Shown here: positions 1 to 64,000 of the stretch, piece after piece
Position numbering within the stretch: position 1 is the stretch's first letter
How the letters are laid out: every line of letters begins with the position of its first letter
Origin: Glycine soja
Lineage: Eukaryota; Streptophyta; Magnoliopsida; Fabales; Fabaceae
Assembly: GCF_004193775.1 (NCBI RefSeq)
Contig: NC_041004.1
Location: forward strand, 32,512,411 to 32,576,410
Direction: 5' to 3'
DNA: 64,000 bases
Notes under the pieces: generated by a model
What the model saw: the letters and a program-made list of their open reading frames with translations, nothing else
What the model was told of the DNA's origin: nothing
Database searches by the model: none
Program-made: the position numbers and the translations under genes

Positions 1-1905
1 GTGGCTTGATGAGAGAAGCATCGGAGAAAAAGTTGTTTGAAGGCTTCCCGGTTGGTAGGAATGAGGCAGAAATAAGTATCTTACAGTATGCAGATGATAC
101 AATCTTCTTTGGGAAAGCCTCTAGGGAGAATGTCAAATCAATCAAGGTCATTCTACGGAGTTTTGAACTTGTGTCAGGGCTCAAAATTAATTTTTCAAAG
201 AGTATCTTTGGGGCAATGGGGATGCCATAGAGGTGGAAGAAGTATGATGCTACATTTCTAAATTGTAGTCTATTAGCCATACCTCTTCTCTACTTGGGTA
301 TCCCTATTGGGACAAACCCAAGGCGTACTAAGGTTTGGGATCCCATTATCAAGAAAATGGAGAGAAATTTTTTGAAATGGAAACAAAATTTACTTTTATT
401 TGGGGGAAGGGTGACTCTCATAAAATTAGTTTTAAATTCCATTCCTATTTATCTCTTTTCTTTTTTCAAGGTATCTAATAAAATATTGTACAAGTTGGTG
501 AGGATACAACAGAGGTTTCTGTGGGGTGGAGGATTAGAGCAAAGGAAGATTGCTTGGGTAAAATAAGAGTCAGTGTGCCTATCAAAGGAGAAAGGAGGGT
601 TGGAAATCAGGGACCTAAAGAAGTTTAACTACGCACTCCTTGGAAAATGGCAATGGAATTTATTCCATAACCAAGGGGAGTTGCGGGCTAGGGTGCTAGT
701 TTCAAAATATGGTGAATGGAGGAATTGGGATGAAGAGAGAAGGGGCAACATTGAATCGTCATGGTGGAAAGATATCGAATCTATAGCTCATTCCACTGAA
801 GAAGGGAGTTAGTTTGTTAAAGGGATAACGTGGAATCTTAGGTGTGGAGCAAGGGTGTGATTCTGGGAGGATGGGTGAAAGGATGATGGTGTACCACTTA
901 TGTTGAAGTACCCCAAACTGTACTTTATCTCCTACCAGCAACAACAGTCCATTCAACAGATGGGAGGTATCACAAGGGCAAGGTGGGAGTGGAATTTCCA
1001 ATAGAGGCGACCACTTTTTTATACTGAGTTTGATTTGGCAACCAAGTTCTTGGAAGAAATGGATGATATCATCATCTATCCAGATCGTGTAGACAACTGG
1101 ACTTGGAAGGAAGATTCAAGTGGTGTATACACTGTGAGGAATGTGTATACAATGCTTATTGGCGACTATATAGACAAAAATCAGGATGGGGCTTTCAATG
1201 TGTTGTGGAAAGTAAGGGTCCCAAGCAAAGTTTCCTTTTTTAGTTGGAGATTGTTAAGAGATAGACCGCCAACTACGGAAAACTTGCGTAAGATACATGT
1301 GGAAACCAATGATCCAATGTGCCCATTCTGCAAAAGTTTCGAAGAAGATGCAACATTTCTATTTTTTAGCTGCAAAAAAATTATGCCACTATGGTGGGAA
1401 GCTTTGTCTTGGACAAACACATCAAAAGCATTTTCCCAATGTCCAAGACAGCATTTCCTTCATCATGCGCTTGGAAAGACATTTGGTGTTTGGTTCCAAT
1501 GATGGCAGTGCTGGAGGATATCCTTAACCTGGAATATTAGGTAGCATCGAAATGTGATTGTTTTCTCAAATGGAAGATTTGATGCCAATAAGATGATGGA
1601 GGAGGCGATTTTCTTGTGCTAGACATGGCTAAAAAGTTTGGATAAGGGCTTTGATCTACCTTTCCATCAATGGTCTAGTAACCTTAGAGAGACATTTTGT
1701 AATCAGGGAGGGATGAATATATAAGTAAAGGGTAATACTGGGCCAAAATATTGTCATATTTCTGGTTTCCTAATTCATGTTATACAAATTTTTGTAATTA
1801 GCTTGTATTAGGGCACCGCATTTCCTTATTTTGGCCTTCACTTGTATACTTACCAATACATCTTGTATTGCTTTAAATATAATATATTATTAGTTTTATC
1901 GATTC
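1..1905 (+). pseudogene. 3' part of a LINE (L1-type non-LTR retrotransposon): RT end, zf-RVT
   Basis: The window opens inside the reverse transcriptase of a plant LINE. The frame from base 6 contains the catalytic box QYADDTIFFG, followed by the conserved plant L1 block YLGIPIGTNPRR (about 290-330) and FLKWKQNLLLFGGRVTLIKL (370-430). Downstream frames (573-812 and 1035-1502) give the thumb/connection part and a zf-RVT domain with the pattern VPSKVSFFSWRLL...CPFCK...FFSC. The reading frame is interrupted by stops near 228, 564 and 810 and by frameshifts around 1430-1525, so it is dead. The 3' UTR runs to about 1905, where a short A-rich tail (CAAAAAACAAAA) follows ATATAATATATTATTAG. The 5' part lies outside the window. 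Orientation and family are secure; the exact 3' end is approximate. Confidence 0.9.
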
Positions 1906-2879
1906 AAAAAACAAAATCACAACCTAAGTCAAGATAGTGCAATATCCTCGACAGTATTTTTTAATTTGGGTATAAAGAAAGAGTGTTAATTGTTATATTT
2001 GAAAAGAGATGTTCTATACTTGAGAAAATGTGGATAAAAAATAGTGTTTATTTATAAGTTAATATTTATAGAAATCTCATGCTTTAAAAAAATTTATTCT
2101 CTTTTATCAAACATGAAAAACTTTTATTTCCACAATTATGTTTTGATGTTAAAATATTTTCTATATCAATCGATATCTTAATGACAAAAAAAAATTAAAT
2201 TATTTTAAGTTTAAATAATTTTTTAGTCTACTATTTCATCATTTCATACCTCATTTTTATCTTTTAAAGAGTAATACCTATTTTGGTACTTCAAATGGGC
2301 TACCAATCCAATTTATTAATTTTGTCATACATGAGTAATATAATTTACCAATTAAAGACCAAAGTTAACTTGACTGTTGAGGTTGTATTTCATATTCTGC
2401 ACTATGAAAATTCAATCTTGTTGTTCATATAAATTGTCGTACATCAAAAAATTGTTTAATATATTTGCATGGGTTAATTCTATGCATAGAATTGTTCAAG
2501 TTTGATGATTGAGGAGAATAATTTGCATTTACGAAAGACATTGACACAATTAGACATATGACTAATATTTGTGATAAGGTAGAGGGGTAAAATGTCTTAA
2601 TAGTAGTTTATTTCACTAACTAGAATGTTGTCTGGAACCTATTTTGGATCATTTGACTGAAATACTTTTTTACATTGACACTAAGGAAATAAAAAGAGTT
2701 ACCATTAGACAATATGGATAATGGTGTTTTACTAACTTCTATTGTGTGCATAGTATGCATGTTCAAACATGATATGGATTTGTTTGCATGAAATTAAAAT
2801 GAAAAAAAAAAGTTATATATCGTTACCAACTGATGAAGTTGAAATTGCACCTACATGTTGGTCAGGTAAAGTAAACTCC
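1906..2879. other. AT-rich intergenic DNA, nothing recognised
   Basis: Very AT-rich sequence between the LINE tail and the tandem duplication. I see no open reading frame, splice pattern or terminal repeat I would defend. Confidence 0.5.
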
Positions 2880-5800
2880 ATTGATATAGTTCTTTAGTAT
2901 TTTATATATAATTTCTATCTTTGCGGAAAAAAAATTCTTCTCGTATATTAAGCATTAATATTCTTACTTTCTTTTAAAAAATCATATTTATATTTTTTTT
3001 ATCTTTAGTAAAAAAGTTACTCCTCTTATATTAAGTATAAATTTTGTTACTTGCTTTAAAAAAATAATCTTTAGGATAGTATTTGAGTTTAACGGAAATA
3101 ATTCCCGATCAGACTTTGTTTACCCCCCGGTTGAACTCCAAATTAGTCAAGGTCCATTTTTCCTAGTGAATTGGATGATTAAGACCAGGAAAAAAACATC
3201 CTAATATTTTATATTTGAATATATAATTTTTATCTTTAGTTGAAATTTCTCTCCCCGTAAATTAAGTATAAATTTTCTTACTTGCTTTAAAAACAAGTAT
3301 AATTTTCTTAATATTTTATATGTTATTTCTATCTTTAAAAAAATGTTCATCTCCACAAATTAAGTATAAATTTTGTTACTTATCCTAAAAATATCATTTT
3401 CATATTTTTTTTACATGATTTACTGGGAGTAAAAGAGGAAAGAAAAACCCCACCTCATAATTTTACATATAAATTTTAGACATTAATTTTACTTATACTT
3501 GGTGTTTTAAATAAATAAAATATTCAATAAATCAGTTAAGTGAAAAAATAATAAGCAAGAAATAAACCAAAAAAACATGTACATTAATCCCATTAGTTAT
3601 ATTTTATTCATATTTTTCATACAAAATAGTTTATGTGTATTCTCCATATTTAGTAAAACAAAGTATTCAAAAAATTAGTTAAGTATAAAAGGAAAGAAAG
3701 AAATACATTACAAATATTATAAAAATGAATTAAAATATATTCTTTTATCATAACAATTTATATGCTCATTTGATTTCAAGTAAATTGGTCATACTGGTGA
3801 ATTGAGTGAAAGTTTTTTCTACTTGTTTTCATAACACAAATTATTCATCCATGTGTTTTATATTTTGCATATATTATATATTTAATAAATTTTACATCAA
3901 ATTATTCAAGTATTTTTTTTAAGAATTTACATATATGAGTAAGAAGATAATAAATAAGAAATACATAATTTACCTATAAATTAATTTTAGATATTAATTT
4001 TACTTTTACTTTCTATGTTAAATAAAATAAGATATTCAATATATTAGTTAAGTGAAAATAAAATAAGCAAGAAAGTAAAAAAATTATTTACACAATTCTC
4101 ATTTATTATATTTTATCCATATTCTCTATATTAAATAACACAAAATATTCAACAAATTAGTTAAGTTAAAAAAAATGAAAGAAAAAAATTTATATTATAA
4201 TAATTTTAAAAATGAACAAATATCCCAACACTTTAATATCATAGAAAAATTACAATATGGTATATTTTTTTCTAGAAAATTAAATTTTAAGAGGACATAA
4301 AAAAATTACATAACAGAGAAGTTTATTATGTTTGTTTAAAATGATTTAAATTTTAAAAAATTATTATTTTCCTAAACAAATACTGTAATATTTCATAGAG
4401 AAGTTAATAATCATAATTTTATTGATTTAAATTTCTTAGTTTTGTAATTAAATATATATTAATAAGGAAAAAAAATTCCTCATAAATTAAATATAGATTT
4501 TTTTACTTTCTTTAAAAAAATCATTTTTGTCTTTTGTATTTTATATATGATTTCTATCTTTGGGAAAACAAAGTTTATTCTTGTATATTAAGTAATGATA
4601 TTCTTAATTGCTTTAAAAAATCATCTTTATATTTTATATTTATTTTTTATCTTTAGTAAAAAAGTTACTCCCTTAAATTAAGTATAAATTTTGTTACTTG
4701 CTTAAAAAAATCATCTTTAATCCAAGTTCAACGAAAATAATTTTCAATCAGACTTTATTTATCTCTAGTCGAACTCTAGATTAGTGAGGACTTCTATTTC
4801 CTTTGATGAACGGGAGGATTAAAACAAAAAAAAATTATCTTAATATTTTATATTTGAATATATAATTTCTATCTCTAGTTAAAATATTTTTCCCCATAAA
4901 TTAAGTTTACATTTTATTACTTGCTTTAAAAATGAAATTTATATTTTATATTATATATGTTATTTTTATCTTTAAGAAAAATGTTCATCTCCACATATTA
5001 AGTATAGAGTTTGTCTCTTGTCTTAGAATTATTATTTTCATACATTTATTTAATTGACTGGGAGAAGAAGAGGAAAGAAAAATCTCACCCCATAGTTTTA
5101 CATAAATATTTTAGACATTAATTTTACTTATACTTTGTATCTCAAATAAGATAAAATATTCAATGAATTAGTTAAGTGAAAAGATAATAAGCAAGAAATA
5201 AATCAAAAAAAATATTTACTTTCCTTTGATGAACAGGAGGATTAAGACAAAAAAAAAATTATCTTAATATTTTATATTTGAATATATAATTTCTATCTCT
5301 AGTTAAAATATTTTTCCCCATAAATTAAGTATAGATTTTATTACTTGCTTTAAAAATGAAATTTATATTTTATATTATATATGTTGTTTTTATCTTTAAG
5401 ACAAATGTTCATCTCCACATATTAAGTATAGATTTTGTCACTTGTCTTAGAATTATTATTTTCATACATTTATTTAATGGACTGGGAAAGAAGAGGAAAG
5501 AAAAATCTCATCCCATAGTTTTACATAAATATTTTAGACATTAATTTTACTTATACTTTGTATCTCAAATAAAATAAAATATTCAATGAATTGGTTAAGT
5601 GAAAAGATAATAAGCAAGAAATAAACGGAAAAAAAATATTTACATTAGTCCCATCAATTATATTTTATTCATATTCTTTCGTAAAAAATCAGTTTATCCG
5701 TATTTTTCATATCCAGTAAAACAAAGTATTCTAAAGATTAGTTAAGTAAAAAGGAAAAAAAATGCATTACAAATATTACAAAAAAGAATTAAAATATATT

Positions 5801-6317
5801 CTTTTATAATCATGATTTATATATTTATTTGATTTCAAGTAAATTGTTCATGTTTATGAATTAAGTGTAATTTTTTTCTACTTGCTTTCATCACACAAAT
5901 TGTTCATCCTTATGTTTTATATTTTACATATATTTTATATTTAATAAATTTACATATGCACAATATAAAAAAAGTTAAAATTTGTCCACGTATTCTTTTT
6001 TAAGAATTTACCTATATGAGTAAGAAGATCATAAATAAGAAATACATAATTTGCCTATAAATTGATTTTAGATATTAATTTTACTTTTACTTTCTATGTT
6101 AAATAAAATAAGATATTCAATATATTAGTTAAGTGATAAGATAATAAGCAAGAAAAAAAAATATTTACATAATTCTCATTCATTATATTTTATTCATATT
6201 CTTTATATTAAATAACACAAAATATTTAACAAATTAGTTAAGCTAAAAAAACAAAGAAAAATCATTTATATTATAATAATTTTTAAAATGAAAAAAGATC
6301 CCAACACTTTAATATCA
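2880..6317. repeat. Tandem segmental duplication, AT-rich (two units plus a nested 422-bp duplication)
   Basis: Two diverged direct copies lie head to tail. Unit 1 is about 2880-4245 and unit 2 about 4530-6317. Matching landmarks include TTAAGTATAAATTTTGTTAC (3031 and 4679), the GAT(C)AGACTTTRTTTA stretch (3109 and 4749), AAACAAAGTATTC (3657 and 5718) and CCCAACACTTTAATATCATA at the end of each (4224 and 6300). Unit 2 is longer because 4797-5219 is itself duplicated as 5220-5640, with far fewer differences than the two main units show. Each unit also contains two related blocks beginning ATAAATTTTAGACATTAATTTTAC. There is no coding signal. It looks like repeated unequal duplication of a non-coding sequence, with the nested duplication the youngest step. 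Confidence 0.75.
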
Positions 6318-6519
6318 TATGTTGATTGTTTTGGTGAATTTGTTTAGGTATTGATTGTGTAATACTTTTGAATGTCACAGCAACTAACATATGTAACAAA
6401 AAAAAGTCTAGCTTGGCAATGAACCACGCCAACAGTTAATATAGCAGCATCCACAGTAGAGTCATGCAGTTCCTCTAAAGATGGAGCTTGCCAATAAGAT
6501 CAGCCACAAGATTTTCCAG

Positions 6520-6618
6520 CTTTCTTTTCTTCCTTTACCATCGGAGCAAGGTCATACATACAATGCTTTCTTTTCTTCCTTTACCATCCAAGCAAGGTCA
6601 TACATACCATTCTTTCTT
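6520..6618 (+). repeat. Short tandem repeat, about 46-bp unit, two and a half copies
   Basis: The segment CTTTCTTTTCTTCCTTTACC followed by ATC(C/G)(A/G)AGCAAGGTCATACATAC is repeated back to back, with a third partial copy (TTTCTTTTCTTCCTTCC). It ends just before the solo LTR begins. No function is apparent. Confidence 0.7.
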
Positions 6619-6964
6619 TTCTTCCTTCCAACTTCTTTGTTTGTGTAGGATAAGATAGATAATGTAACGCCTTAAAATTTCGCTAACTGTAAATTGATAT
6701 TTAAATGTATTTTTCATGTTATTCGAATATGTGATTGACTTAGATGAATTGAGGTATTGTGTGAATTAACCATGTGTGATTTGCTTGATGTGGAGTTTTA
6801 TTGACTTAAGTCAAAATTATGAGATTTTAAGTTTTACCTCAACCTGTTTAGGTAAAATCGCGATCCCAAATTCGTCAACCATTGGATCACCTTCAAATTT
6901 GGACTGTAGGTTCATAACCCACGTCTTCATGTTTTAGCCAATGGGATTTCAAAAATAACAATTT

Positions 6965-7160
6965 CTCACATCTCGCTTAGCGTGAGAAGTGCGCTAAGTG
7001 CAATTCCAACCCGATAGAGAATTGTGCTCAGCGTGAAATGTCGCTCTTGGTGCAATAGAAATTGCACTCGATGTGAATTGTCTCACTCAGTGCAAATCCC
7101 AACTCGAGAGGAATTGCGCTCAACGTGAAAAGTCGCGCTTAGCACCAAAAGTGGATTTCC
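6965..7160. repeat. Degenerate 45-55-bp repeats (GCTYAGCGTGAA motif) inside the solo LTR
   Basis: Four successive blocks share the order TYGCTYAGCGTGAA-AGT-CGCGCTTAGTGCAA, at about 6967, 7022, 7063 and 7116. They are GC-richer than their surroundings, and inverted pieces (CTTAGCG / CGCTAAG) allow hairpins. Similar motifs are common in legume LTR elements, as far as I know. Confidence 0.6.
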
Positions 7161-9258
7161 ACTTAACGAGACAAGCTTGTTAAGCAAGATCTATAGATTA
7201 TAAATATGTTCTTCAGCGTAAAAAAATATGATTTTCATGCCTCCCTCTCTCAAAACTCCGTCAAACCACCCTAGAAACTCCTCCTCCACCACGAGCCGCC
7301 GTTGCTTGCTACCAAACCATCATATGGAGAGAAACATTTTAATCGGAGCGGAATCCTCGGAATCCATTTCAAGAATTCAGTGGAGAACAAGCTCTCAATC
7401 CTTTTTTCGTAGTTTCTTTGAGGTAATCTTGATTTCTATATCTTTCTCCTAGTTAGTTTGAGTTTTTCTTAGTGTCTCTTTTGTTTTGGGCACCATAATA
7501 GAATGTTTTTACATTTCCTTTGAAAAACCCTTAAAAATGAAACGTTGTAAAAATTATCTTTTATAAAATTGATATTATTTTTGTGATCTTCACCAAACCC
7601 TAGTCACATTTGCGTGTTCAGAATTTCAAAATGACATCTCCTTGTAGTAGAACCCAAAAACCCCTCGGCCCATTTTGTTTTGATAAGGGTAATTGACCCC
7701 GAATATTATTATTAACCTTGTTTTTTAAATCTATTCTAAATTCCTTTCGATTTGGTATATAAAATCTTGTGTTTGGACCAACAAACGTGAACGAGAGAGG
7801 TCTCTAAGCAACGCAGAGAGGAGCTGACGAAGAGCTCATGATAGGTGAGGAGAGTTTATTATAATTTTATGGCTTTGATACCATAATTGGGATCAGGGAA
7901 TCCAATTATGGGAATGTATGTATGTCCCTATGTGTGCTGGTTTTCAAAAAAAAATAATGATTTCGACTAATGGGATGTGATGCGTCTATTATTGATAAAT
8001 GACATTATTGTTTTTATTAGACTTGTGTTGTCTAAAGACATGGGGAATGTGAATCTCAGGCATGAACTATGTATGTATGTATGTGCGGAATATGATTTAC
8101 TGATGATATTGTTATTGATGATATTAATTTATATGAGGTGACGTTGATGTTTTATGATAATGTTGATAGAAAATAATGTTGTCATTGAAGATGATATTGA
8201 TAATAATTGATACGAGACAACGTTGGTGTTTATTATAATATTGATATGAGATGTTGTTATTGATGATTATGTTTATAGGAGATGATGTTGTTATTGGTTA
8301 TAATGTCATTGAGATGAGATGATGTTGATGTTGATGTTGAGAATGACATTGAGATGAAATGTTATAGATATTGAAAATGTCATTGTGATTATGTATGTTG
8401 TGTATGTACATAGGAGGTGCAGTGACCATGATGGATATCCCTGGGGAAATAGAGTAGTTAAAGAGTCTTAAGCATCTCTAGAGGGGGGTGACTTAGAATT
8501 TTTAATTATACATGGCCAATGCATTGATGGTGCTCATGTTTAATACTTCGTATTGCATAGAAATAGTATAAACTTTGTTAGTAAGTACTTGTACTTTCTC
8601 ATGAGGGGGAATACTTGTACTTTGAGGCATGTCAATTGGTTTGGAACTTCCTTGAGACTCAGGTTGATCACCATAGGAGGGAGTTGCCTGTGCACGACAA
8701 GATGACCTCGACACTTGCTGCCTAGTTTTCCTGAATGACAATGTCACGTGGACACGCTTAGGCTATTTCTTGATGAATGGTATATCACATTGCATTTGAG
8801 AGTTGATATCAAATGCAGACATCATACTGAGCATGATTGATTGGAATTGTGGAAGGCTGGTGACTACTCGTTGAGTGTATGTTGGACTAATGGATGTTTG
8901 TATATGATTATGATATTTGTTAATGTTTTCTTACTAATCATGGTCATTTGATTATTGTGTTATTTTTTTATAATAAACTTACCCTTACAATTTTTGTATC
9001 GTGTGGTTGGTACCTGTGATGATCGCGAACCTTCGTTCATGGGAGCAGATGGACAACAATAGAATACATGAATTGAGATTCTTTTGTGGAGCCGTCAGGC
9101 CTATGTGATGATGTTAGGATTATTTTGAAATAGAGTTGTGTTTTCTTAATCAACTCCTTCGTAGTTGGTTTTACAATTCTTTTTGAATTAAAGATGTAAA
9201 TCACAAATTTAATTATATGTATGAACTAATTAACTTTTCGTTATGTGAATGATATGTA

Positions 9259-9263
9259 CTAAG

Positions 9264-9342
<79 letters not shown>
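9259..9342. repeat. (AT)n microsatellite, about 84 bp
   Basis: Uninterrupted AT dinucleotides inside the 3' half of the solo LTR. Confidence 0.97.
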
Positions 9343-9345
<3 letters not shown>

Positions 9346-9498
9346 TTTAAGTAATTGTGCATTGTTTGGTGAATGTATATCGCACAAAAATTACTCTCAT
9401 TTTTCATAAGTAAATTAATGGAGTTTTCATTTAAAAATTGAAATTTACAAGATTTGGAGTAATGATATTGTAGTGATGAGACGGGTTGTTACATATAA

Positions 9499-10780
9499 TG
9501 CTAGAGTTTGTAGTGTGACTTGGATTTAGTATTGCAACTCTTTACTAGGTTCACTTTTTGGGAAGAAGACTTAACTTTAGGAAGATTTTTCAGAAATTTC
9601 GAAACGACAAAACCACATGCCAATAGGCATACATACCATGATATTTTTAATTGTTCATAGCCTTTGTAAGAGCTACACAAACAACTAATATAGCAGCATC
9701 CACATCTTCCAATTTTTATTCTATCAATTCTTGCTTCATAACAATTAACACAATGAAGCACAACAATTCAATAATACACTTAGAAACACAACAATTCAAG
9801 AAATTGATGTCATTGTCAAATAAACCCAAATCTATCCTTCCACCTACTGCAAACCAATTTCAAGCTTAACATCCAGCCAAACCAAAGGCATTCATTACAA
9901 ATGCTACCCACCCGTTTCATTTAATTGAAATTGAAAAATGAAGTAGCATCATGTAAATGATATCAATGAAAATATTTTTAGACAAATTCCAGCCACCACT
10001 TTCAATTAGATCTTGAATGATAAAGATGTTATCCACCCTTTTCAATTAATTGACAAAAAAAGTAGCATCACGTGAATGAAGCAAAGTATAGTAAAACAAT
10101 GTATGTCATGAAGCTTTGAAGCCAAAATCATATAAACTATTAGCAAGGTTTTACAAAATAGATTTCAGAAGACAAAAATAAATCAGAGGTAAGGATCTTT
10201 AATGGAAAAATATATTATCCCAACCTGACTCTGATACCAATTATTCTTGATTTTTTAGAGTTCTCACAAAGTTCTCTTATGTGAGACAAAGTAACAATAA
10301 AAACTTGATAGATGAGAGAGAAGTTATTCCTTTTGTAAAACAAACTTTTTGATAACTTTTTCCACAATTTCCTTTTTAAATTTCTTTTTCTTTAATGCTA
10401 ATATTACCCTTAATGAAGTGAGAAGAGAGGGAACTAATTTTAATAAAACTAAAATAATCTCCGATGACTTTAATACATTTAAGTCTAACAATTATCACAT
10501 TAGACATATTTTCATTAAAGTCATTCTATAATTACATGAGCCAATATTATATTAAAATTATCATTCTGGTTCAATTATCATTCTTAGTAGAAATTTCAAC
10601 ACACAATTGAGACTTTAAGAATTCAAGCAACGTTTTCATGCAATAGCAAAGTACATAAAAGTCTATCTTCAATAGCAAAGTACAATAGTAATAAAGCACA
10701 CAAAGTTTGTCTGCAATAGCAAATTACATTTAAAAAAGAACTATCCCTAAGCAAAGTTTCTTCTAACTTGATAGTTAGAA
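9499..10780. other. Intergenic DNA, no gene recognised
   Basis: No convincing coding sequence. The 19-mer TAATATAGCAGCATCCACA at 9685-9703 also occurs at 6437-6455 on the other side of the solo LTR, with weaker similarity around it, so an older repeat flanks or was interrupted by the LTR insertion. Short ORFs here have no recognisable domain. Confidence 0.5.
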
Positions 10781-10789
10781 ACATATTCA

Positions 10790-11130
10790 TAGCTAATGTA
10801 TCTCAAAATTTTGTCCACTCCTCAGTAGCTTGAATAGTTGTAATATCATCTATGACATTATTTTGAACTTCTTCTCTTAATTGATGGACTAACTCTTCAT
10901 CAACAACAGATAAGAATTCTAAGTCTTGAACTTCTAAAGGCTAATCAGTTTGTTGTTCGTCTCTTATGAAATTGTGTAACACAAAACAAGCATTGATAAT
11001 TTTTATTTGTGTCTTTATATCAAAAAATGAAGGAGTTCTTAATATACTTCATCTTTTTTTCAAGATCCCAAATGACCTTTTTATTGCATTTCGGGCACTT
11101 GCATGACGATGAGACTAATGCAGCATGGAT
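10790..11130 (-). pseudogene. PIF/Harbinger (HARBI1-like) nuclease fragment
   Basis: Read on the minus strand, the segment gives HRHASARNAIKRSFGILKK, then after a one-base shift FFDIKTQIKIINACFVLHNF followed by IRDEQQTD. These are the C-terminal conserved blocks of the DDE_Tnp_4 / HARBI1-like nuclease found in PIF/Harbinger transposons and in many plant genomes. Only the last part of the domain is present. There is at least one frameshift (near 11050) and no start, so it is a dead fragment. I could not find matching terminal inverted repeats or a 3-bp TTA/TAA duplication, so the element borders are unknown. Confidence 0.75.
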
Positions 11131-11570
11131 TTGAATAGTTTCCAATGCAGCAACGATGTCTATATTATGATACTGACATACTCATGAAGTGTTATGCTCT
11201 AAGTACTAAGCAGTATGAGATAGGAGTTGGGAGTGATATCCATTGATTCTGTTTGCATATGTTTGGTATGCAGTGTCCCAACTATTTCCTTGTAGGTTAT
11301 GGACTGGATTTCGCTGAACTCTATAGAAATTTACCTTACATTGGTGTCTTGAAGCCTGAACTTTACAAGTGATCTTATATTTCCTAGTGAAACCTGTGAC
11401 ACGTGGTTCTAGAATTTTTTCTGCCACACATTCTTCCAAGAATAGCAGATAGAAACTAGAAGAAAATTAATATCATGGACTTGCTATGCGCTTTCCTTGG
11501 CTACCATGAAATAAATTGTTTCAGAGCTTTTACGTTTTCATTTTCACTATTATCTTGTTAAAGTAACGTA

Positions 11571-11682
11571 ACAGTGTGTTACTTGGACCAAGTATTAGAC
11601 AAGGAAAATGTTTGTCAATACAAGATCAAATCAACAATAGTGTGTTACTTGGACCAAGTATTAGACAGTGTGTTACTTGCCA
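11571..11682. repeat. Short direct repeat GTGTGTTACTTGGACCAAGT
   Basis: The 29-base string starting AGTGTGTTACTTGGACCAAG occurs twice (about 11571 and 11637), and the first half occurs a third time at 11666. The core ACTTGGACCAAGT is palindromic. No function is proposed. Confidence 0.65.
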
Positions 11683-11955
11683 CCCTAAACTAATTCAAGT
11701 TCCAATCATTCATTATTCTGAGCATAACCTAGAAACTTAAGAAACCTTCATGCGAAGCAGAATTTTGACACGAGGGTATAATGGTATATTTGCTTGATAT
11801 ATACATATCAGATAATTTAAGTACAAAGAAATGATAGTATAGGCACACTATTGTATGTATTCTTATTTTTTTTAACTATAGCTTATTGGTATATTGCAGT
11901 ATTGTATATTTTTAATAGATGATGGTAATCAATTTGTTGTCACTCTCATCTGCAG

Positions 11956-12667
11956 AAGTAACAGATCCGGGAAGTCTTACTCTAGAAATAGTCCAGCAGG
12001 TAGGTATCTAACTTAAATGATCCATAGAAAATATCAAAAACTCAAATATTTAAAAAGCCTACAACGTTTTACAAGACTGAAGCTGAAGTAAAGAGATTGG
12101 ATCAACTAAAAGCAAGCAAGATGAAGGAGCTATTCCAGAAGAAGCAGGAGGAACTGAAATTGATATGCAAGAAATCACATGTGGAGATTCCTTCAAGGGA
12201 AGAGATGAAGAATATAATTAACCTCATAAACTCAGGTGAATCTAACTAATGTGTGTGTATTCAATTTCAAAAAATGTAGGTGTTTATTTACTTTAAAGAC
12301 CAGCCTAGAAATTGACTTACATCTACAACGGGGGAGATTGATCATTCTGATCTCCTCCTGAGCATGGATGAACAGATATCAAGAGCAAAAGAAAAGGCTT
12401 CTAGTAGGAAGGCTATCATGGAGAAAGTGGAGAAGTGGATGTTAGCATGTAATGAAGAGCATTGGCTAGAAGAATATAGCAGGGTTAGAATTTTCATTTG
12501 AATTAATATTCATAAATAGGTTTAAAGGGTGATTGTATCTATTGTATTGTATGTTTCACTATCCAAGTATGCTATATCAGGATGAGAATTGATACTAGTC
12601 AGTAGAGGAGCTCACAAAAACTTGAGACGTGTCGAATGTGCCCGCATAATGGTCAGCAAAATGCCAG
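11956..12667 (+). pseudogene. MAP65 microtubule-associated protein gene fragment (four exons with introns)
   Basis: Four exon-like blocks in the right order match the middle of plant MAP65/PRC1-family proteins, which cross-link antiparallel microtubules. They are 11956-11999 (EVTDPGSLTLEIVQQ), 12076-12235 ([18 protein letters not shown] ... VEIPSREEM ... IINLINSG), 12334-12483 ([20 protein letters not shown] ... [11 protein letters not shown]) and 12581-12667 (RGAHKNLRRVECARIMVSKM). GT donors (GTAGGT, GTGAAT, GTTAGA, GTACAC) and two good AG acceptors remain, so the copy was made from DNA rather than mRNA. The last exon has stops and a frameshift at its start (near 12590), and the acceptor of the second and third exons looks damaged. 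There is no start or C-terminal half. A duplicated or transposon-captured fragment is likely. Confidence 0.85.
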
Positions 12668-13950
12668 GTACACACACATATATGATGAAAACAGATAATT
12701 TGGACCAATTGGCTTGGCAGCAAACACACTAAGCTTACAAACAATTCACAAAACCTTCTTCTGCTCCTTAGTCAGAGAACCGTTCGGGAAGAAGGCACGT
12801 CAATCCCTATTCACATTTTCAATCCCCCAATAAGACAATTGTGACATAAAATAGCTCAACAAATAATAACTCCCAGTTTAATCAACACAAACCCCTTCAT
12901 TGACAAAAAACAAACAACAACAAAAAAATTGATTTGCTCCGGTTAAATTACCATATCCAAACGCAAACTTAGGGATTTTATGAACAACCGAATATCTTTC
13001 CGTATACTCAAAACATATATAATGGAAGAGGTTGTGCAGGCCCAATTTGAAATCAATCTGCCAAATTTTCATTCAAATTTCAAATTTTAGAATTACACTA
13101 CCTCATGCTATTTTTCATCGCACTGTCAGGTGTCAGCCTCCATGACTGTCTTCGTTCAACTTTGAAATTTCCTCTCTCAACATTCTTCACTTGGACTAGT
13201 AAGAACTAAGAAAGCATTACCTATTGCTTCTTTATTATGCCTGAAAATTTACCTCTTATAAGTCACAGCAAGCATCGCATACGTACTCAGGCTTCTCTTT
13301 TGCTTTACTTGGACAGCATAAATATTTTGTCCTGTATCACCTTTGAAAGGCTTTTGTTTAGGTTTATTGGACAGTTTAGATTTTCTTTTATTTATTATTT
13401 TTTTAGTCCTAATAGATTTCTTAAAGTGTTAGACCTTTTATTTTTATTTTTTACTTTCACATAAGGCTACAGTAAAATTTGATTTATAGTAAATAAACAA
13501 ACACTTTTATTTTAGCGTAAATAAAATAATAGTTAACTTTATTATTTTCACAAAATAATTAAATCAAATGAGGTATTTTTTTCATTATCAGTATAAAACG
13601 TCATAAATTATAAATTAAAAAATTAAACTTATTTTAAAAAAAGGTAAGTTAAAAAATGTGAAAATGAAATATTTATAAATAAGTTTTTTTTTTTTAAAAA
13701 AAAAAGCTATTATCTTTATAAAGTAAAAATTCAAAGAAAAAATCTATGTAGCTAATCTAGACATAAGAGATATAGCAAAGTAATCATTAGCATGCAAAAA
13801 TGTACCAAATCATAGAAGCCAAATAAGTTGTGTAACAAAAAATCTTCAACGAAAACAATCTTAAAAAAGCACAAAAAAAATGCTAGATAATTACCATTGT
13901 AAGTCAAAGATTTACTAAAACATACAACCAATAAGTATAACATTAAAATG
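12668..13950. other. Intergenic DNA, nothing recognised
   Basis: AT-rich; a poly-T/poly-A inverted stretch lies at 13686-13712. The string ATATTTATAAATAAGTTT occurs near 13669 and again near 14346, bracketing the La-motif fragment. No supported gene. Confidence 0.5.
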
Positions 13951-14008
13951 CTCTACACAAAATATGCAAGAAGTATTGTTTGACCAAGCACAAATAACTT
14001 ACTTGAGG

Positions 14009-14195
14009 GAAAGTCTGCTATCAAAGTACCATGAACCCAACCTTGTTCGTCCATTTTAGACCTTAAAAATGCATCTTTCACTAGATTAATATCACCAAAA
14101 AAAAATGACAAATGAATAGAAAATTCAATTGTCAAAGATTTATTGACAAACAAAATAATAAAAAATAGATTAATGTTAGCCAAAGTAATATTCAA
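14009..14195 (-). pseudogene. La-motif (LARP1-like) exon fragment
   Basis: On the minus strand the segment reads FFFGDINLVKDAFLRSKMDE then QGWVHGTLIADFPS. This closely follows the La motif of plant LARP1-type RNA-binding proteins, which normally has the form YFS-D-NL-KD-YLR--MD-QGWVP--LIA-FP. The frame then meets GTAAGTT, a good splice donor, at 14009-14003, so this is one exon of an intron-bearing gene copied as DNA. The rest of the gene is not found nearby. The first half of the motif (SLTIEFSIHLSF) is altered relative to the expected I-YYFS. I consider it a fragment, not a gene. Confidence 0.75.
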
Positions 14196-14648
14196 TTTGG
14201 TAGACTATCATATTAGAGAGAGGAGATTCTGCAGCACAGAAGAACGGTGTAGGAGGAGGGTTGTGAGTGAAGAATGACATACCCGAAAATTGTTCTAATG
14301 TTACTGGTTGATAGTAATAGAACACTAAAATGGAAAAGAAAAAAAATATTTATAAATAAGTTTTATTTACCTTACTTTCTTCTCAAGTAGACTCAATAAA
14401 ACAAAGCTAAATCATATATCAAACGCAAATCTTGCAGAATCAAAACAAAACACTAACATCAATTTCACAAAGCTAAATCATTTAGGAATAGTATTCAGCC
14501 TATTAATTAGATATATTTAGGATTTCTAATTTAGGTTGTACAAATCAGGAATTAGGATCAATTGTCATTAAAGAAGTTATAAATGTTATGTATTATTTAT
14601 AGAAATGAATGGAGAGAAGAAAAAGGCAGAAAAGCCAAATTTCTAACA

Positions 14649-14660
14649 TGGTATCACGAG
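14649..14660 (+). other. Primer-binding site (initiator Met tRNA type)
   Basis: TGGTATCACGAG directly follows the CA end of the LTR. The usual plant copia site is TGGTATCAGAGC; one change is visible. Confidence 0.75.
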
Positions 14661-14891
14661 TCTCCTTGACAGTGATGTGAGTCTTTCCAATTTTTTGTTT
14701 GCACTTTATTCGTGATTCTGTTTTTGTTCTTTGTCTTGGTCCTTGCTTGGCTGCACGCACGACATCGACGCTCATTTGTTTGCGTGTGCTCCTGGTTTGT
14801 TCCTGTAACTCTCTCATTCGTGGTTCGTGTTTCAGTTCCTGGTTCTTGTCCCCTTTTATTTTTTGGGCACGAGCTCTTGGCTTTTTTTTCC

Positions 14892-16594
14892 ATGACTATG
14901 GAGAATCTTTGTGTTCGTTTTAACGACAAGAACTATGCTGCTTGGGAGTTTCAGTTCAAGATGTTCATGAAAGGGAAAGGCATGTGGGGAAATGTCAATA
15001 GGTCCTCCTCTAAACCCACAACCATGGCTGAGTTGGCTGCTTGGGAGACGCAAGATGCCCAAATTATTTCTTGGCTTTTGGGGTCCATTGAGCCTTTAAT
15101 GGTCAATAACCTGCGATCATTTTCTACTGCCAAAGACATGTGGGACTATCTCAAACACATTTTCAATCAGGACCATTCTGCCAAACGCTTTCAATTGGAA
15201 TTGGACATAGCCAATTACAGTTAGGCTAATTTCTTTATTCAGGAATATTATTTTGGTTTCCTGAACTTATGGGTTGAACATTCTGCTATACTTTATGCTA
15301 TTGTTCCGAGAACTTCTTTGGTTGTTGTTCAAGAGGTTTATGAGGTCACTAAACGGGACCAATTCCTCATGAAGCTTAGACCTGAATTTGAAGTTGTACG
15401 TGCTGCTCTCTTAAATCGGCACCCACTTCCCTCTCTGGATGTATGTGTTGGCGAACTGCTTCGGGAAGAACAACATCTTCTCACTCAAGTAGCTCTATCG
15501 CATGACTCTTCTATTTCGAAAGCTATTGTTGTTGCCTATACTGCCCGGGATAATGGCAAAGGTCGTGATACATGACAAGTTCAATGTTATTCATGCAAGC
15601 AATTTGGTCATATTGCTCGCCATTGCACCATGAAGTTTTGCAACTATTGTAAGCAACATGGCCATATCATCATGGACTGTCCCACTAAACCACCACGGCT
15701 TCAGGTGCAAGCTTTTCATGTAGCTAATTCTATGAGTGAGACACCCACTTCTATCCCAACCAATGTTGATGCCTTAACTCTAGAGAAGGTGCAGCAAATG
15801 GTGCTTTCTGCATTATCTACCTTAGGCATCCAGGGTAAGTCTAATGATATATTTTCACCATGGTTTGTTGATTTTGGAGCCTCCAATCATATGACTGGTG
15901 CCTTGGAACATTTAAACAATATTCACACTTATAATGGCACTCAAAACATTCAGATTGCTGATGGTAATACTCTTTCAATCACGGCTGTTGGTGATATTAC
16001 TCCTTCCTTTCGTGATGTCTCTCCTAGACTTGTTTCTAATTTAATTTTGGTTGGACAATTGGTGGATAACAATTGCAATATTAATTTCTCTCGGGTTGGT
16101 TGTGTGTGCAGGATGACGTGTCGGGGAAGGTGATCGCGACGGGGCCTAAAGTGGGCAGATTATTTCCATTCTGGTTTACTCTACCTAGACTTTTGTCTTT
16201 TAATTATACTGGTGTCCCAAATAAGTATGAGGATTGGCACAAAAAGTCGGGTCACCCAAATTCAGTTGTTTTGTCTCATTTACTGAAAAATGGATTCTTA
16301 ATCAATAAAATTACCATTCCTGGTTCATCCTTTAACTGTCCTGTATGCAAACTTGTTAAAAGCAAAACCCTCCCATTTCCTTCTAATGCTCATTGTGCTG
16401 ACAAATGTTTCGACATTATTCATAGTGATGTTTGGGGTATATCGCCTATCTTATCACATGCCAAGTACAAGTATTTTGTGACATTTATTAATGATTATAG
16501 CCTCTTTACTTGGATATATTTTCTCTGTTCTAAAGATCAAGTTTTCTCCATGTTTAAGACATTTTATGGAAGCTCAATGTTCCACCTCGTGTGA
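14892..16594 (+). pseudogene. Copia gag-protease-integrase remnant
   Basis: Starting at ATG 14892, the frame gives a copia gag (WEFQFKMFMKGKGMWG, later RFQLELDIANYS), then a TAG at 15222. The frame resumes with FLMKLRPEFEVVRAALL (15366 on), a second stop near 15574 and two CCHC knuckles: CYSCKQFGHIARHC and CNYCKQHGHIIMDC (15588-15680). The protease motif is FVDFGASNHM (15864-15893), with G in place of the usual second residue of the DSGAS box. After a frameshift near 16110 come the GAG-pre-integrase block (WHKKSGHPNSVVLSHLL ... CPVCKLVKSK) and the integrase start (FDIIHSDVWGISP ... YFVTFINDYSLFTW). It breaks off near 16590. At least two nonsense changes and one frameshift make it inactive. 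Confidence 0.85.
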
Positions 16595-16595
16595 A

Positions 16596-16811
16596 GGTGA
16601 ATTTATGCAAAAACTCATCCATGAGTTGCAATGCTACTTTGGAGGCGCAGAAACCATTAACTATGAGAGGATACATATAAGGTGTACTAGGATATCTCTC
16701 AATTTTGCATAAATCTTACACATATTTTCAAGATTGGTCTAGAGCTAAAGACTACCATGTGAACACTGAGTAGGCACATTCTCCATATATTCGTTGCATT
16801 GCAATGCCTAA
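16596..16811. other. Spacer between copia remnant and Helitron
   Basis: About 215 bases with one short open frame (QKLIHELQCYFGGAETINYE) that I do not recognise. The last base, A at 16811, is the host base flanking the Helitron. Confidence 0.4.
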
Positions 16812-16841
16812 CTAGTCGGTAACCCGTGCGCATGCACGGGT
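16812..16841 (-). other. Helitron 3' terminus: hairpin plus CTAG
   Basis: Minus strand: GACCCGTGCATGCGCACGGG, then TTACCGACTAG, then host T. The stem CCCGTGC/GCACGGG is 7 bp with a short loop. Helitron transposases use this hairpin as the end signal of rolling-circle transfer. Confidence 0.9.
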
Positions 16842-17037
16842 CTTTTGTCTAAATGATTTTCGATGGAAGAATAATAAAAAAGACATTATAAAAAGATAAA
16901 AGAAGCAACATTCATATTAAATCGTTGTAATCTCAAATTGTTTGAAGATAAATATAAAGACGTGTGAAATAAACATAAACAAACATTGTTTTGCAAAATG
17001 ACACCATAGATTTTCCTGCTAATGTTTCATTTTCATG

Positions 17038-17135
17038 GATAATTAACAGCAAAATAAAAATATTGTTTGTTGCACCAGCAAGATAGCAAAATAAAAAAAT
17101 TGTTTGTTGCACCAGCAACATATTAACAGCAAAAT
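17038..17135. repeat. Two-copy tandem repeat, about 52 bp
   Basis: AACAGCAAAATAAAAATATT followed by GTTTGTTGCACCAGCAA is repeated with small changes, within the 3' non-coding end of the Helitron. Confidence 0.7.
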
Positions 17136-17147
17136 GATAAAGACAGC

Positions 17148-18535
17148 CTAGTCACTGTCATCATCTTCCCAATCCTCCTGCCTCCTGATTATGATATCCC
17201 AAATTTTTTCATAATACCTATAATAAATAGAGATTTCATCTCCATCATCAAAATCCATTTCTTCAAGAAAATCATACCATGGTTGGATAACACCTTTTCC
17301 ACCAATAGCAGGATTCAGCGTTTCAACTTTCCATTGCAGTGGGGGGCCATGCCGCCTTAAGACTGTCATGTGGTTGTCGCAAGCTCTAAGAGGAACTTCT
17401 GTACAATGGGGGAGTTTCTGTAATTTGGAAAAAGTTAAATTCTTAAAATGGTAAAAATGTGTTTAAAGAGATTAAGATATGAAAGTCAGCTTACCAGGGG
17501 TTCAGGATGATCCAGCATTTCCTGAGTAAGTTGAAGAGTCCATATGTGCTTCCTGGATGAATGCCTCTACCTGCCGCAAGTTTGCCGCTCCAGTGGTGGT
17601 ATGAAATGTATGTCAAAAACAGAGTGATGGCCACATGCAAAAAAGTTGATGTTGGTTGACTCATAGATTTTCAAATCTTTTCGGAAGTTTTGGAGTCCAT
17701 CTGCTAAATACACTTTGTCTCTGCGTTGTCTGACTCGTATTTCATAAATGGCTCCATTGTATCTGAGATGAACAAACTCAGGAAAGTTTGGTGCCCATTG
17801 AGTATGATAGAAGGCTGGAAATTGTATGGTATCCTGAAAAAAAAGTGGGAAATATAAATGCATGTATATGTAACAATAATAGTAATGGAAGAATTGAGAA
17901 AAAAGATGACCTTGTCATTGTTGAAGGCAGTGGTAAATTGCATGATCAGTGGTCGCCGCATGATGCCATTTTTCATCTGTAATCACAAGGATATAAAACC
18001 AAATGTCAAAAGAAACTTGTCAACCAAAGGAAAATTATAAAATGACAGGGATGCACAATATAAAGGTTTGTAAACAAAACACCAAAAAAGAAAAACAGCG
18101 GAAAGTACTAATGTACATATAAACCGAAACCAAATCAAAGGCAAAGACATTAAACGAAAAAACAGAACAACGACAACAATAGAACAAAACAAAAGTGGAA
18201 AACAAAAATTAAAATGATAGCCATGCACATAAAAGTTAGAAAAGAAATGACCAAGCCATGCACATAAAAGTTAGAAAAGAAACGACCAAGGAGGGCCGGA
18301 CACCTTCAAGTCCAGTTTTGTTTTCAAACTTGAAAAAGAAAGAAAGGAAAATGACACGACAAAAAACAACGGCATTGCACAAAACCCCTAAACCACGTGC
18401 ATCAGACACATAGCAGAAAAACTGCAAACCAAAAACCATGAAAATGAGAATAAACGCAACAAAAAGGTAGGTGTCGTGAAGAGAAGAGTAGAAATGATTT
18501 ACCTCAGTTGATGCGGTTGAAGATGTGGTGCTCAT
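17148..18535 (-). pseudogene. Helitron-borne B3-like two-domain protein gene, one premature stop
   Basis: Four exons on the minus strand join in one frame: 18535-18503 (MSTTSSTASTE), 17976-17911, 17833-17495 and 17417-17148. All junctions have GT donors (GTAAAT, GTCATC, GTAAGC) and pyrimidine-rich AG acceptors, all in phase 0. The product would be 235 residues. Residues 34-115 resemble a plant B3 DNA-binding fold: FVHLRYNGAIYEIRVRQRRD, then KVYLADGLQNFRKD and HHSVFDIHFIPP, matching the B3 pattern of a basic strand, a WxxF-like helix and FDV(H)IF. Residues about 150-230 look like a second, more diverged B3 domain (MTVLRRHGPPLQWKVE, PWYDFLEEMDFDDGDEISIY) with an acidic tail. A single in-frame TAG at 17569-17567 (codon 122) splits the two domains; the frame is otherwise open. 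The function in the Helitron is unknown; a DNA-binding or regulatory role is inference. Confidence 0.7.
18221..18291. repeat. 35-bp tandem duplication in the first intron of the B3-like gene
   Basis: CCATGCACATAAAAGTTAGA followed by AAAGAAAYGACCAAG occurs twice back to back, differing at one base. Confidence 0.8.
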
Positions 18536-18619
18536 TTTGTGTATGGCGTGAAAGTAGAGTTTGGACAGAGGAATGAAAAAGGATTTGCAGAAGAAAGTAG
18601 ATGATAGGCCTTTAGTGTG

Positions 18620-18640
18620 GTATTTAATATTTCCTTCTTT
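18620..18640 (-). promoter_or_regulatory. Possible TATA box of the B3-like gene
   Basis: Minus strand AATATTAAATACC lies about 95 bases upstream of the ATG at 18535, followed by a pyrimidine-rich leader (CTTTCTTCTGC, TTCATTCCTCTGTCC). Distance and composition suit a plant core promoter; this is position-based inference. Confidence 0.35.
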
Positions 18641-19311
18641 CCAATGCCACACGGTTGTGAATAAATGTGATATCAATAACTGTGAATTGAAGAGGTACGA
18701 AGTAGATGAAGAGTTTTTGTTCGAATTTGAAGCCTAAGACCGTTGGTATTGTAGGGCAGTAACTATCTAAATTTATCTTGGGCCAAGATATGAGCATTGG
18801 GCTAACTTCTAGAATTGCTTGTTAACATTTCATTTTTTATGTATTGTAGAGGGGGGTATGAACGAATTATTTAAAGGTGATTATGTCATCTTGCATAACT
18901 ACATTTTTTAAATGTAGTTTTTTTTATGTAAAATAAGAATGATGTTGGTTTGAAGGAATGCAGTATATGCTGCATGATGTGCTACATTTGGACGATTGGC
19001 ATGAATGATTTTTTAAAAATATTGTTTAAAGCATAATTATCATATAAGCAGTAACATATGAACGCTAGATATTTCATCATTGAACTTCAGCAATTAAAAT
19101 TTCTATATTTCGCAAAGAAATAAAGAAAATTTGTACATGTAAATGTCAAAGCAAATGTTAAGCTGTGATAAACTGCTAAATAATATAATGTTAAGTAAAT
19201 GAAATTATAAATGGAAGATATTAATGTGGTGATTAAGATTGCATACCTGACAATGTTAAATTTAACATTGTAATATATGATATCATCTTTGGTTGTATGT
19301 TAGAATGTATA

Positions 19312-22300
19312 TTAGTAAGATAACAGTTTGGAATTATTGCGGCTGCCTCTTGGAATGACTGGCAGGATCTGCCGGAAATCTCCACCAAAGACCATGACTT
19401 TACCTCCAAAGATTGTATTGTCCTTTGAGTTGTGTTTAATGATATCTCTAAGACTGTGATCAAGTGCCTCAAAACAGAATTTGTGAGCCATGGGTGCTTC
19501 ATCCCAAATGATTAGACTTGTCTGATTTAATAGCTCGGCTAATTGAGTTCCTTGATGGATATTGCAAGTTGAGTCTTCAAAAACTAGAACTGGAATTTTA
19601 AATTTTGAATGTGCAGTTCTACCTCCAGGCAATAGCAGAGAAGCTATGCCGCTAGAGGCCATCATTATTACAATTTTATTGTCAGCTCTTAGTGAACTTG
19701 CAAGTGTTTTCCAAATGTATGTTTTTCCTGTACCTCCATATCCATAGAGAAAAAACATACCACCTTCATCTTTATTAACAGCTTCAACAATCTGGTTGTA
19801 AATTGAAGCTTGTTCATCTGAAATCATCGATATGTGGTGTTAGATTTAAAGATAAATGAATGAAGTTAAAATACTAATTTATAGATGAGAAAAGCTAAGA
19901 AGGGAATGCACATAATAATTTTTAGAGGGGTAAATTGCTCTGTACTTAATGTACCTGTCATGTGAGAAAATAGATGTTCAAACTCTGATCTAAGTTCTTC
20001 ATTGTTGTAGTTCAGTTCAGCTAATATAAGGCTATTGTCTAAATAAGCTGGACAATTCACATCCTCTGGATATGGCATTGAAGGATAGTCTCTTAGCGAT
20101 CTTTGATTTGCTTGCAGCAGTTGTTCAATTTCAAGCAAGACCAAATTTTGAAGAGTTCTATCATCAAGCTGCAATGCTAATACACAAAAGAGAAAAAAGT
20201 CAAATTATGTGCCGTATCAATATTGATTTGTCTGATGGGAAATTAGCACAAACCTGGACTTGTTGATGATTTTTTATAATTATAGACAATGTCATCAGCC
20301 ATCCAATGCCAAGTTTGGTCCCAAACTTGTTCAGGTTTGCTCATTGTTGCAGATAAAAGTAACAACACAAATAGCTTTCTTATATAATGTGCTGAACCCC
20401 AATCTTTTGCTTCTTTGATTGCCTCAATAAATTCTTTATCATCTTGTAAAAATCCCATATCAAAACATGCTTCTTTATATGTAGAATACTGAACATTATC
20501 AACTGTTCTTAAATCCTCAAATGAGGTAGGTCCTTTACAAATGGAAAGCATCATTCTCAAATAAAATAATTCCCCTGTAATTGGTGGAACCCATAGTAAT
20601 CTGCCAATGGTATAGCCTTTCTTCCTAAGGTGCCAACATCTTTTCTTCTGATTGTATACAAACTTAGAAACAAATTCTGCATAAGTAAGATTTCTCCCTT
20701 CAACAGAATTTTGGTTGGTGTTCATCCATGAAATAAACTTTGAATCAGAGATACTTGGCCTAGACAATACATCATCAATATGATCATGGTCTTCATAGAG
20801 AACACTATGTTGGCCTGGAAGATGGAAGTGTAATCTTTCAACAGCAGGTTTTCTGCCATGTATTGGAAATCCAAAGATTCTCCAAGTAGATTCACAGGGA
20901 CATATGTATTTGTTAGGAAGATAGAATTAGTTGTTATAACAATGATGATCAGATAAATTAGAGATCAAGTTTTAAAAATATCTGCAATCTAGATATTCTT
21001 TGATCTCATCATTATGGGTGCCACCATTCTCAGTTTGATCGTTATCTTCATCAATCAAAACAACAGTCACCCTATCATATCCCTTGTTGATGTACTTAAA
21101 TAAATATTTGATAGAAGTGTTTTGGTTACACCATTCAATATTGATATGCGCTTGGTATTTTCTGAGCAATCTTGGATTGTAAGGTACAATATACATGTTA
21201 TCAACTATAACACCATTTTTCTCAATTGCATTACCGTTGTTTCTTCTACGATAGACTGGAAAACCATCAGCATCTAAAATAGTATGCAGCTGGAACATTT
21301 TAGGATAGAAACGACTACACTTGCCTTTTTTCATGCATGGAGATCCAGGATTCAGACTTCCACATGGACCATGAACCATATGGTTTTTTACTAATGAATA
21401 CAGTTCTGGATCATCTTGCTGTGAAGGTATCTCTGCCAATACAATTTGATCAATTTCATCTGAGGATGGGTATTTGTTATCAGGATGTAAAAAAAGCAAC
21501 AAATGGACATGAGGTAGGCCTCGTTTTTGAAATTCTATTGTATACATATCTGCAATTTATTAGTAAGTCTGTTAATAGAAAATAATTAAAGTTATTAGAT
21601 ATGATTGTGTGATTAATATTGGCAATGTAAAATAACAATGTCACACATAATATAAATTCAACAAACTTAGAATCAACTTACATGCAATAACTTTGCCTAG
21701 CATGTGATTCTTTGTCAGGTTCATAAGCATTTGTTCATACTTTAGTTTGAAGACTCTGGAGATTATGTCTGGCCTATCTGCTGCTTTCAGATTCAACGGA
21801 TTCAGCAATCTATGGATTTCGGGCCAGTTTGGATTGTAGGTTAAAGTAATAAAAAGATTTGGGAAGCCCACATGGCTACATATGGCCATACCATCAAAAT
21901 AAAGTTGATCCATATAGCGCGGACTGCCAACAAAAGTTGAAGGCAAAATGACTCTTTTACCTTTATTTAGGCCTCTCCTACTTCCATCATCCAATGACTA
22001 TAGTAAGCTACAAAACTTGTCAACTCGAAGTTTTTTTTTGTTGTTTCTGATGTAAGAAAGTCTTTCTGACTCAACCATAGTATAGCCATCAACAACAAAT
22101 TGTTGGAATAGTCTCCTAGAATTCAACAAAGTCATAGATTCATTTGATCTGCACTGTAGCCTATAAGAAAACCACTCCCTCATTGTAAGACGATTTCTTT
22201 TCCTTTTCTTACCATCTGATCGACTGCTATGTAGAATATCAGGTCTATATCCATTTTCCCCGTAAGGAAATAAGAGAGGGTATTGTAGAGGTAGATAGCT

Positions 22301-23841
22301 AGAATGTAATTCATGGATCCTTTGTAGTTGTCCATGCTGAGTTTCAAGAATAATATCTCTTTTTGAATTTGCATCAAAATCGCCTACTATTAGTGCTGCA
22401 ACTTCAGGAACAGTAGGTACATTATATGTACGACCATGTTTCTCACGATTAGCAATCAATTTCAACTTGATATTATTCACTTGAACATCTTGTAATCTAT
22501 CTCTGGCCATCCTGAAAGTTTTTGCATGCACGTTGTATTCATCTAGCATCTCACTAAGTTGTGAAACAATGTGTTCTTGAATTTGATTATGTGGACTGCT
22601 GACCAAAATAAACAATTATATATACGATGATTGGAAGATTAGTAATGCAGAATAAACAATTGAATCCTGTTTAAATGTAAGATTGTTGATCAATGTTATG
22701 CATTTATAATAATAATAATGAAAGACTAACTACCTTATTGCATTAATCCTATTATGCACTTCATTTTCTGTGTCAAAGATATACAATTGTGCAAATTTTG
22801 GTTCTTTCCCAGGCATCGGTAACATACTACCTATTCTATGACATGGTTGACCTTGAATTCTTATTGTAGGAGGTCCTCTTGAATGATTAATTGATTTGTC
22901 AAACTTAATACCAGCAGAAGTAAAGGCAAACATCATGTTATATGTCCTTATGTTCTGTTGGTAATTTTTACTATCAGATGTACCATGATCATACAAAAGT
23001 TGGTAGAGATATTTAGGTGGACTTTGTAACAATGGAAGTTCAACCTTGTCATTTCCACAACATAAACTGAATCTTGGATTTGTAGTTCTTTTATCTTTTG
23101 AGACTCTTTCATCATACCACATATTTGCATTACAGTGACTACACTGCATATGGCAAAGTGAAGTTGGTCATTGAAAATGTTTTAGGAAAACATGTAAATT
23201 GAAACACGATAAACAAAAGCAGTTTTGTAGAGTGAAAGATATTCGACAGCGAGCTAATAACATAGTGTTTATCAATATTAATTGTTACCTTCTCTATTAA
23301 TTGCGGGCTCATTTCTCAAGTGAAGAAACTGAAACACAGCCCATGAAAATTGCATTTAGATTAGATTATAGCATTATAATGTAGAAAATTAATTTGATAA
23401 AGTCTATTTTAATTGGTACCTTGTGTTGATTCAGAACTCTCATCCTCTGATGAATCACGAATATTGACTAAAAAAAGTGAATTGAATCTAAGTTTAGTGG
23501 AATTTATTTAATGTGGAATGGATTCACATAATATTGAATGTACCTTACAGTTTGCTTGTCCTTGTGTGAAAAAAATTATGGATATTGTATTACTAAATCA
23601 ACAAACTAATTAAAATTATTAACTGTAATTTGGAACATAATATTTTGAATTGCTTACAATCAATATTCTGAGCCAGATCATTAACTTTGTGCTGCCTAAT
23701 ACCTTTATTCTTTATCCTGGCTTGTGCCGTATCACGATGATTTGCATGCTCATGGTTATCCATGTTCTTGATGGTTGTTGTTAATCTTGACTGAGTTATA
23801 AAATTTTCGCTGACTTCTTGTTTTAATATATTACAATACAT
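19312..23841 (-). pseudogene. Helitron Rep/helicase gene, truncated after helicase motif III
   Basis: Minus-strand exons, in order: 23841-23593 (N-terminus, KNMDNHEHANHRDTAQARIK); 23149-22730 (zinc-finger block CSHCNANMW ... CCGNDK); 22615-21641 (Helitron-like N domain; IVGDFDANSKRDIILE, LQYPLLFPYGENGY); 21549-20972 (Rep core, HUH motif GLPHVHLLLFLHP, tyrosine motif YLFKYINKGYDR); about 20900-20243 (linker, KKRCWHLRKKGYTIGRL); 20174-19866; and 19827-19312 (SF1/PIF1 helicase, Walker A GYGGTGKT, Walker B IIWDEAPM, motif III GGDFRQILPV). The protein nicks DNA and unwinds it during rolling-circle transposition. An in-frame TAG near 21998 interrupts the link between N domain and Rep (CSLL*SLDDGSRRG). 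After RGSR at about 19345 similarity ends; motifs IV-VI are absent. Known plant copies continue for several hundred more residues, so the helicase cannot work. Confidence 0.9.
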
Positions 23842-25233
23842 GCAAAATTAAAATTGCAAAAGTCCATGGACATGCAGAAAAGGAATGTTATTCCACTCGA
23901 ACCAAGACATAACTTGACTTGTTGACTAAAATTATCAATGTTGACACCTTGTTAAATGGATCATACTTTGATAAAAATGATTAGACATGCATGTATAGCC
24001 ATGATTATAGTCATGGTTTTGACGGCCACATTAAAACTTGAAAAGTAAGTAATCAAAAGTAAGCATAAGGAAAAACACTAAAATTATGAATGCTGACAGC
24101 TAATTAAATGCACTAAATTGATTAGACTTGCATTTATAACCATTATTATACCTATGCTTTGGCACCATCGATAAGAAATATGATATCGAAAATGCTATGC
24201 ATGGCAGAATTAGGATGTCAAGCTAAAGAGAAATTGTTTTTTTACTTGTTTTATTAATTGTACATCATATTGAGACATATGATTAAAGATGGAGTAAATT
24301 TATCAAATATCCGATTCTGCATTTGCGAAAGCAAAATCAAGCAAAAAATGCTATCTAAATTAACAAATCATGCTAAATAATGATTGATAATAAAGAAACG
24401 CTTAATTACATATCATTGATGATCCAAGATCATGTTTCTCAATACTCCAAAGCTGATACTTTTGTCTTGGTGTGTATATTCTACTGTTAGAAAATTAATC
24501 AGATATGAATGTTGATTTAGTTGTGCTAGTGATCAATATTTCCTGATCATCATTTCTAACATTTTAATTTGTTTCCCGTGAATACTTTGTGCTCAGACAA
24601 TTAAGGATGCACAACATAAAATCAGATGAATTAATCATATATTAATGGTGATTTAGTTGTGCTACTGATCAATATTTCATGGTCATTATTTCTAATATTT
24701 TAATTTGTTTCCCATGAATACTTTCTGCTCAGACAATTAAAGATGCACACCTTAAAATCAGATGGCTTAATGGCCGGTTAAAACTTTAATTGAATTTTAA
24801 CTTATCATCATTGTGAAGAACATGTTTTCTGAACTTTCTGTCTGGCAATCTCTAATTTTTATTTTCAAATCTTACTTGTTCTATCTCTCACGATATATTT
24901 CAATTCATAACATTTGCATAGCTCGATTTCTTTAAAGATGGCTTTATAACCATTAATATAAGCATGGTCTGTCGATAGTTATTTTAACAATTGAACAAAT
25001 AAGGATTTTGAAATATAGTGCAATAGTTAAGGTGACATCGGATAAGCCACAGAACTAAAATGCCAGGATACTCGCATACAAACTAAGATTAAAATTTAAA
25101 CAAAAGTTCTGATCAGAGTTCAAAAGCAACACCACCACAACAGAAATAAGGTAGAAGCCAATGTACAATATACAAATACCAAGGGGGGGGGGAATTGTTC
25201 AACACAACTTGGAAACAACCAAATGCACTAAAT
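23842..25233. other. Spacer inside the Helitron with two tandem duplications
   Basis: Non-coding. A repeat with about 150-bp period covers roughly 23930-24175 (landmark GATTAGACWTGCATKTATARCC), and a 136-bp unit is duplicated at 24493-24628 and 24629-24764 (landmark GATTTAGTTGTGCTA). A run of nine G lies at 25183-25191. It separates the divergent blocks RPA-like and Rep/helicase and would be the place for the Rep promoter. Confidence 0.65.
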
Positions 25234-27664
25234 TCAGGCATGCTTTTTTAATTTGTTGGATGAAAGCTGCGCATATGAAATTTGAGAGATCCCTGGTTCA
25301 TCATCACAATCCTGAAATGCCTGCCGCTTTGTAGGTGTCAAGGGGAGTCCAAGCAGGGGATCATGATCTGGATTGCTAGATAAAACAAATGGCAATCAAT
25401 AAGTTGAATGCTAAGTTGAAAGTCATGAAGTGTCAAAATGCAAGAATTGCAAGAAAGATCATATTTAAAAATGAGAGCAGTCATCAAAACTCATATTCAT
25501 GTTGAGCAGAATGATTCGAATCAGAAACCGGGATATCCATTTTTGAAGATGTCTGAATAAGACATACATTGAAGATAACACAACCCATGGAAAACATATA
25601 AATATGAATAGAATACATACTTTTCACAATAGTTAATGTCAAATAACTTGCACTGAACATTACCTCAGCATCAGCTAGCATATCCATCACAACATTTATC
25701 AAGCTCGAGTCAGCTGAACACTTCAAAACAGCAGAATTCCTGAACTTGGGTTGCACATTTATCTTGAAAGCAAGTTCATGACCCAACAGCTTATCAAGTG
25801 CTTGGGGTGAAGCATTCAAATCAACATCATCATCCTTGTTCAAAGAGAATAATTGTATTACACAAACAAAAAATAACATATCAAACATAAACAGTTACAG
25901 TTGAATCCAAAAACACACTTCAATTTTAAGCTTATTAACTGCATCAGCTGATTGGCCAATTAATTCACTGCATTCACGGTCCCAAAGCAGGAATTTTGTG
26001 CTTTCATTTCCCTGGTTGATCATCACCTCAAGCCTATACCTGCCACCATATGCACCAATAGTCAAAAAATGATGAAGGCATAAAAAATACACAACATTTT
26101 AAAAGATCACAATCACCTAAGCACAACTTCCTTATTGTATTTGCCGCATGCACATGTAAAGGGCGCCATCTCTGCATCACTTTTTTATGGCACTGAATGC
26201 AAGCTGTATAACACCATGAATGATTGTCTAGAACAATCCTAGTAATTGTGCCAACAGTGACACAAACAATTTCCTGCATGAAACAGCATAGACATCAAAT
26301 AAAAAACTTCAGATAATGCACGACAAAGAATTAAAATCTATATAAGATCATTACTTCAGAGATGGTGTTAATCTCAGCAATAGTCTTTGCCTCAGCCTTG
26401 CCAAAGAATGATTCTTTTGATGATAATTGGATAAAACCTAAAAGTTGTGTACTCCCTTCACCATGGGATTTAAAAAATGACCGGGCCTCAATGCCCAACT
26501 CTGCAAGTCTACAAATATACAATGAACAACAAAAATAAGACAAAATATAATCAACATATATTACATAACACATACAAAAAATACCGTTCATTGAATTCTT
26601 GAATCTCCATCACAGGCTGGTTAATAATTAACTTTGAAGCCTTGAAAGAATTACTGATCGATGCAGGATAAGATCTTGAATCATTTTTAAAAACAGAACC
26701 ATAACATGCAATAGCATAAACAGAGAAATCAATAAATTCAAGATGAGGATATACCTTGCGCTTCCTTGATCCTACAATGACTTAATAGAACTGTAATTGG
26801 ACCATCACCTTCATAATCATCTAAGAACTTCACAAACTGCAAGCAATAATCATCCCACAAAGTGAAAGATAGCAATTGCTGGCTATCAAAAACAAATAGT
26901 TATGAAACAATCAGTTATTAATAATAATATAATCATAGCCACAACTTGACAAAGCATATCACATAAATTGTCACCAAGAATCGAACTTCACCTCAAGTCC
27001 TTTAATTTGAAAACTACCCTTCTACCTTTTCCTGAAACTTGCCGAAAACCTCCTCCACAACACCAATAACATCTAAAGCAAGTAGGAAAATCAAGGAATG
27101 TTATTTAATTCCAAAAACAACAGAACTTTCAAAATAAACTCAATTGCAAAAATATAACTTAACATACCAACCAATAGTCCACGTTCAAACTGGCCAACCA
27201 CAACATCTGCAAATCTAGCAAACCTGTATTTTCTAAAAGGGATGTCCCCTAGAACACACTCCCTCACAACAGTAACCCCAATAAACACTAATTTAAATTG
27301 ATGATCACACACTCTGTACTGACCATTGTTTTTTAGCACTTTAAAATTGTGCATGACATAAGTACAATTTTCTTTCAAGTCCATTTTTTTACTTCAATTG
27401 GTCTTGTTTACAAACAACGTGGATCTCATCACCCTGGATTGCATTAAGGTTACAACACAATGAACTGAACAATGAGTAATAAGTAATAAAGCTACAAAAA
27501 AAAAACACAGAATTGAAGCATACATCGGAGGCCACAAACACCATTTCAGCTTGCTCAGATTTGTTAGGCATGCCAATAAACCATAGATAACTGATCCTCA
27601 CACTGAGTTTAAGAGTTTCTTTTGAGCCATCGATGCTCTTTATCTTGTCTAGAGAACGTGCCAT
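25234..27664 (-). pseudogene. Helitron RPA-like (OB-fold single-strand DNA binding) gene, degraded
   Basis: The first exon (27664-27524) starts MARSLDKIKSIDGS and has a clean GT donor. The next (from 27433) encodes GDEIHVVCKQDQLK and then hits TAA; the frame reopens one base later as MDLKENCTYVMHNFKVLKN. Further exons carry the middle OB fold, the zinc-ribbon region (CYTACIQCHKK, then a frame change before the expected CxC) and the C-terminal OB fold (YRLEVMINQGNESTKFLLWD, CSELIGQSADAV, LLGHELAFKINVQPKFRN). The last codons (SSNKLKKHA) end at TGA 25234-25236. RPA-like proteins are standard companions of Rep/helicase in plant Helitrons and bind single-stranded DNA. At least three frameshifts or stops (near 27388, 27040 and 26180) make it a pseudogene. 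Confidence 0.85.
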
Positions 27665-28319
27665 AACACTGCAAAAAAATACAACAAAGCCACCATCAAA
27701 ACAGAAACACGATAAGCTAAACAAAAATCCAAAACCTCGTTCAACACACAAAAATGAGAAGCTAACATGCATGTAAGAAAACACACATGAAAACAGCACC
27801 AGAACAGAACATCAAAAGTACCACCAGCCCTAAACCAAACATGCAAACCAAACATCGTCCAACACAACAAAATTAAAAAATAACATGCATGCAACAAAAC
27901 AAACATAAAAACACCACAGAAACAAAAGCCAAAAACCCTGAAAGGTAATATGCATGTAAGAAAAGAAAAGCCAGAAAACCATAAGCTAACATCGAATATA
28001 ACAAAACATACATCAAAACAGCATCAAACAGAACCCAAATTAAACTGGTCTGTATCTGCAAAAATGAAAACCAAAAACGCGCAAACTGAAGAATGAAGAT
28101 TGAAATGCAAGAAACCACGTAAAGAAGCAAAGGCCAGCACATGTACAACATGCAAAATAAAACACATGTAAATGCCATAATCAGCAAAATTAAACACCTG
28201 TAAGCATCAAAAGAGTGGTAAATTAAGGGCTAAAAGACCAAAAAACCAACAAAATGGATAGTTGTCACAATCTTAAGCATGGGTATTTCAGTAATTTCCA
28301 GAGAATTCTCTTTTATAGA
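27665..28319 (-). other. Helitron 5' end and leader of the RPA-like gene
   Basis: No coding function. The plus-strand is rich in CAAAACA/AACCAAA runs, which on the minus strand produce long Phe/Cys/Leu-rich open frames of low complexity; I do not take these as genes. The element's 5' terminus is at 28319. Confidence 0.6.
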
Positions 28320-28399
28320 TAGTATATAAATGTAGTATTTTTTATTTATTTTATGCAAATTGCACGAGATTCGGCTTATGTATTAATTTTGATCATGAA

Positions 28400-28722
28400 G
28401 TCATAGTCATATCTAAGACTAACTGCAGGAGCTTGTGTCTTAGTGTGTCAAGGTATCATATCCGCTTTGGCTGTAATATATATGTTATCTCCTTGGGGCT
28501 ACATAATGTGCATTTTGAGATGGATTGTAAGGTCATTATTGATATATAAAAAAAACAAACAAATTTAGATGTTTATGATAGTTAGGTAACATTCTTGATG
28601 AATGCCAAAGTTTTATCCCATAATCATGGCTTTAGCCCTGGTTATGTGAGGAGAAAAATTGATATTGTTGCTCATTCTCTTGATAGAGTGGCCCCATATA
28701 TTTATTACTGTGTATTGATAAA
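28400..28722 (+). pseudogene. RNase H (RVT_3 type) fragment
   Basis: Plus-strand frames give VHFEMDCKVIID near 28510, then NILDECQSFIPYNHGFSP and RRKIDIVAHSLDRVA (28640-28700). This order matches the plant RVT_3 ribonuclease H domain found in LINE-derived sequences (E-DCK-V-D ... FVRR-AN-VAH-LA-A). Stops and a frameshift interrupt it. Only this domain is present. Confidence 0.65.
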
Positions 28723-29042
28723 ATTAATTTTAAATATAATTGATTTTGAAGTAATATAATTTATATTTAAATATTTTTATTATAAAATTAAGTTATAAAT
28801 AAAATTTAATATAAAATTTTGAATTTAATACATAAATTAGTCAAAGTTACTTCAAATCATAATTAATTTTCAACTATTTCTTAACATCAAACCAAACATA
28901 TAAAATATATTTAAAATTAATTTTAGACTTAATCAATTTCAATTTTTTAACATAAATCAAACACACTTAATTTCATAATTTTCAACATGTTCCTTCATAT
29001 ATTGTCTCGTGATTATTAATAAATAACTATAACTTGTTTTTG

Positions 29043-29093
<51 letters not shown>

Positions 29094-30930
29094 CTTTATA
29101 CTTTTAATTTTTAACTATAACTTTGATTGATTTAATATATCAACTTTACAATTCATCCCTCCTCACCGTATGTGATGAGGGACAAAAACTATTATTTTTC
29201 TAAAGTTAAAGTGCCAAATTGATTAAAATAAAAATACCATCACTAATACCATATTTTACCCCCAAAAAAACTTATACTAGTCTCGAAAAAATAATAATAA
29301 TAAAATTAATCTATCAGACTGTAACTAAAAAATAAAGACTAATCTCTTTTCAAGTATTAAATTGAATTTTGTTTTTCTAATAAAAAATTTATGTACAGAA
29401 AAAAAATTAAAATCCTAATCTATATGATGAAAAAATCCAACCATCTATTTTATTAGTGATAAAATATTTTTTTATACTTTACAATAGACTTGCAGGCCAA
29501 GTATCGAGTTTTCCGTACCTAATTTGAATTCAACGTTATAACATCAGCAGTAGCAATCCATTTTTTTTTCCCTTAAAACTATTCTACAAAGGATTGTTGA
29601 CCAAATTATTATTCACAAATAAACTATGTTAAGTTATTTTTAATATATATTGTTTATTCATTCCCGCAATGGATGACTACGTCAATTCAAATGCAGACAA
29701 ATTAAAAGGATTGAAATTAAACCAACGACACTTCCAAGGCACAAAGCTATTGCTTTCTTTTCTTTCTAATAATGTTATCCCGAATTCAGAAGTTTTTTTT
29801 AAGAATAATTTTTTGACATTAGAAGAAAAAAGAATTAAAAAATTTAAATCCTTCAACTATTTTCTTTTGCTAGTTTTATACTTATTAAATAAAAATATTA
29901 AATATGTCATTTCCATTTAATATTTTTATAAAATATTAAGATGCTTAATAAAAAATCTCATAAAAATACAAATAAAAAACTCAATTTTTACCCTTAACCT
30001 TTAATTGAATATATAGTTCCAAAACGTTAAATTTATCTTATCAAATCAATTTTATATGAATTCCCTTACCTCACTTGTTTTTTCTTGGTGAATAACTCTT
30101 AGGGCAATTTTCAAATTGAGTAATAATAATTAAGTGAAACTGTTTGTGATTTAGGTTTGTATAATAATCTTCTAGCAATCAAAGTAAGTCTATACTGGCA
30201 ATCACAATATGCCATCAAGCCTTGCTTAGCAATATTGTACGTGCTGCTCATTCTACCTTTTTTTTTTACAGTTCTTTTCTATTTTTAATCAAATAATTTG
30301 ATGAGATGAACTTTTATGTCAAATAAAGTTTATAGAATATCAATAAATCAAAAATATGTATAACTTTTAAAATAATTATTATTTCTTTTTATAAAAAAAT
30401 TTATTTATTATTATTATTTTTGTAGAGATCACACTTTTCTGAGTATTTAAAATAATTATGATAAAAATTAATAAATTTTATTCAAAAGAAAAAAAACAAA
30501 TTTATTGCAACAAATTTTATCAGTTAGTATTAAAAAATCATTTACATTTTTATATATTAACTTTAAATAAATAATACTACTTGTTTAAAAAAAATTTAAA
30601 ATAAATTTGTGTACATGTTTTTTTCTATAATAAATAGTGTATACATTAATACTACAATGTGATTCAAACTACATTAGCCACAAATTTAATAACCTTTATA
30701 ATACTGATTACATTTTAATTAATTAAAAGTGTATTTATTTGTTAACATGCTCACATTTATTAAATTTAGCCAACACAATATATATTATCCTCAGAAATTT
30801 CCAGTGATTTTCCTTTCAAGGAAAATTACTCTCTTACCCCCCACCCCCACCCAGTTGCAACTTGCCGCAGTTCTTTCCTTTTTCCTCCAAATGCCAAGAC
30901 TTTCTCACCATTCCTCTCAGCATTCATCGC
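28723..30930. other. Long AT-rich intergenic stretch upstream of the MORN gene
   Basis: No gene seen. It contains an (AT)n tract at 29047-29092 and many short A/T runs. A short open frame at 29669-29920 has no recognisable domain and typical AT-bias composition. Confidence 0.6.
29047..29092. repeat. (AT)n microsatellite, about 46 bp
   Basis: Pure AT dinucleotide run. Confidence 0.95.
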
Positions 30931-30939
30931 ATTGCCTTA

Positions 30940-31087
30940 ACTAATAAATAGACACGGAAGGAAACTCAAAAAACCACCCAAAAAAATTCAAAAAACACAA
31001 ACAACAACCTTTGACACAACATAGTGGAGCAAGAAGAATCGAAGTTGTTTGGTTTCTGTTTTTTTTTTTTTCTTTTTCTCCTATGTA
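30940..31087 (+). promoter_or_regulatory. Core promoter and leader of the MORN gene (inferred)
   Basis: AATAAATAGACACGG at 30943-30957 is a reasonable TATA region, followed by an A/C-rich leader and a pyrimidine tract (31060-31080) typical of plant 5' UTRs. C-rich and CT-rich blocks (30836-30890) lie just upstream. No experimental start is known. Confidence 0.35.
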
Positions 31088-34000
31088 ATGCATCAGAAGA
31101 AATCCGAAGTCCAGATCGGAAAAGAAAGCAGTGGCGTCTCTTCCGATTTCAACCACCACCCACTCCCAATCCTAACTCCGAACCCAAACCAAGATGCTCT
31201 CCAATCACTAACCTCCACCGCACCCTACAAAAGACCTTCCCTCACCACCCAACCCCATCTTTCCAAATCCCCAACCCTCCACAAATTCCCAACCCTAAAA
31301 CCACGCCACGTCACCACCACCACCGCCGCCGCCACCACCACCGTTCTCTCCCTCCTCCGCCGCCGCCTCCGCCACCGTCTCCGCCTCTTCCTCTTCCTCT
31401 TGCTCCCCTTCTTCTACTTCCTCGTCTCCCACCCCACAAACTCCTTCCTCCTCGATTTCCTCTCCGCCTTCTCCTTCTCCGCCGCGCTCTTGTTCTCTCT
31501 CAACCTCGCCCTCCCTCGAATCCCCTCCCTCCGCCTCTTCCTCAACCTCAAGCCCAAGGCTAGGTCCGGCCTCAAACTCCCAATCTTCTGGACCGTGGGA
31601 GCCCGCCCAGGCCCGGCCCAGGCCCAACCCCAGCCCGCGGGCCTTCGCTTATCCGTGGTGCCCTACGCGAACGGCGACGTGTACGAGGGGGAGCTGAAGG
31701 GAGGGAAGTGTTGTGGGAGTGGGGTTTACTATTACAGTATGAGTGGAAGGTATGAGGGGGATTGGGTGGATGGGAAGTACGATGGGTTCGGGGTGGAGAC
31801 GTGGGCCCGGGGGAGCCGGTACCGAGGGCAGTACCGGCAAGGGTTACGGCACGGGTTCGGGGTGTACCGGTTCTACACCGGGGATGTTTATGCCGGGGAG
31901 TGGCTGAGTGGACAGAGTCATGGGTGTGGGGTTCACACGTGCGATGATGGGAGCAGGTATGTCGGGGAGTTCAAGTGGGGCGTTAAGCATGGCCTTGGAC
32001 ACTACCATTTTAGGTATGGATTGCGGGAGGTTTGTGTTTAATTGAAGTGATAGAAATTTTGTGTTTGAATGTTTTTATTTTATTTTAAAAGTAAGTTGGT
32101 AGTAAAATTCGATATAATTTTTTTTGTAATCTAATTATGTAATAGTTAGGTAAGGTTGTTTTAATTCACAATCAATTCTGGACTCAGAATTGATTTGCCA
32201 GTGTGAAACTGAACATGTGAATATTTACTTAAGATTGGGTTAGTTGGTGTTTCGATGTGATTCTGGATTATCTTACTTGAATCCAAACATGTCTGAAATC
32301 AGTTGGTTTGTAGTAGTTGATGGCTGTTTGTTGGCTTGGATTTGTTGGAAGTTGATTTTGGTGTTATTGATTGGTGTTTGATTGGGATTTGGATGTGAAT
32401 TGGTGGTGGGTGTGTTTTTTATTTGGTTTGTTGTGTGTGTGTGAATGTTTTGTGAGGTGTTTTTGGAATGGTGTTGGTGCTTGGTTTAGTTTTGTGGTTT
32501 CTTAGGTTTGTGGATTATGGCAATATCCTACTTCTTGAATGATATTTAGCTGCTTGTGTGTGCGTGTTTGGTGGCGGGGGTGCTTTGTTGTTTAGGGTTT
32601 GAGAATTGAGGATGATGTTATGTTATGGAGGCTTTTGTAGTATGTAATTATAAAGTGATTGGATGTTTGTTTTGCTTTGATTTGTTGTGTGTATGTGTGA
32701 AGCTTTTGTGAGTTAGTTTGGCAGGATGTTGGGGCTTGATTTGGTTCTGTACTTTGTCATCAGTTTTGTAGGTTTGCCTCAATTTCTTCATTCAATAACC
32801 TTTTACTGCTCTCTGTCCGTGTGGGTTGTGTTAGGGCATATAATCTTGAATGTTGGAATGCCATTCATTTCTATTCAGTTTTTACGGTTGAAAGCATGTG
32901 CATAGGGGATAAAGATACACAAGAGCTTGATTTGCTTCAGTTGTCAATTGTTAGTTGTGACTTATGCGTTGTGTGCGTGTGGTTATGAACTTATGATTTT
33001 GTTGATTGGTCTTTGGTGTTTAGCAATCAAGCATGGTTTTGTTGGTGTTGATTTTTATTTTGTTTGTTGTGATTGCGTGCATGTTTTGGTTTTGTTTGTT
33101 TTGCATGTATGAAAGTTTTATAAGATGACTTTGGCAGGTTGTTGGTGCTTGATTTGGTTTTGTGCTTTGCCTTTGGCTTGACAATTTCTTCCTTCTGGAA
33201 TAGTGTATGTTGCTCTAGCTGTCCATGTGTGTGTAGGTCTTGCTTTGTTGTTGACATGTTGCTTGGCTATTGGTGTTTAGTGTATGACAATTGAGAATGG
33301 TGTGATGGCGGCTTTTTTATTGGATGTAAACTGATTGCTTCCCTGTTTTGTTTTGTTTTGATTTGTTGTGTGTAAAGCTTTTGTGAGTTACTTTGGCTGG
33401 ATGTTGGGGCTTGATTTGGTTATGTACTTTGTCGTTAGTTTTGTAGATTTGCTGCAACTTCTAAGTGTAACCTTTTGCTGCTCTTGTGGGTTGTGTTAGG
33501 TTTTATTTTATTATCTTAAAAGTTAGAATACCAGTCATTTCTTACAGTTGAAACCATGTGCATAGAGGATAAAGATATAGAACATGTCTTTGATTTAATT
33601 TGCTTCAGTTGTGGCTTCTGTTTTGTCAAAAGTACCTGTAGGCCTTTGAAATTTTACTTGGCTTGGGTCGTGTATCAGTTGTGTGTACCTATTGGTAACA
33701 ATTGTTGGGCATAATATGTCATGTACTTATTGCAAAGCCATTGTTTTGAGATTTTTGAGGATGTTCATTTTTACTGTATCTTTAGCTTTTCCAGGAAGGA
33801 AGTAAGATTTAAATAGACTGAATACCCGTAACATACTATTCTAATGGTAGTTTGTTTTACCTACATTGGCATTTGTCTGCCAACTGACTAGCTGTGTGAA
33901 AGCTAATAAATGGGATTTTAATATTGAAATCAAAGAAAAGATGCAGTAAGCATGAAATCTCATAATGAAGTTGGTCAAATTGCTTTGAATAAATGGTCTG

Positions 34001-36684
34001 AGACTGATGCTCTTGGTTCAAACCCTGATGGGACCTCATATGGGGAATTAAGAAGAAAGGAAGAGGCAGCAAGAAAGGAAATGCCACTTCTTTGTGGAAG
34101 TATACTACTATTATATGAAAAGCCACATTCATTTGTGGTGTCTGATTACTAATTTAATACAAAACATCAGTCTGAAAACCTTTCCTTCTTATTGTACTAC
34201 ATTTTAAGTTTTGAAATGGTAAATGTCTAGTGAATAGCAAGTATAAGTTTATAAGTTTGTAGGGAGAGAGGCAAGCATACTTCTTACCCTGATCATGATT
34301 TAAACACACCCGCCATAGCAATCATTTCGAACATGTTTGGATCAGTAAAACCCAAAGGGAATGGAAGGGGTAAAGATTGTAGAATTATCAATGGCAGTAT
34401 GAAATAGGATTGATGGATATCACATAAAGGGACCCTTTCCATCAGAGTAAAAGGAAAAAGGAGGTGATGGAAGTATTTTATGATATTATTGTATTTGCTT
34501 TTGAGGTGCTCTCTTTATTTATAGTACTGGTTGATGAGAATGAGTTCATTTTCATTATCTGGGTGAACAAATTTTTATGTCCTTCTATGGAAGAAAGACC
34601 AATACAAGAGGAGAGTAGAAAACCATTTTGAGGGAATACATTATTTACTTGTTATTTTATATTTCTTTTGTGATTCATTTGAATAAAAGATCAAATAGTT
34701 ATCTATAAAAACCCCTAATACATTATTTATGTTTCATAAATTTCAAGTTGGTGAATCTTGACACAAATTAAGGGTTTGTGGATTTTTGTTTATTATGAAT
34801 ACATGAGACAACAAATATAATTACTAAAATGCAGTAAAAACTGAAAGATTAAAAGTGTAAACTTGCATATGACCCCTATTTGTATGTATTCATGTTCTTA
34901 GGACTTATCTTCATTATTGCTAATTTCAGTTTACAAGGGAAAGAGTATCTGCTCCCAAGGATAGACTCTGTTTTGAAGGTGCTTTATACCTCTCAAACTT
35001 TAAAACAATAGGTTATTCCATAATAATAACACAACACATGTTCTGAAGGGACACATAATCTCGAGTTCCTTGCAAGGAGCTAATTCCACAAGTTGGCCTT
35101 TGTTAAGCATCTACAATCTACACTGATTCCTTCTGTTTTTTCATTTCAAAATGGAATGTGCTGTCTTGGGCGTGCATTTTATGAAAATCGGTGCTTAATC
35201 CTATGATGCATGAATACATTTTTCTGATTTTTTCTTGAATGTGGGTTCCTCTCTTCTCAGGATCATTGGTGCATTATTTTTTAATTGAATTACACTGGAC
35301 TTTGAGTGGCTGCTTTTTCTTTGCTCACCAGTAAGTGTTTTTATTTTTGTTGGAACTAATTATTTCTGTTTTTATCAGAAATGGCGATACATATGCTGGC
35401 GAATACTTTGCGGATAAGATGCATGGATTTGGGGTATACAGTTTTGCTAATGGCCATCGTTATGAAGGATCCTGGCATGAAGGCAAAAGGCAAGGTCTTG
35501 GAATGTATACATTTAGAAATGGAGAAACCCAGTCTGGTCACTGGCAAAATGGAGTCCTTGACATTCCAAGCACACAGAGTACCACCTATCCTGTTTCCCC
35601 TGTTGGGGTCAATCATTCCAGAGTACTTAATGCAGTCCAGGTACACTCTACATTTTATGATTTAGTTTACCTTAATATATTGCTTAATATTATTTCTCAA
35701 TGTATCATTAAAGAACAAAGAAGTCGGCATAGAATAGTCTGGGTGATATTTATGTCAATGGCATAATGATGTGCCAATTTTTTCTGAGCAAATTGTTTTA
35801 CCCTCTCTTGAGAGAGATGCTTAAATGACACTCCCCTCTCTTAATCGGGGAATACAAGTTGCATCGAAATAATTTTCAATATAAACAAACCTCTTAAACA
35901 ATTGTAAACAATTATTAAACAAGAGAAAGAAAAGAACTCTAGAAAGTTCATTTACATTAAAATAGACTCAAATGTAACTTATATCCATCTTTCAAGGAGG
36001 AGTGCATAATTTAAGCATTTCTCAAAGTGAGAAAATTGTACATTCTCTCTTTTGATGTAAAATGTGATATACTTTAGTTACATGCTTTATTGTAATTTTT
36101 TATTTCTGAATCTACTAATTTTTTATATTGGTTTCCTTGCTCTATGTTTCTTGGTTTCCTATCACTGCATCTTAACAATTGTTTCACTAATTCCAAGTAA
36201 AAAATAGTATTACTACACCCCTAGAAATAAATAGCCAGAATTCTCACAGATTTTAGCTAGATTCAAGAGTTGTTGGATAAGATAATACTAACAGTCCCTC
36301 ATTTATCCAATAGTCAATAAGTTTGCCATTCATTTTGTCAAAAATTCTCTCTGCCTACAATTTTCCATATTATTGAACATTTACTTCTATACGTGTAAAA
36401 TTAGCTCATTTGTGTAGAAGAAGAGACAAAATCAACTGCAAACAGTTATGTTTGCATCATTAGGAGCTTTCATTATTAGTGATGTGTTTCCTTGTAAAAA
36501 ACAGGAAGCAAGAAGAGCAGCTGAGAAAGCCTATGATGTGGCCAAGGTAGATGAGAGGGTTAATAGAGCAGTAGCTGCCGCTAACAGAGCAGCCAATGCA
36601 GCTAGAGTAGCTGCTGTCAAGGCCGTGCAAAACCAAATGCTTCATAATGTTAACAGCACGAGCATCCCAATTCCCATTGTGTGA
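31088..36684 (+). CDS. MORN-repeat membrane protein (three exons, 455 aa)
   Basis: Exons 31088-32013, 35379-35640 and 36505-36684 join in frame (GT/AG at each junction; the AG|A split codon at the first) and end at TGA. I chose ATG 31088 because MHQKKSEVQIGKESSGVSSD follows, which fits the N-terminus I know from plant homologues; an in-frame ATG 39 bases earlier adds a Phe-rich stretch encoded by the leader. Residues 1-95 are basic and Pro/Ser/Thr-rich; two hydrophobic segments (about 99-114 and 119-142) suggest a membrane hairpin. Seven MORN repeats follow from residue 198 (YEGELKGGKCCGSG, YEGDWVDGKYDGFG, YRGQYRQGLRHGFG, and so on), then an Ala-rich helix encoded by exon 3. Such proteins are often labelled SET7/9 family, but only the MORN part is shared; no SET domain is present. 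Membrane association and lipid or protein scaffolding are inferred. Confidence 0.92.
32014..35378 (+). other. Large first intron of the MORN gene (3.4 kb)
   Basis: T/G-rich sequence typical of a plant intron, bounded by AG|GTATGG and TATCAG|A. Diverged blocks are repeated within it: a block with TTTGATTTGTTGTGTGTA, GTGAAGCTTTTGTGAGTTA and GGATGTTGGGGCTTGATTTG appears at about 32680 and again at 33355. Related text occurs near 33060-33160. Open frames in it are by-products of composition. Confidence 0.85.
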
Positions 36685-38423
36685 GGCTGTCAGCTGCAAA
36701 CTTTTGATAGTAGAGATGCACGAGATTGTCAGAAGAGGTCGGTAGTTTAAACTGCTTTGTTTACACCGTCATCATCACTGCTGGCTGAATGAAATCAAGC
36801 AGATTTATTATCCATCTGCCACGAGTCTTGTATAGAGGGAGGAAGGGTGATGGCTTCCACATGGTAAAATACTACATATACATACTATATTTTTTCCCTT
36901 TGCCTACATTTTGTAAATTTACTTAGATGTAAATGCTGGTGTGCGGGTGAAACCTCAACCCAGCTACTGTTGTAAGATCGCTTGGTAAAATAAGGAGAGA
37001 AACAAACATCTAGCCTAAAATATTCTATTTTTTCCCACTTGCTATTTTTGCTTTATCTGACTTTGGAATGAGATATGTTTCATGTCACGTGTTAACCAGA
37101 GTTTTCTATTGGTTAGATAATGCATTGTGTTTGTTAAAATTAAATTGTAAAGATGAGGGTTTATAACTATATTTTATATATCAGTAATATAAATTGATAT
37201 AAATTAAATTGTGTTTGGTGTAAAAGGTTGAAAGCATGATTGGCTTAAAGAATTTTGGGTGTGATGTTTTGCTTTATCTACCCAAATGTCTGCACCTTTA
37301 ATGTAACTGAAAACAATGCTCTTTATTGATTGGGTTACATCTTTAGTCGGTGGGACTGGGAGAGCATGTGAGAAAAGCACAGTAGTGAGAGGAGGTTTAG
37401 ATTCTATGTTTTCATATGCCGGATCTGATTTTTTTGCTGTTCCTTTTTCAGTTGTTTCTATGCTGTCCATTAAAAATCACACAGTTTTAAAATTGAATCA
37501 TTAAATTAAATATTAATAAAATTAAATATTAATACAACTACATGAACAGTATAGGAACAGTTGGAAGAAGGACAATAGAAAAATTAATTTTCATAAGTCA
37601 ATTTTCATATGTTTAGTGTGCATTTGGTTTAGCACTTTAACGAGTTAGAGGAGGTTTAGATATTATTTTGAAAAGGTTGAGAAAGAAATTCTAATCAAAC
37701 GAGTTTTTTTATTATTACTGGGAAGTGTTAGAATCTATTTTATATTAGAACTCAATTATGAGTTGCTTCTTGCCAAACTTCATTTTGGATTCTAGAATCA
37801 CCAATTGAAAAACCCTAAGGGCGAAGCTAGATTACATATAAAAAAAAAAATATTTTGGGGAGGGTGTAGTTTGGCTATAATGAGTGCCAATCCAAGAATT
37901 GCTTGTTGAGTATAGTTTTATACTGATTGCAAGTAAAATTTCTATATCTTTTAAAATAAATTGTTTATTAGTGCTAGTTAAGAGAAATATTAACAATATA
38001 AATTTTTATTAAGATTAAGAGATGATGTGGATTTCAATTTTTATTTACTAAATTTTACTTGATTTTATAATTTTAATAAATTTCAGTTAATAACAAAAAA
38101 TGTGTTTAAAAACATGTATTAGAAAGTAAAGTGTTAACACTCATCTAAATGTAATTGTTAAACATTTACAAACTATGAATTTATCAGAGCCATAGTGAGT
38201 TTATTGTGTTCCGTATGAATTTTCTTTTGTAAGAATACAACTTTTTTTAATCAGAAAGTTGCTTATTTATTAAAATGAATATTTATTTTAACAAATTAAT
38301 TTAAACAAACTGATACATGACTGATCCAGTTATGAGTAATTGATAAGTGAGTGGTGATATGTGAATGTTCTATCATTCTAAATACATTATTAATATTTAA
38401 TATTTTTTTATTACTCTTTTCTT

Positions 38424-38473
<50 letters not shown>

Positions 38474-40747
38474 CAATCTTTATTGTTGATAGTTGAATAA
38501 TTTTATTTTAAAATTCTTTTACCACTTTGAAAGCCCGCAAGGGGTGGGCCTGTGGTAGCACCTTCTGTCTGAGACATCCCCATCAGCTGTTATTCTCTTG
38601 TCACCTCACGCCACCTCATCCATGTTAATCCCATTATTTTTTCATCCATGTTGGCTTCACTTTTGAGGGGTGTTTGTGTGTGGTTTGAGGTGATTTTAAC
38701 TTAATATTAATCAGAATCAAATAAGAAAATTAAGTCATGGTTTGGTTAGTTAAGATTATTTATGAAATTAAAATTAAATTATATCAATCTTTTATGCTTT
38801 GGTTCAGTTTAATTTTTACAATTTAAAAATTCTGCTAATAAGTATTAAAAAAATATTTAAAAAGTTTTTTTTAATTAAAAAAAACTTGAATAATAATTGG
38901 TTCAAGTTGTAATGATTAAACTTAAAAAAAAAGTAAAACAAAGAGCTAGACACGTGGGAGAGAAACATTGGGGCAAACGAAGAGAGGATCACAGAGAATG
39001 ATTTTAGGCATTAGTCTTAGGGTTTCAATTTTAGGCATTAGAGGAGAGAGTGAGAGTCCGAGCGTTAAGTTTAATGTTTTAATCTTAGTGTATGATTGTA
39101 TGTAAGTGTCATTTTCACAAATGTTTAAATTAAATGTTGTGCACATATATAAGTTCTATAATAATTAAACTAATGAGTGTGGTTTAATTTGATTTGGATC
39201 AATTTTTAATGTCAAACAAAAAATCGATCTGAATCATTTAATTTGGGAAAAATAAAACTAATATCCTTCAATTATTTTTTGCTCTATAATTTTTTGGATT
39301 GATTTTTTATTTTACTTTGATTTGGTTCGGTTTTCAACACTCATACAATCATAATTGTGTACATTTTCTTTTTTGAATTTTGAAAACATTATTTTAAATA
39401 AATTTGCATTTAAAATTATTGAACGTAATTAAGCCATGTGTTTAAATTTTAAAGTAATATTATTTGTAAAAAAATACCTTTGATCCAGAATCAATAAGAG
39501 AAATTTCAATGGAGAAACTTTAAGTGAAATAAACTAAAATGAAGCATCATAAATAAAATAATTATTTTATTTTTTATATATTTTTACTGTATAATGCAAA
39601 AGAGATTAATTTCATTTCATACTTCTAAATTTGAAAAAAAAAATAGCGATGCTGAATGAATTTCGTTGTATTTTTTTATTTATATACCTCTATCAATAAA
39701 ACCTAATACATCTTTTTATTTAATCTCTTTATATATCTTTCTAATAATTATTTTATAAGCACTGCAATCTTTTTATTAATTTAGATGTTGTATGAGTAAT
39801 TAGTAGTATACTTATATAACTTATCCAATAAGTATAGCTCATGTGACAACATTAAATCTCGGACAAAAAATTAATTTCATAATTGACTTAAATGGCTAAA
39901 GCTTGTAAGGATATATTGGATATTACCGGGAAACCAACGTAAATTTTTTTTATAGTGATCTTAGCGACAACGTTAGTAATGGTATTAATGATAGAGATTA
40001 AAACACAGTAAATTTAGTGGTCCAGACACCAAACTTAATTTTTCTACATGTATGGTCGAAATAGTAAAGTACAGATTATTAATAATTAAACTTACTATTC
40101 AAAAATAATAATAATTAAACCTAATTTGTAATTTCTTTGTACTTTTCTGAATGATAAAAAAACTAATTTGTAATTCAAATTTTTTTTATGGAATGGGATA
40201 TATGTTTCTTTTGGAATGCTAGCATGCGTCTAAAAGAAAAAGTGGATATATGCAAGTATTTTCGTTTTCGAATTCATGTTAGCATGGGAGCTATATCAAA
40301 AGAGTAAGTGATATTAAATCAATGTTAGTTATCTCATACAAGAAAACTTTTATCGTGGGAGACTTTGTTCTATCTCCCAAGTTGTGATATTTTTATAAAC
40401 CATTGGATGAAGAACAAGATAATCTGATGGTCACAATGAGACTAAGTAAGTAGTTTATTCCTTAATGATGTTGATCAAAAACAAAATTAATATTTAGTTA
40501 TATTCCATGTGTAAAAAATTCACAACATTATATTGTCAAAACCTTCGTCCTCAACCAATATCTTCTGCTTGAACCTCATCTTCTTCATCATTCTCTAAGT
40601 TGTTCATTCATTTCATTTTCAACTGACCCACAAATGAAATTGTCCTATACAGCCCATACAATAGCAGCAACTTACTGGGGTAAGTTGTTTTTCCGAAAAA
40701 CTCATTTCCGTTTACTTCAATTTGGCTCTTAGAAATACTCTCACACC
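36685..40747. other. 3' UTR of the MORN gene, then intergenic DNA
   Basis: The first 350 bases probably hold the 3' UTR. After that the sequence is AT-rich with an (AT)n tract at 38429-38471, a short GC-richer island at 38528-38640 (AAAGCCCGCAAGGGGTGGGC) and a duplicated ATTTTAGGCATTAG (39000-39040). I find no gene or element border. Confidence 0.55.
38429..38471. repeat. (AT)n microsatellite, about 42 bp
   Basis: Pure AT dinucleotide run. Confidence 0.95.
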
Positions 40748-40756
40748 TAAACCAAA
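40748..40756 (+). other. MULE target-site duplication, left copy
   Basis: TAAACCAAA, identical to 57630-57638. The match extends two bases further left (CC) at both places by chance or pre-existing sequence. Confidence 0.85.
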
Positions 40757-40812
40757 GGTGGTTATTTTGGGCATCTAACATTTTTACTGGGACACCCAGC
40801 AACTAAGGTGAA
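40757..40812 (+). repeat. MULE left terminal inverted repeat
   Basis: About 55 bases that pair with 57574-57629. The best block is GGGCATCTAACATTTTTACT followed by GGGACACCCAGCAA. A diverged copy of the following segment is repeated directly inside (40797-40855 versus 40860-40960). Confidence 0.85.
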
Positions 40813-40918
40813 AAGACTAAAATATTCTTTATCTTTTCTCTATAACTTCTTCCTTCATTGCTAGCAACCAAGGTGAAAGGGTCGAAATGCCCTTTACCTT
40901 TTCTCTATAAAAAAAAAA

Positions 40919-40942
40919 GTGACTCGTCCGTATACGAGTCAC
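40919..40942. repeat. Hairpin GTGACTCGT...ACGAGTCAC
   Basis: Perfect 9-bp stem with loop CCGTAT, inside the left subterminal region of the MULE. Confidence 0.8.
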
Positions 40943-41200
40943 TTCTTCCTTCATTGGTGCTTCTTCTTCCTTTCTTCTTCTATGTTCCATGTTCTTCATT
41001 TCTTCCATTCGCACAGCAAGCTTCTTCTCCATTCATTGGCTTGACACATTTTTGTTCTCCTTCGAGATAAGTTATTCTCTTTATCATTTTCGATTTGTTT
41101 GTGCATTGTTTTATTTGAATCATTGTTTTGGTTGTTGGTTGTTTGAATCATTTCCCAGTTGGTTGTCGCACAATGTGAAAATGACATTTTTTTTAACAAA

Positions 41201-41279
41201 ATGTCATACGGATTGGCAATCCTTATAAATCATACGGATCAGTAATCCTTATGGGTCATACGAATTATCCGTATGACAT
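41201..41279. repeat. MULE left subterminal inverted repeats (CATACGGATT)
   Basis: ATGTCATACGGAT at 41201-41213 pairs perfectly with ATCCGTATGACAT at 41267-41279; between them are further CATACGGAT / AATCCTTATG pieces. The same motif family recurs at the right end. Subterminal motif clusters are where transposases of several DNA-element families bind; that role here is inferred. Confidence 0.75.
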
Positions 41280-41474
41280 TTTTTTTAATTCTAAATTTAT
41301 TTTTCTGATTTATTTTTTAATTTGTTTTGTAATGTAATTTTTTATATTAGCAATAGTTTTAGCAATTTTATAAGTATTGGTTTGGTGATATTATTTTATA
41401 GTGGTATAAAAACAATACAAAAAAAATTAATTTAGTAATTAGATTGGTAAAAAAAATTATAATATATATAAACG

Positions 41475-41600
41475 AATTTAGAAATAACAATACTGTAATA
41501 TTAAATTTGTTTAACTTTTAAAAAATATTGAAACCAATATTTAAAAGATATTAAATTTGGTAGTTATAAAAAATATTGAAACCAAAATTTAAAATAATTT
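41475..41600. repeat. Left piece of a 55-60-bp minisatellite
   Basis: Two copies of ATTAAATTTGKTAGTTTTAA, AAAATATTGAAACCAAWATT directly precede the copia element; the array resumes at 50042. Confidence 0.75.
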
Positions 41601-42761
41601 TGTTAGACAAGTGATCTCAGATATCTTAAGAAAGGAGGTTGAATTAAGATATTACAAACTATTTCCCCAATTAAAAATTCTACTTTGATTTTAATGCAAG
41701 TTCCATGTTCCCTTAAAGATAGATTTCTAAAAGATGATTCAAAATAACCAATTTGAATGTAAATGTAAAGCAACAATAAATAAAAGAATTTAAGGGAAGA
41801 GAAAGTGCAAACTCAGTTTTATACTGGTTCGGTCACACCCTTGTGCCTACGTCTAGTCCTCAAGCAATCTGTTTGAGAGTTTCACTATCTTGTAAAAACC
41901 CTTTACAAGTTCTGAATCACACAAGGACAACCCTTTCTTTGTGTTCAGATTGTTTTACAACAAGAGACCCTCGGTCTCTTAATCCCTTTTCAGAAGTAAG
42001 AAGAAGAGAAGAAGAAATCTCTCTTGAAAGAGATAGATTGAACAATGAAACACTCAAATAATTTCTTATTGAATTGCAAGTGTTTTGGCCAATGAATATT
42101 TTAGAGGATAAGACAATTTTGCTTTTGAGAGGATAAGACTTTTTGTTCAGAAAAACTCTAAGCAAATTCGTGTTCCAAGTCACATATAAATAGACCTTTG
42201 ATGGTCATTCAAAAACCATTTGAATAGATGTGACTCTTGGAAATTATTTTCTGAAAATCTCCTCTGGTAATCGATTACAAGACTTATGTAATCAATTACA
42301 GGCTTTAAAATTTGAATAAAAAACGTTCAATAACTGCTGGTAATCGATTACCATCTAAGTGTAATCGATTACACATTGTAAAATTTGAATTCAAATTTAT
42401 AATAGTTGTTATAAATAGTTTCAACTGCTGGTAATTGATTACAATACTCATGTAATCGATTACATGCTTCCAAAAGTATTCAAAACTATTTTAAAAGCAT
42501 TTCAGGAAGTAATTTGGCCACTGGTAATTAATTACATCCTCTGGTAATCGATTACCAGAGAGTAAATCTTTTGTAAAAACATTTTAGCGTAAATTCTTTG
42601 GCCAAACCTCTTGTTGTTTCAACTTGGAATTCCCTTCCTAAGTCTCTAGAGATTATCTTGATCATATATCTTGAATTTCTTGGATTCTTGTCTTGAATTA
42701 AACTTGAGAAGCGCATGATCCTTTGGCATCATCAAAACATCAAAATGTCTTTGCTTCTACA
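41601..42761 (-). repeat. Copia 3' LTR
   Basis: Minus strand begins TGTAGAAGCAAAGACATTTT and ends CTTGTCTAACA. It contains four pairs of GTAATCGATTAC-type palindromes and, about 75 bases further on, the run TATTTATATG (TATAAATA on plus). Confidence 0.95.
42267..42555. promoter_or_regulatory. Paired palindromes GTAATCGATTAC in the 3' LTR
   Basis: Eight 12-base palindromes (consensus GTAATCGATTAC; some GTAATTGATTAC, GTAATCAATTAC) start at 42267, 42288, 42340, 42361, 42431, 42452, 42524 and 42544. Within each pair the starts are 21, 21, 21 and 20 bases apart. They sit in the U3 part, upstream of the TATA-like run in the element's reading direction. A dimer-binding enhancer is a fair inference. 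Confidence 0.7.
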
Positions 42762-42776
42762 ATCTCCCCCTTTTTT
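42762..42776 (-). other. Copia polypurine tract
   Basis: Minus strand AAAAAAGGGGGAGAT directly abuts the 3' LTR; it would prime plus-strand DNA synthesis. Confidence 0.9.
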
Positions 42777-43081
42777 ATGATGACAATTTAATTCCTGAAA
42801 TCAAGTTACAAGATAGAATATATACAAGATAGAATGTTCACTCATCCCATACTCCCCCTATGTTTTGGAATTTATGATCTCTTGATTTCTAAGCTCCTAA
42901 TCCTCGTTTCTCTCCCCCTTTGGCAACATCAAAAAGCCAAAGTACGTGGAAATTAACATAAGGCAGAAAATAACACAGCCATAACCATTCACAAGTTGAA
43001 ATCAAGCACAATAACATATTTAATCAATCAACACAAACAATCAATCATTAAACATAAATATTTCAATCAACCAATCAATCC

Positions 43082-45241
43082 TTATTTATCCAAATCACTA
43101 ACATCTAAGAGGCCTAATTCTTTTCTAATGGCAAAGAATGTTTCCTTGGGGAGAGGTTTTGTAAAGATATCAGCAAGCTGATTCTTTGTATCAACAAATT
43201 CTAGCACACAATCTCCCTTCAGAACATGATCTCTTAGAAAATGGTGCCTAATTTCTATATGCTTGGTTCTAGAATGTTGAACTGGATTTTTGGAAAGATT
43301 AATTGCACTTGTATTATCACACCTAATAAGTATATAGTCAAGAAGGATTCCATAGTCAGAGAGTTGTTGCTTCATCCATAAAATATGTGCACAACAATTG
43401 CCGGCAGAAATATATTCCGCTTCTGTAGTGGATAAAGCAACACTATTTTGTTTCTTACTATGCCAAGACACTAGAGCTGATCCAATGAATTGACAAGTTC
43501 CACTTGTGCTCTTTCTATCTGTTTTGGAACTGGCAAAGTCTGAATTAGAGTATCCTATTAAGGTACGTGTGGAATTCCTAGGATACCATAAACCTATATT
43601 CATAGTGCCTAACAAATATCTTATGATTCTTTTAACGACACTAAGATGTGACTGTTTGGGATTTGATTGAAATCTAGCACACATACACACACTAAACATT
43701 ATATCAAGTCTGCTAGCAGATAAATAAAGAAGGGATTCGATCATACCTCGATATTGCTTAACATCTATTGACTGACCGGTTTCATCTTTATCTAAATAGC
43801 AAGCAGTGCTCATTGGTGTAGTCATGTGCTTAGCATTTTCCATCCCGAATCTGTGAATTAACTCTTTGCAGTACTTGGATTGATTGACAAAAATTCCAGT
43901 CTTGGTTTGTTTAATTTGTAATCCAAGAAAGAAATTAAGTTCTCCCATCATTGACATTTCAAACTCACTTTGCATGTCATGAGAGAATTCCTTGCACAAT
44001 AATTCATTAGTAGATCCAAAAATAATATCATCAACATAAATTTGAACCAATAAAATATCATATAATTTTCTCTTTATGAAAAGAGTAGTATCTACTTTGC
44101 CTCTAGAGAAATCCTTTTCTAAAAGGAACTTACTCAGACGCTCATACCAAGCCCTAGGGGCTTGCTTTAAGACATATAAAGCCTTTTTTAATCTAAAAAC
44201 ATGATTAGGCTTGTCTAAGTTTTCAAATCCAGGGGGTTGATCTACATATACTTCCTCTTGAATAAAGCCATTTAAGAATGCACTTTTTACATCTATTTGA
44301 TAAAGCTTAAAGTCCATTATGGATGCATAGGCTAATAACATTCTGATGGCTTCTAATCTAACAACTGGAGCATATGTTTCCTCATAATCTATCCCCTCTT
44401 CTTGATTATATCCTTTGGCGACTAATCTAGCCTTATTTCTAATAACTATGTCATTTTCATCTAATTTATTTCTAAACACCCATTTTGTTCCAATGATTGG
44501 GTAGTTTTCAGGTTTCTCAACTAACTCCCAAACATTATTTATTTCAAATTGGTTTAGTTCTTCTTGCATAGCTATTATCCAATTTTCATCTATTATGGCT
44601 TCATTTAAATTTTTAGGTTCAATCGTAGATACAAAAACCATGTTATTGCATAAATCTTTGAGAGAGTGTCTAGTTATTACCCCTTTTGAGATATCACCAA
44701 TAATGTTGTCAAGGGGATGATCTCTTGAAGCTTTCCACTCTCTTGGAAGATCATTATTTGCTTTGACTTCTACTGGAGAATCTTCATTGCTTCCTTCTCC
44801 TTTTCCTTTAGAATCTTGTCCATCAATATGCATTTGTTCTAAAGATTCTGCAATATCATCTAAAATATCCTTTCTTGGAGAAATAACATTAGACTCATCA
44901 AAGGAAACATGAATCGATTCTCCAATTGTCATTGTTCTCTTATTATATATTCTATAAGCTTTACTATGCAAGGAATAACCAAGGAAAATTCCTTCATCTG
45001 ACTTAGCATCAAACTTTCCTAAGTTTTCTTTTCCATTGTTTAATACAAAACACTCGCAACCAAAAACATGAAGATGCAAGATGTTTGGTTTCCTAACATT
45101 GAACAGTTCATATGGAGTTTTCTTTAAAATGGGTCTTATTAAAGCCCTATTCATGATATAGCATGCAGTATTAACGACTTCAGCCCAAAAATATTTTGGA
45201 AGAAGAGTATCATTTAATAAGGTTCTAGCAATTTCTTTCAA
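43082..45241 (-). CDS. Copia pol: end of integrase, reverse transcriptase and RNase H (719 codons open)
   Basis: A single open frame. Residues 1-130 are the end of the integrase ([49 protein letters not shown]). RT follows from about residue 245 ([40 protein letters not shown], and the catalytic YVDDIIFGS). RNase H is C-terminal ([29 protein letters not shown], the terminal [10 protein letters not shown]). No stop interrupts it, although the upstream integrase frame is shifted, so it cannot be made as part of the normal polyprotein. The first Met is not a real start. One change visible to me is [13 protein letters not shown] where family members usually have [10 protein letters not shown]. 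Confidence 0.93.
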
Positions 45242-46149
45242 AGACCTATTTTTCCTTTCAACAACTCCATTTTGTTGAGGGGTTCTAGGTGCAGAAAAGT
45301 TATGTTCAATGTCATGCTTATCACAAAATAAATCAAATTATTTATTTTCAAAATCACCCCATGATCACTCCTAATAGATATAATTTTGAGATTTTTCTTA
45401 TTTTGAATAACTTTTGCAAGTTTCCTAAATGCTTGAAATGCATCATTCTTATGAGTGATAAATAGTGTCCAAGTATATCTAGAATAATCATCAACAATGA
45501 CAAGTGCATAATAGCTTCCACCAAAACTCATAATTCTAGAAGGATCAAACAAATCCATATGTAACAATTGTAACGGTTGAGTAGTTGAAACAATGTTTTT
45601 GGATTTGAATGAAATTCTAGTTTGTTTTCCCTTTTGGCATGCATCACACAGTCTATCTTTTTCAAATTTTAGTTTAAGTAAACCAACAACTAAATCTTTT
45701 GAAATTAATTTATTTAAGTGTTCCATGTTTATGTGAGCAATATGTTTATGCCATAGCCATGGATCATCATCTTTGCTAAGAAAACATTGATTATTATCTA
45801 GTTTTTGACTTAAGTCTATCATATAAACATTGTTGATTCTATATATGCTTTATATTAGTATCATGTTTATGTTCAATGAGACATTTTTTAGAATCAAATG
45901 ATACTAGATAGCATTTATCACATAATTGACTAACACTAAGAAGTTGTGCTTAAGGCCTTCAACAAGTAGAACATTTTCAATGGAGTTTGAAGAATTCGTA
46001 CCTATTTTTCCAACTCCAAGAATTCTACCTTTATTGTTATCACCATAAGTTACATGCCCACTTTTCTTGGGAGAGATATGTGTGAACTTTGATGCATCTC
46101 CGGTCATATGTTTTGAGCACCCGTTATCTATGTACCACTTTTTCCTCAA
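45238..46149 (-). pseudogene. Copia protease and integrase region, frameshifted
   Basis: The protease block (46149-45904) reads WYIDNGCSKHMTGD, with N-G in place of the D-S-G usually seen at the active site, then a stop. The integrase (45822-45238) has WLWHKHIAHINMEHLNKLIS, the zinc-binding CDACQKGKQTR, and the core with LLHMDLFDPSRIMSFGG, YALVIVDDYSRYTW and SIRSDHG. Frameshifts near 45900-45830 and 45350-45240 separate it from protease and RT. Asp residues of the core (MDLF and RSDHG) are present; the Glu falls in the shifted part. Confidence 0.88.
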
Positions 46150-46163
46150 TGGTTCCTACAAGA

Positions 46164-47817
46164 TTAACATTGTGACTTAGGTACCCAATTTTTATTGGGT
46201 CCTTGAGTGTTAGTGTGAACAATGGATCCTTTTGGGACCCAAATCATCTTAATGTTGTTACAATTTTTCTTAAAATAGCATGTAGATGTTCCATGTCCTT
46301 TTCTTCCACAATAAAAACATGTAATGAAAGGAGAATTATATTTTTGTGAGGAAGAAAAGAAACTTTTGTAAAACTTTTGTTGTTTTTCTGGTTTGTATCC
46401 AATTCCTGCTTTATCAAGAATACATCTTTGATTTCCTAATATGACATCTAGGTTATTCTTGCCAATAGAAAATTTTGCAAGTGAGTTTTTCAAATTTTTA
46501 ATTTCTTCTACATATTTGCTACAACATTTACATGAATTTACTTTTTCATTAGTCATAGTAGAAACATGAACTTTATCACTAGATTTAGCGATTGAAACTT
46601 CAGTTTTAAGAAGATCTATTTCTTTGTTTAATTTTGAAATTTCTTTCTCTAAATCTGAAATTGTTTTCTTAGATGAAGAAACAAGTTTTGCTAGTTTAAT
46701 TGATTCACTATGTAATTTAGCAAATGCATCTTGTAACTCATCAAAAGAAATAGATTTGTTAGAAGATGTTACCTCTTCGTCGCTTTCATAGTATTTGCCC
46801 ATTAGACATAGATTAATCATTTCTTTTTCAGAGTCATCAGACGATTCTAAGTCTTTATCATCCCATGTGATGTAGGCCTTCTTTGCTTTCTTTTCTCCAA
46901 TAGTCTTCTTTTCAGACTTCTCTATTCTTTTCTTAAAGATTGGACAATCAGCCTTCAGATGTACGGGTTGATTGCACTCAAAGCATTTTGGAGTTTGAAA
47001 TGACTCTTCAGTCCTTCTTTTAGGTTTGAAGTTTTGTCTTCTTTGATTTCCTCTCATTCTAATAAATTTGTTGAATCTTTTGACAAAGAGGCTAAGATCT
47101 TCATCTTCATCTAAGTCAATTGAATCTTCTATGTCACTTTCCTCTGGCTTTAAGAGCAATTCCCTTCTTCTTCTTATCATTTTCTTCATGTTGATTTAGT
47201 CTTTGCAGCTCCATCTCATGTTCCTGTAATTTTCCAAATAGTGTAGCAAGAGACATAATAGACAAATCTCTAGATTTTGTGATGGCTGTTACCTTTGGTT
47301 GCCACTCTCTACTTAGACATCTTAACACTTTATTTATGAGATCCTCGTTTGGAAATATTCTTCCTAATGATGCAAGATCATTAACTATATGTGTGAAACT
47401 TTTCTGCATATCTTGTATACTTTCATTTGTCTTCATCCTAAATAATTCATACTCATGAGTTAAAGTATTTATCCTAGATCATTTGACATCAGTTGTTCCC
47501 TCATGTGTAACTTGTAGAGTGTCCCACATATCCTTAGCACTCTTACAATTTGAAACCCTAAAATATTCATCCATTCCTAGGGCAGAAGTAATGATGTTTT
47601 TAGCCTTTTAATTATACTGCACTAATTTTATGTCATCTTCAGTCCACTCTTTTCTAGATTTTTCTATTGTTGCATTTCCAGCCACCATGGTAGGTGATAC
47701 AAGCTCCATTGGAGCTTGTAGGCCTAGGATCTTCTTCATCAATGGACTCCTTAGCTTCTTGGAAGATGAATGGCAGCGGAATGGAGAAAGGAAGAGAGAG
47801 AGGAGATGCCACTTCAA
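46164..47817 (-). pseudogene. Copia gag, disrupted
   Basis: Frames 47817-47608, 47436-47134 and 47189-46164 together give gag: EWTEDDIKLVQYN, a stop, then NESIQDMQKSFTHIVNDLAS and FPNEDLINKVLRCLSREWQP, a highly charged region, a knuckle CFECNQPVHLKADC (H where family members usually have G), a long coiled coil (SDLEKEISKLNKEIDLLKTE) and a second knuckle CFYCGRKGHGTSTC. The N-terminal third of gag seems missing, since ATG-proximal sequence jumps directly to the EWT motif. Two frame breaks are visible. Confidence 0.85.
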
Positions 47818-47939
47818 GGAGAAGATGAGTCTAGAAGAAGCTCACCACCATAGGAGGCCATGGATAAGAGCTTGGAGGAAGAAGGAGATGAATGAAGGGA
47901 GAGGAAGAGAAGAGCACGAAATTTTGTGCTCTAAATGAG

Positions 47940-48863
47940 CTTTGAAATCTGAATTTTAATATTTAAATGATCAAAGTTAAAAAAATGCACACACATGACC
48001 TCTATTTATAGCCTAAGCGTCACACAAAATTGGAGGGAAATTTGAATTTCAATTCAAATTTCACTTGAATTTGAAATTGAATTTGTGGAGCCAAACTTTG
48101 GAGCCAAAATTTCACTAATTATGATTAGTGAATTTTAGTTATGGTTCAGCCCACTAATCCAAGATCAATTCCAAGATTCTCCACTAAGTGTGCTTAGGTG
48201 TCATGAGGCATGTAAAGCATGAAGGACATGCACAAAGTGTGACTATATGATGTGGCAATGGGGTGTAGTAAGCAAATGCTCACCTCCCCCTCTAAAATTT
48301 AATTGGATTGAGCTTCTACCAATTCAATTAAATTTATTTCCCAACACACATCAAATATTCACTTAGTGCATATGAAATTACAAAACTACCCCTAATACAA
48401 AAACTAGTCTAGGTGCCCTAAAATACAAGGGCTGAAAAATCCTATATTTCTAGGGTACCCTACCTACATTATGGAATCCTAAATACAAGGCCCAAAAATA
48501 ATGAAACATTAATCTAATATTTACAAAGATAAGTGGGCTCGTACTTAGCTCATGGGCCCGAAATCTACCCTAAGGCTCATAAGAACCTTAAAGTCTTCTC
48601 TTGCATCTTTGGCCTAATCTACTTGGAGTTTTCTATCCAATGCCGTTGCGGGGTAGGATTGCATCAGTGGGTACATAAGGTCCTACTTCTATGGCTTCCC
48701 AAATGTTTAAGTCTATTGCCTAAGGGAAGATTTGCATTCGGGTTTTCCAGTAGTGGTAACCCTCTCCATTAAAAATAGGAGGCCTATTTATTGAATTTCC
48801 TTCTGGGAATAAGAAGTTTGCTGAGGTCATTATTCTTGAAGCTTCTAAACTTTATACAAGAAT
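47940..48863 (-). other. Copia untranslated leader between primer site and gag
   Basis: No domain recognised. It lies downstream of the primer site in the element's direction; a plus-strand open frame here (48533-48772) is a shadow. Confidence 0.6.
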
Positions 48864-48878
48864 GAAGCTCTGATACCA
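48864..48878 (-). other. Copia primer-binding site (initiator Met tRNA)
   Basis: Minus strand TGGTATCAGAGCTTC, two bases from the 5' LTR end; perfect for a plant initiator Met tRNA 3' end. Confidence 0.92.
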
Positions 48879-48880
48879 CT

Positions 48881-50041
48881 TTTCAGACAAGTGGCCTCAG
48901 ATATCTTAAGAAGAGCGCTTGAATTAAGATATTACAAACTATTTCCCCAATTAAAAATTCTACTTTGATTTTAATGCAAGTTCAAAGTTCCCTTAAAGAT
49001 AGATTTCTAAAAGATGATTCAAAATAACCAATCTGAATGTAAATGTAAAGCAACAATATATAAAAGAGTTTAAGGGAAGAGAAAGTGCAAACTCAGTTTT
49101 ATACTGGTTCGGCCACACTCTTGTGCCTACGTCCAGTCCCCAAGCAATGCGCTTGAGAGTTCCACTATCTTATAAAAGCCCTTTACAAGTTCTGAACCAC
49201 ACAAGGACAACCCTTTCTTTGTGTTCAGATTGCTTTACAACAAGAGACCCTCGGTCTCTTAATCCCTTTTCAGAAGTAAGAAGAAGAGAAGAAGAAATCT
49301 CTCTTGAAAGAGATAGATTGAACAATGAAAGACTCAAATAATTTCTTATTGAATTGTAAGTGTTTTGGCCAATGAATATTTTAGAGGATAAGACAATTTT
49401 TCTTTTGAGAGGATAAGACTTTTTGTTCAGAAAAACTCTAAGCAAATTCGTGTTCTAAGTAACATATAAATAGACCTTTGATGGTCATTCAAAAACCATT
49501 TGAACAGATGTGACTCTTGGAAATTATTTTCTGAAAATCTCCTCTGGTAATTGATTACAAGAATTGTGTAATCGATTACAGGCTTTAAAATTTGTATAAA
49601 AAACGTTCAATAATTGCAGGTAATTGATTACCATCCAAGTGTAATCGATTACACATTGTAAAATTTGAATTCAAATTTCTAATAGTTGTTATAAATAGTT
49701 TCAATTGCTGGTAATTGATTACAATACTCATGTAATCGATTACATGCTTTCAAAAATATTCAAAATAATTTTAAAAGCATTTCAGGATGTAATTTGGCCA
49801 CTAGTAATTGATTACATCTTCTGGTAATCGATTACCAAAGAGTAAATCTTTTGTGAAAACATTTTAGCTTAAATTCTTTGGCCAAACTTCTTGTTGTTTC
49901 AACTTGGAACTCCCTTCCTAAGTCTCTAGAGATTATCTTGATCATATATCTTGAATTTGTTGGATTCTTGTCTTGAATTAAACTTGAGAAGCGCATGATC
50001 CTTTGGCATCATCAAAACATAAAAATGTCTTTGCTTCTACA
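48881..50041 (-). repeat. Copia 5' LTR
   Basis: Same length and order as the 3' LTR; its inner end reads CTTGTCTGAAA instead of CTTGTCTAACA, so two terminal bases are mutated. Confidence 0.95.
49547..49835. promoter_or_regulatory. Paired palindromes GTAATCGATTAC in the 5' LTR
   Basis: Counterparts start at 49547, 49568, 49620, 49641, 49711, 49732, 49804 and 49824, with the same 21, 21, 21 and 20 spacing. Several show single-base decay (GTAATTGATTAC). Confidence 0.7.
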
Positions 50042-50745
50042 AATTTAAATTTGTTAGTTTTGAAAAATATAGAAACAAATTTTAAAGTGATAATAAATTT
50101 GTTAGTTTTAAAAAATGATTGAAATAAAATTTTAATATATTTTAAAATTGTTAGTTTTTTAAAAAAATTAAAACCAAAATTTAAAATATATTAAAATTCT
50201 TAGTTTTAAAAAATGATTGAAACCAAATTTTAAAATATATTAAATTTGTTAGTTTTAAAAAAATGTTCAAACCAATATTAAAAAGATATTAATTTTTTTA
50301 GTTTTAATAAATATTGAAACCAAAATTTAAAATAATTTAAATTTGTTAGTCTTAAAAAATATTGGAACAAATGTTTAAAAGTGATAATAAATTTTTTAGT
50401 TTTAAAAAATGATTGAAACCAAAATTTAAAATATATTAAAACTGTTAGTTTTAAAAATGATTGAAACCAAATTTTAAAATATATTAAATTTGTTAGTTTT
50501 AAAAAATATTCAAACAATATTAAAAAGATATTAAATATTTTAGTTTTAAAAAATTGTTGAAACTAAAATTTAAAAGATATTAAAATTGTTAGTTTTAAAA
50601 AAATTGTTGAAACCAAAATTTAAAATATATAAAAATTTGTTAGTTTTAAAAAATATTGAAACCAATTTTTAAGAGATATTAAATTTGTTTGTATTGAAAC
50701 CAAAATTTAAAATATTTTAAAATTGTTAGTTTTAAAAAATATTGT
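50042..50745. repeat. Right piece of the 55-60-bp minisatellite
   Basis: About a dozen copies of TTAAATTTGTTAGTTTTAAA, AAATATTGAAACCAAAATTT with changes in length. The copia element split this array, as the flanking AATTT duplication and the shared unit show. Confidence 0.85.
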
Positions 50746-50752
50746 GCAAATA

Positions 50753-52727
50753 ATGGTTAGAACTAGATGTCCCTGGCGTGCTTTAGGCCGAGACCAATAG
50801 GAAAAGCCCTAGGTAGAAGAGGGGCTAGTGACGATGATAATGATGCCCCCACCGGTGAAAGCCTACCGCATCTACCCGTAGGCAGCAACAAGAGGCGCAT
50901 GTTAAAGAAGGTGTTACTGATGTTGAGGATTTTCCATACGGACCCCATGACATATCAGTTTTGAGAGATTTTGAAAATCACATTGCTTTGAGAATTTGGA
51001 ATGGAGAAGTATGTAAATCTTAAAAGAAAAAACATAAAGCACGTAACTTAGAACTTATTATTTTTTTGTTACATGATTGATATTATTGTTTTTAGGAACA
51101 TCCTGAGCAAAAGCTATCTTCCCACGGAAGGAAGATGACTAAGTTCAGCTGGCCTGCTCCAGAGATTTAAGGCCTTGTGGCTGCCAGCCGACTAAGTCCT
51201 TTGATCCCATGTTTCCTAGATACGGGCGATTGAGGACTTATATTTGCTTTCGTGGAATGCTAGCATAAGGAAACTAGTAGTTTCCATTTTCTCGTAGGAG
51301 AGGTGACTATCAACTTGGATGATGTGGCATCGTTGTTGTATTTGTCGATCATAAGGGTGTTCCATAGCTTCAAGCAGCTTCATGTCGACAACATTGTCTA
51401 TATGTTGGTGGAATTACTCGAGGTTAGCACTGCAGAGGCAAGAGCTGAGACGATTCAATGTCATGGCTCTTATGTTCGACTATCCTGCCTATGAGACATG
51501 TATTAGATGAAAATCAACGCATGTCACTGGATCATAGCAGCGCAAGCGTATTTGCTACATCTGCTTGGATGTATACTCTTTGCTAACAATAGTGTCACAC
51601 ACGTGCACGTGGTATTCTTGGATGCACTGTGTGACTTGATGCAGAGTGAGACTTACACTTGGGGTGTTGTTGCACTTGTGTATATGCATGATAATTTAAA
51701 TAAGGCATCAAAGAGCACGACGAGGCAACTTGTAGGATATATCACTCTGTTACAGGTTAGTTGACATGTTAATAAAACATTTTTTTTCATTGGCTTTGGT
51801 TATTATATGTTGTCACTTATTTTAATGAATATGTTTGCAAAATATTTGTAGTGTTGGATCTACGAGCATTTCTTGTTTATTGGTTCTGCCATAGCTGTCA
51901 AGGATTATGACTAGCGGAGACTGCGTGCATGTCGATGGACCTCTAGCAAAGCATTACCTATGTCGACGTATCGTTGGCATCTAGATAGACTGACCCCTAA
52001 TGTTGTGTGTTGGATTCCATATGGTGACCACCATTCATTTAGAGAATTTGAGGTCATCTCCTTGTTTTCTGGCCATCTCAGATGGGGCCCCTTGACGGTT
52101 GTTCACCAACCGAAGAGGATTGTACGATAGTTTGGGTACATCCAGACCATTCTGCTACATACAGTTGCGCCTTCGACTTCTGTTGAAGAAATGGATGTTA
52201 GATGGATGCAGTTCAGTGACTATATTGCACCTATAGGGCAAATTTGTGTAGTATATGGTCAGTGTTCGCCAGATTACATGAAGTGGTTCTACATGATTTC
52301 ACACCCGCTTATGACTCCGGCACAGCCAGGGGATCCTCCTAGAGTTCTCCCGGTTCAGCACTATGACACATTTGTTAAACCAGATGTGTCTCAGCAACTG
52401 GTGGTGGTAGCGGCACCTAATGAACCAGACGTTGATGTGCATCATCCTCGACATGTAGTGGTAATATATTTTTTCTGTTTTTTGTGTTTGTTGTTTTGTT
52501 TTTTTATTTTATTACTAACAATTTTTATGCTTGTTTTTTTCACTTACTGGGATGGTTATGTAGCAATTGTTAATAAATTGGAGAGGCTACTAAACCTGAG
52601 GATCTTGATCGAAGGAACAAAAGTCTATATTGTTACTGAAGAATGTCTGAGCATCGTTAGAAGCTACATTGGCCAACCAACTAGAGGTCACAAATCAAGG
52701 CATAGGCGGCATATGGACGATCATTGA
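50753..52727 (+). pseudogene. Plant mobile domain (MAIN-like, transposon-type) gene
   Basis: The start ATGGTTAGAACTAG at 50753 gives MVRTRCPWRALGR, followed by a polar linker. The plant mobile domain runs from about 51110: SSHGRKM, VTINLDDVASLLYL, FHSFKQLHVDNIVYMLVELL, AEARAETIQCHGSYVRLSCL, CHWIIAAQAYLLHLLGCILF, THVHVVFLDALCDL, TRQLVGYITLLQ, then after an intron (about 51756-51850) CWIYEHF, RWGPLTVVHQPKRIVRQFGY and GQICVVYGQCSPDYMKWFYM. The last exon (52562-52727) ends HRRHMDDH. The domain occurs in MAIN/MAIL proteins, needed for transposon silencing and genome integrity, and in a transposon-borne branch inside MULE and other elements. Several stops (near 50798, 51170, 51225, 51490 and 51910) and frameshifts make this copy dead. 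Intron positions are my estimate. Confidence 0.85.
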
Positions 52728-52939
52728 AGTTTTTTTTGCCTTATATATGTTATTTTTAATTTTATAGATATTTTTTTATTTGGTACATTTATTTATTGAC
52801 ATGGACATTTGGTTAATTTATAAATTTGGTATGTTACTTACGGACAAGTGGTTAATTATTTTATATAAATTTTTTGTTATCTGTTTATCGTTAATTAGCC
52901 ATTAATGTTGATTTGAGCAACAAATTAATTTATCACTAA

Positions 52940-53243
52940 CAAATTACGAATGCATGTTTTTTGCAACATTTAAGCATCATAAATCATTTTCAAACTTGAC
53001 AACACATTGTGAATTGCATGCGTCTATTTAAAAAAATCAATACTACACCTACATACTGACATAGAAATGACTACTCAGTTATTTTAGTTCTGATAGTAAC
53101 AATGCATGTCTGATGCAACATTAAAGCATGAAACAACATTATTGTACTTGACAACACATAGGAAGTGGCACGCGTCTATTTAAAAAAAATACTGCACCAA
53201 CAAAACTAACATTCAATTGCCTACTCAGTTATTTAAGTCTAAT
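52940..53243 (+). repeat. 152-bp tandem duplication upstream of the MULE companion ORF
   Basis: Landmarks AATGCATGT-TGCAACATT, ACTTGACAACACAT (52994 and 53146), CGTCTATTTAAAAAAA and CTACTCAGTTATTT recur 152 bases apart. Each copy ends with a TATTTAAA box-like string, so a duplicated promoter is plausible. Confidence 0.75.
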
Positions 53244-53336
53244 GGAACAACATCTATAAATACCACAAAAACACTCTCAACAATTACACATTCTCACGCA
53301 ATCTACCTTTAGAAACCAAATTGTAATCTCAAAATT

Positions 53337-54200
53337 ATGACATTTTTGGGAGAAACAAGCAATCAAACCATTGTCAACACCATATTAGCTTTTATTTTTC
53401 CAAATGGATCAATTATTCACAACGAGTCTGGTGTTTATTTCCAAAGTCCCACTCCGATACCCATGAGAGTTCCTAATGATTGTAGTTTTGAAATACTAAA
53501 GAGCGGAATGCACAATACACTTCAACTAACCAACGATCAATATTTGGATGAAATTTACTACTGACAATCATTCGCAGATGCAGGTAACCAATTTGTCTTT
53601 CAATCTATGCAATTGAAAAATGATGATGATGTTAACACAATGTTAATGTGTAATGATCAATACTCATGTGTTGGCCTGATTGAGTTATTATGTACCATTG
53701 ATAGAACATCGAATGGTATATTAAACTTACATCAAGTCACTATAACTCCTACTCATGATGTCCTCCTATATTACAACGGGAGGTGGTACATGCCACGCCA
53801 AGGCGACTTTGTGGGTTACTCGTTCATAGGAAAAAATCCAAAAGAATTTGACATTCCTTCGAGATGTAGCATTGACGGACTCAAGGATGTGATCAAGCAA
53901 GTTGCACCTCAAGGGATTCCCCCTTATGGTATTCATGAATCACAAACAATAAGACAATTGTTTTTTGACAGCCAAGTCATTCTGAGTATTCATAAAAAGT
54001 TATCAAATTTGAAATAATTAAGTTGAAAACTGACGATGACGTGCTGAAGGTCTTAGTATAGTCTAACTACTGGAAACGATTTTGCTCAATAGAAATTTTA
54101 GTTGTTTTTAGTAAACAAGTAACCAAAATGGAAGGCAACATGTCTCGATCGCAACATGATTCAATGCAAAATTGGTATTATTTAATTGTATTTTTTGATG
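53337..54200 (+). pseudogene. MULE companion ORF (element-specific protein), disrupted
   Basis: Starts MTFLGETSNQTIVNTILAFI. A TGA at 53562 replaces an amino-acid codon, then the same frame continues QSFADAGNQFVFQSMQLKND, LLYYNGRWYMPRQGDFVGYS, FDIPSRCSIDGLKDVIKQVA and PPYGIHESQTIRQLFF. Near 53995 the frame shifts by one base and resumes as IIKLKTDDDVLKV, then an in-frame TAG. The repeated QLKNDDDVNTML / KLKTDDDVLKVL shows an internal two-fold repeat. I know this protein type only as the N-terminal or separate ORF of legume Mutator-like elements; its function is not established. It lies divergent to the transposase, which reads toward it from the other strand. Confidence 0.65.
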
Positions 54201-54439
54201 CATTTTCGGTTTGTTTCAACTCTCTTTTAAGTTAATGTAATGCTTAAATTGATGTCCATTAGCTAATGGAACCGGATGTTTATTATTTTCAAAGTACTTA
54301 TTTATGTCCTAACTTTTTAAAGTTATATTAACAAAGCAACACAATTAGTGGAAATAACATGGATAACATAACAAAATGCCAACAAAATAAATATTTATAG
54401 AAACGTCAGTGGAAATAACATATTTTATTTTCATTCTTT

Positions 54440-56600
54440 ACCTAAATCAACAAATTCAGTTTTTAGCTTGGACAAATTTGTGTAACGCTGCATTCTACCT
54501 ATGTATGGGGTGGTCCACTACTTTGCCTGATAATGGCAATGTGTATTCCACAACAACACGAATGGTGGTAAAGAATAATGGTCTCATAAAAAAACTTGTT
54601 ACATAACCACAAACAAATTCAATGTAAGATAACCAACAACATAGTCAACATTTATACTAACATAATAATTATGCAATTACCTAAACAAAATAATTCTCAT
54701 ACACATGATCAATGCATATTACACGATGCACAAAAGAATCTGGTGGTGGTTGACTTCTAAGAGGAAAAAATGTCATGTTTTGTTTTTGTGAAAGAGAAAC
54801 AACGATCATGTTGTATCATGAAGCAATGACATATTTCATATCCATAATATTCATCCACTTGTCTATGGTAACCTACATGTAACAGACAACACATACCGGT
54901 TACTTAAATGTTATTTTAAGAAAAAGTTACATAACAATAAGCTTACGCACCATAGATAATCCGTCAACAAGTAGGGAATGCTTTAATTCCTTAAATCTCT
55001 TTATGCCACCAAGCAGGTTGATATACTTTTCCGACTAGCTTATGAGTTCTTTATGCAGATGATTGTGCACCAATGACCATGAATCTTCACCTATACCCAA
55101 TAAGGCAACTATTGCACGGTAACCACAATTACCATCCACTTTGACATCAATAATGTTTTAAATAGAATCCTGGATGCACGGATGAAATTGATCCAACATT
55201 GGAATATTTTGTCTCTATATTGGATGCTCAGATGATGACGCACTACGTTTCACTGAAGAATTACTATTTTGTACAGAGTGTAATGCATCAACATACTCCC
55301 AATAAGACGGATTACATTTTGTTGACTTTTGTTGTTTGGTCAACGATTTTTTTGGAGCACCTTTGGTCTTCACCTTTTCTGGAGAAGGACACAAAGTTCA
55401 GATCAGGATAAGCAATTTCCCGAAGCTTTTTCTTCAAATGTACTTTGTCACAAACATCGAGTTGCTCAAATCATTTTGATATGATTTCCATCTCCTCAGT
55501 TATGGTCACCTCAGCCTCACATAACCCTTGATCTGAAAAACTGAGTCTACGCCAAAAAATGTGGATTGTCTCTATTGGTATGGAGCCAACAACATATTTA
55601 GACAACTCACATGCACATGAAAGACCATGGGTAGTCCTCATGACACATCTACAACGTGAAAGGTTTTTATCTGCATAAGTTACACGTTCATACTCAACAA
55701 CAATTTCATTTAAAGCGTACCTTGATACCATGCCAAGTAATTTTTTTGTACAAGGTAACTTTAAACACATGTCCACTGACGTGCGTACTTGTCTCAAAAG
55801 ATGCTTTAATTTGGGTGTGTTGAAGTGTCATCATGTTCATTGCTTCCCAAACACTGCATATGTCACCAAAACTGTTTTGTAGAAGTCTCTTTAATGACCA
55901 ATGAGCACTCTCAATCCTACAAATGAAATATACAACAACGTATAAGCAACCGCAATGTTTTCAATTAAGGCAACACTTAAACAAATCAACACAAACAAAA
56001 AATAATATTCATACTTGTTAGTAGTTGTGTTTCCTAGATGCATCACTTTGTTAGTCCATGTTTTAACAAATTTTTCTTTGTGTGGAATCACCCATGTTTG
56101 GCACACATAGTCGACAAACATAGATCATGGAGAGCAAGTCATTTCAAAGTTCTTAAGATACTCATTAAAATCACTCTCACATGGACAGTCAACCAAACTC
56201 CCCCAATCCTCCATCATATAATCCCATGCATTTTTTTTGTGTCTAACCTCATTATCACGGTAACAAATCCAATTTCATGAGTCACCAATCGAGCCCAATG
56301 TAAAACTTCATCACGGGAACCAAACAAATATAACATAATTCAAAAAAGGTCAGAGATTAATGAACATTTATGTAATATAATTATTGTACCAACAACAAAT
56401 TAGACAAATACTTGAGAAGTATTAAAGGCATCAAAGCAATCAACGTGTTCTACTTTCACGTCGGTATCTTCCTCATTTTTAACATTCATATCAACTTCTT
56501 CAGACATGATGGTATCATACATCCACTGTTCTTCATCCATTTTAATAAAACATTTAACAAATTCAATGATAAACAAAAGACAACTAAAAAAATTATACAA
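54440..56600 (-). pseudogene. MULE transposase remnant lacking its DDE core, fused to an OTU-like protease domain
   Basis: The minus-strand start MDEEQWMYDTIMSEEVDMNV (from 56540) is the N-terminus; the next segment (HWARLVTHE...) jumps at about 56245 to WRIGGVWLTV/MEDWGSLVDCPCE-type sequence, so the catalytic core with its acidic triad is deleted. Then come RIESAHWSLKRLL (55920-55880), and 55797-55471 with CRCVMRTTHGLSCACELSKY, the zinc (SWIM-like) region, ending ITEEMEIISK. Downstream, after a stop-rich linker, 55140-54690 encodes an OTU fold: DVKVDGNCGYRAIVALLG (catalytic Asp-Cys), EDSWSLVHNHLHKELIS, FKELKHSLLVDG, QNMTFFPLRSQPPP and VICIDHVYENYFV, where the expected catalytic His is Tyr. 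C-terminal LWNTHCHYQAK / WTTPYIGRMQRY closes it at about 54450. Several stops show it is dead. Confidence 0.8.
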
Positions 56601-56636
56601 TCACCTCATTTGTTATTGACACAAATATAGCTCTAT

Positions 56637-56638
<2 letters not shown>

Positions 56639-56727
<89 letters not shown>
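56639..56727. repeat. (AT)n microsatellite, about 88 bp
   Basis: Pure AT dinucleotides just upstream of the transposase start. Confidence 0.96.
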
Positions 56728-56729
<2 letters not shown>

Positions 56730-56842
56730 CCACATAATACATTTTCACTACATATTTTCATAAATATATTGAATTATAAAAAATAAAAAATAATATTATA
56801 ATTAAACAAATGACCAATAAATATCATATAAATTTTAATAAA

Positions 56843-57200
56843 TACATCATTCAATTAAATATTAAATTTGTTTAATTATCATTTGTTGTACTAAGCATCT
56901 AAATACATCATTCAATTAAATATTATATTTGTTTAATTTTCAATCATTGTAATAAACATCTAAATACATCATTTAATTAAATATCAAATTTTTTAATTAT
57001 CAATTGTTGTAATAAACATCTAAATACAATATTCAATTAAATAACAAATTTATTTAATTATCGGTTGCTATAATAAACATCTAAATACATCATTCAATTA
57101 AATATCAAATTTTTTTAACTATCAATTACTATAATAAACATCTAAATACAACAGTCAGTTAAATATCAAATTTGTTTAATTATCAAATTTTGTAAATAAA
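56843..57200. repeat. 61-bp minisatellite near the right end of the MULE, about six copies
   Basis: Unit: CATCTAAATACATCATTCAA, TTAAATATCAAATTTGTTTA, ATTATCAATTGTTGTAATAA. Starts near 56843, 56896, 56958, 57019, 57080 and 57140. The sequence differs from the left minisatellite although the unit length is similar. Confidence 0.85.
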
Positions 57201-57253
57201 TTAAATGTATAAAAAAATTCTAAATAAATTATAATTTTTTAAAAAATTCAAAA

Positions 57254-57355
57254 CATACGGATTGACAATTCGTATGGCCATACGAATTGTCAATCTCTGT
57301 GGTTCATACGTATTAACAATCCATATGAACTATACAGATTGTCAATCTGTATGTT
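57254..57355. repeat. MULE right subterminal palindromes (CATACGGATT)
   Basis: Successive inverted repeats: CATACGGATTGACAATTCGT-ATG (57254-57276), CATACGAATTGTCAATC, CATACGTATT-AACAATCCATATG and ATACAGATTGTCAATCTGTA. They mirror the left subterminal cluster. Confidence 0.8.
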
Positions 57356-57573
57356 CTGGAAAAAAATTACGCATCTCTTTTTTTTTTGCGATGAAAAAAC
57401 GTCAAACTTTATCGTATATTCGTAAACAACGCACTACACCACCGAAGACAACAAAAGCTCAAAAAATGACGCTAACAGAAGCAAGTTACATTAAGAGAGT
57501 GCGACGTAAAAAAAAAGACATTGTAGAAATGAAAAACCTGATTTGCTATTTATAACTAAGGATATTTTTGATA

Positions 57574-57629
57574 TTTTAAAAATTTGTTGGGTGTACCAGC
57601 AAAAATATTGGGTGCCCCAAGCAGTTTCC
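57574..57629 (-). repeat. MULE right terminal inverted repeat
   Basis: Reverse complement begins GGAAACTGCTTGGGGCACCC and continues AATATTTTTGCTGGTACACC, matching the left end position for position. Confidence 0.85.
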
Positions 57630-57638
57630 TAAACCAAA
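57630..57638 (+). other. MULE target-site duplication, right copy
   Basis: TAAACCAAA, identical to 40748-40756. Confidence 0.85.
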
Positions 57639-59640
57639 TTACCAAAAACACATTCTCTCTTCCAATGTTTTCCAACTTGGGAAACAAAACAATGTTTCGT
57701 GCGGTAGAAGTTGTCCTCATACAAATGCATACATGTATCTTTAATATAAATTTAGCCCTGCAAGTTCAGGATTTTTTAATTTTAATCTATAAAGCACAAA
57801 TTTATGAAAACTAAAAATAAATAAAAAATATTAAAGGGACTAAAATTAAAAAAAAAAGGACTATAAATGAAGCAAAAAATTTGTAGGATCTAAAATTGAA
57901 AAAAAAAATATAAATTTACCGTAAATAAATTAAAATTTAAGCATATAAATTTAATACATATATTATTAGTTTACATGATAATATTAATGGTATGTATTAT
58001 TAGTTTTGTTAACGGAAAAATTTGAATTTACAACTTTTTTTTTCTTTTATTCTCTTTATCATTAGACCAATCATATATTTCTTACTTAGTATCGAGTTTA
58101 ATAACGCTGTAAAAGACTCTACCATCTCCATACGCCCACATTTTCCTACTTTTGCATTTTAGCACTTTGCATCGCCAATAAATATGATCAGGGTGTAGTA
58201 TAGTTGATGAGACGTGGACGTTGAGTCCATGGAGCACGTCACATGTAATATTCTAATCGCATGAAATTATTTGTGATGGCCTCACAAAGTTTACATGTTT
58301 ATTTGACGAATTAACCAGAACTGGCCTGGAACAATGATTGCATGCTTTTGGCAAAAGAAACCAAAAACCACCAAACCAATTATCATGGATTTATTTTGGT
58401 TTATTGGCAATGTGATGTCATTTTATCTTCTTTTTTTTGTGTTTTCTTGTTGTTCCTGTCATAAATAGAACGGGTAATCATTTTTATGGTGAAGGGTCTC
58501 TTACTTTATTGAAGGGCCTTTTGTTTGATGTTTCTTACCAAAGTCTTGGGAGTGTGAGGATTTGACCGAGCCAAGTGGTACATACAAAAGACATTCTGAT
58601 GCTTAAGTGAGTATTCAACTTAGAATTATTGATGATATATAATGAGTAAGTGAAAATGAATTAATCCTCTTACCCAAGGGGTTCACCCTTTTTTATACTA
58701 ACCTTACTAGACCGTCTATCAGATCATGATTACTAGTTGAGTAATACTCATCCTGATCATGCTTAAACACTCTTAATCAAGTGATCACCCCTAAGCAGTC
58801 TTAATGGTGATTATCATAACCGAGTGGTGCTCATTGTTCACACATGTTGAAGGCCGAGATATATGAATATTTAGTCGAATGATGTGTTCAATTTAAATGT
58901 GTCAGATGTCTCTTCGGCCTGACCGGATACTTTATCTGGTATACTTGTATTTTAATTCCTAAAATAATATTTTATTTATGTTTAATTTTGTTTTTTTATT
59001 GGATATTATACTATGCATATAAATTTAATTATATAACACAAAGAATCGAAGTATCGAGAAATATCAACGAAAGGTAGCAAGATCAACAACTTTAGGCTGT
59101 GATCAATTTTAAAAACTTTTTTAGTGATTATAAATAAATAGTTATAAAAATATTATATTAATTTTTTATTTTCTATTAATAGAATCAATAATGTGAGTAC
59201 ATGAATCAATTCGACAGCATCCTCTGAATATGATTGAACCTCCACTGCATGAAAGCCACCGTTGCTAATCTATAATGTTTATTGTTAGAACAAAATTAAT
59301 TTAATTTAAAATAAATTTTATTAACATTCATTTAATCGCATACTTAATGATCTATAGAAAACCAAATACATTGACACTCAAATAAACAATGATATGTTTT
59401 TCCTTGTATATAAGATTGATTATATATTTATATTAATTGTTTGTCAAGTGTTCAAAAATCCTTAAGTAGAAATATTTCTTTTACCAATATTTTATAGAAG
59501 CAATCGTATATATAGTTTTATTAATGATAAAACTTAATTGCAATATTATATTTAGTTTGTTCTGCAATTAAAATAGAAATTTTATCTCAATAACTTATAC
59601 AATATACGCATGTTATTAAAGTAAACACTAATTCTAATCG
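57639..59640. other. Intergenic DNA, nothing firmly recognised
   Basis: A GC-richer stretch at 58540-58960 (with GACCGAGCCAAGTGGTACAT) has the look of a repeat or element end but no partner in the window. No gene is supported. Confidence 0.45.
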
Positions 59641-59665
59641 GAAAACCACAGTTCATATACTCTAA

Positions 59666-59880
59666 AAAATTCCATGCAACTTGAGCAAGGACATTTTGAG
59701 TAGCAACTTTGAATTTCTTTATTGCCTCAACAAGAGGTTTATAAAATGACACTCATGACACACATTCATATCTAACCAAGCGCAGCGAGAACAACTCTCT
59801 TTCTGAATTCTAACTAAAACTAATTCTTTCTGCTCCTCATAAATTTCCTTTTGTTTTATCCTCTCGATGGTCACACTAAT
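59666..59880 (-). pseudogene. Cyclin-T fragment
   Basis: The minus strand reads IERIKQKEIYEEQKELVL, then in a shifted frame ERVVLAALG, then DMNV, then [20 protein letters not shown] and AWN. This is the order of the helical cyclin-box part of plant T-type cyclins, the regulatory partners of CDK9-like kinases in transcription elongation (the family shows IKQKE-YE-QKELI ... [29 protein letters not shown]). At least two indels break it and the rest of the gene is not nearby. A duplicated or captured exon is likely. Confidence 0.75.
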
Positions 59881-59974
59881 ACTTCATAGAATCATTTGTA
59901 TAGTTTGATGTGAAACCAATAATTTTTAAAGTTTGAGTTTGAACTTAACTGAGAATTCTTCTTTTTGTAGGAAA

Positions 59975-60001
59975 CTAGAATAGTACTCGTGCTTTGCACG
60001 A
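59975..60001 (-). other. Second Helitron-like 3' terminus (orientation minus)
   Basis: Minus strand TCGTGCAAAGCACGA (6-bp stem, 3-base loop), then GTACTATT, then CTAG followed by T. The layout equals the 3' end of the large Helitron. The element would extend to the right; I could not find its TC end. Confidence 0.5.
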
Positions 60002-60002
60002 T

Positions 60003-60430
60003 GGACAATTCAATTTTAATAAAAAATTAGCCAAGGCATCGACAACTTGGTTGACTTCACGATAAATGTGCCTCCAAGAAAAAGTTTCATTCCTCTGAGC
60101 AATTTCTCTAATAGAGTGAACCATCTTTCAGTAGACAAGGGAATTAGTACAACCCTCCTCAATCATTTTTTTATTAATAAATATTAATTATTAATTTTTT
60201 TTAGTGAGAGAATCGAACCCATGAACTTCTCTTTTTTTTTTTTATTATCAAATCAATCTTGTAACTCTTACCTCAATCAACTTGATGGCTGTTTTAGAGT
60301 CAGATTCATTCAACAATCAAACCATTAAAGCCTCTGGCTGTTTGAGTCAGATTCATTCAACAATCAAATCATTAAAGCCTCTAGACCAACACAGACACCC
60401 CACCCTGAAAATTGAACATTTTGAACATCA
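60003..60430 (-). pseudogene. RNase H (RVT_3) fragment split by a small insertion
   Basis: Minus strand: LLNESDSKTAIKLIE, then after the insertion EEGCTNSLVY, MVHSIREIAQRNETFSWRHI and YREVNQVVDALANFLLK. This is the C-terminal half of the plant RVT_3 ribonuclease H domain (SDS ... HI-RE-N--AD-LA). A 48-bp direct duplication (60306-60353 and 60354-60400, landmark TTGAGTCAGATTCATTCAAC) repeats the LLNESDS part. Confidence 0.75.
60166..60270 (-). mobile_element. SINE-like insertion, 105 bp, with a 9-bp target duplication
   Basis: CCTCAATCA is present at 60157-60165 and again at 60271-60279, and the RNase H frame is continuous only if one copy plus the insert is removed. On the minus strand the insert has GGTAAGAG overlapping its start (A-box-like), GGGTTCGATTC (B-box-like, about 60219-60209) and an A/T-rich tail ending AAAAAAA. 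A tRNA-derived SINE is the natural reading; it is short for one. Confidence 0.6.
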
Positions 60431-62135
60431 AGACATCGGGTAGTCCGATAATAGCCCAAACATTATGATTTGCATAGGTGAGTGTCTTTCTTCAAATCTA
60501 TGCTATCTTGTTTGGATGGTGCCATGGTGAGTTTTCTTTCAATCTCCTTCCTGAAAAAAGTACCATCTTGAGCCATCCTCTGGCTTCACTTAGGAGTATC
60601 TTTGAGAAATACCTTGACAAGTTCCATGATGAGAGACATCACCAACCAACAATCCAGCATCCAGCCATGTGATGAAGTTCATCAGTTTTGATGTATACCT
60701 GTATTAACATTTCAGAAAGTAATGTAATGATCACGCCACTAATATCAAGTGTTCCCTGCAGTAAAAGGGCAATTCTAGTGCCCAAGGAGAATTTGACGAT
60801 AACACGCCAAATTTTATGTGTTTCTACTTTCTTGGTCGTTGCTTCTGCCAAGTAGCTAAGTATGAATTGTAGCTTCTACTTGACTCTTGATGGTTCTAGT
60901 TATTTTTGTATATCTTTCAATCAATGTATTTTTATTTTTTATCTTTGACAATTTTCGTAAATGATATGCACTTGTATTGTTTATTCCAAACATTATGCCT
61001 TAAGTAAAGCAATTTTTTATCCATTCTATTCTATATAATTCCCCATTTCTCTTGAGTTTATGTTTTGAACCATGTTTTCTAACACCTTCTCTAGAGTATA
61101 TGATATTTCTACTCAATTAGGAAGTGATTCACTTCTTTTCAACTATATCATGATTTAACTATAGCCTCGATAGCCTTTAATTCTACTGCTGTCTCCTTTT
61201 ATTTTTTTCATGTTCTGCTTATCTTTTTATGCACTTATTTTTGTGCTAATACTGATGGTTTTGGAAAAACAAATGGTGAACTCATTGTTTTGAAATTGTG
61301 GCTGGATCATCCCCAGCACATATTTCAAGTAATTTTGCAAATTTTCACAAAAATTTGTAAAAAAAAAAACAAATATGCAATACTAACAAGTCAAACTCCG
61401 GCATTAATTACAAACTTAATCACTACCTGACTTATCTCCTACCCTTTGACCCTTTCTGCTTAAAATTTCAAATTCAAATGCAACCCACTTTCAACTTTTG
61501 TTTTTATCCCCTAATAGCTTGTAAGTTTTCAAGTCAACAATAGTTAAATTACCATATAAAACCTGTGACATTAGCACAAGAAGAATAATGCGAACATTAA
61601 CAAAATATTGAACTACTGAAGTAACGTCTTAAATTCACCAAAAATAAAAAACAGTAACCTCTTAACTTTAAAGCATCAAATTGATATGATAATAAGTACT
61701 AGAGAGTAATTTAAGATGTTATACTTAAAATCATCAATTTAAATGCTAGCACACTTTCTGCCATCACTAAATATGCTTGTTTCGTTTCCAAACTAATGGG
61801 ACCACATGAATTTCAGCCAATAAAATTACGTTTTAAAGGTGTTAAAGTGTGTGTTGTCAGCACTCCTCTACAACATGTTACAATGATCGTGAAGAAAAAA
61901 GATCAGACACAGCATATTTTCTCATAGATGCAGACAAAATGCAGGTTTAGCAAATCAAAGAGGATAACAAAAACTACTAATTATTTCACCATCAAAATGA
62001 CTCAAGAATATAAAACTAAATATCATTCCAGAACTTTAAAGTAGCACATTACTAATATTCCTAACATAGACCTGCCAAAATTGTATGATAATTTTAAAAT
62101 AAGCTTTGGAAACAAATGAAAAGTGTAAACTGCTT
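60431..62135. other. Intergenic DNA and 3' flank of RPL37A
   Basis: Contains two short overlapping open frames on opposite strands around 60478-60851; neither has a domain I know (minus: KIWRVIVKFSLGTRIALLLQ). The last 100-200 bases before 62136 are probably the RPL37A 3' UTR. Nothing else seen. Confidence 0.5.
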
Positions 62136-63411
<1,276 letters not shown>

Positions 63412-63483
63412 TTTTTAGTGATAAGAGAAGAGGTATCGCTGCTACAAGTTAGAGGCGCGGCTGCTGAAGTTGAACCGTGAACG

Positions 63484-63490
63484 AGGGTTT
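63484..63490 (-). promoter_or_regulatory. Telo-box of RPL37A
   Basis: Minus strand AAACCCT, about 75 bases upstream of the ATG. Telo-boxes together with site II elements are typical of plant ribosomal protein promoters. Confidence 0.65.
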
Positions 63491-63538
63491 GTTGCCTGAG
63501 TAAAAGTATAACAACGCTTTTGAGGGTAGATAGAATGA

Positions 63539-63560
63539 TGGGCCGGCCTATTGCGGCCCA
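63539..63560. promoter_or_regulatory. Inverted pair of site II elements (TGGGCC)
   Basis: TGGGCC on plus at 63539-63544 and on minus at 63560-63555. These TCP-binding elements drive growth-linked expression of ribosomal protein genes. The pair faces both ways, so a gene to the right could share it. Confidence 0.65.
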
Positions 63561-63564
63561 TCTG

Positions 63565-64000
63565 TAAACCCATACCAATTAATTATTTAATGCACCAATT
63601 CTTTGCTTGTTGCACCTCCAAACTTTCCAATATCCCATTTTTACCCTTCTTTTTCCTCTCTCCCACCTCCCTGAACCACCACATTTGCGTGACCTCCACC
63701 ACTCACCCCCTCTTTCCTCTGTGCTGCCAGCCTGTCACCTCATCACCACCCAGATCTGCACACGCAAAATAAAGAAGGAAAGGTTGAATGAGGTGATTCA
63801 TTATGGATTGTGTAATATGTAGCGCTTATGTTGGTACAGATTGATCAATCCATAATATAGGTACGATGACAAAGTCTGCAGGGTGCGATGTGTGAAATAG
63901 ACAAAAGAGGGAATAGGGTGTTGAAAGAACATGAACTGAATTTGGAGAAAAAAACAGTTTCTGGAAAATTCTCCTTATGCAATATTGTGCATTGATCAAT
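63565..64000. other. Right flank, no gene recognised
   Basis: A pyrimidine/C-rich stretch (63600-63770) could be the leader of a plus-strand gene continuing past the window. Overlapping short open frames here are of low complexity. Confidence 0.4.

What the first reader, a model, noticed from the sequence alone, without database searches (positions are those of the whole stretch)
17148..18535. A B3-like DNA-binding gene travels inside a Helitron, in the place of the helicase C-terminus
Four phase-0 exons make a 235-residue protein with two B3-like domains. It lies between the truncated helicase and the 3' hairpin, is in the same orientation, and has its own TATA-like box and a short Ser/Thr start. 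Known plant Helitron accessory genes are RPA, OTU and some captured fragments; I do not know of a B3 gene as standard cargo. Apart from one stop codon the frame is clean, while RPA and Rep/helicase have several breaks, which suggests later arrival or selection on the frame. A B3 factor could bind the element's own ends or a host promoter. Function and capture are inference.
Basis: partly seen in the sequence, partly recalled or inferred. Interest (0 to 1): 0.88.

Follow-up and report, generated by a model that had tools for sequence, protein, structure and literature searches.

The report
Soybean Helitron with a B3 gene
A rolling-circle jumping element (a Helitron), likely from soybean, carries beside its usual replication genes an extra gene whose protein is predicted to fold as two plant-type B3 DNA-binding domains; relatives of this gene are joined to the same replication genes in database gene models, so it is likely a long-kept helper that would let the element control itself.

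Summary
Four phase-0 exons (minus strand, 18535-17148) encode 235 residues with one in-frame TAG. In a clean homologue (54% identical) both halves are predicted to have the B3 fold. The gene lies in an 11,508-bp Helitron-like element with TC and CTAG ends, a 3' hairpin and A|T flanks; the gene order is RPA, Rep/helicase, B3.

It is not a one-off capture. I found 179 related protein clusters; every listed one that shows an organism is Glycine. In 27 of 179, database gene models join B3 exons to RPA or helicase exons. This occurs in each of the five largest subfamilies (weakly in the fifth), down to about 35% identity. Helicase and B3 divergence run in parallel (r = 0.92). Some relatives keep helicase sequence beyond this copy's truncation, then B3. 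So B3 looks like a resident third gene, not a replacement for the helicase end.

This copy is a mosaic: its helicase matches one subfamily and its B3 another.

CATGCA, the best-known B3 target word, is about five times denser inside the element than outside. I propose, untested, that the protein binds its own element. No soybean DNA beyond the window could be searched.

The parts
16812..28319 (-). Helitron-like element, 11,508 bp, gene order RPA, Rep/helicase, B3
   Evidence: TC start, CTAG end, 3' hairpin, A|T flanks; no second copy or empty site could be searched
28300..28319 (-). 5' terminus TCTATAAAAGAGAATTCTCT, preceded by A
   Evidence: position chosen by eye, only match in the window
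27665..28319 (-). 5' leader with 8 CATGCA words, some in diverged repeats
25243..27664 (-). RPA-like gene (exons not resolved)
   Evidence: tblastn of P0113, P0137, P0143, P0165, P0114; DUF223 in P0113 and P0143
19312..23763 (-). Rep/helicase gene: one in-frame stop in 22615-21681; PIF1 domain cut after profile position 163 of 223
19297..19332 (-). likely mosaic junction: A-type helicase up to 19333, B-type from 19296
   Evidence: the B side rests on one 18-residue match (P0003, E 1.5e-4); the strict bound is 18617-19332
18503..18535 (-). B3 gene exon 1
17911..17976 (-). B3 gene exon 2
17495..17833 (-). B3 gene exon 3: rest of B3 domain 1, in-frame TAG at 17569-17567, start of domain 2
17148..17417 (-). 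B3 gene exon 4: most of B3 domain 2
   Evidence: fold and profile on homologues
18219..18288 (-). 35-bp tandem repeat in intron 1, one CATGCA in each unit
16822..16841 (-). 3' hairpin, 8-bp stem, with the reverse complement of CATGCA across stem and loop
   Evidence: z = -4.5
16812..16815 (-). 3' terminus CTAG, followed by T

Best explanation
The gene at 18535-17148 is the third gene (RPA, Rep/helicase, B3) of a Helitron-like element; its protein is predicted to fold as two B3 domains, it is likely a long-resident accessory gene of Helitrons in Glycine, and it would act by binding the element's own DNA to control its expression, silencing or end recognition. Shown by calls: the gene structure, B3 similarity, a large family, gene models that join B3 exons to RPA or helicase exons in each of the five largest subfamilies (weakly in the fifth), parallel helicase and B3 divergence, and the mosaic nature of this copy. 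Inferred: that the joined models each reflect one element; that the protein binds DNA; that its targets include the CATGCA words in the leader, introns and 3' hairpin; and that binding counters silencing or regulates transcription, as VANC proteins do for VANDAL transposons. This copy has a stop in B3, a stop in Rep and no helicase C-terminus, so it is most likely dead or non-autonomous.
For: B3 fold of both halves of P0027. 27 of 179 family members joined to RPA or helicase, in each of the five largest subfamilies. Helicase and B3 identities correlate across 10 joined models, r = 0.92, p = 0.0002. Same exon-3 end in several subfamilies. CATGCA 2.61 per kb inside and 0.51 outside; 0 of 300 simulations reach the count. 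Precedent: TE-encoded VANC proteins bind short motifs arrayed in non-coding parts of their own element (PMC5735166, PMC10398659, passages).
Against: The link to Helitron genes rests on gene models, not on element DNA; the same locus in several assemblies may be counted more than once; in the fifth subfamily it rests on one match of E 1.9e-4. CATGCA was examined after it was seen in the hairpin and repeats; repeats inflate it; under an order-2 model 6 of 1000 simulations reach the leader count; no Helitron without B3 served as control. The closest folds to domain 1 (At1g16640, VRN1) are not of the group that shares the RY site (recalled). Window domain 2 is acidic (pI 4.9), which does not favour DNA binding. 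Profile A1 matches 1yel only at E 0.092. The Pfam B3 match of domain 2 is below its curated cut-off, though PF02362 is precomputed for seven listed homologues.
Confidence: 0.5

Rival explanations
1. Passenger: one Helitron ancestor captured a whole B3 (REM-like) gene, and the lineage has carried it without use to the element.
For: Helitrons capture host sequence often (PMC6431247, passages). This copy's B3 has a stop.
Against: Clean two-domain frames exist in several diverged subfamilies, with a shared exon-3 end, and B3 diverges in step with the helicase; capture of full-length genes is called exceptionally rare.
Confidence: 0.3
2. Host-directed factor: the B3 protein acts on host promoters to the element's benefit, not on the element.
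For: B3 proteins are plant transcription factors (recalled; PMC8136769, passages).
Against: CATGCA is concentrated inside the element.
Confidence: 0.1
3. This copy is not one element: remains of two Helitrons of different subfamilies, joined by deletion or nesting, with only the B-type part carrying B3. The family-level reading stays.
For: Helicase and B3 of the window belong to different subfamilies, with a sharp change near 19,300.
Against: Single 5' and 3' ends with A|T flanks, and no helicase remainder elsewhere in the window at E 1e-2; a mosaic made in transposition, such as terminator bypass, explains it too.
Confidence: 0.4
4. Ordinary host B3 gene that lies by chance beside Helitron debris.
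For: Domain 1 resembles At1g16640.
Against: 179 homologue clusters, 27 joined to Helitron genes.
Confidence: 0.03

Closest known systems
Plant Helitrons with RPA and Rep/Hel, e.g. maize ZmhelA1 and ZmhelB2 (PMC3288121, passages)
   Same: TC and CTAG ends, hairpin, Rep/helicase and an RPA-like gene
   Different: A complete two-domain B3 gene after the helicase; not named among added domains in the passages read
Helitrons with captured gene fragments (PMC6431247, passages)
   Same: Extra gene inside the ends
   Different: Whole gene with intact relatives, recurring and diverging with the helicase instead of a one-off fragment
B3 (REM-type) plant factors: At1g16640, VRN1
   Same: B3 fold, best structural matches of domain 1
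   Different: Low identity (9-14% over the aligned structure); gene is transposon-linked; DNA binding unknown
VANC anti-silencing proteins of VANDAL transposons (PMC5735166, PMC10398659, passages)
   Same: Accessory protein of a plant transposon; a candidate short word is concentrated in the same element, partly in repeats
   Different: Other transposon class; no binding or methylation evidence; homology with VANC not tested
Pfam DUF7271 (PF23935)
   Same: Window protein and most homologues match it
   Different: No function had been given; here it is part of B3 domain 1 plus the linker

Membership tests
Helitron | 5' TC, 3' CTAG and a hairpin near the 3' end | tested here: met
Helitron | Rep (HUH) and PIF1-like helicase | tested here: met
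   Helitron_like_N in two pieces, one below its cut-off, and PIF1 E 1.5e-73; helicase truncated, one stop in Rep
Helitron | Insertion between A and T without target duplication | tested here: inconclusive
   A and T flank the ends; no empty site available
Helitron | Mobile as a unit, more than one copy with the same ends | not tested
   The genome search did not complete
B3 superfamily | B3 fold | tested here: met
B3 superfamily | DNA binding | not testable with these tools
   No experiment
DUF7271 (PF23935) | Profile score above the curated cut-off | tested here: met
   115.4 bits against 27
RY-binding B3 group (ABI3/FUS3/LEC2/VAL1) | Recognition of CATGCA | tested here: inconclusive
   The word is enriched in the element; binding residues not compared
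VANC-like anti-silencing factors | Short target motif dense in non-coding parts of its own element | tested here: inconclusive
   20 of 30 CATGCA lie outside my approximate exon list; that it is the target is assumed
VANC-like anti-silencing factors | Causes loss of DNA methylation at the element | not testable with these tools
   Needs plants

The most novel reading that the evidence does not exclude
A lineage of soybean Helitrons has long run as a three-gene transposon: RPA, Rep/helicase and a self-targeting double-B3 factor. The factor reads arrays of CATGCA in the element's leader and introns and across its 3' hairpin, keeping the element out of silencing or marking its ends; it co-diversifies with the helicase and can be swapped between subfamilies.
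Probability: 0.2. Interest if true: 0.9.

Novelty: new variant of a known kind. Interest (0 to 1): 0.68.

Why it matters
A complete B3 gene as a resident Helitron gene would extend the short list of Helitron accessory proteins and give a plant DNA-binding factor to a transposon class whose regulation is poorly understood. It gives Pfam DUF7271 an identity (part of the first B3 domain of a Helitron-linked protein) and warns that soybean 'hypothetical proteins' of this family can be Helitron genes or joins of them. If the protein binds its own element, it would be a second example, with another fold and transposon class, of the VANC strategy.

Tried and rejected
Host gene beside debris: rejected, because the family is large and joined to Helitron genes. 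B3 as a replacement of the helicase end: rejected, because relatives have helicase sequence beyond this copy's cut and then B3. Cleaner B3 frame as a sign of late arrival: rejected; stop rates are similar, and some Rep/helicase breaks coincide with places where gene models of relatives splice. Nested insertion with the helicase resuming beyond 16811: no further helicase piece in the window at E 1e-2 with the homologues held. Relatives in viral contigs: none confirmed. Rfam on the window: no match. dN/dS: impossible without DNA of relatives. First structure model: good first domain, weak second; the second alignment gave both. In one search, P0173 was dropped (54 residues of B3 overlap, under my limit of 60), leaving 10 of 11 helicase-block models. 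One search found its exon-3 pattern in 88 of 179 proteins: 30 scored as donor read-through (P0047 and P0138 look doubtful), 58 as spliced or other. The protein searches scored 107, 7979 and 7947 candidates (the last two near a limit); of 150 matches, 120 were listed. The absence of other genera may be bias: soybean annotations that keep transposon genes may be over-represented, and clusters from ena, jgi and lgn show no organism. I did not classify the unnamed ones.

Full report
What is there. On the minus strand, four exons (18535-18503, 17976-17911, 17833-17495, 17417-17148) with GT/AG borders and phase 0 give 235 residues with one TAG at 17569-17567. The gene stands between the PIF1 helicase piece 19839-19312 and a 3' hairpin at 16822-16841 (8-bp stem, -10.3 kcal/mol, z = -4.5), 10 nt from a CTAG end at 16812. 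On the far side, past Rep and an RPA-like gene, a TC end lies at 28319. The flanking bases are A and T. These are features given for canonical Helitrons in PMC6591975 (passages). The whole is 11,508 bp. That it moved as a unit is not shown. The organism is not given; Glycine is inferred from the best relatives.

It is a family tied to Helitrons. Three protein searches gave 26, 103 and 150 matches (120 of the last listed), 179 distinct clusters in all; every listed one that shows an organism is Glycine max or G. soja. Of the 179, tblastn against the window shows 23 with matches outside the B3 exons; two (P0081, P0140) match only near 47.7 kb, and 21 match the element's RPA (9, three of them weakly, E 2.7e-5 to 1.9e-4) or Rep/helicase (12). 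Six more are joined to such genes by Pfam or BLAST: P0055, P0100, P0119, P0134, P0140 and P0161. That makes 27 of 179. At 70% single linkage the 180 sequences (window included) form 17 clusters: 74, 44, 26, 16, 5, 3, 2 and ten singletons. Each of the five largest and one singleton holds linked models; in the fifth the only one, P0126, rests on E 1.9e-4. The most distant subfamilies are 33-37% identical to P0027. These are annotated gene models: they show closeness on one strand, not membership in one element, and some may be one locus in several assemblies.

The helicase is not replaced. P0146 is 92% identical to the window helicase up to 19333, covers the PIF1 domain to profile position 221 of 223 (the window stops at 163), and then reaches B3 exons. 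P0100 and P0119 carry the PIF1 2B domain above its curated cut-off, P0055 below it, followed by B3 exons (sequences). So the usual order is helicase, then B3, and this copy lost the helicase end.

Parallel divergence, and one mosaic. For 10 of the 11 models that hold the same helicase block, helicase identity and B3 identity rise and fall together (Mantel r = 0.92, p = 0.0002; not all models are independent). Adding the window lowers r to 0.63. Its helicase is 93-96% identical to the A group, whose B3 is 53-57% identical to its own; its B3 is 82-92% identical to the B group, whose helicase is 66-68% identical to its own. The last A-type match ends at 19333. A B-type match at 19296-19243 rests on 18 residues of P0003 (89%, E 1.5e-4); the next B-type matches start at 18616. 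Replication past a terminator into a downstream Helitron is a proposed route to such products (PMC6431247, passages); a deletion between two old elements is the rival.

Upkeep. The end of exon 3 falls at the same residue in several subfamilies, with the donor apparently read through in 30 of 88 proteins that hold the motif (two doubtful), and clean two-domain frames exist in several subfamilies. This suggests, but does not prove, selection.

How it may work. The element is rich in CATGCA, the recalled core of the Sph/RY site that the B3 domains of ABI3, FUS3, LEC2 and VAL1 share (PMC8136769, passages; the letters do not occur in that text). There are 30 in 11.5 kb against 27 in the other 52.5 kb; 13.3 or 14.5 are expected under order-1 or order-2 models, and 0 of 300 simulations each reach 30. 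The 5' leader has 8 (0 of 1000 order-1, 6 of 1000 order-2 simulations reach it) against at most 3 in 1024 overlapping outside windows. Of the 30, 20 lie outside my approximate exon list; one lies across the hairpin stem and loop, and two in a tandem repeat in the B3 gene's first intron. Two other recalled B3 sites are not enriched. CATGCA ranked fifth among 6-mers by excess. I looked at it after seeing it in the hairpin and repeats, and repeats inflate the count. VANC proteins bind short motifs arrayed in non-coding parts of their own transposon and remove silencing (PMC5735166, PMC10398659, passages); this parallel is the reason for my preferred mechanism. Binding is untested, and the window's domain 2 is acidic (pI 4.9).

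Known or new. Nine searches of the open library bore on B3, DUF7271, soybean, capture or accessory genes in Helitrons, and one on VANC. From the titles and abstract starts listed, none points to a B3 gene as a Helitron gene, and DUF7271 is in no held paper; subscription papers are mostly missing from this library. Passages in PMC3288121 name RPA, and those in PMC6431247 name RPA, OTU and AP-EN, as added domains; the latter calls capture of full-length genes exceptionally rare. SoyTEdb lists 82 soybean Helitrons, with no gene content in the passages read (PMC2830986). I rate it a new variant of a known kind.

Noticed in passing
14676-16594: Copia-like gag and integrase remnant (by eye) beside the element's 3' end.
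   Followed up: no
43082-47195, minus strand: Larger copia-like polyprotein remnant with long open frames (by eye).
   Followed up: no
28440-28720: Text like a LINE RNase H (by eye) beside the element's 5' end.
   Followed up: no
31025-35766: Gene with MORN-like repeats (by eye), about 2.7 kb from the 5' end; probably the nearest host gene.
   Followed up: no
24493-24764: 136-bp tandem repeat, two copies, 90% identical, inside the element.
   Followed up: no
19250-19275: Palindrome-like stretch next to the mosaic junction (pair I4).
   Followed up: no
P0104: A soybean gene model that appears to join B3 genes of two different subfamilies head to tail, suggesting nested or tandem elements.
   Followed up: no
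47687-48667: The tails of P0081 and P0140 match here; unrelated to B3.
   Followed up: partly
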